NCBI GenBank assembly: GCA_013002285.1
Contig: JABDKJ010000076.1
Coordinates: 1 to 64,000 of the forward strand
DNA length: 64,000 nt
Direction: 5' to 3'
From: Flavobacteriales bacterium
GTDB taxonomy: Bacteria > Bacteroidota > Bacteroidia > Flavobacteriales > JABDKJ01
Made by a program: the position numbers and the translations under genes
In this document: one piece after another, positions 1 to 64,000 of the stretch
Layout of the letters: each line of letters starts with the position of its first letter
Numbering within the stretch: position 1 is the first letter of the stretch
The notes under the pieces: model-generated
What the model was told of the DNA's origin: nothing
Seen by the model: the letters and a program-made list of their open reading frames with translations, nothing else
The model's database searches: none

Positions 1-104
1 GGCTATAGCGTTGGTGTTCACCTCTTACCATTCCGAACAGAGAAGTTAAGCCCAACAGCGCTGATGGTACTGGGTTCGCCCTGGGAGAGTAAGTCGTTGC
101 CAAT
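1..104 (+). rRNA. rrf: 5S ribosomal RNA (5' end cut by the window edge)
   Basis: The stretch holds the conserved 5S core, including CCGAACAGAGAAGTTAAGCCC and the GATGGTACTGGG and GGGAGAGTA blocks, ending near GTCGTTGCCAA. The first few bases of the 5' helix lie left of the window. The 16S and 23S genes of the operon should lie upstream, outside the window. The end is set by the loss of 5S similarity just before the T-rich stretch. Confidence 0.93.
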
Positions 105-111
105 TTTATTT

Positions 112-146
112 AAAAGCCTTCAAGCTAAGCTTGAAGGCTTTTTTAT
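112..146 (+). terminator. rRNA operon terminator (bidirectional)
   Basis: A perfect inverted repeat (AAAGCCTTCAAGCT / AGCTTGAAGGCTTT) is followed by a T run a few bases after the 5S. The opposite strand also carries T-rich sequence after the stem, so it can end the minus-strand gene at 205-1461 too. Confidence 0.9.
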
Positions 147-204
147 GGAATATATTTTGAAGGAAAGAATTATAAGGTGAGCTAGGATCAGAATGGAATC
201 TGAA

Positions 205-1461
205 TTAAGTCTTTTGCTTTTTTTTCTTTGCTGCTGGGAAGAGTATATTGTTTAGAATCAGACGGTATCCAGGTGAGTTTGGGAAAAGATTCAGGTCAGT
301 TGGAGGGTCACTCACTAAGTGCCTATAGTCCTCAGGGTCATGACCACCATAAAATGTCCATTGACCAAGTCCAAATTCTCCATGTATGTATTTTGCCGTC
401 TTATGGCTTTTAGTTTCACCCATTACAACGATATCTGATTTTAAATATTGATCTTTAAATGAAGTGGTTTGTCCCATAAATCCTTTTATCACCTGTTCAT
501 GGTTTTGTGTGAGCATTGTAGGAATAACGTCCCATTTAGCTGAGAATTCAAATAAGGTGAAAAAATCTTTCATTTGACCGATCTTCGCGTGGATGTCCGT
601 GGCATCAATAGTTGAGAATTCGTACTTCATTGGATTCTTCTCCAATTGAAAATTCTCAAAGGCAAAAGTGCCATCAAAATTTAGTTTTGACTGAGCAGTT
701 GGATCAGCACCATCGCCATCAAACATTGATTCGCAAATGTCTGTATGCTCTGCTGCAAGTGAAATGTCAAAGGAGTCTGTACCAGAACACATCGTAAATA
801 AGTATCCACCTCCTGCGACATATTCTCTAATGGTGGTCGATACAGCTCTTTTCAATTCTGAAACTTTTTCGAATCCTAATGCTGACGCAGAAGATTCTAA
901 TTCTCTTACCTGATCTTGGTACCATTTAGCGTTTTTATAACTAGCATAGAACTTACCATATTGGCCGGTAAAATCTTCGTGGTGCAAGTGAAGCCAATCA
1001 TATGTAGTAAGTTTACCATTTATGATCTCTTCATCGTAAATAACTTCATAGGGAATTTCAGCATATGTCATTACAAGTGTCACCGCATCATCCCATGGAA
1101 GTTTTGATTTAGGTGAATAAACAGCGATCTTTGGTGCTTTCTCTAATTTTACGATCTCCATATTTACTTCTGGATCTCCAATTTCTCGAACGATATTAGC
1201 GTATTGGGCATTTGCTATGATGTTATAGGTTATTCCTCTAATGACACATTCTTCTTCTATGTCTCCATAAAAGTCCATCATAAAACTTCCACCTTCATAA
1301 TTTAGAAGCCATTCTACTTCTATGTCGTTTTGAAGCACCCAAAAGGCAATTCCGTAAGCTTTGAGGTGGTCTTTCTGAGAATCGTCCATAGGAATGAACA
1401 ATTTGGATGCATATGATGACGTAGCCATCGCTAGCATAATAATGAGTAAAATCTTTTTCAT
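205..1461 (-). CDS. conserved exported protein of unknown function
   Basis: The 418-aa product starts with a clear signal peptide (MKKILLIIMLAMATSSYA), so it should be periplasmic or outer-membrane located. Just after it comes LFIPMDDSQKDHLKAYG, a block I recall from a Flavobacteriia-wide family. That family often carries the database label 'asparagine synthetase B', but I see no glutaminase or synthetase motif that justifies the name. A Gly-rich segment near residue 220 (AGGGYLFTMCSGTDSF) resembles the nucleophile-elbow region of GATase1-like folds; that is inference only. It lies 79 bases downstream of dnaB on the same strand and may be read through from it. It ends toward the rRNA terminator hairpin. 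Confidence 0.6.
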   Translation of the reverse strand: MKKILLIIMLAMATSSYASKLFIPMDDSQKDHLKAYGIAFWVLQNDIEVEWLLNYEGGSFMMDFYGDIEEECVIRGITYNIIANAQYANIVREIGDPEVNMEIVKLEKAPKIAVYSPKSKLPWDDAVTLVMTYAEIPYEVIYDEEIINGKLTTYDWLHLHHEDFTGQYGKFYASYKNAKWYQDQVRELESSASALGFEKVSELKRAVSTTIREYVAGGGYLFTMCSGTDSFDISLAAEHTDICESMFDGDGADPTAQSKLNFDGTFAFENFQLEKNPMKYEFSTIDATDIHAKIGQMKDFFTLFEFSAKWDVIPTMLTQNHEQVIKGFMGQTTSFKDQYLKSDIVVMGETKSHKTAKYIHGEFGLGQWTFYGGHDPEDYRHLVSDPPTDLNLFPNSPGYRLILNNILFPAAKKKKQKT

Positions 1462-1540
1462 GTTAGAGAGATGTTGAATACTATAAAACTATACGAAAAG
1501 TATTCGCTTTTGGTGTCTATACAGCAAATTTAATTCCAAA

Positions 1541-3049
1541 CTATTGTTGGAAATATGCGTCATCGCCATCGGCTTCATTCATGCTTGAAGAGAACGTAAC
1601 TGTAGAAGGAGTGTTTTCAAAATTATCATTGGGTGATAATTCAGTAAATGTATTTTCTTCCAAATTGTCGAATTTAGCAAACTGAGCAATGAACTTTAGC
1701 CGCACAGAGCCTGTAGAACCATTTCTGTGCTTGGCTACAATGATCTCTGAAATACCTTGGGTAGATTGACCTTCTGCATCTACATCGAAACCATGATATT
1801 CTGGTCTATAAATAAATGTAACGATATCTGCATCTTGCTCGATCGCTCCAGAATCCCTGAGGTCTGAAAGTTGTGGCCTTTTGTCGCCCCCTCTTTGTTC
1901 TACTGCTCGACTTAACTGAGAAAGAGCAATTATTGGAACATTCAATTCTTTTGCAATACTCTTAATAGATCTTGAGATCGTACTGATCTCTTGTTCTCTA
2001 TTACCTTTTTTATCACTTCCACCAGTCATGAGTTGGAGGTAATCGATGATGATCAACTCTACATCATGTTTTTGCTTTAGTCTTCTACATTTTGCTCTAA
2101 GCTCAAAAATGGAGATCGCAGGGGTGTCATCTATATAAATCGGTGCTTCTGACAATTCCTTTATCCTGGTATTCATCATGACGAACTCATGCTCTCTGAG
2201 CTCACCTTTTCTGAGTTTCTCACTTGAAATTCCAGATTCGGCTGAAATCAACCTGTTCACCAGCTGAATATTGGACATCTCAAGAGAGAAAATGGCTACA
2301 GGCCTTTTAAATTTTACTGCGGTATTTCTTGCCATTGACAGTACAAACGAGGTTTTTCCCATACCCGGACGTGCAGCCACGATTATCATGTCGGACTTTT
2401 GCCAACCAGAGGTGATCCTATCAAGGTCGGTAAAGCCAGTTGGTACTCCACTTAATCCTATATCTTTGGATTTCATGGCTTCTATCTCCTCAATAGCTTC
2501 TGCCATGAGAAGGTGCATCTCTTTAAAATTCCTTTTGATGTTTCCTTCCGTTACTTCATAAAGACTTTTTTCGGTTACATCTAACAACTCGAACACATCT
2601 GATGTTTCATCAAATGCAGAATGCATAGTATTATTTGAAATTCTAATAAGCTCCCTTAGTATGTATTTCTCTAATATAAAACGGGCATGCGTTTCAATAT
2701 TTGCGGTAGAACCAATGTTATTAGTTATCTCGGTTAAATACACAGGACCTCCTGCCAATTCTAATTCACCTTTTGCGCGAAGTGTTTTAGTGACAGTAAT
2801 GATATCTATTGCTTCTGGTTTATCGAATAATTCTTTGATCGCTTTAAAAATAAAAACGTGCTTGGGATCGTAAAAAACCTCCGGATGCAGAATATCTATA
2901 CAATCATTTAGAGATCTGCTATCAGTTAATATTGATCCCAAAACAGCTTTTTCGATCGGGATCGCTTGAGGTGTAATTTTTTGGTCTATACCGGTTGGCA
3001 CAGACTTCAAGCCTGACGGCCTTGGTTTTTTGTTTATAAGCGATTCCAT
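1541..3049 (-). CDS. dnaB: replicative DNA helicase DnaB
   Basis: DnaB is the hexameric ATP-driven helicase that unwinds DNA at the replication fork. The N-terminal helical domain is recognisable (AIPIEKAVLGSIL, HPEVFYDPKHVFIF). The RecA-like C-terminal domain has Walker A ARPGMGKT about 230 residues from the start and Walker B LIIIDYLQLM, followed by LSQLSRAVEQR and LRDSGAIEQDAD, all typical of DnaB. The frame is open up to a GTG at 3109. I chose the ATG at 3049 because it leaves about 23 residues before the conserved ITPQAIP block, matching relatives; 3079 is also possible. The length of about 502 aa is normal for the phylum, and no intein is present. Confidence 0.95.
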   Translation of the reverse strand: MESLINKKPRPSGLKSVPTGIDQKITPQAIPIEKAVLGSILTDSRSLNDCIDILHPEVFYDPKHVFIFKAIKELFDKPEAIDIITVTKTLRAKGELELAGGPVYLTEITNNIGSTANIETHARFILEKYILRELIRISNNTMHSAFDETSDVFELLDVTEKSLYEVTEGNIKRNFKEMHLLMAEAIEEIEAMKSKDIGLSGVPTGFTDLDRITSGWQKSDMIIVAARPGMGKTSFVLSMARNTAVKFKRPVAIFSLEMSNIQLVNRLISAESGISSEKLRKGELREHEFVMMNTRIKELSEAPIYIDDTPAISIFELRAKCRRLKQKHDVELIIIDYLQLMTGGSDKKGNREQEISTISRSIKSIAKELNVPIIALSQLSRAVEQRGGDKRPQLSDLRDSGAIEQDADIVTFIYRPEYHGFDVDAEGQSTQGISEIIVAKHRNGSTGSVRLKFIAQFAKFDNLEENTFTELSPNDNFENTPSTVTFSSSMNEADGDDAYFQQ

Positions 3050-3138
3050 TCTTCGAATATATCTCCAATTGCTGATCATTGTTGATTTATTGTTCCAATA
3101 TTCATCCACATTTTATACATGCCATTTCTTAACAATTG

Positions 3139-3171
3139 TTGATACTATCATGATCTTTTGCCTTAATTTTG
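3139..3171 (+). promoter_or_regulatory. putative Bacteroidota-type promoter of the 3199 lipoprotein gene
   Basis: A TAATTTTG -7 element (3164-3171) fits the TAnnTTTG consensus. A TTG (3139-3141) lies 22 bases upstream, within the loose spacing known for the phylum. Transcription would start near 3178, 20 bases before the TTG start codon. Confidence 0.45.
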
Positions 3172-3198
3172 TGGACTATAGCTTATCTGTAAAGGGTT

Positions 3199-4488
3199 TT
3201 GGATAGAGTTTGCTTAAATATTTTGTGTGTACTTGTTATTCTTACAGGATGTGTAAAAGAGGATGACGTGCTGCCCCCTGTGGTTGTGTATGACTTGCCA
3301 TTGGAAAATAGCGTTTATGCTGTGCCTGACACTATTCAGGTTAGGGCTGATATCAGTTCTGAAGAGATGTTAGAATCTGTTGATGTGAGGATCGTTGACC
3401 ATAACTATACTCCTAGTTCTGAAAGTATATTAAATCAGGTTAGTGCCATGAGCTATGAACTCAATGAATTTTTGATCATTGATGATATCTATTTGGAAAG
3501 TGGCGAGTTCTTTGTCGAGATCATAGCAAGATCTCAAAATGAAACAAAAAGAAAATATCAACCCATTCAGATCAATGAATATCCTAGATTATTTGAAAAA
3601 CTCGCAGTCGTGCAGGAGGACGGAGGTATACAGTTTATAGGTGGAATTTCGGATACTTTGCAATTAGAGAATTTTAGCACTGCAGGAGCTAATGAAACTG
3701 ATATAGCCATTGTGAATAATTATCACAGGCAACTTGTTGTTGGTTACTCTAATGGCTCTTTGATCGCGTATAGCACTGAAAGCAATTCTATTGTATGGGA
3801 AACTGTTCAAAGTAATCCTATTTGGTCTGATTATTATAAAGATGCGTTCATTGATGAGGATGACAGGACTACTTATGTTAGCACAAGTGATGGTGAAATA
3901 TTAGGATTCGATCAATTCGGAAATAATGGAAGTTTAATTAATGTTGGTGAGAACAATAAAGCAGGGCAAATTTATGTTGACGGGGATCTAGTGATTGCAG
4001 AAGTAGAGACCCAAAATGGGCTTGAACGATGGATAAAGGTGTTTTCTAAATACACAGGTTCGTTAATTACTACTTCTGCCTCTATTGGTATGGACGTGAA
4101 GAATATTCTGAAAGTAGGAGAAGGGGAGTATCTAATAGCTGGAGATGGAGCAGAGCAGTTGGTAGTTTATTTTAGAGATGGAAATGGATTCTTCGATCCA
4201 GGATCCTTTGAGATCGGCAGTATAAGCGATGTCGCCATTACTGACGATGGTAATGTTATTGTTGCTCATAGTACCGGAATTTATCTGTATGAGCCAGATA
4301 CCAATGCTCTGTTTAACATAGGGCCGTATTTGGATGTGATCGACATCGAATATGAAGAGTCTACTGGAGTCTTGATAATGGCTTCAGAGCAATTAATTCG
4401 CTATTACAGTGTTCAAACTGCTTCTATTGTCAATGAGATTTACATTGGGGATAATGTACAAGAAATAGATCTCATTTATAACAAATAG
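3199..4488 (+). CDS. lipoprotein with a propeller-like domain
   Basis: The 429-aa product begins at a TTG codon. It has a hydrophobic leader ending in a lipobox (LVILTGC), so it should be a lipid-anchored protein. Residues of about 35-130 resemble an Ig-like or cadherin-like module (VYAVPDTIQVRADIS). The rest contains repeated strands with WD/quinoprotein-like phrases (YVSTSDGEILGFD, VGYSNGSLIAYSTES, ITDDGNVIVAHSTGIYLYEPD), suggesting a beta-propeller. No enzyme motif is visible and I do not know the family. It is monocistronic, with its own promoter-like element, and runs convergently into the YihY-family gene with one base between them. Confidence 0.7.
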   Translation: MDRVCLNILCVLVILTGCVKEDDVLPPVVVYDLPLENSVYAVPDTIQVRADISSEEMLESVDVRIVDHNYTPSSESILNQVSAMSYELNEFLIIDDIYLESGEFFVEIIARSQNETKRKYQPIQINEYPRLFEKLAVVQEDGGIQFIGGISDTLQLENFSTAGANETDIAIVNNYHRQLVVGYSNGSLIAYSTESNSIVWETVQSNPIWSDYYKDAFIDEDDRTTYVSTSDGEILGFDQFGNNGSLINVGENNKAGQIYVDGDLVIAEVETQNGLERWIKVFSKYTGSLITTSASIGMDVKNILKVGEGEYLIAGDGAEQLVVYFRDGNGFFDPGSFEIGSISDVAITDDGNVIVAHSTGIYLYEPDTNALFNIGPYLDVIDIEYEESTGVLIMASEQLIRYYSVQTASIVNEIYIGDNVQEIDLIYNK

Positions 4489-4489
4489 A

Positions 4490-5422
4490 TCATCCCTTTA
4501 ATTTCTGGATCTTTTCATTTGCTGCTGAAATACTCAGGTTTAATTCAAAGCCTATTAGCAGAATAATGGAATTGTAATATATCCAGAAGAAGAATACCAA
4601 TATGGCTCCAATGCTTCCGTAGAGCTTGTTGTAGTTGCCAAAATTGTTGACGTAATAAGCAAAACCTGCACTTACCAAGATCATAAGAATACTTGCTACA
4701 GTGGCACCCGCTGAGGTGAACTGCCATTTTTTTCTTTGAGGATTTCCCATGTTGTAGAGTGTAGAGATCGCAAACATGAACAAGAGGAAAATGACAAGAT
4801 AGTTCAAGATGTAGAATATGCTAGACCCTAGATCTGAGACAAGTATCTCATTTTTTTGAAGCAAGGCTAATAGATTTTCTGACACTGTCATGGCTGCTAA
4901 CGCGGCTACAATGAAAATGGTGATCAAACCTAATATCGCTAAAGAAACCAATTGTTGACTTAGAAGAGACCGTTGTTCTGTGATATTGATAGACCGCGCA
5001 AATGCTGCTAAAATGGATTGAAATGCACTTGATGAATAGTAAATGGCCAAGATAAAACCGACTGAAACAATAGCACCTCCTTTGGCGAATAGCTGGTCTA
5101 AATATGGAGTTAATATATCCATGGTCTCTTTTGGGAGAAATGCGGACATGGCTTGCTGCAGTTGGTCTGTGAACTGAGGGAATATTAAAGGAATAGCACT
5201 AATGAGCACGATCATGGCAGGGATAGAGGCCATAATGAGCTTGAAGGAAATAGCTGAGGCTCTTGTTGTCAGGCCACCCTTAACTAGAGAATCCCAAAAG
5301 AACCGTGCAACATAATAGAGACTAGCTCCTTCAAATCCTGGGAGAACGATCTTTTTTGAAACATTGACCAATGAAACTACAGGTCCCCATTTTACTATTC
5401 TATTTGTAATATTCTTGATCAT
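4490..5422 (-). CDS. YihY/BrkB-family inner membrane protein
   Basis: The 310-aa protein has about six predicted membrane helices and the family's hallmark region near residue 50 (TTRASAISFKLIMASIPAMIVLI), followed by FPQFTDQLQQAMSAFLP. The C-terminal part contains LYGSIGAILVFFFWIYYNS, also typical. The family was once called 'ribonuclease BN' because of an old misassignment; its true function is unknown and it is probably a transport-like membrane protein. The start overlaps the nadC stop by four bases (ATGA), so the two genes are translated from one transcript. Confidence 0.88.
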   Translation of the reverse strand: MIKNITNRIVKWGPVVSLVNVSKKIVLPGFEGASLYYVARFFWDSLVKGGLTTRASAISFKLIMASIPAMIVLISAIPLIFPQFTDQLQQAMSAFLPKETMDILTPYLDQLFAKGGAIVSVGFILAIYYSSSAFQSILAAFARSINITEQRSLLSQQLVSLAILGLITIFIVAALAAMTVSENLLALLQKNEILVSDLGSSIFYILNYLVIFLLFMFAISTLYNMGNPQRKKWQFTSAGATVASILMILVSAGFAYYVNNFGNYNKLYGSIGAILVFFFWIYYNSIILLIGFELNLSISAANEKIQKLKG

Positions 5423-6255
5423 TTCATCGCCTTGAGGCTTAGGTCAAGACTTTTTATCTGATGCGTTAATGCTCCTATTGAAATGAAATCTACCCCAGTT
5501 TCTGCATAATCCCTAATATTCTCCTTTGTAATACCACCACTGCTCTCTGTCTCGAACATTCCATTAATCAGATGTACTGCATCTTTCGTTTGTATTGGCG
5601 TGAAATTGTCAATGAGGATGCGATGAATACCCCCAACATCCATTATCTCCTGGATCTCTTCCATATTCCTAGCTTCGACCTCGATCGGGATGTCTTTGTT
5701 CTTCTGTTCCAGATAAGCGATCACTTTATTTATCGCTGATCTTATTCCACCTGCGAAATCTATGTGGTTATCCTTTATCATTACCCTATCATATAAGCCC
5801 ATGCGATGATTATGACCACCTCCAATTTTCACCGCAAGTTTCTCAAAATACCTAAAGTTGGGTGTGGTTTTGCGTGTGTCAAGGATCTTTGCATTTGTAC
5901 CTTCTACAAGCTTTACCAATTCACCCGTGTGGGTTGCTATACCACTCATGCGCTGCATGATGTTGAGAGCCAACCGCTCTGCAATGACTATAGATCTTGA
6001 AGAACCTGAGACATAGAATGCTTCATCTCCATATTTTATTTCTGAGCCATCTGTGATCTGAACATCAATTTCCAATTCTGGATCGACATGTTCAAACACT
6101 TTTAGCGCAATATCCACACCAGCAAGGATCCCTTCCTGCTTTACGAGTAATCTCGCTTTGCCCTTTGCATCGGCAGGAATGGTAGAGAGGGAAGTGTGGT
6201 CGCCATCTCCAATGTCTTCTTTAATAGCCGCTTGTATGAATTCATCTACTGTCAT
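5419..6255 (-). CDS. nadC: nicotinate-nucleotide pyrophosphorylase (carboxylating)
   Basis: NadC converts quinolinate and PRPP to nicotinate mononucleotide, CO2 and pyrophosphate in de novo NAD synthesis. Family motifs are present in order: DILDTRKTTP-type (AKILDTRKTTPNFR), EKLAVKIGGGHNHRMGLYD with KDNHI, EVEARNMEEI, ILIDNFTP, and the C-terminal SIGALTH. The length of 278 aa is normal. It is the first gene of a pair with the YihY-family gene. No nadA or nadB is in the window. Confidence 0.96.
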   Translation of the reverse strand: MTVDEFIQAAIKEDIGDGDHTSLSTIPADAKGKARLLVKQEGILAGVDIALKVFEHVDPELEIDVQITDGSEIKYGDEAFYVSGSSRSIVIAERLALNIMQRMSGIATHTGELVKLVEGTNAKILDTRKTTPNFRYFEKLAVKIGGGHNHRMGLYDRVMIKDNHIDFAGGIRSAINKVIAYLEQKNKDIPIEVEARNMEEIQEIMDVGGIHRILIDNFTPIQTKDAVHLINGMFETESSGGITKENIRDYAETGVDFISIGALTHQIKSLDLSLKAMK

Positions 6256-6405
6256 AGGAATTGTTGGGTCATGAATTTAAGAAATTGAATTTTTGCTCAT
6301 GTAAGTATATCAAATGGACATTGTTTTTGAAATTATCTCTGATATATTATTCCATCTTAGATCGTACATAACAAGAGATCTTCAATTTTCTATTATACTT
6401 ACAGG

Positions 6406-6873
6406 ATGGAGATAAGATTGATCTGCCTGGGAAAGACCACCGAAAAATACATTACTGAAGGTTTAGAGAACTATGAAAAGAGAATGAAGCATTATGTGAA
6501 ATTCTCTATAGTTTATGTGCCGCACCCAAAATTGAAAGGCGACCTGAGTTGGGACAATATCAAGGATGCAGAAGGTGAATTGTTCAAGAAGAGTTTGAAG
6601 AATGAACCCTATATATTGTTCGATGAAAAGGGCAGTGAGTACACATCTATATCATTCGCACGATCTATTCAAAAGGAATTCAATAAGGGTGGAAAACGAT
6701 TGAATTTTCTGATCGGAGGAGCATTTGGCTTTTCTAAAGAGATCTATGCAGGAGCGAGTGGCCAATTAGCTTTGTCCAAACTAACGTTTTCACATCAATT
6801 AGTAAGGCTTGTGGCCATGGAGCAGTTTTACAGAGCTATGACGATAATCAAGGGCGAAAAATATCATCATTGA
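6406..6873 (+). CDS. rlmH: 23S rRNA pseudouridine-1915 N3-methyltransferase RlmH
   Basis: RlmH is a SPOUT-class, S-adenosylmethionine-dependent enzyme that methylates pseudouridine 1915 in helix 69 of 23S rRNA on assembled ribosomes. The 155-aa length, the SAM-binding knot region FLIGGAFGFSKEI and the C-terminal LVRLVAMEQFYRAMTIIKGEKYHH region (cut here in parts: LVRLVAMEQFYRA, GEKYHH) are diagnostic. It starts at an ATG without a strong Shine-Dalgarno, as is usual in the phylum. It is divergent from nadC and is followed 39 bases later by the repeat-protein gene. Confidence 0.97.
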   Translation: MEIRLICLGKTTEKYITEGLENYEKRMKHYVKFSIVYVPHPKLKGDLSWDNIKDAEGELFKKSLKNEPYILFDEKGSEYTSISFARSIQKEFNKGGKRLNFLIGGAFGFSKEIYAGASGQLALSKLTFSHQLVRLVAMEQFYRAMTIIKGEKYHH

Positions 6874-6912
6874 AAAGTACCAAAATATCAAAGATCTCGT
6901 ATAAACTGTGAA

Positions 6913-7323
6913 ATGAAGCAATATCCTGCGAAAATATTGATCGCCTGGGGAGAGGCTATTAAGGGAAACAACAAGATAGAGCATTGGTTAATGGAGAATG
7001 GCTATAGAGAGTTGATCGCTTTTAATTTTGCTTTAGCCAACTATAACAAAGCCCGAAAATGGTTAGTGGAGAATAATTTTCCAGAATGGTTGGCTTGCGC
7101 CCAATTCATAGATCATGATCAGAAAGCAGGTGAGTGGCTGAAAACACACAAATTTGATGTATTGATCCGATTAGCTCAAATGGCTAGAAGAAATAAAACA
7201 GCAGAGCTTTGGTTACAGCATCATGGCCAAAGAGAATTCATTGTGATAGGCCATTTATTGGCCGACTATGTCGATCAACTGGAATTTGATCAAGGAGACA
7301 TTCATAGATCTCCTTTTAAATAA
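6913..7323 (+). CDS. small protein of four exact 25-residue WL repeats
   Basis: This 136-aa cytoplasmic protein is not a family I can name. After a 20-residue N-terminal segment containing AWGEAIKGN, it is made of four units that start at residues 21, 46, 71 and 96. Each begins [KT]hxxWL (KIEHWL, KARKWL, KAGEWL, TAELWL) and has a hydrophobic triad about ten residues later (ELI, EWL, VLI, EFI). Trp-Leu falls at 25/26, 50/51, 75/76 and 100/101. This fits a two-helix solenoid repeat of the ARM/HEAT/ankyrin-like kind and so a protein-binding role, which is inference. It follows rlmH by 39 bases and ends one base from the convergent lipoprotein gene. Confidence 0.75.
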   Translation: MKQYPAKILIAWGEAIKGNNKIEHWLMENGYRELIAFNFALANYNKARKWLVENNFPEWLACAQFIDHDQKAGEWLKTHKFDVLIRLAQMARRNKTAELWLQHHGQREFIVIGHLLADYVDQLEFDQGDIHRSPFK

Positions 7324-7324
7324 T

Positions 7325-8251
7325 TCAGAGGCCTATTTCTTGCCTCAAATGTTCATCTGCATTTGAGTTTTGTCCCCAATAAGGTTCTTTCACAGATTTT
7401 TTCAATGTGGCTTTTGTAGTTAGTCTTTTCTTATTTGGGCCAAATCCACTTTCGTATGAGTCCTCCCAATAGGTGATACGGTATGGAAATTGGCTATGTG
7501 CATGCACCTGCAGTTCTCGTCCGTTTTCATATTTCACAGTGTACACATAAAATTCATGGCTATCGTCATTCACTTTTAGGGTGAGACCGGCAATTGCGTT
7601 TAATGGCTCAGCATCGTAATGAAGCAAACGCGTATGCATGAGTGATGGAATGATCTTGATGTTTCCCTGAGGAAGTCCTAAAGGGTTCAGCCTCATTCTT
7701 GTCCATATTTCATCTTCTAGAAAAGCATAGTCCATATAATACTCTTGTTCACCTTCTTTTTCGAAATATGAATGACCAGTGAACTCATATTGATCCTTGT
7801 CAAGATTAAGTTGGCTCCACACATGTCCGCACCACTCTTGTGAAGACATGCTGACTTTTACTGTTTTTTTGAATCTGGACATGTCTACAGGAGTGAAAAC
7901 CGAAGACATCATGGAATAATCGTAGATGCCGGTCGGGAATTTATTCAAGAAATTCATTTTAAGAACAGATGCAGAAGGCTCAGTAGTCATGGACTCTTTT
8001 TTCACTTGTTTGTTCAATAGAAAGTCTTCCGTAACAAATATTCTTACGGCCTTACCATTCCTTAGTTCTCCATATCTAGCTTGCTCTATGTCATAGACAT
8101 TCACTTCCGCTTTACCAGTATACCAATAAGTATTGAACTCCTTATTCTGTTCAACAATGGTCGGCATAGCCTCGGGCGTTTTTGATGCGCAAGAAGCCAA
8201 GATCAGGCTAAGTGCAGTCAATATTATAAAATGAATGCTATTCTTCTTCAT
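7325..8251 (-). CDS. conserved lipoprotein of unknown function
   Basis: The 308-aa product has a lipoprotein signal (ALSLILASC). It contains YWYTGKAEVNVYDIEQARYGE, shown here in part (YWYTGKAEVN, EQARYGELR), and GIYDYSMMSSVFTPV, blocks I recall from a Flavobacteriia-wide family. Databases often call that family 'septum formation inhibitor Maf', but it has no similarity to the Maf nucleotide pyrophosphatase, so the name should not be carried over. The start overlaps the end of the CPBP protease gene by 14 bases, making it the last gene of a four-gene set. Confidence 0.7.
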   Translation of the reverse strand: MKKNSIHFIILTALSLILASCASKTPEAMPTIVEQNKEFNTYWYTGKAEVNVYDIEQARYGELRNGKAVRIFVTEDFLLNKQVKKESMTTEPSASVLKMNFLNKFPTGIYDYSMMSSVFTPVDMSRFKKTVKVSMSSQEWCGHVWSQLNLDKDQYEFTGHSYFEKEGEQEYYMDYAFLEDEIWTRMRLNPLGLPQGNIKIIPSLMHTRLLHYDAEPLNAIAGLTLKVNDDSHEFYVYTVKYENGRELQVHAHSQFPYRITYWEDSYESGFGPNKKRLTTKATLKKSVKEPYWGQNSNADEHLRQEIGL

Positions 8252-8822
8252 CGTGATAATGCTCTGTAGTGTGGAGTATATTGTTCTTTACGTAAAACAA
8301 AAGTATGAGATCGAAAACCGTGTGTGCAAGAATGGGTGAATAAATTCCTTGATTATTGAATAGATAGCCGAAGGCTGCAGACACGAATACAAGGAAAACA
8401 CCATAGACGCTGATCTTCCAATCCATAGGATTTAGATAGCCATGGATGGCAACGAAAATTATAGCGGCTGGCCAGAGTCCAAGTATGTTTTGAATAGCTC
8501 CTCTAAAAAGTATTTCTTCTCCTATACCTGCCGCGAAGGAAATGAAAATGATCATGGGTATGCTCAAGTTCAGTTTTTGGAGCATTTTGGTGTATTTGCT
8601 CGTTGAGTTTTCCATGAAGGGAATACGAACCAATTGAATGGCCAACATAGCAGATGCTGCACCAAATAAAACACCTGTTGCGATCTGGAGAACTAATGAT
8701 CGTTTGTTCTCAAAAATGATGAGAAATGCATCATCGGAGAAAAAGTGCATGAGCACTATCGCAAAGATCGGAAACGCAATGAGCGTGAATAGAGCGAGGG
8801 CTTTTATGTTGACTCTTGGCAT
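8238..8822 (-). CDS. CPBP-family intramembrane glutamic protease
   Basis: The 194-aa membrane protein carries the full set of CPBP (Abi, Rce1-like) motifs: EExxxR at E102-E103-R107 (GEEILFRG), HxxxN at H127-N131 (HGYLN), and a third histidine at H167 in LAHTVFD. These enzymes cleave proteins or peptides in the membrane; the substrate cannot be read from sequence. Several hydrophobic helices surround the motifs. The gene sits three bases downstream of the MoxR-like ATPase gene and overlaps the lipoprotein gene, so it probably acts with, or is co-expressed with, the VWA/AAA pair. Confidence 0.88.
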   Translation of the reverse strand: MPRVNIKALALFTLIAFPIFAIVLMHFFSDDAFLIIFENKRSLVLQIATGVLFGAASAMLAIQLVRIPFMENSTSKYTKMLQKLNLSIPMIIFISFAAGIGEEILFRGAIQNILGLWPAAIIFVAIHGYLNPMDWKISVYGVFLVFVSAAFGYLFNNQGIYSPILAHTVFDLILLFYVKNNILHTTEHYHDEEE

Positions 8823-8825
8823 GGA

Positions 8826-10334
8826 TCAATTATAGAGCGAAGGGTCATTATAGTCCTCGTCTTCACTCCCTGAACTGAATACGGCACTGAAAAGGTCATT
8901 GAATGAGAGGCCAGTGTCCATTACATTTTTGCTTAGAATAGAGTACTCAGTTAGTCCATGAAGTATGAATTCCATGAATAAGAGCTTAGCTTCCTTGTCT
9001 GCTTTCGGAATGTATTTCTTGATAACAGCATTTAGTCCAGGAATGGTATTTAATGTTTGATCATATTCTTCAACAGGGATATCACTTAGGAGCTCCGTCT
9101 CATTCGCACTAAAGAAATCTACAATTGGTCTATAGATGTTATCCATCTCTTTCCGCTTTTTGAAGATCTCCGGATCTGGGAAATAGGTGGGGAACATTGT
9201 CCTTATGGCTTTTCCTATTAGGTGCTGAGCTATGTGCGTTGCGCCTTCTTGTTCACCTTCATAGAGCAACTCTACCTTACCTGTAATGGCAGGCACTACA
9301 TAATATAGATCTCCAATTCTAGCGTAACCTTGCTCTTCGTTATTTCTTAGCATTCGTCTTTCAACAGCGCTTACCAGGTTTTCGTATGCTGAGATCGTGA
9401 GTCTTGCAGAAACTCCACTTTTCTGATCTATATATTCGCTTTCTCTCGCTTCAAATGCAATTTGCTCTATGAGATCTTCGATCAATGGATGCACTGAGAT
9501 ACTTGATCTTTGCTCGTGAGACAGGCTTGCCTCTTGTTGCGTGATCTTTTTAGAAGTCTCAATGTCTTTTGGATAGTGCGTGATGATCTGTGACTCTATC
9601 CTGTCTTTCAAAGGAGTAATGATCGCACCCCTATTCGTGTAGTCTTCTGGATTTGCTGTGAAAATGAATTGTGTATCCAGATCCATTCTAATTTTGAATC
9701 CTCTGATCTGAATATCTCCTTCTTGTAACATATTAAAAAGAGCCACCTGTAATCTTGGTTGAAGGTCTGGCAATTCGTTGATCACGAACAGGCCACGATG
9801 CGACCTAGGTATTAATCCAAAATGGATCACTTTCTCATCAGAGTAATCGAGCTTTAGATTTGCTGCTTTTATCGGGTCTACATCGCCAATAAGATCTGCA
9901 ACGGACACATCTGGCGTAGCAAGTTTTTCCGTGTATCTGTCACCTTTGTGCCACCACGAAATAGGAGTTTTATCTCCAAGCTCTGAAATCATTTCTTTAG
10001 CCCAACTTGAGATCGGATTTAGCGGGTCTTCATTGAGATCGCTTCCCTGGATCACTGGGATGTATTCATCTAGGAGCTGTACCATCAACCTCGCAATTCT
10101 GGTCTTGGCCTGTCCTCTAAGTCCTAACAATATCATGTTATGCTTGCTAAGGATCGCTCTTTCTATCTGCGGAATAACCGTGTCTTCATAGCCAAGTATG
10201 CCTTCGAAAACGGGTTCTTTCGATCTTATTCGAGAAATTAGATTTACTCTCATTTCTTCCTTCACGGTTTTAGACGTATAGCCTGCAGCCTTTAGTCCAC
10301 CTAATGTTTTGATCTTTAATAGTTCTTTTTTCAT
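8826..10334 (-). CDS. MoxR/ChlI-like AAA+ ATPase
   Basis: The 502-aa protein has an N-terminal AAA+ module of the MoxR/magnesium-chelatase type. Its P-loop GLRGQAKT (residues 71-78) has Ala before the Lys, as in MoxR proteins (GxPGxAKT). A Walker B-like VINELPDL follows, then FTANPEDYTNRGAIITPLKDR as the sensor region. The C-terminal half is helical and family-specific. MoxR-type ATPases work as chaperone-like partners of VWA proteins in metal insertion or complex assembly. No chlorophyll or cobalamin genes are nearby, so a true chelatase role is unlikely. It overlaps the VWA gene by four bases. Confidence 0.85.
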   Translation of the reverse strand: MKKELLKIKTLGGLKAAGYTSKTVKEEMRVNLISRIRSKEPVFEGILGYEDTVIPQIERAILSKHNMILLGLRGQAKTRIARLMVQLLDEYIPVIQGSDLNEDPLNPISSWAKEMISELGDKTPISWWHKGDRYTEKLATPDVSVADLIGDVDPIKAANLKLDYSDEKVIHFGLIPRSHRGLFVINELPDLQPRLQVALFNMLQEGDIQIRGFKIRMDLDTQFIFTANPEDYTNRGAIITPLKDRIESQIITHYPKDIETSKKITQQEASLSHEQRSSISVHPLIEDLIEQIAFEARESEYIDQKSGVSARLTISAYENLVSAVERRMLRNNEEQGYARIGDLYYVVPAITGKVELLYEGEQEGATHIAQHLIGKAIRTMFPTYFPDPEIFKKRKEMDNIYRPIVDFFSANETELLSDIPVEEYDQTLNTIPGLNAVIKKYIPKADKEAKLLFMEFILHGLTEYSILSKNVMDTGLSFNDLFSAVFSSGSEDEDYNDPSLYN

Positions 10335-11431
10335 CTTACTCTTTTTCTTCTATTCCTTTCGTAATCCTCAAAAATGAATTCGCCCAACCCGTCTAAACTA
10401 CTGTAGAATGCCTTGCCTTGGTTTGCTTCTGTGAGTTCTTCCACAAATTTTTGTAGGTATGGATCCTTGGCTATCATGAAGGTTGTTATCGGAATATTTA
10501 CTTTTCTACATTGTCGGGCAATGTTTATAGTTTTGGAGGTGATCTTTGGGTCTAGCCCAAAACTGTTCTTGTAATATTGTCCATTGACTTTCATACAAGA
10601 TGGTTTCCCATCCGTGATCATGAATATTTGCCTATTGGCATTTTTCTTTCTACGCAATAGGTCCATTGCTAATTCCAGGCCGGCTATAGTATTGGTGTGA
10701 TAAGGTCCAACTTGCAAATAAGGAAGGTCTTTAACGCTTATTTGCCAAGCATCATTACCGAAAACTACAATGTCCAAAGTGTCTTTTGGGTATCTTCGAG
10801 AGATCAACTCTGCCAATGCCATGGCTACTTTTTTCGCTGGTGTTATTCGGTCTTCTCCGTATAGTATCATGGAATGGGAGATGTCTATCATCAAGACTGT
10901 AGAGGTTAGCGTTTTATATTCAGCTTCCCTTACTTCCAGGTCATTCTCGGTTAAATTCAGATCATCTATTCCATGATTGATCTGCGCATTCTTTAATGAT
11001 TCATTGAACGCGATCTGCTCTTGTTTATCACCAAATTGGTAAGGTCTAAGGTCAGGAAGAAGTTCATCACCTTTGCCTGCGAATTTTGTTTTGTGCTGGC
11101 CATGGCTTCCTTTTTTTAATTTGCCGAAGATCTGTTCAAGAGAACGTTGTCTAATACTTTGTTCTGTTTTTGGTGTAATGCGAATGCCACTTCCTTTGCC
11201 GTCATCATCCTTAATGAAACCTTTTTCTTTCAGTTCGGCTATGAAGTCATCCAAAGTATATTCCTCGTCCGTGAGTTTGTGTGCTTTGTCTAGTTCGCGC
11301 ATCCAGTCCAAAGCTTCATCGACATCGCCAGATGTGTATGTCACAAGTTCTAGGAAAATATCGAGCAATTTCTCGAATGGGGTCCTAAGATCTTTTTCGG
11401 GTCTATATTCAGTGAATTGAAAACCTATCAC
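10331..11431 (-). CDS. von Willebrand factor A (VWA) domain protein
   Basis: The 366-aa protein has a VWA domain from about residue 175. The metal-ion-dependent adhesion site motif is DISHS at residues 183-187 (DxSxS), with a later Asp in MITDGKPSC. The N-terminal 170 residues are charged and helical, with a Gly/Lys-rich linker (GKLKKGSHGQHKTKFAGKG). There is no signal peptide, so it should be cytoplasmic. It is the first gene of the set VWA, MoxR-like AAA, CPBP protease, lipoprotein; the ATGA overlap with the ATPase points to a physical pair. It lies 63 bases after atpC with no clear terminator between, so some read-through is possible. Confidence 0.88.
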   Translation of the reverse strand: MIGFQFTEYRPEKDLRTPFEKLLDIFLELVTYTSGDVDEALDWMRELDKAHKLTDEEYTLDDFIAELKEKGFIKDDDGKGSGIRITPKTEQSIRQRSLEQIFGKLKKGSHGQHKTKFAGKGDELLPDLRPYQFGDKQEQIAFNESLKNAQINHGIDDLNLTENDLEVREAEYKTLTSTVLMIDISHSMILYGEDRITPAKKVAMALAELISRRYPKDTLDIVVFGNDAWQISVKDLPYLQVGPYHTNTIAGLELAMDLLRRKKNANRQIFMITDGKPSCMKVNGQYYKNSFGLDPKITSKTINIARQCRKVNIPITTFMIAKDPYLQKFVEELTEANQGKAFYSSLDGLGEFIFEDYERNRRKRVR

Positions 11432-11494
11432 GCATCTAAGTTAACCCAAAATGCGCGGTTTTGTTTTGATAATAAGGAATACGGAGCTTTGAGT

Positions 11495-11730
11495 CTACTC
11501 AGCTAAGATGATAACCTTATTTTTAAGGACTTCAAGAACACCTCCATTCACTTCAATATTCTCTTCGCTATTGTCTTCTTTACGCAAAAGGACATTTCCG
11601 GCAACTAGAGTTGTGATAAGAGGAGCGTGGTTATTCAAGATACCAAGGCTTCCATCAATACCTGGAACCGAAATGAATTTCGCTTCTCCTTTAAAGATGT
11701 TCTTGTCCGGTGTTATGATCTCTACTTCCA

Positions 11731-11731
<1 letters not shown>
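11495..11731 (-). CDS. atpC: F1 ATP synthase epsilon subunit, short form
   Basis: This 78-aa protein is the N-terminal beta-sandwich of the epsilon subunit only (MEVEIITPDKNIFKGEA, SVPGIDGSLGILNNHAPL, VNGGVLEVLKNKVIILAE, the last shown in full at 18 residues). The C-terminal two-helix domain that inhibits ATP hydrolysis in E. coli and Bacillus is missing, as in other Bacteroidota and Chlorobi. It links the rotor gamma subunit to the c-ring. Its ATG shares one base with the atpD stop codon, so the two are translationally coupled. Confidence 0.95.
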
Positions 11732-13251
<1,520 letters not shown>

Positions 13252-13279
13252 TTAAATTGTGGGTGTTAAAATTCGAGCG

Positions 13280-13287
13280 CAAAATTA
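13280..13287 (-). promoter_or_regulatory. putative -7 element of the atpDC promoter
   Basis: On the minus strand this reads TAATTTTG, fitting TAnnTTTG, about 38 bases before the atpD start. A weak TTTC lies about 20 bases further upstream as a possible -33 element. Confidence 0.4.
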
Positions 13288-13367
13288 GTATTTAATACCT
13301 GAAAATGAAATCCTTTGTATAAAATTCACTTAATTTTTAATAATCTTTTTTGCATCCGCAGATCGGC

Positions 13368-13375
13368 TATCTTTG
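13368..13375 (+). promoter_or_regulatory. putative -7 element of the ribF promoter
   Basis: TATCTTTG fits the TAnnTTTG consensus and lies 34 bases upstream of the ribF TTG start. A TTTTTTG tract (13346-13352) lies upstream, but with a spacing (15 bases) shorter than is usual. Confidence 0.4.
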
Positions 13376-13409
13376 TTTTACTTGAATTCTTAATTTTTCG
13401 GTAAGGAAA

Positions 13410-14345
13410 TTGAAGATCCATCGCGACTTAAAAGACTATAGTGTAGAGAAAGCCATTCTGACCCAAGGCACATTTGATGGTGTGCATATCGGGCATAAAG
13501 AGATCATTTCCAGAGTTATAGCAATGGCTAAAGAAGCTGGTGGAGAATCTGTTTTATTGACCTTTCATCCGCACCCTCGACATATCTTGTTCCCAGATCA
13601 AGAGGGACCCTTAATGCTAAGTACATTAAAGGAGAAGATCTCCAAATTGGAAGAGATCGGGCTTGATCATTTGATCATTCATCCTTTCACTCACGAGTTT
13701 TCACGTCTGTCGGCAGTTCAATTTGTTAGGGACTTGCTTGTGAATATTATAAAAGCAACTAAGATAGTGGTTGGATATGACCATCATTTTGCTCGTAATA
13801 GAGAAGGTAATTTAGAGACATTGCAAGATCTATCTCCATTGTATGATCTAGAAATAGAGGAAATTTCGGCCCAGGAGATAAATGATGTCAATATTAGTTC
13901 TACGAAGATCAGAAAAGCTCTTGTAGAGGGCGATCTTGAAACTGCTAATAAGTATTTGGGTTATTGCTATGGATTGGATGGAGTAGTCGTAGAAGGAAAA
14001 AAATTGGGTAGGACCCTTGGCTTTCCTACTGCTAACATCGGCAATTTCGAAAAATGGAAATTGATCCCAAAAGATGGTGTGTATGCAGTAAAAGTGTTTT
14101 TAGATGGGGAGGTCCATAGCGGAATGATGAGTATCGGGTTCAATCCTACAGTGAATAAGGAATTAGAAACCAGATCGCTTGAAGTCCATATTTTAGACTT
14201 CAATAGGGATATCTATGGAAATGAGATAAGAATAGAATTCGTTTCTAGAATTAGGGGTGAAGAAAAATTCAAGGACTTAGAGGCTCTAAAAACGAAAATG
14301 GCGGATGATATGGCGAAGACGATCCATATCCTCGAAAAAGCATGA
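13410..14345 (+). CDS. ribF: bifunctional riboflavin kinase / FAD synthetase
   Basis: RibF phosphorylates riboflavin to FMN and adenylates FMN to FAD. The N-terminal nucleotidyltransferase domain shows TFDGVHIGHKEII and TFHPHPRHILFP; the C-terminal kinase domain has GRTLGFPTANI and MSIGFNPTV. The length of 311 aa is normal. The start is a TTG preceded by GTAAGGAAA, which fits the family's N-terminus (MKIHRDL). No FMN riboswitch is visible. The stop overlaps the LRR gene start by four bases. Confidence 0.96.
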   Translation: MKIHRDLKDYSVEKAILTQGTFDGVHIGHKEIISRVIAMAKEAGGESVLLTFHPHPRHILFPDQEGPLMLSTLKEKISKLEEIGLDHLIIHPFTHEFSRLSAVQFVRDLLVNIIKATKIVVGYDHHFARNREGNLETLQDLSPLYDLEIEEISAQEINDVNISSTKIRKALVEGDLETANKYLGYCYGLDGVVVEGKKLGRTLGFPTANIGNFEKWKLIPKDGVYAVKVFLDGEVHSGMMSIGFNPTVNKELETRSLEVHILDFNRDIYGNEIRIEFVSRIRGEEKFKDLEALKTKMADDMAKTIHILEKA

Positions 14346-14896
14346 GATGGTTCTTGATCATATTATTCTTTACTCCTATTGTATCAATGGGACAGACCGA
14401 TTTTAAGAACTTGAAAAAGGCCGTGGGTCTGGAAAACCTAGTTCTGGAACTGAAACTTTCGGGTAAAAAACATTCAAAACTCCCAGAAGAACTAAGAGCA
14501 TTTAAAAATCTAAAAGTGCTTTCAATAAAAAGGTCAAATTTAGACAGTCTCCCGTCTTGGCTTTCGGAATTGCCTATAGAGGAATTGTATTTGAGTAAAA
14601 ACCGATTTCAGAAAATGCCAGCTGTACTATTTGAGATGAAGGGTTTGAGAGAATTGGACCTAGGGCACAATTATATTTCAAATGTACCTGCAGAGATCTC
14701 TCAATTGCAAGATCTTGAAAAATTGTCTTTATGGGGTAATGGCATTTATGAACTCCCTTTGGAAATCAAGGAAATGCCAAATTTGAAAACCATAGACCTA
14801 AGGGTCATCGATCTCAATAGACAAGATCAGATCTATCTCAGAGAGACATTTCCTAAAATTAACATTGAAATGTCCCCTCCTTGTAATTGCATGTGA
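14342..14896 (+). CDS. exported leucine-rich-repeat protein
   Basis: The 184-aa product has a signal peptide (MRWFLIILFFTPIVSMG) and about five leucine-rich repeats of the LxxLxLxxNxLxxLPxxL type. Clear units include LKVLSIKRSNLDSLP, IEELYLSKNRFQKMP, LRELDLGHNYISNVP and LEKLSLWGNGIYELP. It ends in an unusual PPCNCM. LRR folds bind proteins; no partner can be named. It is translationally coupled to ribF (ATGA overlap), which is probably an operon convenience and not a functional link. It abuts the convergent T9SS gene. Confidence 0.85.
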   Translation: MRWFLIILFFTPIVSMGQTDFKNLKKAVGLENLVLELKLSGKKHSKLPEELRAFKNLKVLSIKRSNLDSLPSWLSELPIEELYLSKNRFQKMPAVLFEMKGLRELDLGHNYISNVPAEISQLQDLEKLSLWGNGIYELPLEIKEMPNLKTIDLRVIDLNRQDQIYLRETFPKINIEMSPPCNCM

Positions 14897-16741
14897 TCAA
14901 TTGGTAATGGTCACTTTTTTATTAACTGGTCGATCGTCCAATAATAAATGCAAAATATATTGTCCGCTTGGAACATGTTGGACATTTACTTCAATCTTAC
15001 GTTCAGCGGTTGTGTAAGAAGTCTTGATCTTTTTCCCTTGCATGTCCAATAACCACAAGTCTTCTAAGTCAGATGGTTCAAATGCATTTGATCTTACAAA
15101 GATCTTATCCTTTGCAGGGTTGGGGTAAGTTGAGAATAATTGGTTCTCAGTCTCAGAAATTGAATTTGGTCCTTCAAATTGAGCAACATTATTGAAATCT
15201 CCTCCTGTCAATTGCTCAAATTCTCCGGCTATATAAAGCTTGTCATTAAAATGAACAGCGTCATATATTTCGCCATCAGTAACGAAGAAGGGGTCTCCTG
15301 TGGCGAAATTTCCTATGGTCTCAAGCGTACTTAAACCAGTCCCATTTTCCATTCCAAATGCAGTTGAGTAGTTACCGCATAATAAAGTGTCGTCTTGGTA
15401 GATCACAACTTTGTTAAAATGCGCAAAGGGAGAAGGACTAAAATTGTTTTGCATGAATGCCCCTTCAGTAATTAATTGCTGCCAAATGCCATTGTCAGAA
15501 ATGGCAAGGCCGAAATTGTAAACGATATTCTGCAATATACTCCCCGCTATTATTACCTCATTTTCATCAGTAACTATAATATCATTTACAGGACCGTCAG
15601 TGCCTCCGTTGAATTCTACCCAGACATCTTGGTTTGTGAATAGGGCAATATTACTGGCTTCAATGATCTCGCTAAAATCGGTAACCGATACGAAGTTTCC
15701 CCCAACTAATAATTCATCGCCAATTTGAGATATACTCCTGACCTGACCCCCTTCAAATTCTGCGGCCCATATCCAGTTTGGAGAGTCCCAATATGCAAGA
15801 ATATAGTCTATTCCTGCAAATCCCGATGCGGTTCCTCCGGCATAAAGTCTTCCAAGGTAAATGCCTAAAGACGTTGTTTCTGCGAATTTGCTCGCAAAAG
15901 CGGCTTCATAATTCCAATTTATTCCATCCCAAATGGCGATATCTGCAAATCCACCATTGAAAGATCCCCCAAGGGTTAGTTTTCCATCGAATATTATCCC
16001 ACAGTTCACCCATCCATTGACACCAGCGCCCAAAGCGCTATAGCTTGTGCCATCCCAAAGCACAACATTATTTACCGCAAGGCCAGATGCATCGCTAAAA
16101 TCCCCAGCGATCAAAATATTCCCATCAAATTCCAAAACGACTTTTGCAGGGCCATTCACTCCTTGCTGTAAACTAGACCAGCCATCTAAAGAAGGTGCGT
16201 ATCCTGGCTGGATCCAAGCCAATTCATCTCTTGTAAACCCATATTCAAAAGCCCATTCATCAAGTGCTCCTTGAGGTATTTCAGCAACATAAGCATTGTT
16301 CAAATTGGCCTTTACCCATTGACCTATACGTTCGTTGCCATTGTCCCTTAGCATTTGACCAACAGCACAAGCTGTGTTTTCATGGTCTATGAAATAAGGT
16401 GTTCTTATAGTGTGGTTTATATTTTTAGGAAATTTCATATCAATAGCATATTGCTTCAATTGATTTAACGCAACAAATCTATTCTCTAATTGACCGGGCG
16501 TAAGTTCTTGAGCAAAGTGTTCTTCCAAGTGGTCGATCACTAATAATAGATGCTTTCGAATTCGCTCATTATCATTTTGAAATGAGATCATTTTTTTCGG
16601 TACAATGTTTTTATAATGCACCCACTGCACATTCACTTCAAGCAGATGTTCATAAAGGAAAGTTTGAGTTTGGTAAGAAGTTGCTGTGAATTGAGGGTTG
16701 AATAATAGCGAAGCTATGACTATGAATAAGATCTTTTTCAT
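14897..16741 (-). CDS. T9SS cargo: CAVG-module plus Kelch-like propeller
   Basis: The 614-aa product has an N-terminal signal peptide. Residues of about 110-180 hold a module with FIDHENTACAVGQML, DEWAFEYGFTRDELA and WIQPGYAP. I recall similar modules at the start of exported Bacteroidota and myxobacterial proteins; its function is unknown to me. The middle is a repeat series such as VVLEFDGNILIAGDF and LWDGTSYSALGAGVNG, a Kelch or Rax2-like beta-propeller pattern. The C-terminus (YPNPAKDKIFV ... SGQYILHLLLDDRPVNKKV) is a type A T9SS sorting domain, so the protein should be exported through the T9SS to the surface or medium. It is monocistronic. Confidence 0.85.
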   Translation of the reverse strand: MKKILFIVIASLLFNPQFTATSYQTQTFLYEHLLEVNVQWVHYKNIVPKKMISFQNDNERIRKHLLLVIDHLEEHFAQELTPGQLENRFVALNQLKQYAIDMKFPKNINHTIRTPYFIDHENTACAVGQMLRDNGNERIGQWVKANLNNAYVAEIPQGALDEWAFEYGFTRDELAWIQPGYAPSLDGWSSLQQGVNGPAKVVLEFDGNILIAGDFSDASGLAVNNVVLWDGTSYSALGAGVNGWVNCGIIFDGKLTLGGSFNGGFADIAIWDGINWNYEAAFASKFAETTSLGIYLGRLYAGGTASGFAGIDYILAYWDSPNWIWAAEFEGGQVRSISQIGDELLVGGNFVSVTDFSEIIEASNIALFTNQDVWVEFNGGTDGPVNDIIVTDENEVIIAGSILQNIVYNFGLAISDNGIWQQLITEGAFMQNNFSPSPFAHFNKVVIYQDDTLLCGNYSTAFGMENGTGLSTLETIGNFATGDPFFVTDGEIYDAVHFNDKLYIAGEFEQLTGGDFNNVAQFEGPNSISETENQLFSTYPNPAKDKIFVRSNAFEPSDLEDLWLLDMQGKKIKTSYTTAERKIEVNVQHVPSGQYILHLLLDDRPVNKKVTITN

Positions 16742-16870
16742 CGTGTTCTGATTTTGTGCTCATTAAATTTAACAATTGTGAGAGTTAGAATATCAACGAT
16801 CCTTTATAAAAAGTGCAAATTGATGCGTTTCTAAGAGAGGTCTTTCCACTCTTATTTTATAAATTTCGCC

Positions 16871-16971
16871 CATCGATTTGGGGTGCCTTCTGCTCATTTT
16901 TTTTTTTTTTGGGTTTCAGGCTGAGAGCAAACCCATTGAACCTGGCCAGGTAATTCTGGTAAGGGAGTATG
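16871..16971 (+). promoter_or_regulatory. TPP (THI-box) riboswitch
   Basis: The conserved core is GGGGTGCC (16880-16887), GGCTGAGA (16919-16926), ACCC...GAACCTGG and the 3' CCAGGTAATTCTGGTAAGGGA. It binds thiamine pyrophosphate and should switch off the thi operon beginning at thiS. The loop of the optional P3 arm carries a run of 14 T (16897-16910). P1 pairing next to the core is short (CAT/ATG), so the outer limits are approximate. A weak TAAATTTC just upstream (16860-16867) may be the -7 element. Confidence 0.93.
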
Positions 16972-16992
16972 AATTTCAAAATTAGTCTGCAC

Positions 16993-19050
<2,058 letters not shown>

Positions 19051-19051
<1 letters not shown>

Positions 19052-19674
19052 TGCAACTGAGAGTCATCACATACCCAGACCCTGTCACAGGAGAAGCTGA
19101 GAAAATAAATGCCCTTTTCAAAGAAGGCCTGACATGCCTGCATCTGAGAAAGCCGAAATGGACCAATGACCAGATCATGGGATTGTTGGAAGAGATCAAC
19201 GAAAATGATCACAAGAAGATAACTTTTCATCAAATGCATCACATGGCCATTGATTTTGGATTGGGAGGCGTGCATTTAAAAAGTACCGAAAGAGATCAAA
19301 AAGATGAAGAGCAATTGCAAGAATGGGTGAATGGTTGGAAAGAAAGGGGCTGCAAGATCAGCACGGCTATTCACAATATTGAAGAGCTAGAGAGATATCT
19401 TCAAGATTTCGATGTGCTTACAATAAGTCCAATTTTTGAAAGCATTTCAAAGAGTGGTTATAGACCAGAGATAGATTGGTTGACCATATTGAAAGGAAGA
19501 GACCTTTCAAAAGCCATGGCCATCGGGGGTATTTCTGAAGAAACTATTCCCATTATTGCACCCTACGGTTTTAAGGCATGCGGTGTAATGGGTGCTATAT
19601 GGGAAGAAGGAGATGCCGTAGAGAATTATAAAAAAATTAAAGAAGTATGCGAGCAGCACGTCCCTTTGTCTTAA
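19051..19674 (+). CDS. TenI/ThiE-like protein, probable thiazole tautomerase
   Basis: The 207-aa protein has the TIM-barrel outline of the ThiE/TenI family but lacks ThiE catalytic signatures. The QLRxK motif is LHLRK, the IND motif is replaced by FHQMHH, and GPxxxTxTK reads SPIFESISKSGY. It keeps a His in TAIHNIEEL at the place where, from memory, B. subtilis TenI has its catalytic His (SVHSLEEA). That favours a thiazole tautomerase acting on the ThiG product over a thiamine-phosphate synthase; this assignment is inference. It lies between thiC and thiD, and a bona fide thiE is two genes further on. Paralogue: 22888-23547. Confidence 0.75.
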
Positions 19675-20372
19675 GTATTGGAGGCTTTGACCCTTCTGCT
19701 GGGGCTGGTGTGTTATCAGATATCAAAACCTATGAGCATTTTGGTCTGAACGGACTTGCCGTAACTACTTGCATCACTGGACAGAGCCATGAAAAAGTAC
19801 ATGATGTTCATTGGTTGAATAAGGAACAGATCCTTGTGCAGTTGAAACCATTGCTTTCGCGATATGAGATTAAAGTATGCAAGATAGCAGTTATACAAAG
19901 TTGGGCTATACTGAATGAGATCATCGATTTTTTACTCATGAATGAACCAAATATGATGATCGTTCTCGACCCTGTTTATGAATCGAGCAGTGGCTATTCT
20001 TTCTGCTCAGCACCGAATGCTGAATTGAGAGATGAAGTTTTATCAAAGGTTCAATTGATCACACCCAACCAATTAGAGACTGACATGTTGGGGTTTGATA
20101 AGACCATATTGAAATGTAATGTCTTGCTAAAATCGGTCAGGGGAAAAGCTCCGGGAACAGACCATTTAATATTGAAAGAAGGCGAAACAATTTCATTCGA
20201 AGCCAATAATTTAGGTTCAGAAAAACACGGGTCGGGTTGTGTCCTCTCTTCATCAATTGCTGCTCAGTTGGCTTTGGGAGAATCTTTGCTAGTTGCAGTG
20301 GGCATCGCTAAGGAAAACATAGAAAATTATTTAGGCAGTAGTACTAACTTGATCGGAACACTAAACACATGA
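19647..20372 (+). CDS. thiD: hydroxymethylpyrimidine (phosphate) kinase ThiD
   Basis: ThiD phosphorylates HMP and HMP-phosphate to HMP-pyrophosphate. The 241-aa protein, of the ribokinase fold, has SIGGFDPSAGAGVLSDIKTY at its start and a modified anion-hole motif KHGSGCVLSSSIAA (usually HGTGCTLS) near the end. LDPVYESSSGY and LITPNQLE are the expected mid-domain blocks. It is shorter than the E. coli enzyme (266 aa). Its start overlaps the previous gene by 28 bases, and its stop overlaps thiE by four. Confidence 0.9.
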   Translation: MRAARPFVLSIGGFDPSAGAGVLSDIKTYEHFGLNGLAVTTCITGQSHEKVHDVHWLNKEQILVQLKPLLSRYEIKVCKIAVIQSWAILNEIIDFLLMNEPNMMIVLDPVYESSSGYSFCSAPNAELRDEVLSKVQLITPNQLETDMLGFDKTILKCNVLLKSVRGKAPGTDHLILKEGETISFEANNLGSEKHGSGCVLSSSIAAQLALGESLLVAVGIAKENIENYLGSSTNLIGTLNT

Positions 20373-21031
20373 TCTCTAAATTCCAATATATAACCGGTAA
20401 TGGAACAAACGAACAGGTCCTAATTCGCATCAGGGATTATTGCAGAGCTGGTGGACAATGGGTGCAATTGAGAGCTAAAGACAGACCCTTTAAACAGCTA
20501 TTGGAATTAGCCACCCAGGCACGTTCCATCTGTTCACACAATAACGCAAAATTGATCATTAATGATCACCCGGATATTGCTCGAGCGGTGAATGCTTTTG
20601 GTGTTCATTTGGGAAAAGAAGATATGTCTGCCTCCCAAGCAAGAAAAGTGCTATTCGATCATCAGATCATAGGTAGCACCTGTAATTCATGGGAAGACAT
20701 TCACAAAATATTTGAAGAGGGCAATAGCGATTATATAGGTCTGGGACCATATAGAGAAACCCAAACCAAAGCAAAGCTCAGTCCAATTCTGGGCTTAGAT
20801 GGTTTGCGTCAAATTTTGTTACAAAAAGAAATGACCGACAATAGCCTGCCGATCGTAATTGTCGGTGGCATTCAAGAGCCCGATCTTGAAGAGATCTATG
20901 ACACGGGTATTTATGCTGTTGCTGCGAGTTCAATGGTTGAAAACTCCAAAGATGTGAGCGGATTGGTGAAAAGAATAGAAAAAATTACAGAACAAGAATT
21001 AGATCATGCAAAATTTGAAACTAGCTGGTGA
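20369..21031 (+). CDS. thiE: thiamine-phosphate synthase ThiE
   Basis: ThiE joins HMP-pyrophosphate and thiazole phosphate to thiamine phosphate. This copy has the whole catalytic signature: [44 protein letters not shown] and VGGI. Its 220 aa fit the family. It is therefore the real synthase, in contrast to the two degenerate paralogues nearby. Its end overlaps thiG by 26 bases. Confidence 0.95.
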
Positions 21032-21776
21032 AGACTTTGGTTCCCGACTTTTATTGGGCACTGGAAAATTCAGTTCAAATGAGCTGATGGGTGAAAGTAT
21101 ATTAGCTTCGGGAACAGAAATGGTCACTGTGGCATTAAGAAGAGTGGATATGCAGGATAAAGATGACGATCTCTTGAAGCATATAGATCAAAAAAATGTT
21201 CAACTACTCCCAAATACTTCTGGAGTAAGAACTGCGAAAGAGGCAGTATTTGCAGCTCAAGTTGCACGAGAAGCACTTGAGACAAATTGGTTGAAATTAG
21301 AGATACATCCAGACCCAAAGTATCTATTGCCTGACCCTATTGAAACATTGAATGCAGCAGAAGAATTGGTTAAGTTGGGATTTAATATACTTCCATATGT
21401 GCATGCCGATCCTGTTATGTGTAAGCGACTGGAGGACGTTGGTACAGCAGCCGTTATGCCATTGGGTTCGTGTATAGGAACCAACAAGGGATTAAAAACG
21501 TTGGAGTTCTTGAAGATCATAATTGCTCAAAGCAATATCCCTGTGATCGTGGATGCTGGAATTGGCAGCCCATCTGATGCTGCTCAAGCAATGGAGATCG
21601 GAGCAGATGCCGTGTTGGTCAACACTGCGATCGCTGTTTCAGAAGACCCGGTAAATATGGCAGAAGCATTTAAACTTGGTGTAATTGCAGGGCGAATGGC
21701 CTTTGAAGCCAAACTAGGAAAGCAAGCAGAAATGGCCCAGGCAAGTAGCCCTCTCACGGCCTTTTTATATGAATGA
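21006..21776 (+). CDS. thiG: thiazole synthase ThiG
   Basis: ThiG condenses deoxyxylulose phosphate, dehydroglycine and ThiS thiocarboxylate to the thiazole tautomer. The N-terminus has [12 protein letters not shown], followed by [39 protein letters not shown] and [11 protein letters not shown], all typical. The length of 256 aa is normal. It overlaps thiE (26 bases) and thiH (ATGA). Confidence 0.97.
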
Positions 21777-22891
21777 TGTTCAAAGAGCTTTTTGACACAT
21801 ATAACTGGAGCCATGTCCATGAACTCATTTACAGCAGAAACGAAAGTCATGTTATAAACGCTATCGAGACAGAATATATGGAATTGAATGACTTTGCTGC
21901 ATTGATCTCACCTGCTGCAGAGAAGTTTATTGAGTCAATGGCAAAAAAAAGCAAAGCACTAACTCAAGAGCGTTTTGGTAAAACTATAAATCTATTTGCC
22001 CCGTTTTACCTTAGTAATGAATGTCAGAACATTTGCACTTATTGTGGATTTAGCCTAAACAATAAGATCAAAAGGAAAACTCTTTCTGACTCAGAGATCA
22101 TCAAGGAATGTGAAGCTCTAAAAGAAATGGGGTTCGAACATATTCTTCTAGTTACAGGGGAGGCCAACAATACTGTTGGTATGGATTATTTTTTAAATGC
22201 TTTAAAATTGATCAAGCCTTACTTCGCAAATATTTCAATGGAAGTGCAACCGTTGACAGAAGAGGAATACGCACTTTTGGGACAAGAAGGAGTGCATAGT
22301 ATATTGGTTTATCAGGAAACGTATAACAGAGATGCCTATAAGGAATTCCATCCCAAAGGAAAAAAGTCAAATTTCCACTATCGTCTTGCTACACCAGATA
22401 GGATAGGTCAGGCAAAAGTCCATAAAGTTGGAATCGGAGCTCTTTTAGGATTGTCAGATTGGCGAGTGGATACATTCTTTACAGCACTCCATCTCAAATA
22501 TTTGGAGAAAAAATATTGGGAGACTAAATATTCTATTTCATTTCCGCGTCTTCGGCCATTTTCTGGTGGAGAAATAGATCCAAAAATGATGACTGATAAA
22601 GATCTGGCACAAGTGATTTGTGCTTACAGAATATTTGATCAAGAAGTCGAACTCTCTCTTTCTACTAGAGAATCAGAAAAATTCAGAAATAATATCATTC
22701 AATTGGGTATTACCAGCATGAGTGCTGGTTCTAAGACCAATCCAGGTGGTTATGCCGTTGAGGAGGCTTCATTAGAACAGTTTGAAATAGATGATAAGCG
22801 TACCCCAGAGCAAGTCCGAACAATGATAGAACAAAACGGAAAAGAAGTAGTCTGGAAGGACTGGGATAAGTCCTATGAAATGATCGCTTAA
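21773..22891 (+). CDS. thiH: 2-iminoacetate synthase ThiH
   Basis: ThiH is the radical-SAM tyrosine lyase that supplies dehydroglycine for thiazole synthesis in anaerobic-type pathways. The cluster motif [11 protein letters not shown] (CxxxCxxC) is at about residue 84. VSFPRLRP-type ([13 protein letters not shown]) and [14 protein letters not shown] follow as in the family. The length of 372 aa is normal. Two ATG codons lie side by side at the start. It is the last plus-strand gene; its stop overlaps the convergent third ThiE/TenI paralogue by four bases, and there is no room for a terminator. Confidence 0.96.
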
Positions 22892-23547
22892 CTTGCGATC
22901 TTTCTCAATTTCACAAATTCAGGGTCAGACAGCCTTTCAACAATGTTCTTCGCATTCAAGAAATTGCTCATTCGAGTGCCTCTATCATTCCAGATCTGAG
23001 CATTCAAGATAGCTCCCTTAAATCCCATCTTGTGCATCAATTCAAGATTTTCTGCCTTCACTCCTCCGAGCCCATATACATTCAATATGCTGTTCTCCAC
23101 AGACGATTCAATTGCCCTTTGACTAAAAGCAGTGCTTGTTGGATCATCCGAAATAGAATCAAACACAGGATTGAGTATTACCATGTGATAATGCTTTTTT
23201 TCTGCCAATAGATCTGAAAGGTTGTCATAACTTCTGCAGAACATCAATTTTTTCCCAAGAACTTTTGAGGTCAACTTGATCCTGTTCACATATAAAGAGT
23301 TCGACATTTGCCTAGTTGAGAATAGCACGCCTTTGACATTGAACCTAAGTGCCAAACTCTGGTGAGAATGAAGTATGATCCCAGAATGATATTCTTGAGG
23401 GATCTGTTTTATATATCTCTTTAGCTTTTTTCTAGAATAGTGATTTTTCCTGAGATGCAATGTCTCAAGTCCATTCCTGAATAGGGATACGATCGCGGCT
23501 ATTTCACCGTCTATCTTTTTCTTTGATGATACTATTTCCAACTTCAT
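22888..23547 (-). CDS. ThiE/TenI-like paralogue, catalytic residues degenerate
   Basis: The 219-aa protein is a TIM-barrel relative of the gene at 19051-19674. Both share the start (MKLEIVSS / MQLRVITY), an LFxxGLxxLHLRK block, a xPxFxSIS block and a GGxxxEN/EE ... GFKxxxxxxxIW end. This copy lacks both the ThiE signature (LHLRK for QLRxK, no IND) and the putative TenI His (CRSYDNLSD has Tyr there). It may be regulatory or have a new role. Its start overlaps the GGGP synthase gene by 44 bases, so it is co-transcribed with lipid-type genes and not with the thi operon it faces. Confidence 0.75.
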   Translation of the reverse strand: MKLEIVSSKKKIDGEIAAIVSLFRNGLETLHLRKNHYSRKKLKRYIKQIPQEYHSGIILHSHQSLALRFNVKGVLFSTRQMSNSLYVNRIKLTSKVLGKKLMFCRSYDNLSDLLAEKKHYHMVILNPVFDSISDDPTSTAFSQRAIESSVENSILNVYGLGGVKAENLELMHKMGFKGAILNAQIWNDRGTRMSNFLNAKNIVERLSDPEFVKLRKIAS

Positions 23548-24295
23548 GAGAAGAATAACTTTTAGTTAACCTGCCAAATTCTTCTATCCTCCCTGGGTTT
23601 TTTTCAAATATATTACCAATTACGACAATATCTGCGCCCGTGTCAAGTAAACTTTTCAACTGTTTGATGTCTTTAACACCTCCTCCTACTACTATAGGGA
23701 CTGTAATATGTTGTTTAAGCTCGGTGAGCATTCGATCTTCAACGGTGAGTTGCGCTCCGCTGCCACAATCCAAATAAATGAGTTGCATTCCTAATTGCTC
23801 TCCAGCTAAGGCAGTAGAGATCGCAATGTCAGATTTATCTCTTGGAATAGGAATGGTCTGACTGATATATGAAACAGATGTATTACTTCCGCCATCGATC
23901 AACATGTATCCTGTAGGAATGGTTTCCAGACCCAATCGTTTGATCTTTACACTAGCTTTTACATGCTGACCAATTAGGTATTCTGGATTCCTGCCAGATA
24001 TCAAAGAGAGCATCAAAAGGGCATCTGCATTTGCGCTTAACTGAGTGTTGTCACCTGGAAAAAGGATCACAGGCTGAGTAGCAAATTCCTTTACATCTGC
24101 AACAAAAGCATCAAACGCGCTAGAAGTGACCAAACTACCTCCGATAAAAATGAGATCCACAGCATTCAAGTTACAGAGATCAGTAACTTCAATAAGTTTT
24201 TTTGTGTCTTGATAGCTATCAGGATCCAATAGGACCGCCATCATTTTTTCACCTCGCTTTTTCTTGGCTAATATTTTGTTTAGCACACTGTTCAC
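23504..24295 (-). CDS. geranylgeranylglyceryl/heptaprenylglyceryl phosphate synthase-like
   Basis: The 263-aa protein belongs to the PcrB/GGGPS family: TIM-barrel prenyltransferases that attach a polyprenyl chain to sn-glycerol-1-phosphate, the first step to archaeal-type ether lipids. Diagnostic blocks are MMAVLLDPDSY, DLIFIGGSLVTSSAF, PVILFPGDNTQLS, SGRNPEYLIG, PTGYMLIDGGSNTSV, IYLDCGSGAQ and VPIVVGGGVKD. The upstream ATG (24295) is right because the family carries KILAKKKRGEK-like residues before the first strand. It overlaps the PPTase gene by 47 bases. What lipid bacteria make with it is not established for this group as far as I know. Confidence 0.92.
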   Translation of the reverse strand: MNSVLNKILAKKKRGEKMMAVLLDPDSYQDTKKLIEVTDLCNLNAVDLIFIGGSLVTSSAFDAFVADVKEFATQPVILFPGDNTQLSANADALLMLSLISGRNPEYLIGQHVKASVKIKRLGLETIPTGYMLIDGGSNTSVSYISQTIPIPRDKSDIAISTALAGEQLGMQLIYLDCGSGAQLTVEDRMLTELKQHITVPIVVGGGVKDIKQLKSLLDTGADIVVIGNIFEKNPGRIEEFGRLTKSYSSHEVGNSIIKEKDRR

Positions 24296-24932
24296 TTGAA
24301 ATAATGTCTTTTAGGTATACCAAAAAATAGTCGTTAAAAATACGATAAGAAAGATGAAAGGCATCCAGTTCTCCCTCTCTTTTTCGAATGGCTTCGATCT
24401 TTCCTTCATTCTTCAAGTCGAAGGGCAGGGCGGTTACAGAAGTGAACGGCATTTGCGTTGTATAGTATTTGAAGAGTGATTCTTTCACTCCCCAAAGAAG
24501 GTGCAAATATGACATGCGTTCTTCATTTTTGGGCATCCAATTCTTTTCATCTTCAGAACAGAATTTATCCTCAATATTTTGGATCTTCTCAGTGTAATTT
24601 TGAATATCAACTCCTGTCTCAAATTTCTTATTACTTGAAAGTGCAACTTTGTAGCCAGAGTGGCTTAGTGAAATATGCGCAGCATTATCTTTTAGAGAAG
24701 GAACTCCCAGTGGATTATACATAACTTGATTTCTCTTTTTTAACACGGCCCGTAAAAGATTTCTTGCCCCCAGCCACTGTTTTTTACTCCTATCATGGGT
24801 AATAGCTGCCAGCTCCTTTTCTTCTTGTTGATTGAGGATCAGAGGTGTGCGTAATTCTTCGACACTTTCAGTAATATCCCATACTGCGATGTCTAAGTGA
24901 GGATGAACATGGTATATGAATTCTATAGGCAA
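24249..24932 (-). CDS. 4'-phosphopantetheinyl transferase (Sfp-type superfamily)
   Basis: These enzymes move the phosphopantetheine arm of CoA onto a Ser of carrier proteins. The 227-aa length is that of the Sfp class. The Mg-binding motif is TGVDIQNY (GxDI), and the second motif is LHLLWGVKESLFKYY (WxxKES). KKQWLGARNLLRAVL and HISLSHSGYKVAL also match the class. It is first in an overlapping set with the GGGP synthase and the TenI paralogue and is divergent from ahcY. The carrier protein it serves is not in the window. Confidence 0.9.
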   Translation of the reverse strand: MPIEFIYHVHPHLDIAVWDITESVEELRTPLILNQQEEKELAAITHDRSKKQWLGARNLLRAVLKKRNQVMYNPLGVPSLKDNAAHISLSHSGYKVALSSNKKFETGVDIQNYTEKIQNIEDKFCSEDEKNWMPKNEERMSYLHLLWGVKESLFKYYTTQMPFTSVTALPFDLKNEGKIEAIRKREGELDAFHLSYRIFNDYFLVYLKDIISSEQCAKQNISQEKAR

Positions 24933-25021
24933 GCTTGAAATTAATTTTAAACCAAATTAAACATACTTTGTTAAACTGTCGTAATATTAAATAAATAAGC
25001 CTGTTAGAGAGCGAAATTAGC

Positions 25022-25029
25022 TATCTTTG
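25022..25029 (+). promoter_or_regulatory. putative -7 element of the ahcY promoter
   Basis: TATCTTTG fits TAnnTTTG, 18 bases before the chosen ATG. The in-frame TTG at 25027 lies inside this element and so cannot be the start codon if the promoter is real. No good -33 TTG is seen at the right distance. Confidence 0.4.
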
Positions 25030-25047
25030 CAGCCGAAAATTTTTAAG

Positions 25048-26361
25048 ATGAAAACAGAAACAAGCACACTTCCTTATAAGGTAAAAGACATAAGCCTTGC
25101 TGAATGGGGAAGAAAAGAAATTAACCTTGCTGAAGCTGAAATGCCTGGTTTAATGTCTTTAAGAGAAGAGTATAGAGGCAAAAAACCTTTAGAAGGAGCG
25201 CGTATTGCGGGTTGTCTTCACATGACGATCCAAACTGCCGTTCTTATTGAGACTTTAGTTGAACTAGGTGCAGAAGTTACTTGGTCTTCGTGTAATATTT
25301 TCAGTACTCAAGATCATGCCGCTGCCGCTATAGCTGCAGCCGGGATCCCGGTATACGCATGGAAAGGAATGACTGAAGAGGAGTTTGATTGGTGCATAGA
25401 GCAAACGATATTTTTTGGAAGTCAGGATAAACCATTGAACTTAATTTTGGATGATGGTGGAGACCTTACAAACATGGTTTTAGATAAGTATCCAGAATTG
25501 GTCAAAGGTATAAAGGGGCTTTCAGAAGAGACAACTACAGGTGTGCATAGACTTTATGATCGTGAAAAAGATGGTAAACTACCTATGCCTGCGATCAATG
25601 TCAATGATTCTGTGACCAAGTCTAAATTCGATAACAAGTATGGTTGCAAAGAATCTTTGGTAGATGCGATCAGAAGAGCAACAGACATTATGATGGCTGG
25701 AAAAGTTGCAGTTGTGGCTGGTTATGGAGATGTAGGAAAAGGTAGCGCTGCATCATTGCAAGGAGCAGGAGCAAGAGTGATAGTCACGGAGATAGACCCT
25801 ATTTGTGCTTTACAAGCAGCTATGGATGGTTTTGAAGTGAAGAAAATGGAAGATGCAATTCCGGAGTGCGATATAGTTGTCACTGCTACTGGAAACTGTG
25901 ACATCATTGATGCGAAGCATTTTAAATTAATGAAAGACAAAACCATTGTCTGTAATATCGGTCACTTCGACAATGAAATAAACGTTGCTTGGTTGAATGA
26001 CAATTATGGGAACACGAAAGACGAGATCAAGCCACAAGTAGATAAGTATACGATCGATGGTAAGGACATCGTTCTTTTGGCAGAAGGTAGGTTGGTAAAC
26101 CTTGGTTGCGCTACAGGACATCCATCGTTTGTGATGTCTAACTCTTTCACAAACCAAACGCTAGCCCAATTGGAACTTTGGAATAATAGCGATGCATACG
26201 AGAATAAAGTATACACTCTTCCAAAACATCTTGATGAGAAAGTAGCGAGACTGCATTTAGCTAAGATCGGAGTAGACTTGGAGGTGCTGAATGATAAGCA
26301 ATCTGAATATGTAAGCATTCCTAAAGAAGGGCCTTATAAGCCGGATACATATAGATACTAA
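25048..26361 (+). CDS. ahcY: adenosylhomocysteinase
   Basis: AhcY hydrolyses S-adenosylhomocysteine to adenosine and homocysteine, clearing the inhibitor made by all methyltransferases. The 437-aa sequence has [19 protein letters not shown] in part ([14 protein letters not shown]), [16 protein letters not shown], the NAD-binding [12 protein letters not shown] and the C-terminal YKPDTYRY. The frame is open from a TTG at 25027, but the ATG at 25048 matches the family start and lies after the -7 element. It is a monocistronic unit, ended by the hairpin at 26381. Confidence 0.98.
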
Positions 26362-26380
26362 GATCTAGAATGATCTTCAT

Positions 26381-26417
26381 AAAAAAAGCCTGAAGCAATG
26401 CTCCAGGCTTTTTTTAT
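26381..26417. terminator. bidirectional terminator between ahcY and sppA
   Basis: A-run, AGCCTG(A)AGC, short loop, GCTCCAGGCT, T-run: a hairpin (AAAGCCTG / CAGGCTTT) flanked by A and T tracts, so it can act for both convergent genes. Confidence 0.88.
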
Positions 26418-26439
26418 GTATATGTTAGACTAGAAATCT

Positions 26440-28233
26440 CTATTTAATATTGATCTCAAATGGCATCCTCATTTGGACTCCTCTGATCTTAGAGATCTTT
26501 TTTACTTCCTTTATCTTCTGATAAAGTTCGAATTGCTCTTCACCCAATTCATTTTTCAAGACACTTTCTATTGTAGCCGTAGCCCCAAATTCCTCTAGGA
26601 ATTTTTGGAATGGGTCTTCCTGCTTAGGATACTCCTTTACACGATATTCTTCTAAGCCTGCTTGTTCAGCGGCATAATTCATAGCTTTTTCAAGGCCACC
26701 GATCTCATCAACCAATCCAAGTCCCAATGCCTGCGTACCGGTCCATACTCTTCCTTGACCTATCTCATTCGCAACTGTAAGGCTGTCAAGACCTCTGCCA
26801 TCTGCAACTAATCCAGCGAAAGTGCCATAAACATCATCGATCATGTCTTGAAGTAGAGCTTCTTCCTCTGGTTTAAAAGGTCTCGTACCCGTGTAGAAAT
26901 CAGCCATTTTATTGGTCTTCACGGTATCTGTTGTAAGACCTAACTTGTCGTTCAACATCTCCTGCACATTTGGCACTAAGCCAAATGCTCCTATACTCCC
27001 AGTGATCGTATTCTCGGATGCGAATATTCTGTCCGCATTACATGAAATGTAGTATCCGCCCGAAGCAGCCAAATTACCCATTGACACAACAAGCGGCTTT
27101 ACACCTTTCGTTAATGACATTTCTCTAAGAATCACATCACTGGCTAGCGCGCTTCCTCCGGGGCTATTTACCCTTAAGACAATTGCTTGGATCGAAGAAT
27201 CTTTTCTTGCCCTTCTAATACCTCTTGCAATACGTTCAGAGCCGATGGTAGCATCGTCACCTTCACCACTTTCTATTGCACCTACAGCGTATACAACAGC
27301 GATCTTTTCACGCTTAGACCATCCTTTTTCTCCTTTGGATCTCTTTGTGTATTTTGAAAGGTTTACAAATGGGATCTTGTCATCAGCATCAAGGCCCAAT
27401 TTCTCTTTGATCATATCGATCACTTGGTCTTCATACCAAAGGCCATCAACCAATTTATACTTTAATGCGTCATCAGGTGATGTGGCCAACATGCCATCAG
27501 CGATCCTATTAAGTTCTTCAATGGAAATGTTCCTTCCCTTGGAAATATTCTTCAGCATATCACCCCAAATACCATCAACAAGTAACTTCATTTGCTCTCG
27601 ATTGGCATCGCTCATCTTATCCAAAGTAAATGGCTCTACCGCACTCTTATATGTGTTGTTCTTAGGTCTGATAACTTGAAATTCAACACCAGCCTTTTCA
27701 AAAAAGCCTTTCATGAACAACAATTCAGAGAAAAGACCTTTGAATTCCATTGCTCCTTCAGGATATAAGAAAATGCTATCTGAAACAGTCGCCATATGGT
27801 AAGCACCCTGGCTCATAGATTCTGAATAAGTATAGATCCATTTGCCTGTCTCTTTGAACTCAACGAGTTTATCTCTGATCTCTTCCGCAGTAGTTCCTCC
27901 ACCTGGCATAGAAACGATCTCCATATAGATCCCCTCGATATTGTCATCATTCTTTGCACGTTCTATTTGTTCAAGAATATTATTGAGGCCATCACTCTTT
28001 TCAGAACCAAATCCACTTCCGCTAAAATTGAAGTCGTTCTTTGAATCTCTGTCTGTAATTGACCTGTCAAATTCCAACAATAGTACAGAGCCATCGGAAA
28101 TGCCTTTGTCATCATCTCCACCTCCGAAAATATTGCCGATCATTCCTATTATAAGGAACACCAAAGCTATCGCTACTAAGAATAGACCTGAACCCAAACA
28201 AGAAGCGAATACATATTTGAAAAATCCTTTCAT
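26440..28233 (-). CDS. sppA: signal peptide peptidase SppA (67-kDa type)
   Basis: SppA is a membrane-bound serine protease that degrades cleaved signal peptides. The 597-aa protein has an N-terminal membrane anchor (SGLFLVAIALVFLIIGMIG) and two ClpP-like repeats, as in the E. coli long form. The catalytic Ser is in the C-terminal repeat (MGNLAASGGYYIS). The Lys is expected in the N-terminal repeat at IRPKNNTYKSAVEPF. FASENTITGSIG and GRVWTGTQALGLGLVDEIGG, shown in part (WTGTQALGLGLVDE), are standard. It is divergent from folK. Confidence 0.95.
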   Translation of the reverse strand: MKGFFKYVFASCLGSGLFLVAIALVFLIIGMIGNIFGGGDDDKGISDGSVLLLEFDRSITDRDSKNDFNFSGSGFGSEKSDGLNNILEQIERAKNDDNIEGIYMEIVSMPGGGTTAEEIRDKLVEFKETGKWIYTYSESMSQGAYHMATVSDSIFLYPEGAMEFKGLFSELLFMKGFFEKAGVEFQVIRPKNNTYKSAVEPFTLDKMSDANREQMKLLVDGIWGDMLKNISKGRNISIEELNRIADGMLATSPDDALKYKLVDGLWYEDQVIDMIKEKLGLDADDKIPFVNLSKYTKRSKGEKGWSKREKIAVVYAVGAIESGEGDDATIGSERIARGIRRARKDSSIQAIVLRVNSPGGSALASDVILREMSLTKGVKPLVVSMGNLAASGGYYISCNADRIFASENTITGSIGAFGLVPNVQEMLNDKLGLTTDTVKTNKMADFYTGTRPFKPEEEALLQDMIDDVYGTFAGLVADGRGLDSLTVANEIGQGRVWTGTQALGLGLVDEIGGLEKAMNYAAEQAGLEEYRVKEYPKQEDPFQKFLEEFGATATIESVLKNELGEEQFELYQKIKEVKKISKIRGVQMRMPFEINIK

Positions 28234-28344
28234 TTTTAATTATTTAATTGCGCATGCTTTTGCATGGTCTAAAGTATGAATTGTCACATGCATAAAATAA
28301 GCGAAATACACTAATGGTAACTTATTAGGACAAGCGGAAACGAA

Positions 28345-28845
28345 TTGAAAAAAGGGAATAGTAATAGGGTATTCTTGGGATTGGGAAGTGATCTGGGCAA
28401 CAGAATGGAACATCTGAATAAAGCTTGTATGGAGTTGGAGAAATTTGGTGCGATCAAAAAAAGGTCATCCATTTATGAATCGGAAGCAATGGGATTTATA
28501 TCAGGGCATAGTTTTTTGAATATGGCAGTAGAATATCAAACGGATCTGGAACCAAATGCTTTATTAAATAATTGCAAGAAGATCGAAAAGAGTCAATTGC
28601 GTATTGAAAGTAAAGAAGGTTATAAAGATCGCACGCTAGATATTGACATTCTTTTTTTCAATGACGAGGTGTTCCATGATCAGAGCATCACAATTCCTCA
28701 TATAGGTATACCTGAACGATCATTTGTTATGACACCACTTATGGAATTAGCTCCAAACTTTTTACACCCTACAGAACAAAAAACTATTGCTGAATTATAT
28801 CTAAATTGTGCCAAGCTCAATTACCTAAGTCTTTATCATCCTTGA
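28345..28845 (+). CDS. folK: 2-amino-4-hydroxy-6-hydroxymethyldihydropteridine pyrophosphokinase
   Basis: FolK transfers pyrophosphate from ATP to hydroxymethyldihydropterin in folate synthesis. The 166-aa protein has VFLGLGSDLGNRMEHL at the start, SFLNMAVEY in the middle and the signature DRTLDIDILFF, with HPHI-like IPHIGIPERSFV after it. The start is a TTG; no better upstream codon is seen. The stop is shared with the TTG start of the kinase gene (TTGA). Confidence 0.94.
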   Translation: MKKGNSNRVFLGLGSDLGNRMEHLNKACMELEKFGAIKKRSSIYESEAMGFISGHSFLNMAVEYQTDLEPNALLNNCKKIEKSQLRIESKEGYKDRTLDIDILFFNDEVFHDQSITIPHIGIPERSFVMTPLMELAPNFLHPTEQKTIAELYLNCAKLNYLSLYHP

Positions 28846-29495
28846 AATATAATTACATAGCTATAGAAGGCAATATTGGCGCTGGAAAGACGACTTTGAC
28901 AAACATGCTTTGCAAGAGTTTTTCTGCCCGTGTTTTGCACGAGGAATTTGAAGACAATCCGTTCTTGGCAAAGTTTTATGAAGATAGAGAACGTTATGGC
29001 TTTCAGGTAGAGCTTTCTTTTCTAGCAGATCGATATAAACAATTGGGTAAAATGGAGGCTGGACCCAACCTATTTCAAGAAAAGATCATTGCTGATTTTG
29101 CATTGTTCAAGTCGCTAGTATTTGCACAACATAATTTAACTGGAGATGAATATTTGCTTTTCAAGAACCTTTTTCAGATCATGTTTGCTAATCTTCCCAA
29201 GCCAGAACTGGTCATTTACTTGCATTTGAACATTGAAAAACTCTTTCGGAATATTGCCATTCGCGGACGCAGCTTCGAGAAAACGATCAATTCAGATTAC
29301 TTGATCAATGTTCAAAATTCATACATGGCGTTCTTAAAGTCACAGCGCGATTTTCCGGTTGTCATACTAGATATTTCTGAACTAGACTTCATAAATAATG
29401 AGCAGCATTATCAGCAAATAAAAGATCTCTTTGAGCAGGATTGGAAACCTGGCTTGAATTTTACTCAGGAAAACCTCTCATTATCAATGATCTAG
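28842..29495 (+). CDS. deoxynucleoside kinase (dNK/DCK-type)
   Basis: The protein phosphorylates deoxynucleosides for dNTP salvage. It has the P-loop EGNIGAGKTTL at its very start, the DRY-like ADRYKQ and a lid/base region with GRSFEKTINSDYL. The frame is open from a TTG at 28806. I chose the TTG at 28842 because it forms a TTGA overlap with the folK stop and gives MKYNYIAIEGNIG, the normal distance to the P-loop (217 aa). Substrate preference (dA, dG or other) cannot be fixed by eye. The folK-dNK order is, as I recall, common in Bacteroidota. Confidence 0.92.
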   Translation: MKYNYIAIEGNIGAGKTTLTNMLCKSFSARVLHEEFEDNPFLAKFYEDRERYGFQVELSFLADRYKQLGKMEAGPNLFQEKIIADFALFKSLVFAQHNLTGDEYLLFKNLFQIMFANLPKPELVIYLHLNIEKLFRNIAIRGRSFEKTINSDYLINVQNSYMAFLKSQRDFPVVILDISELDFINNEQHYQQIKDLFEQDWKPGLNFTQENLSLSMI

Positions 29496-29516
29496 AATTG
29501 CAGATCTACTTTTTTT
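29489..29516 (+). terminator. weak terminator after the deoxynucleoside kinase gene
   Basis: GATCT / AGATC with an eight-base loop overlaps the kinase stop and is followed by TACTTTTTTT. The five-base stem is short, so the call is tentative. Confidence 0.35.
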
Positions 29517-29579
29517 ATTCAAAAAACTATAATTATCATTGCACCTTAATATATAGTTAGAGCATTAATTACAACAAAA

Positions 29580-31259
29580 ATGAAATTCAATTCACTAAAA
29601 TTCACGGCATTAATGATCCTTTTCGTAGGGATGTTCTCTAGTTGCACATTGTTCGAAGATGTAGCTTATGAGATCACACCGAATCCATTAGAAGTACATG
29701 GAGATATGGTTGCATTAAATGCTAAAGCGACAATTGCAGAAAAGAAAATGCATAAGAACGCAATAGTTGAGATCACACCTGTATTGAGATATGAGGGCGG
29801 TGAAACTCCTTTTAAAACAATTACGGTCCAGGGAGAGAACGCTGCTGGAAATGGTATAGTAATAAACAGTAAAACAGGTGGTTCATTCGACTATGCAGAC
29901 GAGATCCCATTCACTCCGGAAATGATTAAGTCTGAAGTGTTCTTAAAAGTGAAAGCTGGTAAAGGAGCTCCGGACAAAGAATTGGATGAAGTTAAAATAG
30001 CGGATGGTGTTGTTGCAACTCCATATTTGGTTCAGTCTGATGATACTCCTATAGCTTCAAAAGATAATTTCGAAAGGATCACAAAGCACGATGTAAAAGC
30101 GGAGATAAATTTCCTTGTGAATCAGGCTAGAGTAAGAAGATCTGAAATGAGCCAAGAAGATATCAAAGCATTGGAGACATTTTTCTCTGATGTTGCTGAA
30201 AATCCGAGATGGGATATAAAGCAGATCTTGAATAGTGCCTTTGCTTCTCCGGAAGGAGAGATAGCCAAAAATGATGCACTTGCCAATAAAAGAGCTGATG
30301 CAGGTGTTGCTACAGTTCAGAAATTAATGAAAAAAGCTGGTCTTACTGGCGATGCTCAAGTGAATAGCCAAGGAAAAGGCGAAGACTGGGAAGGTTTCAA
30401 ACAAGCGATGATGGCCAGTGATATTGCAGACAAGGATATGATCATCAGGATATTGGAAAACGAAAAAGACCTAGACCAAAGAGAACGTGAGATCAGAAAT
30501 CTTACGGCAACATATCGAGAGATCAAGAAAGAAGTACTTCCTGATCTTAGAAGAACTGCTCCTGTTGTGAATTATGAGATCACTGGCTATTCAGATGATG
30601 AATTAAAGAAATTGGCTACTTCAGAGCCTGGGACTTTGAATGTAGAAGAACTTTTGAAAGCAGGAACTTTAATTGAGGATCTTGATACTAAATTGGCCAT
30701 ATATTCTGCGGCTAGAAAAGGTTTTCCAGACGATGCTAGAACATGGAACAATGAAGGTTATGTTCTAATGTTGCAGAACAAGATGACAGAGGCAGCTTCT
30801 GCATTTGCAAAAGCAGACGAGCTATCTCCAAGTCCTGAGGTTACGAATAATATGGCCATAGGGACCAGGTTAAAAGGAGATAGAGAGCAAGCATACAAAA
30901 TGTTCAAAGATGCCGTAGCTGCAGGCCCTGAGGTTAAGCACAATATGGCGATAATTGAGATCCAGAATGGAGATTATGCAGATGCTGCAAGAAATCTTTC
31001 AGGAGTAAATAGTGTGAATGCTGCTCTTGCAAATGTCCTGAATGGTGATGCTAGTGGAGCAATGTCAATATTGAATGACGCTGCTGATGGAGACTCTGCT
31101 GTTGGAGATTATTTAAGAGCGATCATATCTGCAAGGACAGGAAATTCTGCTGCTATTGCTGGCCACTTAAAAAGCGCAATTGATAAAGACTCAAGTTTGA
31201 AAGATAGAGCAATGAAAGATGCTGAATTCTTGAAATTCATGGACGTTCTTGGATTCTAA
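29580..31259 (+). CDS. lipoprotein with TPR-like repeats
   Basis: The 559-aa product has a lipobox (LFVGMFSSC), so it is a lipid-anchored envelope protein. Residues of about 20-140 look beta-rich. A middle segment (KNDALANKRADAGVATVQKLM) resembles the OmpA-family peptidoglycan-binding helix pattern, although the full domain is not evident. The C-terminal third has TPR-like helices (ARTWNNEGYVLMLQNKMTEA, ASAFAKADELSPSPEV). I know relatives only as uncharacterised Flavobacteriia lipoproteins. It is monocistronic and closed by a strong terminator. Confidence 0.7.
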   Translation: MKFNSLKFTALMILFVGMFSSCTLFEDVAYEITPNPLEVHGDMVALNAKATIAEKKMHKNAIVEITPVLRYEGGETPFKTITVQGENAAGNGIVINSKTGGSFDYADEIPFTPEMIKSEVFLKVKAGKGAPDKELDEVKIADGVVATPYLVQSDDTPIASKDNFERITKHDVKAEINFLVNQARVRRSEMSQEDIKALETFFSDVAENPRWDIKQILNSAFASPEGEIAKNDALANKRADAGVATVQKLMKKAGLTGDAQVNSQGKGEDWEGFKQAMMASDIADKDMIIRILENEKDLDQREREIRNLTATYREIKKEVLPDLRRTAPVVNYEITGYSDDELKKLATSEPGTLNVEELLKAGTLIEDLDTKLAIYSAARKGFPDDARTWNNEGYVLMLQNKMTEAASAFAKADELSPSPEVTNNMAIGTRLKGDREQAYKMFKDAVAAGPEVKHNMAIIEIQNGDYADAARNLSGVNSVNAALANVLNGDASGAMSILNDAADGDSAVGDYLRAIISARTGNSAAIAGHLKSAIDKDSSLKDRAMKDAEFLKFMDVLGF

Positions 31260-31280
31260 AATAAAAAGACATTATTTGAA

Positions 31281-31311
31281 AAAAGTCTCGCTCTTGCGGG
31301 ACTTTTTTTTT
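31281..31311 (+). terminator. terminator after the TPR lipoprotein gene
   Basis: AAAAGTCTCGC TCTT GCGGGACTTTT followed by more T forms a strong hairpin plus U-run. From here to 31534 (about 220 bases) I see no gene or clear control site. Confidence 0.9.
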
Positions 31312-31534
31312 GACCCAAATTTTGTAGCTGTAACTATTCTTAGACCCTGTTCGTCAAATTCTTGTGAGATCTTTTGAAAGGTATATTAAACCATTCGAGA
31401 TCTGCTTTGTCAAAAGGAGGAATGCTATTAAGAATGGATGGCTTAAATATTCAAAAGGATCATCACTGAAAATGGGACGTTCTTTTTAACTTCAACACAC
31501 AACACGTCTTTATTGCAGAACAAATATCTAACAC

Positions 31535-33346
31535 ATGCTACTATCACTAACCTCTCGTTCTTTTTTCTTAGCTTTTCTACTCGTGGCCACGTTTTCAAAT
31601 GCTCAGGTATATGAAGACTATATTGGTGGAGGACACAGCCAAGGAATAAACGTATTAAGCAGCGATAATTTTGATCCACCTTTTATGCCAGGTGTTGCTT
31701 CTGCAGAGCAAACAATTAATGGCAGTGGTTTGGACGCAAGATCGTTCGAAACAGCACGCTTTCTTTCCCAGGCAACTCTAGGCGCTGACAGAGAAACCAT
31801 CGAGCAAGTTGCGCAAATGGAATTTGAAGATTGGATCGATGATCAATTCAATATTCAAAGCGAGTCTATGTTAGCAGCTACAGACTCTGCATATAACGTG
31901 GGATATGATATTTTTGTGGGGAACGGAGGAAATCCTGAAGATTATTTTGGTCCATATTTTCCACATTTCAATTATGGGGTCTGGCATTACAATATGTCCA
32001 ATGAGGATCTCTTAAGACAGCGAGTAGCTTTGGCTTTAAGCGAGATCTTCGTTATTTCATTAAGGACCCAACTTGGAGAATACGGAGATGGATTAGGTGA
32101 TTATTATGATGTGCTTCTCAACAATGCTTTTGGAAATTATGAAGACCTTATGCTGGAGGTGTCCATGCACCCAATGATGGGTGCTTATTTAAGTCATTTC
32201 AATAATCCGTTAGAGATCGCGGCTTTAAACATCCATCCTGATGAAAATTATGCCCGTGAGATCATGCAATTGTTTTCGATCGGTCTATATGAACTTAATA
32301 TTGATGGGTCACAGGTTTTGGATATGAATAATGATCCTATCCCAACTTACGACAATAACGATATTAAAGAATTTGCTCAAGTGTTTACGGGTCTCGGACC
32401 TGGAGATATCATACCTAATCCATTTGTGAACGTGCCCTCATTCGGTCTTGATTTTATCATTGCGGATAAAACAGTTCCTATGACCATGTATGATGAGTGG
32501 CACGATCAAAGTTCGAAGCAATTGTTGAATGGTTTTGTCATACCGGCATTTCAAGATGGTATGGATGATATTGAAATGACAATAGAACACTTGTTCCAGC
32601 ATGATAATGTCGGTCCTTTTGTTGCATTGAGGCTCATTCAGAATTTGGTTAAATCAAATCCGACACCGGACTATATAGAAAGAGTTGCCCTAAAGTTCAA
32701 TGACAATGGAGCAGGTGTGAGGGGAGATATGAAAGCTGTGATAAAAGCCATCTTATTGGATGAGGAGGCTCGGACATGTGCCTGGATCAATGAATCTACT
32801 CACGGAAAGTTGAGAGAACCCATGCTCAGGTATTTCCAATTTGCTAGGGCAAATGACAAATTGGCTCCTTCAGGACTTTATTGGAATTCGGGATATGAGT
32901 TTCTGTTATTAACAGGTCAAGGCCCACTGGCTGCACCTTCGGTGTTCAACTTTTTTACTCCGGATTATCAGCCTCATGGCGACATAGCAGATGCTGAATT
33001 GGTGGCTCCAGAATTTCAAATACACAATTCAAGGACCAGTGTAGGATTCATGAATATGACTTACCTATGGATCAATTTTAGTTTGCTTTGGTCATTTGAA
33101 GAAGTAGAAGAAGTCTACATTGATCAGTCAACTCTTGAACAAATGGCATATGACCCTGAAGTGTTGCTCAATCACTTAGATGTGGTCTATACAAATGGTC
33201 AATTAACAGAAGAAACTAGGAATTTAATAAAGGAGAGTATGAACCAGATCAATGCGAACGAGTTCGGTGCTTTCTATTTGGATTTTAGAGTGAAAATGGC
33301 CCTTTATCTTATTATGATAAGCCCAGATTATGCTATTCTAAAATAA
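31535..33346 (+). CDS. DUF1800 family exported protein
   Basis: The 603-aa product has a signal peptide (FFLAFLLVATFSNAQ) and the DUF1800 hallmarks: ARFLSQATLGADRETIE, a core with HYNMSNEDLLRQRVALALSEIFV in part (LLRQRVALALSEIF), NYAREIMQLFSIGLYEL, and a C-terminal GQGPLAAPSVFNFFTPDYQP in part (PSVFNFFTPDY). The function of the family is unknown. It is almost always next to a DUF1501 gene, as here (11 bases away), which implies a two-component exported system. Confidence 0.92.
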   Translation: MLLSLTSRSFFLAFLLVATFSNAQVYEDYIGGGHSQGINVLSSDNFDPPFMPGVASAEQTINGSGLDARSFETARFLSQATLGADRETIEQVAQMEFEDWIDDQFNIQSESMLAATDSAYNVGYDIFVGNGGNPEDYFGPYFPHFNYGVWHYNMSNEDLLRQRVALALSEIFVISLRTQLGEYGDGLGDYYDVLLNNAFGNYEDLMLEVSMHPMMGAYLSHFNNPLEIAALNIHPDENYAREIMQLFSIGLYELNIDGSQVLDMNNDPIPTYDNNDIKEFAQVFTGLGPGDIIPNPFVNVPSFGLDFIIADKTVPMTMYDEWHDQSSKQLLNGFVIPAFQDGMDDIEMTIEHLFQHDNVGPFVALRLIQNLVKSNPTPDYIERVALKFNDNGAGVRGDMKAVIKAILLDEEARTCAWINESTHGKLREPMLRYFQFARANDKLAPSGLYWNSGYEFLLLTGQGPLAAPSVFNFFTPDYQPHGDIADAELVAPEFQIHNSRTSVGFMNMTYLWINFSLLWSFEEVEEVYIDQSTLEQMAYDPEVLLNHLDVVYTNGQLTEETRNLIKESMNQINANEFGAFYLDFRVKMALYLIMISPDYAILK

Positions 33347-33357
33347 CCCTAAGAATT

Positions 33358-34761
33358 ATGAGTAAAGAACACAAAGATATTTCAAGAAGAAAGTTTTTAG
33401 GGCAGGCAAGTTGTGCAGCTTTAGGAACGACTACACTTTTTTCATCTCTATTGAATATGAAGGCGCTGAATGCAGCAGCCATAGATAATTCATCTCTTCA
33501 AATGGGCTACAAAGCGATGGTTTGTTTATTGCTGGGAGGCGGAAACGATTCATTCAATATGCTTATTCCGAGAGGAAATACCGAGTATGCGCAATATTCG
33601 CTTACAAGGTCAAACCTTGCGATCCCTCAAAACAATATTCTAGGGATAAACGCCCTTAACCCGGATGGGCAGCTTTATGGTGTCCATCCTTCAATGCCTC
33701 AAGTGCAACAACTTTTCGCTAGCGAGAGACTTGCGTTCCTGACCAATATTGGAACTTTGGTCGAGCCAACGAATAAAGCACAATACTATAGTGGGATCCA
33801 CCCATTACCATTAGGATTGTATTCACACTTTGATCAGACTCAACAATGGATGACAGGTAGACCGCATGAGAGATCGAGCACGGGGTGGGGTGGTAAGATC
33901 GCAGATCTTGTACAATCTCTAAATTCTAGTCAGAACGTATCGATGAACATTTCACTAAGTGGAACAAATGTGTTTCAACAAGGGAATGATGTAATAGAGT
34001 ATGTGATCGATCAGGAAGGTGCAACAGGTATTTTGGGATCTGATCCAGATGGTTGGTTGTTTGAGCAACTCACTACCCAAGCCGTTGACAATATGTTGGA
34101 TGCTTCCTATCAAGACATTTACAAAAAGACATATGTCAACACAATGAAACAGTCGAGGGACGCAACTGCAGATTTCACAGAAGCTATTGAGGCAACGGAT
34201 GATCTTTTGACAGTTTTCTCCGAGAATGACCTTTCCCAAAGTTTTAGGATGATCGCTAAATGTTTGCAGGCAAAGGATGATCTGGGTTTTGAACGTCAGA
34301 TCTTCTTTATAAACTTTGATGGTTGGGACCATCATGATGAGGTGTTATTAGCTCAAGAGAATATGCTTGGACAACTAGATGCGGCACTTGGAGAGTTCAA
34401 CGCTGTATTGGAAGAGCTAGGAATGATAGATGAAGTAACAACCTTCACGATCTCTGATTTCGGAAGGACATTGACATCTAATGGCAATGGAACAGACCAT
34501 GCCTGGGGTGGAAATGTGATGGCGATGGGGGGAGCTGTGAAAGGGGGAGATATCTACGGACAATATCCTTCATTAGAATTGGACAACCCATTGGAAGTGG
34601 GTGGAGGAGTATTAATACCAACACTTTCGGCAGACCAATATTTCTCCGAATTAGGTCAGTGGTTCGGTGTGTCAAATTCAGACCTCAATGAGATCTTCCC
34701 TAACGTAATTCAGTTCTCAGACCTGAATGATGGACCACCAATTGGATTTATGAATATTTAA
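33358..34761 (+). CDS. DUF1501 family exported protein (Tat-type signal)
   Basis: The 467-aa product starts with a twin-arginine-like signal (SRRKFLGQASCAALG), so a folded, possibly cofactor- or metal-bearing protein may cross the inner membrane. DUF1501 hallmarks are VCLLLGGGNDSFNM, the central FFINFDGWDHHDEVL and SDFGRTLTSNGNGTDHAWGG. The fold is thought to be alkaline-phosphatase/sulfatase-like, which fits the His/Asp-rich FDGWDHHDE and GTDHAW sites; no substrate is known to me. It is the middle gene of a three-gene operon. Confidence 0.93.
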   Translation: MSKEHKDISRRKFLGQASCAALGTTTLFSSLLNMKALNAAAIDNSSLQMGYKAMVCLLLGGGNDSFNMLIPRGNTEYAQYSLTRSNLAIPQNNILGINALNPDGQLYGVHPSMPQVQQLFASERLAFLTNIGTLVEPTNKAQYYSGIHPLPLGLYSHFDQTQQWMTGRPHERSSTGWGGKIADLVQSLNSSQNVSMNISLSGTNVFQQGNDVIEYVIDQEGATGILGSDPDGWLFEQLTTQAVDNMLDASYQDIYKKTYVNTMKQSRDATADFTEAIEATDDLLTVFSENDLSQSFRMIAKCLQAKDDLGFERQIFFINFDGWDHHDEVLLAQENMLGQLDAALGEFNAVLEELGMIDEVTTFTISDFGRTLTSNGNGTDHAWGGNVMAMGGAVKGGDIYGQYPSLELDNPLEVGGGVLIPTLSADQYFSELGQWFGVSNSDLNEIFPNVIQFSDLNDGPPIGFMNI

Positions 34762-34772
34762 TATTAGAGACC

Positions 34773-35528
34773 ATGAAAAAGCTAGTATTCATCGCTTCGG
34801 CAATTCTAATGATCCAAGGCACTGCATATGCGCAATGCTTTGAAGACCGTCATAATGGAAATTGGTTTGATGGTTGGGTCTCTTGCACGCCCAGCGACAA
34901 CCCCAATCCGGCTCGTGGTGAGAGTCATTGGATATTTTATGACCTACACCATACATACTCTCTGGGTGAGAGTAGATTTTGGAATTACAACGACCCGTCA
35001 AATACTGATCGCGGACTGGATCAGGTTGCGATAGACTATTCTACAGATGGTGTTAATTGGAATCAATTGGGTATATATAATTTCCCAGAAGCACCTGGTA
35101 TAAGTACTTATGAAGGTTTTGAAGGGCCAGATCTTGGTGGCGTGTTCGCCAAGTACATCTTAATTACCGCGGGGAGCAATCATGGCGGTGATTGCTATGG
35201 CTTAAGCGAATTACGGATACAGGTGGAGGATGTGATCATTTCAGATGTCACAGAGATCGAAGACAATGGTTGTATGAATGTGATCGTGTATCCAAACCCT
35301 TCTTCGATCGACTTTACTGCAAAGATCACTTCGCAATGCCCAGAGATCATCGTTTGGGATCTTTATGACGCTCAAGGTAAACTAGTCGTTAATGGAAGAA
35401 CCAATGCCTCAGTAGAGGAAAACTTCATTGGGATCGATGCAAATGACTTTCCCGGTGGGCTTTATCATTTGGTATTGAGACAAGGAAATTCGATCGTTAG
35501 AAAACCGCTGATCAAATTGCCGGAATGA
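34773..35528 (+). CDS. T9SS cargo protein with a discoidin-like domain
   Basis: The 251-aa product has a signal peptide (MKKLVFIASAILMIQGTAYA). A discoidin/F5-8C-like domain follows (WIFYDLHHTYSLGESRFWNY, VAIDYSTDGVNWNQLG, KYILITA), typical of carbohydrate- or surface-binding modules. The C-terminal 75 residues (VIVYPNPSSIDF ... FPGGLYHLVLRQGNSIVRKPL) are a T9SS type A sorting domain. It is cotranscribed with the DUF1800 and DUF1501 genes (11 bases apart). A surface-displayed binding protein as the third partner is an inference. Confidence 0.88.
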   Translation: MKKLVFIASAILMIQGTAYAQCFEDRHNGNWFDGWVSCTPSDNPNPARGESHWIFYDLHHTYSLGESRFWNYNDPSNTDRGLDQVAIDYSTDGVNWNQLGIYNFPEAPGISTYEGFEGPDLGGVFAKYILITAGSNHGGDCYGLSELRIQVEDVIISDVTEIEDNGCMNVIVYPNPSSIDFTAKITSQCPEIIVWDLYDAQGKLVVNGRTNASVEENFIGIDANDFPGGLYHLVLRQGNSIVRKPLIKLPE

Positions 35529-35534
35529 TCGAGC

Positions 35535-35789
35535 CTAATATTTCTTCAAGACCTTGATCATTAGAATGAACAAGAACATTAAAAGGGGAATGGAGAATGC
35601 AAATGCCAAACCATAGGTTTTGGTAAATAGTACTCCAACTAAAACGAAGGCTAAAAAACCACCCACGAAAATAATTGCTTTGTGAATGTTACTTTTTTTG
35701 TGATAGTCAAGGAATATCAACAGGACACTGAAAGCACCTACGATCGAACCAATAGCAGCAAAGATTTGTAACAGGCCGGACATGGCCAT
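35535..35789 (-). CDS. small membrane protein, unknown
   Basis: The 84-aa protein has three hydrophobic helices (LQIFAAIGSIVGAFSVLLIFL, shown in part; AIIFVGGFLAFVLVGVLF; LAFAFSIPLLMFLFILMI) with short charged ends. I do not recognise it. It is the last gene of the long minus-strand run and lies 14 bases after the exported protein gene. Its C-terminus faces the convergent T9SS gene with six bases between them. Confidence 0.65.
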   Translation of the reverse strand: MAMSGLLQIFAAIGSIVGAFSVLLIFLDYHKKSNIHKAIIFVGGFLAFVLVGVLFTKTYGLAFAFSIPLLMFLFILMIKVLKKY

Positions 35790-35803
35790 AAGATACTAAG
35801 AGA

Positions 35804-36568
35804 TCAGAAACCGGTGCTAAATAAATTACGCGCTCCCTTCAATCCACATTTTTGAAATTTGTTGTAAGCCTGTGCAGCACTTTCTTTCAGGGATTTATTA
35901 TTCAACCAAGCCCTGAGTGCGGCTTCCAAAGTATAAGCTTCAGGAGCCATTAAATGAGTGGTCCACAGAACGGGGATCGCTCCAGATCTTTTGAACTCAA
36001 TCGCAAAATAGTCTTTGCTGAAACAGGCGAGAACTATTGCATCTATATCTTTTACTGGAGCATTGTATTTCACGTTCACCGAAAAGTCCATCAATCCATC
36101 ATGACCGATATAGGCTACAAGATCAGAATTACCGCCAAACATGAATTTATTAGACCTGTATTCTATCATTTTCTCTCCTTGACCATTGCTAGATCTTAAG
36201 AACTGCTCGGTGCATGACTTGATCTTTGAACCATCATATGCTTCTGCTAAAAGGTAAAAATCTTGCGAACTATGTTTGTATAGAATGGCATCAAGTATTT
36301 CAGGATCTTTGGGTTCTATGTCCTTTATCTTTTGCCAATCATGTGAAATGTTCTTGAAGTATGATCGGAGGCCGAACATAGCTCCCCAATACAGATTTTT
36401 ATCAGGGTCTTGACCATTTCCCAATTGGGTAGGTACGGGTACAATTCCTTGGTTATCATTGTGGCACAAGGCAACATAGACGTGAATGAACCGGGTTTGA
36501 GAAAAACTCTGGAGCGAAAGAAATAAAATGATAAAGAGTAGAATGGCGTCTTTGTACAAACTCTTCAT
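35804..36568 (-). CDS. exported protein with a possible caspase-like (clan CD) His/Cys pair
   Basis: The 254-aa product has a signal peptide (LLFIILFLSLQSFSQ) and a conserved N-terminal block, CHNDNQGIVPVP followed by NLYWGAMFGLRSYFK. The family is uncharacterised to me. The second half reads like the core of a caspase/CHAT-type fold: a hydrophobic strand ending in GHDG (H156), then a strand ending in LACFS (C182) and an IPVLWTTHLMAP strand. That spacing matches clan CD peptidases, but this is pattern reading by eye. It is the tenth gene of the minus-strand run, after the glycosyltransferase. Confidence 0.65.
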   Translation of the reverse strand: MKSLYKDAILLFIILFLSLQSFSQTRFIHVYVALCHNDNQGIVPVPTQLGNGQDPDKNLYWGAMFGLRSYFKNISHDWQKIKDIEPKDPEILDAILYKHSSQDFYLLAEAYDGSKIKSCTEQFLRSSNGQGEKMIEYRSNKFMFGGNSDLVAYIGHDGLMDFSVNVKYNAPVKDIDAIVLACFSKDYFAIEFKRSGAIPVLWTTHLMAPEAYTLEAALRAWLNNKSLKESAAQAYNKFQKCGLKGARNLFSTGF

Positions 36569-36603
36569 ATAACTATAACGCTGTTGATCATCCGCGTTAC
36601 AGC

Positions 36604-37695
36604 TTATAGCTCAAGAAATGTTATAAGCTCATCAATGACAACAGAAAGCTGAAATTTCGCCTCTACTCTCGTGCGTCCAGCTTTGCCCATCTCATTCATC
36701 AAAGTATTATTTGAGATGAGTTTTTCTATCCCATCTGCAAGGTCTTGTGCTTTGGTTTGCTTTATTAATATACCAGTTTCCCCATCTGAAATGATCTCTG
36801 GATTGCTAGAGCAGTCAAATGCGACAACTGCTTTGGATGCTGCCATAGCCTCGACAATAGCGTATCCAAATCCTTCCCAAAGAGATGGAAGAACAAATAG
36901 ATCTATGCTTTTTAAGAAGCCTTCTATCTCAGTAACGAATCCTTTTAATTCTATTCTATCTTGCAAGCCAAGTGATATTATCTGTTCTTTGACCTGTTTT
37001 GCTAAAGGACCTGTCCCTGCAATAAGTACTTTCAAGTCATGACCTTTGTCGACAAGTATCTTTGTGGCATTGATCAGATGATACTGTCCTTTTTGTTCGG
37101 TTAGTCTTCCTGCAGTTCCGATCACGATCTCATTACCTTTCTTGATGTATGCTGCTTTTTGTTGCTCGGCTGCATGATCATATGCACCAAGGTCTATACC
37201 ATGATAGATCACACCCGTTTTGTTCTTTATGGTGTCCTCATTAAAATTACCCAAGATCATTCGTTTGGTCTCTTGAGAATTCGCGATCAAGTGGGTCATG
37301 GCTCTTTTGAGCAAGTATGAATTGATGAAATTCTTTTTTATTGGAACGGCAAGCCCTCTTAAGTAGATGACTCGTTCGACATCAACTTTATGTGCAGAGA
37401 TGCCACCGACTTTGGCATCTTGCGAGGTCGTAAAAAATACCGTGTCTATTTTTTCATTTTTAAAAAAGCGTTTGACTTTTCTGTATTTAAAAGGGTTTAG
37501 AAATGAAAGGTTCTTTAACTTCAGACTATGAGTTTTGATCTTGTGAGCATTTGCTTCCATTTCCAGGGGAGATTTGGGAGCGCAAACCATATAGACATTG
37601 TATCCTCTTTCTTTGAATTCAAGGGCGTATTCCAAGTGTAGTTTTTCACCTCCACCCCAAAAAGAAACTGTATTAAAGAAACAGATGTTTTTCAC
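36604..37695 (-). CDS. GT4-family glycosyltransferase
   Basis: The 363-aa protein is a GT-B fold retaining glycosyltransferase. The N-terminal FWGGGEKLHLEYA and the C-terminal GTAGRLTEQKGQYHLI, PSLWEGFGYAIVEAMAA (Ex7E) and GILI blocks are typical. It has no signal peptide and would use a nucleotide sugar at the inner face of the membrane. The acceptor is unknown. It lies 42 bases after the UbiA-type gene in the same run and may modify a polyprenyl or membrane acceptor, which is inference. Confidence 0.92.
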   Translation of the reverse strand: MKNICFFNTVSFWGGGEKLHLEYALEFKERGYNVYMVCAPKSPLEMEANAHKIKTHSLKLKNLSFLNPFKYRKVKRFFKNEKIDTVFFTTSQDAKVGGISAHKVDVERVIYLRGLAVPIKKNFINSYLLKRAMTHLIANSQETKRMILGNFNEDTIKNKTGVIYHGIDLGAYDHAAEQQKAAYIKKGNEIVIGTAGRLTEQKGQYHLINATKILVDKGHDLKVLIAGTGPLAKQVKEQIISLGLQDRIELKGFVTEIEGFLKSIDLFVLPSLWEGFGYAIVEAMAASKAVVAFDCSSNPEIISDGETGILIKQTKAQDLADGIEKLISNNTLMNEMGKAGRTRVEAKFQLSVVIDELITFLEL

Positions 37696-37737
37696 CTTGG
37701 CGAATATAGAGCAATAATGGAAATTCTCTTTTTAGTA

Positions 37738-38604
37738 TCAGGGGATGTGTACGAGACACCCGCTCCACCACACATAGATCATGCTAGCAATTGCTATTCC
37801 ATTGGAAGCATACGCGAATAGTTTCATTTGAGCAAGGGTGTACATCTTGGTCTTAAAAAGTACGAGAAGATCTAAGATCAACCATAACAATGCAGCACTT
37901 AAGAACAAAGCAAACCAAAATTCCTTGAAGTAGTATCCAACAATAATGATCTCGGATAGAACCACAGCCATGATCAATACTTTGGTCTTGCTCATTCCCA
38001 ATTGTGTGGCTGTCGTTTTTCTACCGCTTTGCATGTCGGGTTCAATGTCCATTACCTCGCCCATTAGATGGGATTGCATTGCGAACAAGAAAAGATAGAG
38101 ATAGGTCAAGAACGGAAGTGGATCGGTTTCATTCAATGTGATGCTTAATGGAACGATGAGCAGATAACCTATTTGTGCGATCAGTTCTAAAGGCGGTCTT
38201 GAACGTAAGCCATTCTTCGGAAGATTATATAGTGCGTTCACCAAAATAAACAGTGCGAAGATCAAGAGCACTTTCCAATTGCTCATAAAAACAAGGGGTG
38301 TGAAGAAGAGTATCTGGCTCCAGACAATGGGTTTCCAGAGAACGCTTAATTGACTTTCCATTCCTTTCGCTCCAAACCAAAAATTACCCTTTCGTTTGTT
38401 TGCCTTATCGATCTCTCTATCTACAATGTCATTCCACCCATAGACGACAAAATTCAGTGGGAAACTAACGTAAAAAATACCATACCAGAATTCAAAATTG
38501 CTCCAAACGCTTTGTATCTGACTAGTAGGAAGAAGATATAGCCAAAGTGCTGCAAACCAGAGGCCTGGGCGTGAAACTTGCAGGAAGAATAGGAATTTTT
38601 TCAT
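37738..38604 (-). CDS. UbiA-family prenyltransferase
   Basis: The 288-aa integral membrane protein has about eight helices. The first Asp-rich motif is NDIVDREID (NDxxDxxxD). The second is weaker, EVMDIEPDMQSG. The start VSRPGLWFAALWLYLLPT recalls UbiA members near carotenoid elongases, so the acceptor need not be a quinone. It starts three bases after the EcsC-family stop, so it is coupled to the AAA operon. Which prenyl donor and acceptor it uses is not readable. The GGGP synthase 13 kb away makes an ether-lipid role conceivable but unsupported. Confidence 0.88.
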   Translation of the reverse strand: MKKFLFFLQVSRPGLWFAALWLYLLPTSQIQSVWSNFEFWYGIFYVSFPLNFVVYGWNDIVDREIDKANKRKGNFWFGAKGMESQLSVLWKPIVWSQILFFTPLVFMSNWKVLLIFALFILVNALYNLPKNGLRSRPPLELIAQIGYLLIVPLSITLNETDPLPFLTYLYLFLFAMQSHLMGEVMDIEPDMQSGRKTTATQLGMSKTKVLIMAVVLSEIIIVGYYFKEFWFALFLSAALLWLILDLLVLFKTKMYTLAQMKLFAYASNGIAIASMIYVWWSGCLVHIP

Positions 38605-38607
38605 GGA

Positions 38608-39408
38608 TCAGACCTCATCAAAAGCTTGTTCGATGATTTTTTTTCCGTACTTCCTTTCTAATCTTCTCACTACAAAGTGTCCCCTAGCGATGTCTTGAAA
38701 ATGAGAAATAAAAAGTGTGTTCACGACAGCACCACCGACAGCACCAACAACAGGTATTGCCTGTGCGGCTGCTTTCTCTGTGATCACGATAGAGAACCTT
38801 TCAGCAATAGAGCTAATGAACTTTACGATTATAGGAGCACTTGAGCCTTTTAGTCCATGTTCTGCTACAAACTTTGCAGCAGCATTTATAGAGCTGTTCA
38901 AAGCTGCTCGAACCGCGAAATACCCAGATTCTGTGCCGTCATCTCCGGCCGTTGGTCCGCCTAAAGCGAATACTTCCATGCAGGCCAATTTGGTTCCAAT
39001 GTCAGATATATTTTCCCCTTCGCTTCTCGCAATGTCTGCTATCGAGCGTATCATAAGAGTTGTGGATATCGGAAGTTCTACTGCTAAGGCGGCAAGTCCA
39101 AATGTTCCACCGACCCCACCTGAGACAGCAACCGAAAGTTTATGAAGGATATCAGAAGACTTTTGGGTGCTCTTGTCTTTCATCGTGAACACAGCTGCGT
39201 CAGCAGCTTTTGTGAGAGCAAGAGTAGACGCTTCCATTATCTTATTGGATACCTTGTCCGGTAAATTGGTCATAAAGGCTTCAATAGGAGTTCCTATTAA
39301 GCTAGAGATACGAGCTGCTAAGCTCATACGAGTCAACTGTTTCTTGGCTAAGGTCAGATCTTCAAGGTCCCTGGAACTTAGATCATTTTTCTTTACCTCT
39401 GAACTCAT
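38608..39408 (-). CDS. EcsC-family protein
   Basis: The 266-aa protein matches the EcsC domain pattern: GVGGTFGLAALAVELPISTTLMIRSIADIA in parts (LAVELPISTTLMIRSIA), ISDIGTKLACMEVFALGG, and the Gly/Ala-rich AIPVVGAVGGAVVNTLFISHFQDIARGHFVVRRLE in parts (IPVVGAVGGAVVNTLF, HFVVRRLE). EcsC proteins are amphipathic, membrane-associated and of unknown function. Its start overlaps the 579-aa membrane protein gene by four bases. It is the seventh gene of the proposed AAA system. Confidence 0.9.
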   Translation of the reverse strand: MSSEVKKNDLSSRDLEDLTLAKKQLTRMSLAARISSLIGTPIEAFMTNLPDKVSNKIMEASTLALTKAADAAVFTMKDKSTQKSSDILHKLSVAVSGGVGGTFGLAALAVELPISTTLMIRSIADIARSEGENISDIGTKLACMEVFALGGPTAGDDGTESGYFAVRAALNSSINAAAKFVAEHGLKGSSAPIIVKFISSIAERFSIVITEKAAAQAIPVVGAVGGAVVNTLFISHFQDIARGHFVVRRLERKYGKKIIEQAFDEV

Positions 39409-41144
39409 TGAGATAAGCTATCAGTTGTGAGCAAACTATCACTCTCGTTCAATTGAATAGGCTCTGTGCTTTCGTTCAAGATACCTTCTTGTCCCTGCAT
39501 GTCTCTCCTCATTAATTTTCGTTGGGTGATCACTCTTTGCTGGATCTTTGGAAGCCATCTTTCGGGATACACATCTTCACCTTTTAAAAGAATAATTATG
39601 TCATCATATTTAGCATGGATCAAATAGAGTTCGGCTTTAGTAGAAGTGCTCTCCCTATTCTGACCTCTCACGGTCAATATATTAGCCAAATAGAACATCT
39701 CTGGTTCCGGGTCATCTGGAAAAACATAGGTATAATAGGGCCTTTCGCCACCTGGAATAAACGTTCCGCCTTCCTTTCCGCCAACCCAATTATAGCTTTT
39801 GTCGTCTTCCATTATCTTCTCTACTACTACACTCATTCCTTTGTAACCGCTTCGTTCTATATTGTCCACTCTGTCATAAACATAAATGGTGTCCGTGTTA
39901 GAACCAGGAATGAAAACGTCCATGGAAAGCCCATATTTGGTTGAATCATATGGCTCTAATTCTAACCAATAGAAAAGTCCTGACCCCGCTTGTGGAGAGC
40001 CGGTTTTTTCAAAATTGAATTGCTCAATAACTGGAAGACTGCTGAAAGCATTTTTTAGTTGAGGGATCCTGTGGTCATTCTCATGATTACCAGGAAGTCC
40101 GGATGTGAATCCATATTTAAATCGGAGCGACTCACCAAAATAGAACACGGTTTTATCGTCTAACAATGCTTGTTCCTTTAGCCATGGAGTGGCCTTTACT
40201 TCATCAGCATTCAAGAATTTTCCCTTACCGGCAAATACCAATTCCAAATATGGAGTTGTACTATTGTCGAATATCATAACCCCGCCAAAACTAGGTTGAG
40301 GAAAAAGGAACCCTTTCCATGTGAGAATAGGAACTACCTGATAAAGTTTTCCTTTATTGTCTTTCATCCCGATCACCATATCTGATACTTCACTGTTGAA
40401 CATTTGAAGTAAGGATAATTTCTTACGAGCTGCTTTTTGGATATTGTATGAAAAGATCAGGTTGTTTCCCACCTGAAAATCTACCGGTTCGCGTTCATAT
40501 TGATCCAAAACAGGTGCCGGATTCTGAACATTTGTATGAATGAACTCTTCTACCTTTCCGCCAAATTGTTGGAAGAAATAATTTCCCGGTTCTGTCCAAC
40601 CTGTCCAATATTGTTCACCCGTTACCGGGTCTAGCCAGGTCCTTGGAGAAGTTGGTTGCCTGTTGTTGTTCATGGTCTCCTGAAAATAGGATTCCACAAC
40701 GAATTGCGGTTGGAGTTTTGGGTGGATCGAGATCGGTGGTTTGTCCAGTTCTATGATCGTTACACGATTCTTATACACGTAATAGGAACTGATGTAATTG
40801 TAGATGCCATTGCCAAACTGATATATGAATAAGCAGAACAAAGCGAATACTGCTATCCAAATACCCCTGGCATACCATTCAGAAGCCTTTTTGAACCTTC
40901 GATAGAAAAAATAGATGATCAGTAAACTTATAATGATCAAGGGCCAATAGATCCTGACATAGACTAACAAAGGTTGATAGTCTCCACGTCCCGCAATGAT
41001 GCCGTAAAGAAGTAAAAAGGGAAGTAGTCCAAAAAAGATCTTGCCCCAAGTTCCTCTTTCCTTAAATTGCCTTACATACCACTTGAAAGGTTTGAAAGAT
41101 CTTTTTTTTTCTTCTATTTGTTCTCCATGGATACTCACTTTCAT
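39405..41144 (-). CDS. membrane protein with large extracytoplasmic domain, unknown
   Basis: The 579-aa protein starts with a charged cytoplasmic segment and three membrane helices (about residues 34-53, 65-85 and 95-118: WGKIFFGLLPFLLLYG, YWPLIIISLLIIYFF, IWIAVFALFCLFIYQFG). The remaining 450 residues should face the periplasm. They contain extended beta-like stretches, GLFYWLELEPYDS and an RxQxxSTSTKAELYLIHAKYDD-like block, and end in a charged linker. I do not recognise the family; the layout recalls UPF0182-like proteins, but I cannot claim homology. It overlaps the EcsC-family gene and follows the 191-aa gene by one base. Confidence 0.75.
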   Translation of the reverse strand: MKVSIHGEQIEEKKRSFKPFKWYVRQFKERGTWGKIFFGLLPFLLLYGIIAGRGDYQPLLVYVRIYWPLIIISLLIIYFFYRRFKKASEWYARGIWIAVFALFCLFIYQFGNGIYNYISSYYVYKNRVTIIELDKPPISIHPKLQPQFVVESYFQETMNNNRQPTSPRTWLDPVTGEQYWTGWTEPGNYFFQQFGGKVEEFIHTNVQNPAPVLDQYEREPVDFQVGNNLIFSYNIQKAARKKLSLLQMFNSEVSDMVIGMKDNKGKLYQVVPILTWKGFLFPQPSFGGVMIFDNSTTPYLELVFAGKGKFLNADEVKATPWLKEQALLDDKTVFYFGESLRFKYGFTSGLPGNHENDHRIPQLKNAFSSLPVIEQFNFEKTGSPQAGSGLFYWLELEPYDSTKYGLSMDVFIPGSNTDTIYVYDRVDNIERSGYKGMSVVVEKIMEDDKSYNWVGGKEGGTFIPGGERPYYTYVFPDDPEPEMFYLANILTVRGQNRESTSTKAELYLIHAKYDDIIILLKGEDVYPERWLPKIQQRVITQRKLMRRDMQGQEGILNESTEPIQLNESDSLLTTDSLSQ

Positions 41145-41145
41145 C

Positions 41146-41721
41146 TTAATTCAAGTAATCGTTTATGATATCGTTTGGATCGTCCTTTTCTTTGGCTTTT
41201 GTCTCGGGGTCAGGTTTTTCTTTTGGGGCCTCTTTCGAAGGTCCAGAACCTTTAGTCTTCTCCCTCAATTCTTCAAATCCTTTTTCACTTTCAGAGATCA
41301 CCTTGTCTCCCTTTTTAAGTGCATCGTCTTTAAGGTCCACGATCTTGTTCTTGACCTTCGGCCACATGTATGACATGATCATTGCTAAGAAAATAGCTCC
41401 TGAATGCAGAAGCCAAGCCATAGGGCCAGTGAAAATATCGAATGTGCCGGATGCCCATTTAAAATCAAAAATGAGATCATAGACACCTCTTATCACCAGA
41501 GCAGCTAGCAATGCCAATAAGATCTTGATCCAAATAGGTTGGCGAAAGAGGATGCCTCTTGGTCCGCGATCGTCTGCAAATTCCCATCCTTTGACCTTAT
41601 TCAAAATTGAGGCCAATGGCCCCTTGGGTGAGGTCTTTCTTATAGCATCCCTATATCCTAGGAACATGAAAAGTAAGAAAGATCCACCTGCGATCATTAT
41701 AAATTCTATTAGTGCGTTCAT
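41146..41721 (-). CDS. small membrane protein with charged tail, unknown
   Basis: The 191-aa protein has three hydrophobic helices: residues 4-22 (IEFIMIAGGSFLLFMFL), about 65-82 (IKILLALLAALVIRGV) and about 105-120 (HSGAIFLAMIMSYMWP). A Lys/Asp/Glu-rich cytoplasmic tail follows (KAKEKDDPNDIINDYLN). There is no recognisable domain. It sits between the 428-aa and 579-aa genes with gaps of nine and one base, so it is very likely a fixed partner in the membrane part of the system. Confidence 0.75.
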   Translation of the reverse strand: MNALIEFIMIAGGSFLLFMFLGYRDAIRKTSPKGPLASILNKVKGWEFADDRGPRGILFRQPIWIKILLALLAALVIRGVYDLIFDFKWASGTFDIFTGPMAWLLHSGAIFLAMIMSYMWPKVKNKIVDLKDDALKKGDKVISESEKGFEELREKTKGSGPSKEAPKEKPDPETKAKEKDDPNDIINDYLN

Positions 41722-41730
41722 TGCGTAAGT

Positions 41731-43017
41731 TTAAATTTTGTCCATATCCAGATAGTTCTTGTATCTGGGAGCTATATAATTCACGGCCCATTGTTTTTTT
41801 GCTTGAGGCCATGTTTTGTATTGATTGAAGAATTCCTCTTTATCATAGATGTATAATCTGAATACATCGTAAGGGTCGATCTTTAAGAGTATGCGCCAAA
41901 TGATCCTGGTTATTCTTTTAGAGAACTCTGGGTTGGGGCGGATCAAGCGGTTGAATATTGGTTTAGGGAGTTTCCCCAGTTTGATGATCTGGCCTTTTTT
42001 GAGTTTGTTAACTACATCCTCAAACTCGAAATAATTCTCAGTTAAAAGACCAGCTTTGGTATAACGGTTCACTCGCTGCCTGATCTGAGGTGCAGTTAAT
42101 GCGCTAACATCAACATCTGGCTCTTCTTTGAAAATGACATTAGCTAATTCTAGGAACATCAATCTTTCAATGTCCTCGACTTGCCTAAAAATCGTGTCTG
42201 CATAAACACCAATGATATTCTTGTCAATGAGGTAGTTTTTTAGTTTAGGGTCTTCAAGATTGTATTCCATGTGGTGAGCAGCTTGCCCTCTGATCTCATC
42301 TCCTTTCTGTGAATATTTCTCGTAAATCAGCACAGGCTGTCTGAGTCCTGCAAGTTTTCGAAGCAGAAATATCCCATCAAATGCCCTCGTGTAAAAGCTA
42401 TCGACCTCCATGAACGTAATATCAGGGAGAAGGAATTTCTTGTTTGCAAGCACCCCATATTCTTGATAACTGTTACGCAGTTTATTTCTCAAAGAGGTAT
42501 CAGCCCAGGCATATTCTTCATCATAGAACTTTCGTTCCATTTGCAATTGCAGTTCTTTTGCTTCCGAAAGCTTATCTACAGTTGAGAAACGCATCGTAAA
42601 ATATTCTATGCCCAAAAGATCTTCAGGCGATCTATAAGATGAGATCTCCTGATCACATTCCACAACTATCGCTGTGCGCATAGTAAGCTCATGTATCTGA
42701 TCTTCTAACTCATCAAAGATCATTTGAATAATGTACTTGTCGAAAGAATGATATGGCATGTAAACAGGCACATTCTTTTGTTTAGGAGTTATGATCAAAG
42801 CATATGGATTTGCCAAGCCATGCGATAGGTAAAAGTCATCTTCCTTTTCTATCGCCACTTCTGGAGACCACCCCCAACCGTCAATAGAAAAGCTCTTGAG
42901 CTTTGTTGGTTCAATTCCTAGAGACTCCAACGCACCATTGTATCGATCGATCTGGGTCTTTGTCCTGATCTCGATCATACCCTTGCGGTAAAGGTCATAT
43001 TCCTTGAGTAGCTCCAT
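41731..43017 (-). CDS. uncharacterised 428-aa cytoplasmic protein
   Basis: It is soluble, with no signal peptide. Notable blocks are SFSIDGWGWSPEVA, YALIITPKQKNVPVYMPYHSF, and RTAIVVECDQEISSYRSPEDLLGIEYFTMRF in parts (IVVECDQEISSYRS). A helical end contains a motif like a winged-helix (SALTAPQIRQRVNRYTKAGLLTENYFEF in parts: APQIRQRVNRYTKAGLL). I recall no named domain. It begins directly after the AAA ATPase gene stop (zero gap), which strongly suggests fixed stoichiometry with that ATPase. Confidence 0.75.
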   Translation of the reverse strand: MELLKEYDLYRKGMIEIRTKTQIDRYNGALESLGIEPTKLKSFSIDGWGWSPEVAIEKEDDFYLSHGLANPYALIITPKQKNVPVYMPYHSFDKYIIQMIFDELEDQIHELTMRTAIVVECDQEISSYRSPEDLLGIEYFTMRFSTVDKLSEAKELQLQMERKFYDEEYAWADTSLRNKLRNSYQEYGVLANKKFLLPDITFMEVDSFYTRAFDGIFLLRKLAGLRQPVLIYEKYSQKGDEIRGQAAHHMEYNLEDPKLKNYLIDKNIIGVYADTIFRQVEDIERLMFLELANVIFKEEPDVDVSALTAPQIRQRVNRYTKAGLLTENYFEFEDVVNKLKKGQIIKLGKLPKPIFNRLIRPNPEFSKRITRIIWRILLKIDPYDVFRLYIYDKEEFFNQYKTWPQAKKQWAVNYIAPRYKNYLDMDKI

Positions 43018-45000
43018 TTATGATGAGAAAAGCTTTGGTTCTATTTCTTCGGCTTTCTCAATAGCCTTTCTATTTACAATGTATTGTTCTGTCTGTTCTT
43101 TGATCTTTCTATCTACTTCAGAATTTTTTATGGAGATCAATGAAGAAGCCTGTTTTACCATTTCCTGATACCAGATCTTATATAGGTTTACCTTCTTTGC
43201 TCGTTCTCTTTTTAGGTCTGTCAATATCCCAAGTCTATCATCATAGGCTTTGTCAAAGAACAAAGATCTCTTTTCGAAAAAGTCCGTTGGAATATCAAAA
43301 TCCATCAATATGAAATCTACTGCACTATGCACATTTCTGTCTTCACGTGCAGTCCAGTATTCGTATTTGTCGCTCATGAGATCTTGGAACATAGCAAAGA
43401 ACCTTGGGTCGCTTTCTTTGTCGTATCTCGCGGATGCTTTTTCTACGATCTCACGCACTTCTGGTCTGATGATCGTTTCGTCAAATTTGATCTCGCTCAA
43501 ATATTCTGGAATATCCATGGAGTCTTCATATTCTTTTCTTTCTGGAAGTTTTTTTCCAAGGATCCCTGGTACTTGCTTCTCGTGCGATCTCCACCAGAGA
43601 TAGTCCAAAGCAAGAAAGTCTTCATACGTTTTAGGGCCTCCGAGCAAAACACGTGATTGCACTCTGGATAGAATAGCAGCATCTAGAACCTCAGGCAGGT
43701 TAGTGAAGATCTGGATAAAGTAATTTCCATTGTTCACAGCTGTCGCCCCTTCAGTCATTGTAAGGACTGAACTTACTACGTGCCCTTGTCCTTCTGAACT
43801 TCCTTGCCTTGCCCTATCACCCAATAGATTCTCGCAGTCATCCCAAGGAGAGTAGGTGATCACATTTGGGTTTTTCAATCTGCGATCGAAGACTTCCATC
43901 TTTTTGGCAGTCTCACCTTGCAGGCTAGAGATGACCGTTCGAGGCAATGGAAGCATTACAAAAGGAACACCGATATTATCAGCCCTTTCTTTTCCATAGT
44001 TGAAAGAAGCAGCGATCAACATGGATTTTCCAGTTCCTGGAGGTCCATATTTCATTGTAAAACCTGGGAGACCTCCCAATTCCATCCAAGGGTTTTTCTT
44101 CAATTCTATGTCATAGCAAAGAAGACGGTCAATCTGTCTCATGTTGCTTTTTCTTCCTTCGGAGTTTGCAACGATGTCTGACATTTGGATGTTCTTGACC
44201 TCAACTTGAGAATGGCTTCCAAATGAAGCGCGTTCAAAGCCTTCGATGATGAAACCAGTATCTCCGTACTTGTATCTCTTGGTCGTGAAAAAATCTATGT
44301 ACTGACTTACCTCTATCTCAGATTCAATGATGTCCAGGATGCGTTCGTAATAGATCAATGCTGCCTTTACAAATGCTTTTGTGTCGTTTACCTTGTTGGA
44401 TTCTTTTACGAATTTCCCAAAATGATAAAGCGAAGAGTTCATTGCATTGACACTCCCGTTCAAACTTATGGCTGGGTTTTCATCCAGGCTCATCACAAGA
44501 GCAGCAACATCGTCTTGTTTATATTGATCTAGTTTCCAAACGATGTAATTGGCAGATACATGAAGTAGTATTCTTGCTTGAGTAACTTTCTTTTCTTCTA
44601 ATTCATTCTTGTCGTCTTCGTTCAGGTCGCCCTCGGCTTTTGCTTCAATTTTTAGAAGGCCTGAAGACTTTCTGTATTGCTTTGCGACATAGGTGCCAAG
44701 AGCTAGTCCGTTTTGAATTGCATTTAAAACGATACTTGCATCTTCATTTAGGAGATTCGTGTTTTGACTAAGTGTCTTTCCTAGACCTATCATTGAAATA
44801 CTCGCTTGGCCTATCGCACCTGTTCCGCCAAAGACCTTTCTTCTGGCGAGAATGCTGCTTCCTACATCATCAGCCGAACTCACCATGCTGGCAGCTTTTT
44901 TTGCATCTGTCCATTTTACTTCATGCAATAAGCTCCCGACAACCTCCTTGATCTGGTCCAGGTCCGCGTCTGTAATGGGTATGAATGATCTGTCTGCCAT
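43018..45000 (-). CDS. AAA+ ATPase, Cdc48/FtsH-like core with variant Walker B
   Basis: The 660-aa protein has a long helical N-terminal domain (residues 1-300), then a classic AAA module. Walker A is YGPPGTGKS (319-326), the second-region motif SLQGETAKKMEVFDRR is where AAA proteins have GESExxxRxxF, sensor 1 is IFTNLPEVLD (N434), and LSRVQSRV holds the arginines at the end of the helix. The Walker B acid pair reads PWDDCENL (D387-D388), with Asp where a catalytic Glu is normal. A further helical C-terminal 200 residues follow. It has no signal or membrane helix. Genes either side are spaced 0 and 7 bases away. Confidence 0.88.
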   Translation of the reverse strand: MADRSFIPITDADLDQIKEVVGSLLHEVKWTDAKKAASMVSSADDVGSSILARRKVFGGTGAIGQASISMIGLGKTLSQNTNLLNEDASIVLNAIQNGLALGTYVAKQYRKSSGLLKIEAKAEGDLNEDDKNELEEKKVTQARILLHVSANYIVWKLDQYKQDDVAALVMSLDENPAISLNGSVNAMNSSLYHFGKFVKESNKVNDTKAFVKAALIYYERILDIIESEIEVSQYIDFFTTKRYKYGDTGFIIEGFERASFGSHSQVEVKNIQMSDIVANSEGRKSNMRQIDRLLCYDIELKKNPWMELGGLPGFTMKYGPPGTGKSMLIAASFNYGKERADNIGVPFVMLPLPRTVISSLQGETAKKMEVFDRRLKNPNVITYSPWDDCENLLGDRARQGSSEGQGHVVSSVLTMTEGATAVNNGNYFIQIFTNLPEVLDAAILSRVQSRVLLGGPKTYEDFLALDYLWWRSHEKQVPGILGKKLPERKEYEDSMDIPEYLSEIKFDETIIRPEVREIVEKASARYDKESDPRFFAMFQDLMSDKYEYWTAREDRNVHSAVDFILMDFDIPTDFFEKRSLFFDKAYDDRLGILTDLKRERAKKVNLYKIWYQEMVKQASSLISIKNSEVDRKIKEQTEQYIVNRKAIEKAEEIEPKLFSS

Positions 45001-45007
45001 ATCTAAA

Positions 45008-46129
45008 TTATATTGCTACTAAATTGTCTCGAAGAGGGGTTATTATTTTAATCATTTTTGGATCGTCTAAAAGCAACTGTACAACAGTATGAGGAGCTAT
45101 CAGGTATTTATTGATGTCCGATACTTTTCGCCTACTACATTCAGGGTCATCTTTGTTGATGTGGAATTTTTGCAATGGAGTTTTAGAGCTGATCCAATTG
45201 GCCTTTATCAATTCTTCTTTAACTGATGCTATTACCTCTTCCTCGTAATAAACGATGAAATGATCTTTTGTTAATTTATGACGTTTATGGAACTTGCTAA
45301 ACGCATGCTCATCTTTTGAATATGCTCCATATAAAGGCCCGATATCATATTTCTTTAGGAGTTTTGGATGCAAGAATGGCATTTCCTGATCCATAAAAGA
45401 GATGATCTCATAACAACTCTTGGACCCCATTGCAACACTTTCTAAAATGTCTACAAATAGTTTGAAATGCTCGTTGGTTTTATCAAATTTTTCAGCTCCT
45501 CCGCTATATTCAAAGTCCAATACATAGACCATTGGCCTGTTAGTGGCCATGTCATAGGTAGACCAGGAATAGATCAGTGAACGTCTTCCATTTTCTTTTA
45601 TTCCTATTTCCATCATCTTTCCAGTGTTGTACATCAAATAGATCGCAGAAGGGATCAGATTATTGAAGTACTTCCTCTTTGAAAGAGCATCTAGTATTTC
45701 GTATGGTTCTTCTTTTTGGCTGCGAAGTTTAGATATCAAACGGTCTTTCAAGACGAGAGCATTCGGTAGATTGGCAATGAATTGTTCCTTGAGGTTATAG
45801 TCAGCTTTCATCTGCCTCAATTCAGCATGATTGGGAAAGCTTGAATCCGTAAGATCTATGCGAACGCTATGAGAGAGGTCGTACTGATATTTTAGATTGA
45901 GAAGTTCAATGCTCCGCTGCAAACGGGTTATGAAGAAAGTTATAACTGAACGTTCGACCTTTTTGTTTGAAGTCTCATTGAGTCTGGTCACAAAATGTTC
46001 GTTAAGCGCTTTGAATGCTTTCTTTACATAAATGAAATAGTCTAAGTATTCTTCCTTCCTCTCAAATTCTGTGCTGTCCAGTTCGCCAAAACCAGCATTG
46101 CCCATAATTTCTTCAAGCTCACTGACCAT
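45008..46129 (-). CDS. uncharacterised 373-aa cytoplasmic protein
   Basis: The protein is soluble, charged and mainly helical in its first 130 residues. The middle part (RRSLIYSWSTYDMATNRPMVYVLDFEYSGGAEKFDK in parts: YSWSTYDMATNRPMVYVLDF) looks like beta-strands, and the end has NKYLIAPHTVVQLLLDDPKMIK. No domain is recognised. It lies seven bases upstream of the AAA ATPase gene, and 32 bases after the coiled-coil gene. Its position suggests an adaptor or subunit of the ATPase, which is inference. Confidence 0.72.
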   Translation of the reverse strand: MVSELEEIMGNAGFGELDSTEFERKEEYLDYFIYVKKAFKALNEHFVTRLNETSNKKVERSVITFFITRLQRSIELLNLKYQYDLSHSVRIDLTDSSFPNHAELRQMKADYNLKEQFIANLPNALVLKDRLISKLRSQKEEPYEILDALSKRKYFNNLIPSAIYLMYNTGKMMEIGIKENGRRSLIYSWSTYDMATNRPMVYVLDFEYSGGAEKFDKTNEHFKLFVDILESVAMGSKSCYEIISFMDQEMPFLHPKLLKKYDIGPLYGAYSKDEHAFSKFHKRHKLTKDHFIVYYEEEVIASVKEELIKANWISSKTPLQKFHINKDDPECSRRKVSDINKYLIAPHTVVQLLLDDPKMIKIITPLRDNLVAI

Positions 46130-46161
46130 ATTTCAATTTTCTAGTATTCAGCATTTAAATA

Positions 46162-47538
46162 TTAACCGAGCATATCGCTTAACTCTTCATTCGTACTCTT
46201 TTTTCCACTATCAGCAGAATCTTCAGAACTTGCTGCTTCCCCTTTTCTATTGTCGACTATATAGTTGCCATCGGAGTCTATACCATAGTGGTCCTTAAGT
46301 TTTTCATTTGCTTCTATACTCCGCCTTGCAAACTCCCTTTGCTTGTCCATTAAGACTTTTGCAACTTCATCCAAAGTTTGTAGCCTTGCACCTTGTGATT
46401 CTACTCTTTCTAACCTTGCTCTTTGCGAACCAACAGTAGCTTGAGCTAACATTTCTGCACTTCTTTCATCTGTCTTAACTCCAGCTTTTTCAAATGTGCT
46501 TGTCACTTTCTGATATGCTGCTGCTCGCAAAGATGTTATTGTAGCTGCATAGAATGATTCTCTCTCTTTAGTATCCGACTTAAGTGCTGCAAGATCTGCC
46601 TTTAAGTTCTTCTTCTGGGTTTCAAGTGCTTCTATTGCAATAGAGTGTAATTCCACGAATCGTTCTTTAGAGTTGTAGATGGAACGAGCTACTTCAAAAT
46701 TCCCTTGCTGTTCTGTTATGCTTTTCTGAACCTCTTCTACATCTCTTTGCTTAGAGGTATGCTCAGGGGTGCCAGGTGTCAATTCTGCCAATTCTTCCAA
46801 TTTAGACTGGAGTAGTGACTTTAATTTTTCAATGTCGGCTTCAACCGTTTTCATTGCAGTTGCAGCTTGCTCTTGCAATTCAAAGGCATCTTTTTGTGAT
46901 ACTGTTACAGCCTGTAATTCCTCATCCACACTAGACATTTTGCCTTGAACAAAATTGGTGATCATCGTTACGATGGTGATCATCCTTTCAAGATGTTTTT
47001 CCAAAGGCTCATTTTCCAAACGTTCCTGGTGATGCGCTCTTGCTCTTACTCCCTCACTTTCTAGAAGCTTTGTTGCCGCATCAACTTCTTCTTTTGCTTT
47101 AAGGATCTTGTTCTTTCTTCCCCATAGATTGTTCCACCAATTGTCTTTAACGCCTTCTTTTTGTTCGAGTTCTTCTTTGGCGGCATCTAAAGCGCGTTGC
47201 GCTTTATCTATCCAACCTTGCTCTTCGTCATTGAGGTCGCGAATATCTTCAAAACCAACACCTATTTCATCTAGAAGGTTTTGCAGCGCAGACATGACCT
47301 TAGCCAAATTAGACCCGAATTTCTTCTCGTTCTGTAAAACAGAATCAGTGGTTGCATTAATGATGGCTTCCGCATCTACTGCGCTTTCTATCTTTTCTAA
47401 TTGTTCCTTGGTTTTGCTCATGACGCTTCCAACACCGATCTCCGCTTCGTCAAGAGTCTTTTTAACTCGAGAAGCTAAACTTCCAGCGTCAGAACTGCTG
47501 TTCTTAATTTCATCAAATAGGTCATTAATATCACTCAT
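46162..47538 (-). CDS. long coiled-coil protein, possibly TelA-like
   Basis: The 458-aa protein is almost all helical, with long coiled-coil stretches (VEADIEKLKSLLQSKLEELA, SKERFVELHSIAIEALETQK) and no signal peptide. I see a faint likeness to TelA/KlaA toxic-anion-resistance proteins in the part near residue 350 (ITSLRAAAYQKVTSTFEKAG), but it is too weak to claim. The frame is open from 47595; I chose the ATG at 47538 (MSDINDLFDEIK) because of the A-rich region just before it. It is the first gene of the seven-gene set and lies after a -7 element and an upstream terminator. Confidence 0.78.
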   Translation of the reverse strand: MSDINDLFDEIKNSSSDAGSLASRVKKTLDEAEIGVGSVMSKTKEQLEKIESAVDAEAIINATTDSVLQNEKKFGSNLAKVMSALQNLLDEIGVGFEDIRDLNDEEQGWIDKAQRALDAAKEELEQKEGVKDNWWNNLWGRKNKILKAKEEVDAATKLLESEGVRARAHHQERLENEPLEKHLERMITIVTMITNFVQGKMSSVDEELQAVTVSQKDAFELQEQAATAMKTVEADIEKLKSLLQSKLEELAELTPGTPEHTSKQRDVEEVQKSITEQQGNFEVARSIYNSKERFVELHSIAIEALETQKKNLKADLAALKSDTKERESFYAATITSLRAAAYQKVTSTFEKAGVKTDERSAEMLAQATVGSQRARLERVESQGARLQTLDEVAKVLMDKQREFARRSIEANEKLKDHYGIDSDGNYIVDNRKGEAASSEDSADSGKKSTNEELSDMLG

Positions 47539-47655
47539 ATTTATATTTTGGTTTAGTCCGATCCAACGATTACAATAACTTGAGGGGAGGAGCATAGGTT
47601 ATATCTTCTGTAGCCCTTAAAGTCAGGTAAGATCGTTCAATTTTTACCTTGCTAA

Positions 47656-47663
47656 CAAATGTA
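47656..47663 (-). promoter_or_regulatory. putative -7 element of the AAA operon promoter
   Basis: On the minus strand it reads TACATTTG, fitting TAnnTTTG, 118 bases before the chosen start codon. No clear TTG -33 element is seen. It lies between the terminator at 47764-47808 and the first gene, so a promoter is expected here. Confidence 0.35.
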
Positions 47664-47763
47664 TAATTTATATTGAATTTTGGGCTTTGAATAGGATGAA
47701 CGGGGTGAAAATATTATAAGTGCGTTTAAAGAGCAATTCATTTGCGAATGAGGAACTTTAGGG

Positions 47764-47808
47764 CAAAAAAAAACCGCTCTCTTTTCAGAAAGCGGTTCTC
47801 ATTTTTTT
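47764..47808 (-). terminator. terminator of the 47818-49143 T9SS gene
   Basis: On the minus strand, GAACCGCTTTCTGAAAAGAG CGGTT forms a hairpin followed by a run of nine or more T. It lies ten bases after the T9SS gene stop and separates that gene from the AAA operon promoter. Confidence 0.88.
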
Positions 47809-47817
47809 AGTGTTAGA

Positions 47818-49143
47818 TCATCTTTGACGATCCACTAGGATCTTTTCAGTTTTAACTGTGATCCCGTTGCTAATAGATAGGATGTAGAATCCTTCCTCTA
47901 ATTCAGAAGTGTTCAATTTTATTCTATTCATAAAGTTCATGTGCTTTTCTATCATGAGGTTTCCTTCAAGATCGCTCAATTGAACTGTAATTTCTTCCTC
48001 TTGTCCGCTTCCTACTTCTACAAAGATCTGTCCATTTGTAGGATTTGGATAAATGTGTGTATCTACAATACTAGGAACATCCAAGAAAGTGTCTGCCAGA
48101 ATGTTCGAGAATTGGTCCGTACCGATCGCTGTTAGTCGATAATACGTGTCTCCAGTTACGTTATGTGCATCAGTAACTTTATAAGTTTGAAGAAAGTCTC
48201 CGCCTTTAGCATCAGATCTTGCAGCTCTACTCCAGGTTACTTGATCCATTGATCGTTCAACGATAAAATGCTCACAGTTTTGTTCATTACCTGTTTTGAA
48301 ATTGATCGTTGCTTTCTTTCCAGATCTAATTATGTCAAAACTCATTATTGAAGCGTCAGGACCGAATGTATTTCTCAAGGTTGTGACTTCGGCTTCATCA
48401 GTTGATACAATCTCTGACGAAAGATCTATGATCGCATTAGCTAATATATTTGTGCTGTTATCCGTGAATACCACATCTATTTGATATTGAACAACGGCCT
48501 CTGGCGATGTGTGATCTACAAATGAATAATCAGTTTTCATTTCAATATTTCCAGTTGCTCTTTGCTTCACCAATGGCATCCAATCACCTGGACTAACCCT
48601 ACGTTTAATAACGAAGTGATCTGCGAAATTTTCGCTTGTCGTTTGCCAAGTTAGACTAACCATTCCGTTTTTCTCTTTTGCAGTGAATGAAGCTACATCG
48701 CAGATAGCAAGTGCTCTAGAGCTTCCCATTTCTGGGCTTGGTCTTGTAGAAAGAACTTCGCTAAAAGTTCCTGTATTTTCGTTTGAAACTGTATAAATGG
48801 ATTCAGTGGCAAGCTCTGTTTTTTGATCATTGCCATTCAGGTAACTTAATCTGTAAGAAACCATGTTAGAAAAACTTCCTTGGTCAAAGAATTCATAAGA
48901 AGTTACCATGTCGATCCCACCCGTGGCGTCCACTTTTCCAAGCTTCACCCAGTTTTGTCCTTTGTTTGCTCTTTCTATGACAAACATGACACAATCTGAT
49001 TCAGACATTGTTGTCCAGTTCAACCAAACTGCACCTTGTTGTTTCTCAACTCTAAAATCGGCTAAGTCGACAGCAGCATAGGAAACAGTGGTCATTAAAA
49101 TGGCGATAGCGCCAATAAATAGTTTTTGAGTAATTGTTTTCAT
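47818..49143 (-). CDS. T9SS cargo protein with repeated Ig-like domains
   Basis: The product has a signal peptide (KTITQKLFIGAIAILMTTVSYA in parts: KLFIGAIAILMTTVSYA). Three or four similar beta-domains follow with the common Bacteroidota phrase 'VxLxWxTxxExxxxxFxIERSxD' (VWLNWTTMSESDCVMFVIER, VSLTWQTTSENFADHFVIKR, INFKTGNEQNCEHFIVERSM). The C-terminal IYPNPTNGQIFVEVG ... EGFYILSISNG is a T9SS type A domain. The frame is open to a TTG at 49167; the ATG at 49143 (or 49146) is preferred, as it directly opens the signal peptide. It is monocistronic with its own terminator. Confidence 0.88.
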   Translation of the reverse strand: MKTITQKLFIGAIAILMTTVSYAAVDLADFRVEKQQGAVWLNWTTMSESDCVMFVIERANKGQNWVKLGKVDATGGIDMVTSYEFFDQGSFSNMVSYRLSYLNGNDQKTELATESIYTVSNENTGTFSEVLSTRPSPEMGSSRALAICDVASFTAKEKNGMVSLTWQTTSENFADHFVIKRRVSPGDWMPLVKQRATGNIEMKTDYSFVDHTSPEAVVQYQIDVVFTDNSTNILANAIIDLSSEIVSTDEAEVTTLRNTFGPDASIMSFDIIRSGKKATINFKTGNEQNCEHFIVERSMDQVTWSRAARSDAKGGDFLQTYKVTDAHNVTGDTYYRLTAIGTDQFSNILADTFLDVPSIVDTHIYPNPTNGQIFVEVGSGQEEEITVQLSDLEGNLMIEKHMNFMNRIKLNTSELEEGFYILSISNGITVKTEKILVDRQR

Positions 49144-49249
49144 CATCTGTTTTTTCGTTCTACACAAAGTGTTTTGCTCTTATGTACGAACATGCCCAAC
49201 GAATGTTTCGATGGATAACAGATAAAACTCTACGAATTGATCAAAAAAT

Positions 49250-49272
49250 TTGACAAAACCCTTAAGGGGGTT
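49250..49272 (-). terminator. possible weak terminator after clpX
   Basis: On the minus strand AACCC CCTTAA GGGTT follows the clpX stop by about ten bases, then TTGTCAAATTTTTTG. The T run is late, so the call is uncertain. Confidence 0.4.
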
Positions 49273-49279
49273 GATGGTT

Positions 49280-50512
49280 CTAGGCAACCTTGAGTTTAGA
49301 GATCTTCGAAGAAGAAAACTTTTCTTCGGCATATTCTAATGAGATATTCAATTCAGATACCGACCCATCGCTAGGTAATTCATACATTGCATCTCTTAAT
49401 ATGGCCTCGCAAATAGATCTTAATCCCCTAGCGCCCAATTTGAATGTCATGGCCTTTTCTACAATGTAATCCAATACATTATCATCGAAGGTTAGCTGTA
49501 CACTGTCTATTTCAAATAGCTTTTGGTATTGCTTGATCAATGCATTCTTCGGCTCTATCAATATCCTGCGTAATACATCAGGTGTAAGTGGTTTTAAGTG
49601 AGTGAGCACCGGGAAACGACCTATAAGTTCTGGTATGAGTCCAAAGGACCTTAGGTCTTGAGGAGCTACATATTCCAAAATGTTCTCACCTACAACCGCA
49701 TTCTCCAAACTTGCTGAATAACCAATGCTACTTGTGTTGATCCTTCTTTTGATCATCCTGTCAATACCGTCAAATGCTCCTCCGGCTATGAATAGAATAT
49801 TCTTAGTATTCACCTGGATCAGTTTTTGTTCAGGGTGTTTTCTTCCACCTTGAGGTGGGACATTTATTTCAGAGCCTTCCAATAGCTTCAGTAGTGCTTG
49901 TTGCACGCCTTCTCCGGACACATCTCGAGTGATCGAGGCATTGTCACTTTTTCTAGAGATCTTATCGATCTCATCAATGAATACGATACCTCTTTCAGCA
50001 AGCGCTACATCGAAATCCGCAGCCTGCAGGAGCTTGGATAATATGCTTTCCACATCTTCTCCGACATATCCAGCTTCGGTGAGAATGGTGGCATCAGCAA
50101 TGCAAAATGGCACATTCAGCATTTTTGCAATGGTGCGTGCAAGAAGAGTTTTCCCAGTCCCCGTTTCACCTACCATTACAATATTCGACTTCTCAATTTC
50201 GACATCATCACGAATAGATGGGTCATGAAGAAGTCTTTTATAGTGATTGTAAACTGCAACTGAGAGCACTTTTTTTGCCTCATCCTGACCGATCACGAAT
50301 TCATCTAAATAGGTCTTGATGTCTTTTGGTTTTTGCAATGTGAAGCTAGAGTCGAGTGACCCAACGGTCTTTTGCTCCATTTCTTCGCGCATGATAGAAC
50401 TTGCTTGTCCGATACAGTTATCACAGATGTGACCTGAAATACCGGCAATCAGCACGTTCACCTCATTCTTTTTGCGACCGCAAAAAGAGCAGTTGATCTC
50501 ATTTTTCCCCAT
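49280..50512 (-). CDS. clpX: ATP-dependent Clp protease ATP-binding subunit ClpX
   Basis: ClpX is the AAA+ unfoldase that feeds substrates to ClpP. The N-terminal zinc-binding domain has four Cys (C8, C11, C30, C33). The AAA core has [26 protein letters not shown] and VFIDEIDKI, plus the pore-loop and sensor-2 ([10 protein letters not shown]). The 410-aa length is normal. It follows clpP by 52 bases on the same strand, and tig is further upstream: the common order tig-clpP-clpX. Confidence 0.98.
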
Positions 50513-50564
50513 TGCTTACTCTTAAAGAATATGTAAAATACTGATTATCGAGGTCTTATTCAAA

Positions 50565-51245
50565 TTACTTCTTGTCCTTACCTCTAGCTAGTACTTCATC
50601 GATCATACCATATTTCTTGGCCTCATCGCTTTTCATCCAATAATCTCGGTCCCCATCTTCCCATACCTGTTTGTATTCTTTTCCAGTATGACTTGCGATG
50701 ATCTCGTACAATTCTTTCTTTAACTTCTGGATCTCTCTAGCGGTGATCTCAATATCTGAAGCTTGTCCTTGGGCGCCACCTAATGGTTGGTGGATCATAA
50801 CTCTACTGTGAGTAAGTGCGGTTCTTTTCCCTTTTGTGCCAGCACATAAAAGTACAGCTCCCATAGATGCTGCCATACCTGTGCAGATCGTTGCGACATC
50901 AGGGTTTATGTATTGCATGGTGTCGTATATACCTAATCCTGCATAAACACCTCCTCCTGGAGTGTTCAAATATATCTGAATGTCTTTCTTAGCGTCAGAT
51001 GATTCCAGAAAGAGCAGCTGGGCCTGAATAATGTTTGCTACGTAATCATTGATAGGTACACCCAAGAAAATAATTCTATCCATCATCAATCTAGAGAATA
51101 CATCCATTGATGCAACGTTCAACTGACGTTCTTCGATAATGGTAGGCGAGATGTAATTATTGGTAACTGAAGTATATTGGTCTAGTGTCATGCTGCTGAT
51201 CCCAGCATGTTTAATAGCGTATTTTCTGAATTCGTTTGCGTCCAT
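50565..51245 (-). CDS. clpP: ATP-dependent Clp protease proteolytic subunit ClpP
   Basis: ClpP is the serine protease that partners ClpX. The catalytic triad is S127 in TGMAASMGAVL, H152 in MIHQPLGG and D201 in DGDRDYWMKSDEA. The 226-aa protein has a longer N-terminus than E. coli ClpP, with NNYISPTIIEERQLNVAS in front of the mature core; autoprocessing is possible. It lies 132 bases after tig, a gap holding an inverted repeat. Confidence 0.97.
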   Translation of the reverse strand: MDANEFRKYAIKHAGISSMTLDQYTSVTNNYISPTIIEERQLNVASMDVFSRLMMDRIIFLGVPINDYVANIIQAQLLFLESSDAKKDIQIYLNTPGGGVYAGLGIYDTMQYINPDVATICTGMAASMGAVLLCAGTKGKRTALTHSRVMIHQPLGGAQGQASDIEITAREIQKLKKELYEIIASHTGKEYKQVWEDGDRDYWMKSDEAKKYGMIDEVLARGKDKK

Positions 51246-51310
51246 TTTTATTTTTTTGTGTATAACATCGATCTATTCGGAATGTCCTTATTTAGGAATT
51301 CGAAATATAC

Positions 51311-51341
51311 ATTTTTTCCCATGCCAGAGTGACTGGAAAAA
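51311..51341 (-). repeat. nested inverted repeat upstream of clpP
   Basis: On the minus strand, TTTTTCCAG TCACT CTGG CATGGGAAAAA: an inner CCAG/CTGG arm is set inside an outer TTTTTCC/GGAAAAA arm. It lies between tig and clpP and is followed within a few bases by TATATTTC (minus strand of 51302-51309), which resembles a -7 element. It could be an operator or an RNA structure; no U-run follows, so it is not a normal terminator of tig. Confidence 0.4.
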
Positions 51342-51377
51342 GTTAAGTTTTTATAAAGGCTTGTTGGAAAAAGAGAA

Positions 51378-52727
51378 CTACTTTTTTGCCAATTCTACGA
51401 ACTTATCGAAAGACACTTCTTTTTCAGAGAGTTTCATGTTCTCTTTCAAATAGTCCTTGATCTTTCTATCAAAAATTGCATCAACCAATTTTTTTCTTTC
51501 GTCTTGGTTTTGAAGCACTCTTACAGCAGTTTCTTGCAATTCCTCATCTGCAGGAGATGGATAACCGTATTGTGCATAGTTTCTTACGATCAAAGACTTT
51601 GCTTCATTCAATACTTCGTCTTCTTCTAGCTTTAGTCCAAAGTTCTTGATCATTTCATTAGTGATCAACTGCCATTTAAGGCTCATCGCGTAGTTGTTGT
51701 AATCTTGCTCTACTTGTTCAGGAGTAACAGGCTTTTCTGAAGAACGCTGTATCCATCTTTTTAGGAATTCATCTGGAAGTTGCACCTTGTGTTTTGAGAT
51801 AAAGTGATCAGATGCATCTCTCATGAACATCCTGTCGCTTTCTGTCACATATGCATCATCTAATTGAGCCTTGATCTTCGCCTTCATCTCATCGATCGAA
51901 TTTACGTTTCCTTCTCCGTAGATCTTGTCAAAAAGTTCTTGGTTGATCTCAGACAATTCCACATGCTTGATCTCTTTGATCGTGAACTTGAATTTTGTAT
52001 TAAGGTCGTGAACCTGGTCATGGGTAATATTCAATATCCTTCCCAATTCACCGTGGTTGCTTGTAATATGTTCCGGGTCGAGATCAACCGTGTCACCGAT
52101 CTTGATGCCTGTTAGCTGTTTCTTAAGGTCTTCATTCTCAATATAGTTAAGCCCCACAGATGACTCATTCATTATACCGCCTTCTTTAATATCGCCATTC
52201 TCGTCCAACTCCACAAAAACACCTTTGATCACATCTTCATCACTTGATACCTCAGCATCCATAAGTTTTCCGTACATCTTTTGCATACGTTCCACTTCCT
52301 GATCGATCATTTTGTCATCCACTTTGATGATATAGTATTTGACCTTGTCTTTTGAACTTACTTTGACATCCAATTCTGGAGCTAAACCTAATTCATATTC
52401 GAATTCAAAGTCTTTTGGATCATCCCAGTCACCTTTTTCACCTTCAGCTAGTGGAAGAGGAGTTCCTAGAACATCGATCTTGTTCTCAGTGATGTACTTG
52501 TAAATGCTTTCGCTAAGGACTTTGTTGATCTCTTCAGCTAATAAATGTCTACCAACTTTCTTTTTTACAACACCCATAGGGATAGTCCCAGGTCTGAAAC
52601 CAGGCATATTCATTTGCTTTCTGTAAGATCTTAACGCAGTATCGTACTGTGTTGCATAATCATCAGGGCTAAGGACTATCTTTAACTTAGCGTTGAGCCT
52701 GTCAATATTTTCTTGAACAATATTCAT
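51378..52727 (-). CDS. tig: trigger factor
   Basis: Trigger factor is the ribosome-bound chaperone that meets nascent chains. The 449-aa protein has the N-terminal ribosome-binding motif (PGFRPGTIPMGVVKKKVG, the GFRxGxxP signature), a middle PPIase-like domain and a helical C-terminal chaperone domain. It starts with the Bacteroidota-type MNIVQENIDRLNAKLKI. tig, clpP and clpX share strand and order, and tRNA-Leu lies 68 bases upstream. Confidence 0.95.
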   Translation of the reverse strand: MNIVQENIDRLNAKLKIVLSPDDYATQYDTALRSYRKQMNMPGFRPGTIPMGVVKKKVGRHLLAEEINKVLSESIYKYITENKIDVLGTPLPLAEGEKGDWDDPKDFEFEYELGLAPELDVKVSSKDKVKYYIIKVDDKMIDQEVERMQKMYGKLMDAEVSSDEDVIKGVFVELDENGDIKEGGIMNESSVGLNYIENEDLKKQLTGIKIGDTVDLDPEHITSNHGELGRILNITHDQVHDLNTKFKFTIKEIKHVELSEINQELFDKIYGEGNVNSIDEMKAKIKAQLDDAYVTESDRMFMRDASDHFISKHKVQLPDEFLKRWIQRSSEKPVTPEQVEQDYNNYAMSLKWQLITNEMIKNFGLKLEEDEVLNEAKSLIVRNYAQYGYPSPADEELQETAVRVLQNQDERKKLVDAIFDRKIKDYLKENMKLSEKEVSFDKFVELAKK

Positions 52728-52795
52728 ATGTAAAAGGGTCTTTTGAAAATTAGCGTTTAGTCGTGTTAACTAAAGAATTTCGCTTGAAAAAAATG

Positions 52796-52877
52796 TGCGG
52801 ATAGAGGGAGTCGAACCCCCACACCTTGCGGCACTAGATCCTAAGTCTAGCGTGTCTACCAATTCCACCATATCCGC
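52796..52877 (-). tRNA. tRNA-Leu (anticodon TAG)
   Basis: The minus strand folds as a class II tRNA. The acceptor stem is GCGGATA / TATCCGC with discriminator A. The D-loop has AATTGGTAGAC, the anticodon stem-loop is CTAGA CTTAGGA TCTAG with anticodon TAG, the variable arm is TGCCGCAAGGTG and the T-arm is GGGGGTTCGACTCCC. The 3' CCA is not encoded. The length is 82 bases. Confidence 0.96.
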
Positions 52878-52932
52878 ATTTTTTAATGCCATCTTTTGTT
52901 CGAGTTCCGTTGAACCTTTCTAAAAAGGAGTG

Positions 52933-52940
52933 CAAAGATA
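52933..52940 (-). promoter_or_regulatory. putative -7 element of the tRNA-Leu (and tig) promoter
   Basis: The minus strand reads TATCTTTG, fitting TAnnTTTG, 55 bases before the tRNA 5' end. No clear -33 TTG is seen. The leader contains small stem-loops (CCTTTTTAGAAAGG). Confidence 0.45.
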
Positions 52941-53020
52941 CTTTTTTTATCTTTTTTCCTAAGTAATTATCATCGAAAATAAACCAATAACTTCTATTTT
53001 CGTCAGCCTTTAATTCAGCT

Positions 53021-53914
53021 ATGAAAAGCATAGATCCAAAAGAAACAACCCTTGCTAAGATGCACGGCTATTTGCTGGGCGCTATAGGCCCTAGACCAAT
53101 AGCACTTGCTAGCACAATTAATGAGAATGGAGACCCCAATTTGGCTCCGTTCAGTTTTTTTAATGTATTCAGCACAGTACCACCAATTTTGGTCTTTTCA
53201 CCAGCAAGAAGGGGAAGAGACAACACCACTAAGCACACCTATGAGAATGCTAAAGCAACTAAGGAATGTGTGATAAATGTTGTAACATATGACATTGTGC
53301 AGCAGACGTCTCTTTCAAGTACTGAATATGCTGAAGGTGTGAGCGAATTTGAGAAGGCTGGATTTACCCCAGTTCCTTCTGATATTGTGGCACCCTATAG
53401 AGTTAAAGAATCTCCAGTTCAATTTGAGTGTATAGTCAAAGATATCATCGAAATGGGAGATCATGGAGGAGCAGGAAATCTGATCATGTGCGAAGTCGTA
53501 AAAATGCACATAGACGAGTCGATCTTGGATGAGGAAGGTAGGATCGACCAAAGAAAGATCGACCTTGTAGCCAGAATGGGAGGGAACTACTACTGCCGTG
53601 CTCAGGGAGAGGCCCTGTTCGAAGTTCCTAAGCCATTACGCAATTTAGGAATAGGGGTAGATGCCCTTCCTGAAGATGTGCGAATGAGTAAAATATTAAC
53701 TGGTAACGACCTTGGTCTATTGGGTAATGTAGAAGAGGTCCCCAATGAGACAGATGTCAATGATTTTAAACTCATTGAATTAAGTGATATCTTTGTAGAG
53801 TTGCAGGATGAAGCAGGAGAGTTGGAAAAGAAATTGCATCAAAGGGCCCATGACTACCTAGAAAAAGGTCAGGTTGATGAGGCTTGGAAAACTTTACTTT
53901 CTTACAATAATTAA
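53021..53914 (+). CDS. flavin reductase-like (FMN-binding split-barrel) protein
   Basis: The 297-aa protein has a flavin reductase-like FMN-binding domain in its first 200 residues: RPIALASTINENGDPNLAPFSFF in parts (NLAPFSFFNVFSTVPP), ILVFSPARRGRDNTTKHT, ECVINVV, and the C-terminal RMGGNYYCRAQGEALFEVPKP in parts. A helical tail of about 90 residues follows. The substrate is unknown, and so is the partner enzyme. It lies 12 bases before the DUF3127 gene on the same strand. Confidence 0.9.
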   Translation: MKSIDPKETTLAKMHGYLLGAIGPRPIALASTINENGDPNLAPFSFFNVFSTVPPILVFSPARRGRDNTTKHTYENAKATKECVINVVTYDIVQQTSLSSTEYAEGVSEFEKAGFTPVPSDIVAPYRVKESPVQFECIVKDIIEMGDHGGAGNLIMCEVVKMHIDESILDEEGRIDQRKIDLVARMGGNYYCRAQGEALFEVPKPLRNLGIGVDALPEDVRMSKILTGNDLGLLGNVEEVPNETDVNDFKLIELSDIFVELQDEAGELEKKLHQRAHDYLEKGQVDEAWKTLLSYNN

Positions 53915-53926
53915 TACTTTTTTTAG

Positions 53927-54298
53927 ATGTTTACAATAGAGGGAAAATTAAAGAGGATCAGTGAAACACAGCAGGTGACTGACTCATTCAAGAAAAGAGA
54001 ATTTGTGATCACTCAGGACTCAGGACCATATCCACAATACATTTCATTTCAGTTGGTACAAGACAACTGTGGACTAATTGATGGAATGCAAGAAGGAGAC
54101 GAAGTAAAAATAAATTTTGATGTTAGAGGTCGCGAATGGACGGCTCCTGATGGACAAGTTAAATACTTCAATTCTTTGAATGCATGGAGAATGGAAAAAG
54201 TAGGTGGTGGTGCTGATCAACCTCCCTTACCAGAAGTGGCTCCACCACCCGCAGAAGAACCAGCTCTACCTGAAGAAGAGGACGATCTTCCATTTTAG
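53927..54298 (+). CDS. DUF3127 protein (OB-fold-like, single-strand-binding type)
   Basis: The 123-aa protein is a DUF3127 member: FTIEGKLKRISETQQVTDSF, FKKREFVITQD, YPQYISFQLVQD and VKINFDVRGREW. The pattern is that of an OB fold related to single-strand DNA-binding proteins. The tail is acidic and Pro-rich, ending EEDDLPF, very like the SSB C-terminal tip (DDDIPF) that recruits DNA-repair partners. A DNA role is inferred. It ends against the convergent ABC permease gene with a four-base overlap. Confidence 0.9.
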   Translation: MFTIEGKLKRISETQQVTDSFKKREFVITQDSGPYPQYISFQLVQDNCGLIDGMQEGDEVKINFDVRGREWTAPDGQVKYFNSLNAWRMEKVGGGADQPPLPEVAPPPAEEPALPEEEDDLPF

Positions 54299-55434
54299 GT
54301 TTTTGCAGAGCGCACGTCCAGTGCATCTCTCAAGCCATTTCCAACCAGCGTAAAAGCGAGGACTAAAAGCATTATACAAAGACCTGGTAAAATTGCAAGG
54401 TAAGCGAGATCCGTGGTGATGTAAGAATAATGCTCTTTGATCATATAGCCCCAAGAGGGCATAGGAACCTGTGTTCCAATTCCTAAGAAACTCAGACCAG
54501 CTTCTAATAGAATAGCCGTAGCAAAGTTTGCTGCAGATATGACGATAACAGGGTCAATGGAATTGGGCAACACATGTTTACTGATGATCCGCCAATTTGA
54601 ATAGCCTAAAGCTTTTGCGGCTTCTACATATTCTTTTTCCTTTATGCTCAGTATTTCTCCTCTGACAACACGAGCAACTTCCACCCACATGGTAAGTCCA
54701 ACGGCAATGAAAACTTGAATGAAGCCTTTGCCGAAAAGTAAAGTAAGCGCAATGACGATAAGAAGAGTAGGTATAGACCAAATGACATTGATAAACCACA
54801 TGACGATATTATCAACCCAACCTCCGAAATATCCGGCAATACTTCCTAGAGTAAGGCCAATAATAAGCGATATGAGAACTGCAATAAGACCCACTGATAG
54901 TGAAATTATAGTGCCCCCGAGTAAACGGCTGAGCATGTCCCTTCCAAACTTATCAGTACCTAGAACATAGCGTTTGGAAATGATGAGTTCCTGAGTAATA
55001 TATGTCTGAGGATCTCCCTTGAAATTGGGACCTACGACTTCCTCAAATGAATAGGCAGTCAGTCTTCCTTGTTTTTCATTGTTCTTTCCGTTAATTTCTT
55101 CTAGGATCACAGTTCCGTTCTCGATCTTATATGAGTGAAAAGGGTATAGGTCGTATTCACTTGAAAGACCTCCAAAAAAAAGCCCCTTTCCGAACAAAGA
55201 TCCTTCAGTGAGTGTAGAACTATGGACTTTTAGGAAATGTCCTACAAAACCAGGTTTCTTTTGAGCATAGGGCAGTGTCTTAAGGTCTGCATTATGAGTG
55301 CTGTCTGGCCGTATATAAGCTCCAAGGATTGAAATAAGAATAGCCCCAAAAATGATGAAAGTTCCAAAAATGGTTGCTTTGTCTCGTTTCAATTTCTTGA
55401 AAATGCCTCCCCAATATGTGTCTTGTTCGCTCAA
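54295..55434 (-). CDS. DppC-type ABC transporter permease with periplasmic insert
   Basis: The 379-aa permease is of the peptide/nickel DppC type (LGTDKFGRDMLSRLLGGT, LEAGLSFLGIGTQVPMPSWG). Between its first membrane helix (about residues 18-40) and the rest lies an unusual segment of about 110 residues (41-150) that should be periplasmic. The core has the EAA loop (EAAKALGYSNWRIISKHVLPN in part: KALGYSNWRIISKH). No partner permease, ATPase or binding protein is near; instead it is translationally coupled (ATGA) to a glycosyltransferase. Confidence 0.9.
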   Translation of the reverse strand: MSEQDTYWGGIFKKLKRDKATIFGTFIIFGAILISILGAYIRPDSTHNADLKTLPYAQKKPGFVGHFLKVHSSTLTEGSLFGKGLFFGGLSSEYDLYPFHSYKIENGTVILEEINGKNNEKQGRLTAYSFEEVVGPNFKGDPQTYITQELIISKRYVLGTDKFGRDMLSRLLGGTIISLSVGLIAVLISLIIGLTLGSIAGYFGGWVDNIVMWFINVIWSIPTLLIVIALTLLFGKGFIQVFIAVGLTMWVEVARVVRGEILSIKEKEYVEAAKALGYSNWRIISKHVLPNSIDPVIVISAANFATAILLEAGLSFLGIGTQVPMPSWGYMIKEHYSYITTDLAYLAILPGLCIMLLVLAFTLVGNGLRDALDVRSAKT

Positions 55435-56558
55435 TTAATTTTAATCTCCCTTTCTTTCCAAGCGCTAGTCTTTTTAAAACTGAGAATCAATATTAAAAGA
55501 ACATAAAAAGGATAAGCGATGGCCAAAATGGGGTAGAATAATATCAAAGATCGCTTTCTGAAATACGAAAGTGCAGGCCATAAAAAGAAAATATCCAGAA
55601 AGACTTTTGATGACGCAAAAACATGAAATAGAGGAACGGGTGCAGAGTATCCCTTAAATATCTGAACTAAGGAAATAGCAAAAAGCACATTGACCAAGAT
55701 CGCAAAAAGTCCTGCTAGAAGTGAAGTAATGGTGCCGTTGACCCTAGTTTTACCGGCCCATCTTAGGCGTTGGGTAAACAGCTCTTTAAGTGTGGTAGCT
55801 GATCGTGTGCTCACTTTTAGCCAAGGTCTGAGAAAGGCCTTGACTTTTCCAGTTTTCGAGAAATGCTCCACCAATTTCATGTCATCTCCCGATGCGGTTT
55901 TGGTCCATGAGTTACTCGCAGCCAGGTCAGAAAGTCCTTCTTTTTTGTAAATGAGATGAGCTCCATTGGCCAATATGGCTTTTCCAAGGCCCGCACTTCC
56001 AAAAGTGGTCATAGAGAGGGCCATGAATTCTAATGAGGAAATGGCCTGCCATATACTCTTGTATTCGAATTCGATCGGTAAAATGCACAGATCCGCTTTT
56101 CCGATCAGGGGAGAAATGCTTTCAGCCCATTTATCATGCAAGAAGACGTCTGCATCTAGTTGAACGATATAACCTGTATCTAGCCGAGACCATGCCTTTT
56201 TTAATGCGTCTTTCTTTCCTTTTTCTTGAGGACCTAGATCGATCAGTTCAACAGGCAAATGACCACTGTAGTTTTTTATGATCTCAACTGAAGGGACATC
56301 TGAGTGGTCGTTTACAAATAGGATCTTCTGGAGTCCTTTGCTAAAGTTCTGCCCTTCTAAACTAGAAAGCAAAAGAGGCAGAGTATCTTTCTCATTTCGA
56401 AATGGGATGAGGACGCTGTAACTGTGTTCCTGTGGTCCATCCTCCAAGCGTTGCCCTTTCACTTTGTACCATCCCCACACCAAGAAAATGATCAATAGCC
56501 CATAAGCGAAAATGATCAAATGCATGATCACGGATATTTCAGGTGAAATTGAGGTCAT
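55431..56558 (-). CDS. glycosyltransferase family 2
   Basis: The 375-aa membrane protein has an N-terminal membrane helix, a GT-A domain (YSVLIPFRNEKDTLPLLL, VNDHSD, the DxD-like QLDADVF), a QxxRW-like motif (TQRLRWAGK) and C-terminal membrane helices. It is a processive-type inverting transferase. It overlaps the flippase-like gene and the ABC permease gene by four bases each, so the three form an operon that may make and move a glycolipid or polysaccharide (inference). Confidence 0.92.
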   Translation of the reverse strand: MTSISPEISVIMHLIIFAYGLLIIFLVWGWYKVKGQRLEDGPQEHSYSVLIPFRNEKDTLPLLLSSLEGQNFSKGLQKILFVNDHSDVPSVEIIKNYSGHLPVELIDLGPQEKGKKDALKKAWSRLDTGYIVQLDADVFLHDKWAESISPLIGKADLCILPIEFEYKSIWQAISSLEFMALSMTTFGSAGLGKAILANGAHLIYKKEGLSDLAASNSWTKTASGDDMKLVEHFSKTGKVKAFLRPWLKVSTRSATTLKELFTQRLRWAGKTRVNGTITSLLAGLFAILVNVLFAISLVQIFKGYSAPVPLFHVFASSKVFLDIFFLWPALSYFRKRSLILFYPILAIAYPFYVLLILILSFKKTSAWKEREIKIN

Positions 56559-57529
56559 GTTCTCACTCGTTTAGCAAGTAAAAAAAAGCTACCCATAAGC
56601 GCTGGTATACAGAGATTTACAACCCATAGAACAAGGGATGGCCATATAACTTGGAATTGTTCATCTGTTCCAAGATCTCCCGGATAAAAAGAAGAAATGA
56701 CCATGATAGAGATCAATTCTCTTGGGCCCAAATTTCCCAACCATAAAGAGGGGAGAAGCCCCATGATAAAATAAATGATGAATACACATAATAACAATTG
56801 CATCAGTGGCATTTGCAATGATGAAATAGATAGGAGCAAGGCGAATTGAAGGCTAAAAACCAAATAGCGAAGAACACTGAGCGAGATCACCTTAATGCGC
56901 TGTTCGTTACGTATTTCCTGGAAGGGTTGAGCGATCTCTTTGAAAACAGTTTTTTTAAGATCTATCCTTGCAAACCACTGAGACTTGAAGTAAAGAAGGA
57001 AGAAGACTGCGCTTGCTGCGATCCCTAAAGTAATAATGAGTGTTTTATGCTCTATAAAGTTTTTAGGAAAAAGGCAAATGCTTAAGGCAAGAAGCCCTGT
57101 GATCAATGATACTAAAGTCTGTGCAAAGCCTCCAAGGATGGACATTCCGGTGCCTTGCCCTCGATTTCTGCTTTCCAGGAAAAGTACGCGACCTATGAAC
57201 GATCCACTTCGATTTGGACTTACAAAGCTCACTGCACTTCCAGCTAGCACTGAACGGAATGCTTTACTGTATTCCAGTTGTTCGTACGGCTTCATTAATA
57301 TCTGCCATTTGCGCGTTTCGAGATCCCAGTTTAAAAAGGACATTGCCCCAACTAGTAGAAAGACTAGCAGTGAGTTTGTACTGCTGAACAAGGTGCCTAG
57401 AAAAGTAGAAATATCCTTATGCTCGCTGTGTGAAAGTTTTTGGTAGATGACGTAAATAGCAGCAAGGAAAATGAGAAATTTAAACGCAATAATGAAGGGC
57501 CGTAAACGAGTTGTTTTTATCGGAGGCAT
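56555..57529 (-). CDS. flippase-like membrane protein (LPG synthase TM / UPF0104 family)
   Basis: The product of about 324 aa has about eight membrane helices and the family marks [27 protein letters not shown] in parts ([16 protein letters not shown]) and [18 protein letters not shown]. Proteins of this family are suggested to move lipids or lipid-linked compounds. The frame is open to 57763, but the upstream part is unlike a membrane protein and overlaps ruvC. The ATG at 57529 ([12 protein letters not shown]), just before the first helix, is clearly the start. It is the first gene of the operon with the GT2 and ABC permease genes. Confidence 0.88.
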
Positions 57530-57552
57530 TTTGTTGTTGACATGGCTAGACT

Positions 57553-57560
57553 CAAATATA
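57553..57560 (-). promoter_or_regulatory. putative -7 element of the flippase-GT2-permease operon
   Basis: The minus strand reads TATATTTG, a TAnnTTTG match, 24 bases before the 57529 start. It lies in the upstream end of the longer ruvC reading frame, which further favours the later ruvC start at 57572. Confidence 0.4.
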
Positions 57561-57571
57561 GTCAAAGATCT

Positions 57572-58129
57572 ATGAAGAGAGAGAAGATCATATTGGGCGT
57601 GGATCCTGGAACCACGATAATGGGTTACGGGCTTATGTGCGTTTCCGGAAAAAAGACCGAAATGCTGAACATGGGTGTGATACGATTGAGCAAATTGGAA
57701 ACACATTCGGAAAAATTGGAGCGTATTTTTTCTCGTATTGCAGGTATCATAGACGAATTTCAACCCAATGAAATGGCGATAGAGGCTCCTTTTTTTGGGA
57801 AGAACGTCCAGAGTATGTTGAAATTAGGAAGGGCCCAGGGAGTTGCAATAGCTGCGGCATTGAGTAAGAATGTACCTTACATCGAATATGCACCTCGAAG
57901 GATAAAACAAGCCATTACTGGAAATGGTAATGCTTCTAAGGAACAGGTAGCAGCTATGCTCCAGAATATTTTCAAGATCGTTGAAATGCCAAAAGAACAT
58001 GATGCTACAGATGGCTTAGCTGTTGCTTTATGTCACCATTTTTCTGCTGGAAAGGTTTTGGGGAATGGGAAAAGCTTTACTGGCTGGAAGGCTTTTGTTC
58101 AGGATCAGAAGCACAGAGTAAAGGAATGA
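57572..58129 (+). CDS. ruvC: crossover junction endodeoxyribonuclease RuvC
   Basis: RuvC cuts Holliday junctions. The 185-aa RNase H-fold protein shows [12 protein letters not shown] (first Asp), [23 protein letters not shown] in part ([11 protein letters not shown], the catalytic Glu), and [13 protein letters not shown] with the final Asp. The frame opens at an ATG at 57542, but the ATG at 57572 ([13 protein letters not shown]) fits the family length and avoids the divergent promoter. It is convergent with the HIT gene with no gap. Confidence 0.95.
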
Positions 58130-58519
58130 TCAGTTAGCGTTTATCCGATCAGCGATGCTTTTCAATTCCTCTTGTTCTAATTTAAGTTTGGGTTTGGAAA
58201 AATTCATATCCTCTAAAGAATTGATGGGGATGAGATGAATGTGTGCATGCGGCACTTCCAAACCAATTACTGAAACGCCAATGCGTTCGCAATGAATGGC
58301 CTTCTCTATTTTCTTTGCCACTTGTTTAGCGAAAACATGCATTCTTGAGAGCAGATCATCATCGATGTCAAAAATGTAGTCTACTTCTTTTTTTGGAATG
58401 ACCAAAGTATGGCCTTTAGCCAAAGGCATAATGTCTAAGAATGCCAAAAAGTCTTCGTCTTCGGCAATTTTAAATGCAGGAATTTCTCCCTTTACTATTT
58501 GAGTAAAAATGGTAGCCAT
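58130..58519 (-). CDS. HIT-family hydrolase
   Basis: The 129-aa protein is a histidine-triad protein with HAHIHLIPI (HxHxHxx) near the C-terminus and IVKGEIPAFKIAED at its N-terminus, typical of Hint/HinT-like AMP-lysine or nucleoside-phosphoramidate hydrolases. It shares one base with the greA stop (TAATG), so it is coupled to greA. Confidence 0.95.
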   Translation of the reverse strand: MATIFTQIVKGEIPAFKIAEDEDFLAFLDIMPLAKGHTLVIPKKEVDYIFDIDDDLLSRMHVFAKQVAKKIEKAIHCERIGVSVIGLEVPHAHIHLIPINSLEDMNFSKPKLKLEQEELKSIADRINAN

Positions 58520-59007
58520 TAGCGGCTGATATTCAAGATCTTGAATTTGATCTTTCCTGCTGGTATTTCAATTTCTGCAATATCACCAACTTCCTTTCCG
58601 ATCAGTCCTTTTCCGATAGGAGAGTCCACAGAGATCTTCTTTGCCGCTAGGTTTGCTTCATTCTCTGCAACCAGCGTATATTCCATCTCCATTTTATTGG
58701 ACATGTTCAAGATCTTGACCTTAGAGAGTATCAGGACTTTGGAATTATCCATCTGAGATTCATCGATCAAACGTGCATTAGCCATGAGCGATTCCAGCTG
58801 GCCTATTTTCAGCTCTAAAAGGCCCTGAGCCTCTTTAGCAGCATCGTATTCAGCATTCTCAGAAAGATCGCCTTTATCACGTGCATCTGCGATCTGTTGA
58901 GAGATCTTTGGTCTTTCAACGCTTTTCAGCTGATGCAATTCTTCCTTTAAATTATTTAAGCCCTCTTCAGTATAATATGTTATCTGGCTCGACATAATAG
59001 TTGACAT
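58519..59007 (-). CDS. greA: transcription elongation factor GreA
   Basis: GreA rescues backtracked RNA polymerase by stimulating its RNA cleavage. The 162-aa protein has the N-terminal coiled coil (RPKISQQIADARDKGDLSENAEYDAAKEAQG in parts: DKGDLSENAEYDAAKEAQ), whose tip acids D and E contact the active site, and the C-terminal FKBP-like domain (SPIGKGLIGKEVGDIAEIEIPAG in part). Two ATG codons (59007 and 58995) are possible starts; the first has an A-rich upstream. The leader carries a hairpin plus U-run. Confidence 0.96.
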   Translation of the reverse strand: MSTIMSSQITYYTEEGLNNLKEELHQLKSVERPKISQQIADARDKGDLSENAEYDAAKEAQGLLELKIGQLESLMANARLIDESQMDNSKVLILSKVKILNMSNKMEMEYTLVAENEANLAAKKISVDSPIGKGLIGKEVGDIAEIEIPAGKIKFKILNISR

Positions 59008-59027
59008 TTATAGTGTTCAGTTTAAAC

Positions 59028-59058
59028 CAAAAAAAAATAGACCCTCATAAAGAGGGTA
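59028..59058 (-). terminator. terminator hairpin between the PorV-like gene and greA
   Basis: On the minus strand ACCCTC TTTAT GAGGGT is followed by CTATTTTTTTTT. The six-base GC-rich stem plus U-run is a plausible intrinsic terminator. It lies only 20 bases before greA and just after a -7 element, so it may serve as both terminator for the gene upstream and an attenuator in the greA leader. Confidence 0.75.
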
Positions 59059-59070
59059 CTATTCAATCTT

Positions 59071-59078
59071 CAAATATA
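59071..59078 (-). promoter_or_regulatory. putative -7 element of the greA promoter
   Basis: The minus strand reads TATATTTG, a TAnnTTTG match, 63 bases upstream of the greA start. The predicted transcript start (about 59064) lies just before the hairpin at 59057-59041. Confidence 0.45.
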
Positions 59079-59100
59079 AGAAAATTTGAGAATTTCTTGT

Positions 59101-60147
59101 CTAGAGGTCTAGCCTTAAGCCAATTGAGTGTACTCCGTCAAATGGATTAGTGACCTGATAAGAATAATCGAAACCAAGGGATCCACCTTCATCACCTATG
59201 GGCAATGCCAATGAAGCACCAAAAGCAGGTCCGCTTAAAGCATTCGTGTCTTCGTCTATTAATTTGCTTTCTGGTTCCAATGAATATCCACCTCTTAGGT
59301 TGAAGTATTCTTTGAAAGAATACTCAAGTCCTACTTTGTATTGGTCTTTTGAGAATGAATTCGAAGTGAAACTCACCATTCCCGTAAGGTCATGGTCTTC
59401 GGCCAATACGAAATCGTATCCAACACCAATATTCACAAGAGAAGGCAATTCAAAAGAAGCTGATCTTTGCTCTACATTAAGTGAACTTCCGTTTCCTGTT
59501 GTTACACCTTCCGTAAGTCCAGTTCCGCTGTATTTCATTCCAGGGCCAACATTTTTCAAAGCGATCCCGAATTTCACCTGATCCCTTTCACCTGAAACAT
59601 ATTTGATACCTGCATCCAACGCAAAGCCACTGGCGTTGATATCGGCTATTCCTTCTGAAACGATCTTCAAACTCATTCCTCCATAAATACTATTAGAGAA
59701 TTCTTTTGCAAAAGATAGCGCCAGATTCGAGAAATTAGGCGAGAATGTCGTTCCATCTCCTTCGGGTAAAGCAGTTGTGGATCTTGCAAGTTCACCCCAA
59801 TCGATTGAAACAACAGAAATTCCTATTACGCTAGATTCTCCCAATCTTTGAGAAAGACCTATGGCGTTAATACTGATATCTGCTCCGCTCAACCAAGTTG
59901 TATTGGTGAACATGATCTCTGACTTTCTAGTAAAGGCTATGCCGGCAGGATTTAGGAATGACCCCATTATCCCTTCTACATTGGCGATATTCGCGCCAGC
60001 AAGACCGGTACTTCTGGCCCAAGGGTTTATCAATAATTGTGTCCCTCCCGCAGAACCCACTCTGTCTTCATTTCCAGCAAACATATCGGCCGTGCTGAAA
60101 GTGAAAAGGGCTATTAGTATAATTGAGATATTTTTCATCTTTTTCAA
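59101..60147 (-). CDS. PorV/PorQ-family outer membrane barrel protein
   Basis: The 348-aa product has a signal peptide (KNISIILIALFTFSTADMFA) and then NEDRVGSAGGTQLLINPWAR, GLAGANIANVEG and GSFLNPAGIAF, the signature of PorV/PorQ-like barrels. The C-terminal region has alternating beta strands with glycine turns. In this family some members are T9SS attachment parts, others are barrel partners of large exported proteins. It follows the giant gene by 27 bases on the same strand, which points to the latter role. Confidence 0.85.
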   Translation of the reverse strand: MKKMKNISIILIALFTFSTADMFAGNEDRVGSAGGTQLLINPWARSTGLAGANIANVEGIMGSFLNPAGIAFTRKSEIMFTNTTWLSGADISINAIGLSQRLGESSVIGISVVSIDWGELARSTTALPEGDGTTFSPNFSNLALSFAKEFSNSIYGGMSLKIVSEGIADINASGFALDAGIKYVSGERDQVKFGIALKNVGPGMKYSGTGLTEGVTTGNGSSLNVEQRSASFELPSLVNIGVGYDFVLAEDHDLTGMVSFTSNSFSKDQYKVGLEYSFKEYFNLRGGYSLEPESKLIDEDTNALSGPAFGASLALPIGDEGGSLGFDYSYQVTNPFDGVHSIGLRLDL

Positions 60148-60174
60148 TTCTTTGGCTTTGGTTAATAGTTCTAC

Positions 60175-63100
60175 TTAGAAGTTTTCGAGGTCTGTTGGTC
60201 TAATTACACCAAAGAACTTCACAACCTTTTCTCCAATTCCAGGAGCATCTACATGTATAATGTACATACCACCTGAGATAGGAATATTCACAGAGTTCTT
60301 CATATCCCACTCTATATATGTATTCGGGTTATCCTTGTCGAACTTCCTGATCAATGTGCCCGAGGCATCATAGATTCGCACAACACATCTTTCTGGCACA
60401 TTTACGATCTTCACTCTATTGTCCAATCTATCTTGTACATAGTTAGAGAATGCATAGTATGGATTAGGAACGACATTGATCAAGTCGAGAGCCTCTTGTG
60501 CTGCATCAACATCGTTGGTTACGGTCTTTACACCTTCTGTGTTGAACCTGTATTTTGGGTGCCATCTATTCTCTGCATCATCATACTGAGGAATGAATGG
60601 TGAAGAACCATTTACCTCCTGAGGATCATCAGAAAATGGATCGAATTCATCATAGTCTACACCTGCTCCGTCATAATACTCTGGAAACTTGTATGCATAC
60701 GTTGGCATCCTTTTATATTCTGTGGAGATGTTGATCCCTATAGTAACGTCTGTTGGTATCAATCCATCTTCAACACTTAGCAATTCATATCCATCATTTA
60801 GTAGAGGGAAGGCCACCCACATGCATGATCTCCAAACCCTTCTTTTCTCTGTGCTACTACCTTCTACGAAATTGTAGAGATATGTACCACCATCATAAAC
60901 TGGCATTCTATCATTAGAAAGGGCATCTCTTCTGTCATTTCTAAAGACATAGACGTAGTGGAATCCTCCACCTCTTTCCTGGAATGTTTGAGAGAATCTT
61001 GTACTTGTTGGGTTCCAGATCATGTCACGGCCATTTTCGCCAGCTAACCAAGAGTTTTCTCCGAAGGCCATATTCAGACGTTCTCCAGATTCTATATCTA
61101 TGGCATATCCAGGGAACCATCCCATTCCATAAGAATTACCATCACCATCTACTTGTGTGCCATTAAAGGTAGCTTCACTTTGATTGTGGTTTGGGTGATC
61201 TTGGTTCCTTCCATTTTTATCTACAGATAAGGCACCCCTTAATTCGCATTTATCCGCATTATCTTCTGCAAGATCATCTTCCTCTTGTATCTCCAGTACA
61301 GCACATCTGGTCCATTTGGATTTGTCAGATGTGAACACTAAATGCACACTGCTCAAGTCATCTGAACTTGTGAGCCCGTGAGCAGCAGAAAGCCCTTCTG
61401 CAGATGGACCATGATTGTTCCTTGCTGTCATATACCAAGGAGCAACTACACCTCCACCTAAATTTTCATAAACTTCATCATCATCTTTTCCGCTGTAATC
61501 GTTGAAGTCTGTTTCATCAAATGGAGTAGCGGGATTATCTTCATCTACTACCGTTCCTGAACGTATCCAGTTATAGTCTGTCTGTCCATCTTGGTCAGGC
61601 ACACCACTTAACCATTGTATATCCGGGTCTTCAAATTCTAAAGTGACTCCTAAAGGTTCGGCCACAGGCTGTGCAGCACTACCATCAAATTCATATTGCT
61701 CGATGAGAACCGAGATCCCATATTCAGGCACTACTTGTTCGTTCCTGTCATCAATTGACACTTCAGAAATAATGTCCGGAATACTTGGGTCAGATAGGTT
61801 ACTTATCCTCCAGAAAGTCTCTCCTTCGTCTAATTTTTCATCTTCATCTACACTAAACTCTTCTGGAACGAAGAAGGAAAGCTCAAGTGCTGCATCCGTA
61901 ACGTTCAATGGGTCAACGATCCTTACGTTTACCGGACCGAAATTCGGCAAGTATTTCAAGTCATCTGCTCTCCATGGCTCACCGCTCATGATCTCATCAA
62001 TGGTTTCATCGCTTAGTCTTAACTCAAGTCCACCGTTTCCTTCTCCTTCTATCCTTATCATTTCAAATGAATCTCCATACTCTGCAGGTTGGATCGTTCC
62101 ACCTGCTTCTGGTGATGTGATATGAGGAATACCACAAAGTGTTTTTACATCACCTACAGCAGCCTTTCTACTTTCAATATACGGCAATGCCATACCTGAT
62201 TGGGTAAGGTAATTATAGTCTTCATAGTTATTGTAACCATATGCCGTTACTATGAAATAGTATTTTGTGTGGTTCACTAATTTGCCAGATTCACTAGCAA
62301 ACAGATCTTCCGTAACATGGAAAGTATGGCTAAGACCTTCATTTGCTCCATTCACTTTTTCAGTTGGAACAACTAGACCTAGTGCCGGGTCAAATTCCCA
62401 GTTTATGATCTGATCGATCGGATTTCCGTTTTCGTCATTGTCTTCAATATCACACTGGAAAGCCAATCTCGCAAGGTCAGGATTATCAAGGTCATTGGCA
62501 GAAACAGAACCATCTCTTACCTGGAAAACCTTGTAGCCTTGGAATTTATAATTCTTTTCATCTTCTGGTATTTCTGAACCATCAGTATAAGTATCTGGAA
62601 TAGTTGGGTCGAATTCTTCATAATCCTCAATATTCCCGCCCGTAATAGGATTGTTCGTGTTGATATAAAGCACCAATTGCTGATCCAATTCTTGAATGGT
62701 CACTTCAGGTGCAGTCGGTCCATTCAATATTCTGAAGCAGTTATCGAATAAAGATTGTGCTTTGTCATCTGCCCTTTGAAGTTCTTTTACAGATTCTAAT
62801 GGACCACCACTCAAGGCTCTAGCCCAAACAACACCTACGGTAATGTTATTGAATTCCCCAGGTTCAAGGATGAAAGGTCCTGCAGATTGCAAGAAACGTC
62901 TATCCGCTGGCACATTGTCCACTCCCGCTTCTGTCCAGTCTGTGCTCAATTCAACTCCTCCTGTTGCCCAACCTAAAGGATCAGTGTCTCCAGGGAACAT
63001 GTAATCTGTTGGCGTGTTATTCGCATTCGTACCGTCTTCTCCCCATGTCATTCTCTGACCATTTCTCCAGAAACCTCTTAGGTAATTATAAACCTCAACT

Positions 63101-64000
63101 GCAATGTCCGGGTTTCCATTCACTGGGTTGTTGTCATTGTTATAATAAACGAACTTACGCATTCCAAAACGCTCATTGTCACAACACTCAGGGTCAACAC
63201 AAAATGCAGGGTCACCTACACCATCTCCGTATCCGATCCCTAAACCAGGGTAAGGAATACCACCTTCTGCTATCGCAGTTGCAATATCAGTCGTATCTGG
63301 ATTGTCCTTAAAATCCGGGTCTTGGAAAGGTCCTTCAAAGAAGTCGACACCAACTGCAGGCGGTTGAATACCATATCCATTTGCACCGGAACAGTTTTCA
63401 TCCTCAGCATCACCATTGTAGCAATAACCTAATCCCCTTTGCACGTCACAACCAACATAATCATCATCGAAACAACCAAGGTCTGGGTCTACCCATTGAC
63501 CAAAATATGTATCTATCAATGTTTGTGTTCCTCTGTTGATCAAGGTATAGTTACAGAAGGTCATGTTATTGATCTCATCATTAGAGGTAAAGGCAAAAGC
63601 TTGCGCTTTTACTTCCATACCAATTGGCGCACCACCGAATTCTGTGTGGATACTACCTTTATCATTGAAGACCCACCAAAGTGTTTCATCTCCAAATAAT
63701 GGGATGGCATCTTTAGCACATTTTGCATTACAATCTATATCTCCATCAAGGTCATAACCCGGATAATCCCCGTCATCTGGATTATAGAAATTGTCTCCAT
63801 TGTAATCGAAATATGGGGCAAGGTTATAATCAGATAATGGATCTAAATTGATCGCAGGATAATCATAGAAGTATTGCGGCACTGAATAACCTTGTTCAAA
63901 TGGTTCTTCAGATAAAACACTTTCAGGGAGGGTTCCGTCTGCTACTTGCTGAACACGGTTAAACCACAATCTGTGAAGCTCAGAATCTTGTCTTCTTATA
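60175..64000 (-). CDS. very large exported protein, 5' end beyond the window
   Basis: The open frame continues to the window edge with no stop or clear start before TTG at 63969; its codons upstream translate as RRQDSELHR, so the gene runs on to the right and is 5'-truncated here (at least 1,270 aa visible). An Asp/Gly-rich stretch near the visible start (YFDYNGDNFYNPDDGDYPGY) looks like repeated calcium-binding loops. Cys-rich phrases follow (CVDPECCDNERFG). The C-terminus (INVVPNPYYAFSNY ... VVRIYDASGTLIRKFD ... ISGGMYIIHVDAPG) is a FlgD/T9SS-type end domain. With the PorV-like gene after it, this is a likely surface or secreted protein of unknown function. Confidence 0.82.
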   Translation of the reverse strand, partial: IRRQDSELHRLWFNRVQQVADGTLPESVLSEEPFEQGYSVPQYFYDYPAINLDPLSDYNLAPYFDYNGDNFYNPDDGDYPGYDLDGDIDCNAKCAKDAIPLFGDETLWWVFNDKGSIHTEFGGAPIGMEVKAQAFAFTSNDEINNMTFCNYTLINRGTQTLIDTYFGQWVDPDLGCFDDDYVGCDVQRGLGYCYNGDAEDENCSGANGYGIQPPAVGVDFFEGPFQDPDFKDNPDTTDIATAIAEGGIPYPGLGIGYGDGVGDPAFCVDPECCDNERFGMRKFVYYNNDNNPVNGNPDIAVEVYNYLRGFWRNGQRMTWGEDGTNANNTPTDYMFPGDTDPLGWATGGVELSTDWTEAGVDNVPADRRFLQSAGPFILEPGEFNNITVGVVWARALSGGPLESVKELQRADDKAQSLFDNCFRILNGPTAPEVTIQELDQQLVLYINTNNPITGGNIEDYEEFDPTIPDTYTDGSEIPEDEKNYKFQGYKVFQVRDGSVSANDLDNPDLARLAFQCDIEDNDENGNPIDQIINWEFDPALGLVVPTEKVNGANEGLSHTFHVTEDLFASESGKLVNHTKYYFIVTAYGYNNYEDYNYLTQSGMALPYIESRKAAVGDVKTLCGIPHITSPEAGGTIQPAEYGDSFEMIRIEGEGNGGLELRLSDETIDEIMSGEPWRADDLKYLPNFGPVNVRIVDPLNVTDAALELSFFVPEEFSVDEDEKLDEGETFWRISNLSDPSIPDIISEVSIDDRNEQVVPEYGISVLIEQYEFDGSAAQPVAEPLGVTLEFEDPDIQWLSGVPDQDGQTDYNWIRSGTVVDEDNPATPFDETDFNDYSGKDDDEVYENLGGGVVAPWYMTARNNHGPSAEGLSAAHGLTSSDDLSSVHLVFTSDKSKWTRCAVLEIQEEDDLAEDNADKCELRGALSVDKNGRNQDHPNHNQSEATFNGTQVDGDGNSYGMGWFPGYAIDIESGERLNMAFGENSWLAGENGRDMIWNPTSTRFSQTFQERGGGFHYVYVFRNDRRDALSNDRMPVYDGGTYLYNFVEGSSTEKRRVWRSCMWVAFPLLNDGYELLSVEDGLIPTDVTIGINISTEYKRMPTYAYKFPEYYDGAGVDYDEFDPFSDDPQEVNGSSPFIPQYDDAENRWHPKYRFNTEGVKTVTNDVDAAQEALDLINVVPNPYYAFSNYVQDRLDNRVKIVNVPERCVVRIYDASGTLIRKFDKDNPNTYIEWDMKNSVNIPISGGMYIIHVDAPGIGEKVVKFFGVIRPTDLENF

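Follow-up and report, generated by a model that had tools for sequence, protein, structure and literature searches.

In the main text of the account on which we draw (PMC11237479), phage shock (PSP) loci with AAA+ partners carry PspA/Snf7, and neither DUF1523 nor DUF2333 occurs in that text. The locus described here is like the PSP loci presented there in having a helical protein, an AAA+ ATPase and membrane proteins in one neighbourhood, but unlike them in that its unit contains no PspA relative. It lies in the window, i.e. the whole stretch of 64,000 nucleotides of Flavobacteriales DNA that was analysed. The preliminary description of this DNA had matched the locus to no known operon, and our literature searches agree with that: with preprints and most subscription journals outside their scope, they gave no title or abstract start describing the four-gene set treated below, and no paper on the DUF6638 family was found, compared with one listed for DUF2333 and four for DUF1523.

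Layout of the locus

Seven minus-strand open reading frames (ORFs) occupy positions 38608-47538 in the ORF list of the window. Their coordinates give spacings of 32, 7, 0, 9 and 1 bases and then an overlap of 4, as had first been described. The first ORF, CC, has an alternative start 57 bases further upstream, at 47595. The genes and the features upstream of them are:

46162..47538, minus: CC, core gene 1; 458 aa, all-helical, soluble, with an acidic C-terminal tail ending ..DMLG
45008..46129, minus: P373, core gene 2; soluble protein of 373 aa without known family
43018..45000, minus: AAA, core gene 3; classical AAA+ ATPase
41731..43017, minus: core gene 4; DUF6638 (PF20343) protein of 428 aa
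41146..41721, minus: P191, Bacteroidota add-on; small membrane protein with a charged tail, counterparts of which are similarly placed in most relatives
39405..41144, minus: P579, Bacteroidota add-on; three TM segments followed by about 450 residues, presumably periplasmic
38608..39408, minus: EcsC-family protein (PF12787); window neighbour, outside the conserved set
47762..47800, minus: intrinsic terminator that ends the upstream gene and sets it apart from the unit
47663-47656, minus: TAnnTTTG (-7 like) box TACATTTG; plausible promoter element only

The terminator at 47800-47762 has a folding energy of -19.4 kcal/mol (z -4.7) and a U tract; a simple consensus scan of the window did not list it, and gave zero promoters on the minus strand. 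The TAnnTTTG pattern was found 47 times in the window vs 59 times expected from shuffles, and since it is thus not enriched, a promoter at the box is plausible and nothing firmer. The seven genes had been proposed to form one transcription unit. The upper end of such a unit is marked by the terminator, with the box as a plausible start, but the lower end is not closed, as genes on the same strand continue past EcsC (a UbiA-family gene, a glycosyltransferase and a 254-aa gene, after 3, 42 and 35 bases). The ClpX and ClpP genes of the window sit past a terminator. Both membrane proteins had also been read as having three helices, which hydropathy bears out for P579 but not for P191, where the window copy has two TM segments and a Polaribacter counterpart three.

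The four-gene core and the genes behind it

The conserved unit is a core of four genes, in the fixed order CC, P373, AAA and DUF6638, and not all seven genes. The related loci, at least 54, come from a genome scan. All four core genes stand in order in the window and in 28 of the 29 loci that, among the matches listed, have a full-length ATPase relative; the one exception is a contig that stops after the ATPase. Counted gene by gene, CC, P373 and AAA are in order at 30 of 30 places (the window and the 29 loci, one of which is a Moraniibacteriota MAG) and DUF6638 is present at 29 of 30. The same four genes are in order in 21 of the 21 Pseudomonadota loci read; these calls were made on unfiltered ORFs, where core genes of L092, L095 and L096 are seen that the filtered ORFs hide. 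A plasmid collection held ten records with the ATPase, three of which were read. No TM segment is predicted in any of the four core proteins, apart from one in a single ATPase of the 30.

From one protein family to another, the pairwise distances are correlated, with r 0.85-0.98 over 28 loci (28 of the 30 were used; L002 and L024 were left out) and 0.65-0.91 over the 25 closer loci, where the lowest values are those of CC. The correlated distances fit shared descent and are no proof of contact.

In the family of Polaribacter, DUF6638 was found in 47 of the 149 genomes sampled. The ATPase is in all 47 of these and is absent from 101 of the 102 genomes without DUF6638, and the two genes are at most 3.3 kb apart in 46 of 47, the outlier being a genome (G783) in which they are separated by 752 kb. 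DUF6638 is also in 61 of 101 genomes of one Pseudomonadota family, and the system was counted in 5 of 395 Bacteroidota and 19 of 299 Pseudomonadota. The core occurs in marine Bacteroidota, in Alphaproteobacteria and in Vibrio. A Sinorhizobium meliloti record, of strain Ak57, carries it near choXWV, with an insertion element between AAA and DUF6638. The nearest relatives of the window are on metagenome contigs, where the ATPase is 57 to 91 percent identical. Among 192 genomes of Patescibacteria, the phylum of L024, the only one with DUF6638 is that of L024 itself, and this genome may be misbinned. A scan of a Bacillota-type phylum gave DUF6638 in 0 of 149 genomes, where the control also gave no match, so absence is not established there.

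The genes behind the core vary by lineage and nearly always encode membrane proteins. P579 stands there in 28 of 30 places (the window and the 29 loci), while of the 21 Pseudomonadota loci 19 have DUF1523 or DUF2333; TM segments are predicted in all three. P191 and P579 are a Bacteroidota-specific add-on, and DUF1523 or DUF2333 takes that place elsewhere. In the two Vibrio loci that were read, no such membrane gene follows the core, which means that not every lineage has a membrane anchor of this kind. EcsC was rejected as a member of the conserved unit, as it occurs in the window only among the loci compared: it had no match at E 1 in unfiltered ORFs up to 10 kb on each side of 54 related loci, among the matches listed, and likewise none at E 0.01 in the filtered ORFs of related loci. 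The flanks of L027, a Flavobacteriales locus, are mostly metabolic (ABC transporter-type ATPase, pirin, carboxyltransferase, amidohydrolase). These same gene clusters come back in 8 to 17 of the 29 loci.

The idea that all seven genes act together is thus not upheld: EcsC has no counterpart in the stretches of related loci compared, the two membrane proteins are specific to Bacteroidota, and the core is four genes. The kept-together neighbourhood that had been proposed as a check does exist for the core, which is not scattered, but does not extend to EcsC. A real co-inherited system around a Cdc48/Vps4-like AAA+ motor is supported by the linkage of the ATPase and DUF6638 in all but one of the 47 genomes of the Polaribacter family, and by an order kept in two phyla.

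The ATPase and its partner proteins

The window ATPase matches Pfam AAA with 44.5 bits vs a cut-off of 21.2. Of the solved relatives of its AAA domain, Cdc48 and Afg2 score best and Vps4 is another, in line with the Cdc48-like identity first given to the motor; one relative of the ATPase, P0030, had no match to solved structures at E 0.01. The Walker A lysine is kept in 137 of 137 ATPase sequences, Asn434 in 136, Arg446 in 136 and Arg450 in 135. We take Asn434 to be sensor 1, and the two arginines to be Arg fingers in the second region of homology. The Cdc48 alignments stop just short of these arginines. Walker B is Asp-Asp in all 137 sequences vs the usual Asp-Glu, which is a conservative change, and the Pfam match and the other motifs still place the protein in the AAA family. 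At the pore-loop-1 position, which was checked by alignment to Cdc48, 127 of 137 sequences have Phe or Tyr and 10 have Leu or Ile, the window's own Leu360 among them. Because of the motor motifs and this aromatic residue, the ATPase probably threads a protein. Pfam gave no MIT domain in the window ATPase or in two Pseudomonadota ATPases.

The motor belongs to a familiar class, and the other three core families are without known function. CC has no Pfam family, and a profile search of solved structures gave weak matches to generic coiled coils only. Its predicted model is poor (pLDDT 61.7, pTM 0.36), and Foldseek with this model gave nothing at E 0.001, the list consisting of long-helix proteins of many kinds. 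The tail of CC ends in [DE][LM][LM][GSDE] in 27 of 30 proteins, and is a candidate handle. It is absent from all eight aligned Pseudomonadota CC proteins, and is thus no universal handle. The alignments (A2-A6) have 12 to 18 rows each, picked from the 30 loci and the search hits. CC was tried as a member of ESCRT-III and rejected: 0 of 21 CC proteins match PspA_IM30 or Snf7 in Pfam at E 0.01, and hhalign against PspA proteins gave probabilities of 1.3 percent (five proteins) and 3.5 percent (all seven found). CC is thus not detectably ESCRT-III by profile comparison. A PspA gene is close to the locus in 1 of 21 Pseudomonadota loci (L091), and was rejected as an operon partner, a divergent TetR gene standing between it and the locus.

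DUF6638 matches its Pfam family (PF20343) with 120.2 bits vs a cut-off of 27. Its predicted structure is a confident model, for which the PDB gave no significant match and the VIA-align list no prominent family. Profile searches at E 0.05 gave no solved relative for P373 or for DUF6638, and homology between the two was rejected (hhalign probability 0.8 percent).

A candidate machine among known systems

We tentatively propose, at slightly less than an even chance, that CC, P373, AAA and DUF6638 are a single machine, in which the ATPase uses ATP to remodel its helical partner CC at the inner membrane and P373 and DUF6638 are adaptor or structural subunits. Sequence comparison establishes that the unit is conserved and that the ATPase retains its motor motifs; the ring, the threading, CC as client, the membrane location and the envelope role are what we infer. 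The AAA subunits would assemble into a ring whose pore loops grip a client protein at an exposed segment and, driven by ATP, pull it through. CC is the most likely client, and its assemblies would be dismantled or remodelled; P373 and DUF6638 would be subunits dedicated to this machine. A lineage-specific inner-membrane protein, i.e. P579 with the small TM protein, DUF1523, or DUF2333, could tether or direct the machine in most lineages. Several observations weigh against this reading: the Leu or Ile at the pore loop of ten ATPases and the Asp-Asp Walker B, which leave ATPase activity as a prediction; the CC tail lacking in the Pseudomonadota proteins aligned; the Vibrio loci with no membrane gene; the poor CC model; the 752 kb between the two genes in G783; and the low distance correlations of CC in the closer loci. 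Its mode of action might be of the ESCRT/Vps4 or the Cdc48 type, probably for envelope upkeep, although by the tests made it is not of the ESCRT family. A bolder version, which we regard as unlikely, is an ESCRT-independent membrane-remodelling machine of at least two phyla, with a new polymer of CC, its own AAA+ motor, new folds in P373 and DUF6638, and P579, DUF1523 and DUF2333 as interchangeable inner-membrane sensors. The function can be tested now, given the counts of the DUF6638 marker in the two sampled families and the presence of the core in Sinorhizobium meliloti.

The scores against Cdc48 and Afg2, the mostly kept pore-loop aromatic and the membrane genes behind the core of most loci would also suit a Cdc48/FtsH-like extraction or quality-control motor minus its protease, to which P373 and DUF6638 would bring various misfolded clients and P579, DUF1523 or DUF2333 would present membrane proteins, with CC serving as a chaperone or spacer and not as the client. 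We consider this rather unlikely, since the conserved genes include no recognised protease (activities of P373 and DUF6638 are not assigned), ClpX and ClpP lie beyond a terminator, and a general quality-control factor does not need the strict co-inheritance of CC. There could instead be an assembly chaperone, MoxR- or CbbQ-like, for a cofactor enzyme or a secretion apparatus encoded elsewhere. The small fixed gene set, with one AAA+, adaptor-like proteins and the unmatched fold of DUF6638, is consistent with this, but it is made very unlikely by the annotated flanks (three named loci and L027), which hold no secretion apparatus, and by an ATPase that is a Pfam AAA member with classical AAA proteins, not MoxR, as solved relatives.

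A defence or conflict system against phages, built of a sensor, a motor and a membrane effector, would suit the patchy distribution. Among the proteins of the locus, PADLOC matched the AAA domain to IetA and TRIP13, and two proteins to candidate models, P373 to PDC-M01B (E 0.005 over 66 residues) and EcsC to PDC-S29 (E 6e-6). We find defence very unlikely, however, as PADLOC gave partial matches only and no full-length match to proteins of any anti-phage system, CC and DUF6638 had no match at E 0.01, the recurring L027 flanks are mostly metabolic, at least seven contigs in a viral scan match about the AAA domain only, and the distance matrices are consistent with shared descent. Less probable still is a true bacterial ESCRT branch, with CC as a very distant relative of ESCRT-III/PspA and the ATPase as its Vps4. 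A helical partner, a classical AAA+ with Vps4 among its solved relatives, a C-terminal tail motif and the PspA gene near one locus point that way; against it are the Pfam and hhalign results for CC, and the TetR gene that sets the single PspA neighbour off.

The single machine of our preferred reading can be set beside several known systems. With the IetAS anti-phage system it shares an AAA domain detectably similar to IetA, but over about 140 residues only, and none of its remaining core proteins matched IetAS. Cdc48/p97 and Afg2 are the top-scoring solved relatives of the AAA domain; they have two AAA domains where the ATPase here has one, its N-terminal region is unmatched to theirs, and it has dedicated operon partners. 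The likeness to ESCRT-III/Vps4 (and to the archaeal CdvB/CdvC) consists of a Vps4-related AAA domain with Walker A kept, its gene beside that of a long helical protein, and presumably the two arginines at the Arg-finger place. The differences are a Walker B of DD and not DE, an ATPase without an MIT match and a CC without a Snf7 or PspA match, and we know of no ESCRT counterpart for P373 or DUF6638. If these proteins remodel a helical polymer at the membrane, bacteria would have solved the ESCRT problem in a second way.

The gene stretch in the window

The seven minus-strand reading frames at 38608..47538 are all there, with lengths and spacings as in the preliminary description, and so is the terminator upstream of them, a strong intrinsic one (-19.4 kcal/mol, z -4.7) that was not among the results of a simple consensus scan. 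It separates the set from an upstream gene with a Por secretion tail; past that gene, on the same strand, lie the ClpX, ClpP and trigger-factor genes (49280-52727). At 1-105 a 5S rRNA gene is cut by the window edge. The proposed -7 element exists as a TAnnTTTG box, but the pattern is no more frequent than chance. The transcription unit need not stop at the EcsC-family gene, since same-strand genes run on past it.

Genes following the EcsC gene
window 36604-38604, same strand as EcsC: UbiA-family gene, then glycosyltransferase, after gaps of 3 and 42 bases

Pfam matches were found for EcsC, the 428-aa protein (DUF6638, PF20343) and the ATPase (AAA); the 373-aa (P373), 191-aa, 579-aa (P579) and coiled-coil (CC) proteins had no family above the cut-off.

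Gene order and co-inheritance in Bacteroidota

Alignment of the ATPase gave at least 54 loci in named genomes. Among those listed, 29 (L001-L029) align along most of the ATPase, whereas the matches of the remaining 25 are confined to the region of the AAA domain. The 29 comprise 28 records from Bacteroidota and one MAG of Moraniibacteriota (L024). In these 29 loci and the window, CC, P373 and AAA keep order and strand in 30 of 30, DUF6638 is present in 29 (the contig of L002 stops after AAA), and P579 in 28 (absent from L002 and L024). The CC of L024 is distant, and is still found by a profile built without it (E 7.5e-14). A single family of small membrane proteins lies between DUF6638 and P579 in 25 loci, and unclustered small ORFs occupy that interval in L001, L003 and the window. 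The EcsC protein, counted earlier as part of the set, had no relative that could be found in the 54 loci listed and does not belong to what is conserved. In 14 of the 29 loci a member of one extra gene family stands between AAA and DUF6638; both members tested are NUDIX.

NUDIX members between AAA and DUF6638
L008 11922-12542
L012 11949-12539

Four more Bacteroidota genomes were selected on DUF6638 only. G125 and G233 have the six genes from CC to P579 in order; in G319 and G095, where only ATPase and DUF6638 were read, these lie about 9 kb apart. A CC protein from a Pacebacteria MAG (P0130) is 52 percent identical to that of the window, against 25-30 percent for most Bacteroidota CC proteins aligned, and its contig may be misbinned.

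PF20343 occurs in 5 of 395 Bacteroidota genomes (one being the centre genome). Of 149 genomes in the family to which the Polaribacter genome G001 belongs, 47 carry it, and so do 61 of 101 in a Pseudomonadota family whose centre genome was a known positive. It was found in none of 14 control genomes, nor in 149 genomes of a Bacillota-type phylum, a sample without a ringing control. In the Polaribacter family the ATPase (E 1e-60) occurs in 48 of 149 genomes, namely all 47 with DUF6638 and G839, where only part of it was found. It lies ahead of DUF6638 on the same strand in 46 of the 47, with 32 to 3264 bases between matched stretches; in G783 the two are 752 kb apart. Between any two of five families, locus-to-locus distances are correlated (r 0.85-0.98, 28 loci), also without the window, L001 and L003 (r 0.65-0.91, 25 loci); in this smaller set the lowest values are for pairs with CC.

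The core outside Bacteroidota

Of 299 Pseudomonadota genomes, 19 contained DUF6638. We read 21 loci, from 18 of these 19 and from 3 of 10 plasmid-collection records (two Vibrio, one Sinorhizobium), and in all 21 CC, P373, AAA and DUF6638 follow in that order on one strand. After the core comes a DUF1523 gene in 11 and a DUF2333 gene in 8; the two Vibrio loci have neither there. In L024 (7363-15575) the four genes are followed by two small TM proteins and a DUF2333 protein, and since this is the sole genome with PF20343 of 192 sampled in its phylum, it is possibly misbinned.

By hydropathy, no TM segments are predicted in 30 CC, 30 P373, 29 DUF6638 and 29 of 30 AAA proteins, while P579 has three (28/28), the small family before it two or three (25/25), DUF1523 members two (10/11) or one (1/11) and DUF2333 members two (6/8) or one (2/8). 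By gene order and these predictions, the core is four soluble proteins with a membrane partner that varies with lineage.

Strain Ak57 of Sinorhizobium meliloti has two genes between ATPase and DUF6638, one with an endonuclease domain and one for an ISRm16-type transposase (L098 10688-11851). In L091 (genome G663, 3646-8115), past a divergent TetR gene near the system, lie genes for PspA, a YiaA/B protein and a fused MFS-acyltransferase-AMP-ligase resembling lysophospholipid salvage, all of them envelope-related.

The motor and its possible role

We compared 137 ATPases (the window, 120 homologues among the matches listed, and 16 loci). The Walker A lysine is kept in 137, Asn434 and Arg446 in 136 each, and Arg450 in 135; we take the two arginines to be the arginine fingers, and the alignments to solved relatives stop before them. 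At the second acidic position of Walker B all 137 have Asp (residue 388 of the window ATPase, 43018-45000); Asp for Glu at this catalytic position is an unusual, fixed change. Pore-loop 1, whose position aligns with Cdc48 pore-loop residues, carries an aromatic residue (Phe or Tyr) in 127 sequences; the other 10, with the window ATPase among them, have Leu or Ile.

The motor keeps its motifs, and it comes with three soluble partners, strictly co-inherited, and with a membrane protein that is interchangeable. This suggests a machine that would use ATP at the inner membrane to remodel a client, for which CC is the simplest candidate; all steps beyond the motifs and the conserved unit we infer. 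The main rival is a Cdc48-like extraction role. The solved relatives include Cdc48, and also Afg2, Rpt4 and Vps4, mostly matched over the AAA domain, and in further libraries (E 0.001) this domain matches Cdc48, IetA, CdvC and a PHROG.

A defence system is less likely. EcsC matches the candidate defence model PDC-S29 at the same threshold, and weaker matches include P373 to PDC-M01B (E 0.005), but full-length PADLOC matches are missing and the genomic setting speaks against it. Several gene clusters in the flanks are shared by 8 to 17 of the 29 loci and are mostly metabolic where annotated (L027); this favours a chromosomal location over a mobile island.

Judging from the locus numbering, SMc02733 might belong to the S. 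meliloti copy of the core cluster. A screen for ChvI binding in this species lists, in one of its tables, a fragment in SMc02733 (PMC3687685). No paper naming DUF6638 was found in the literature searched. The AAA+ neighbourhoods in the consulted parts of the ESCRT and PSP surveys are of different composition (PMC11237479, PMC10936438).
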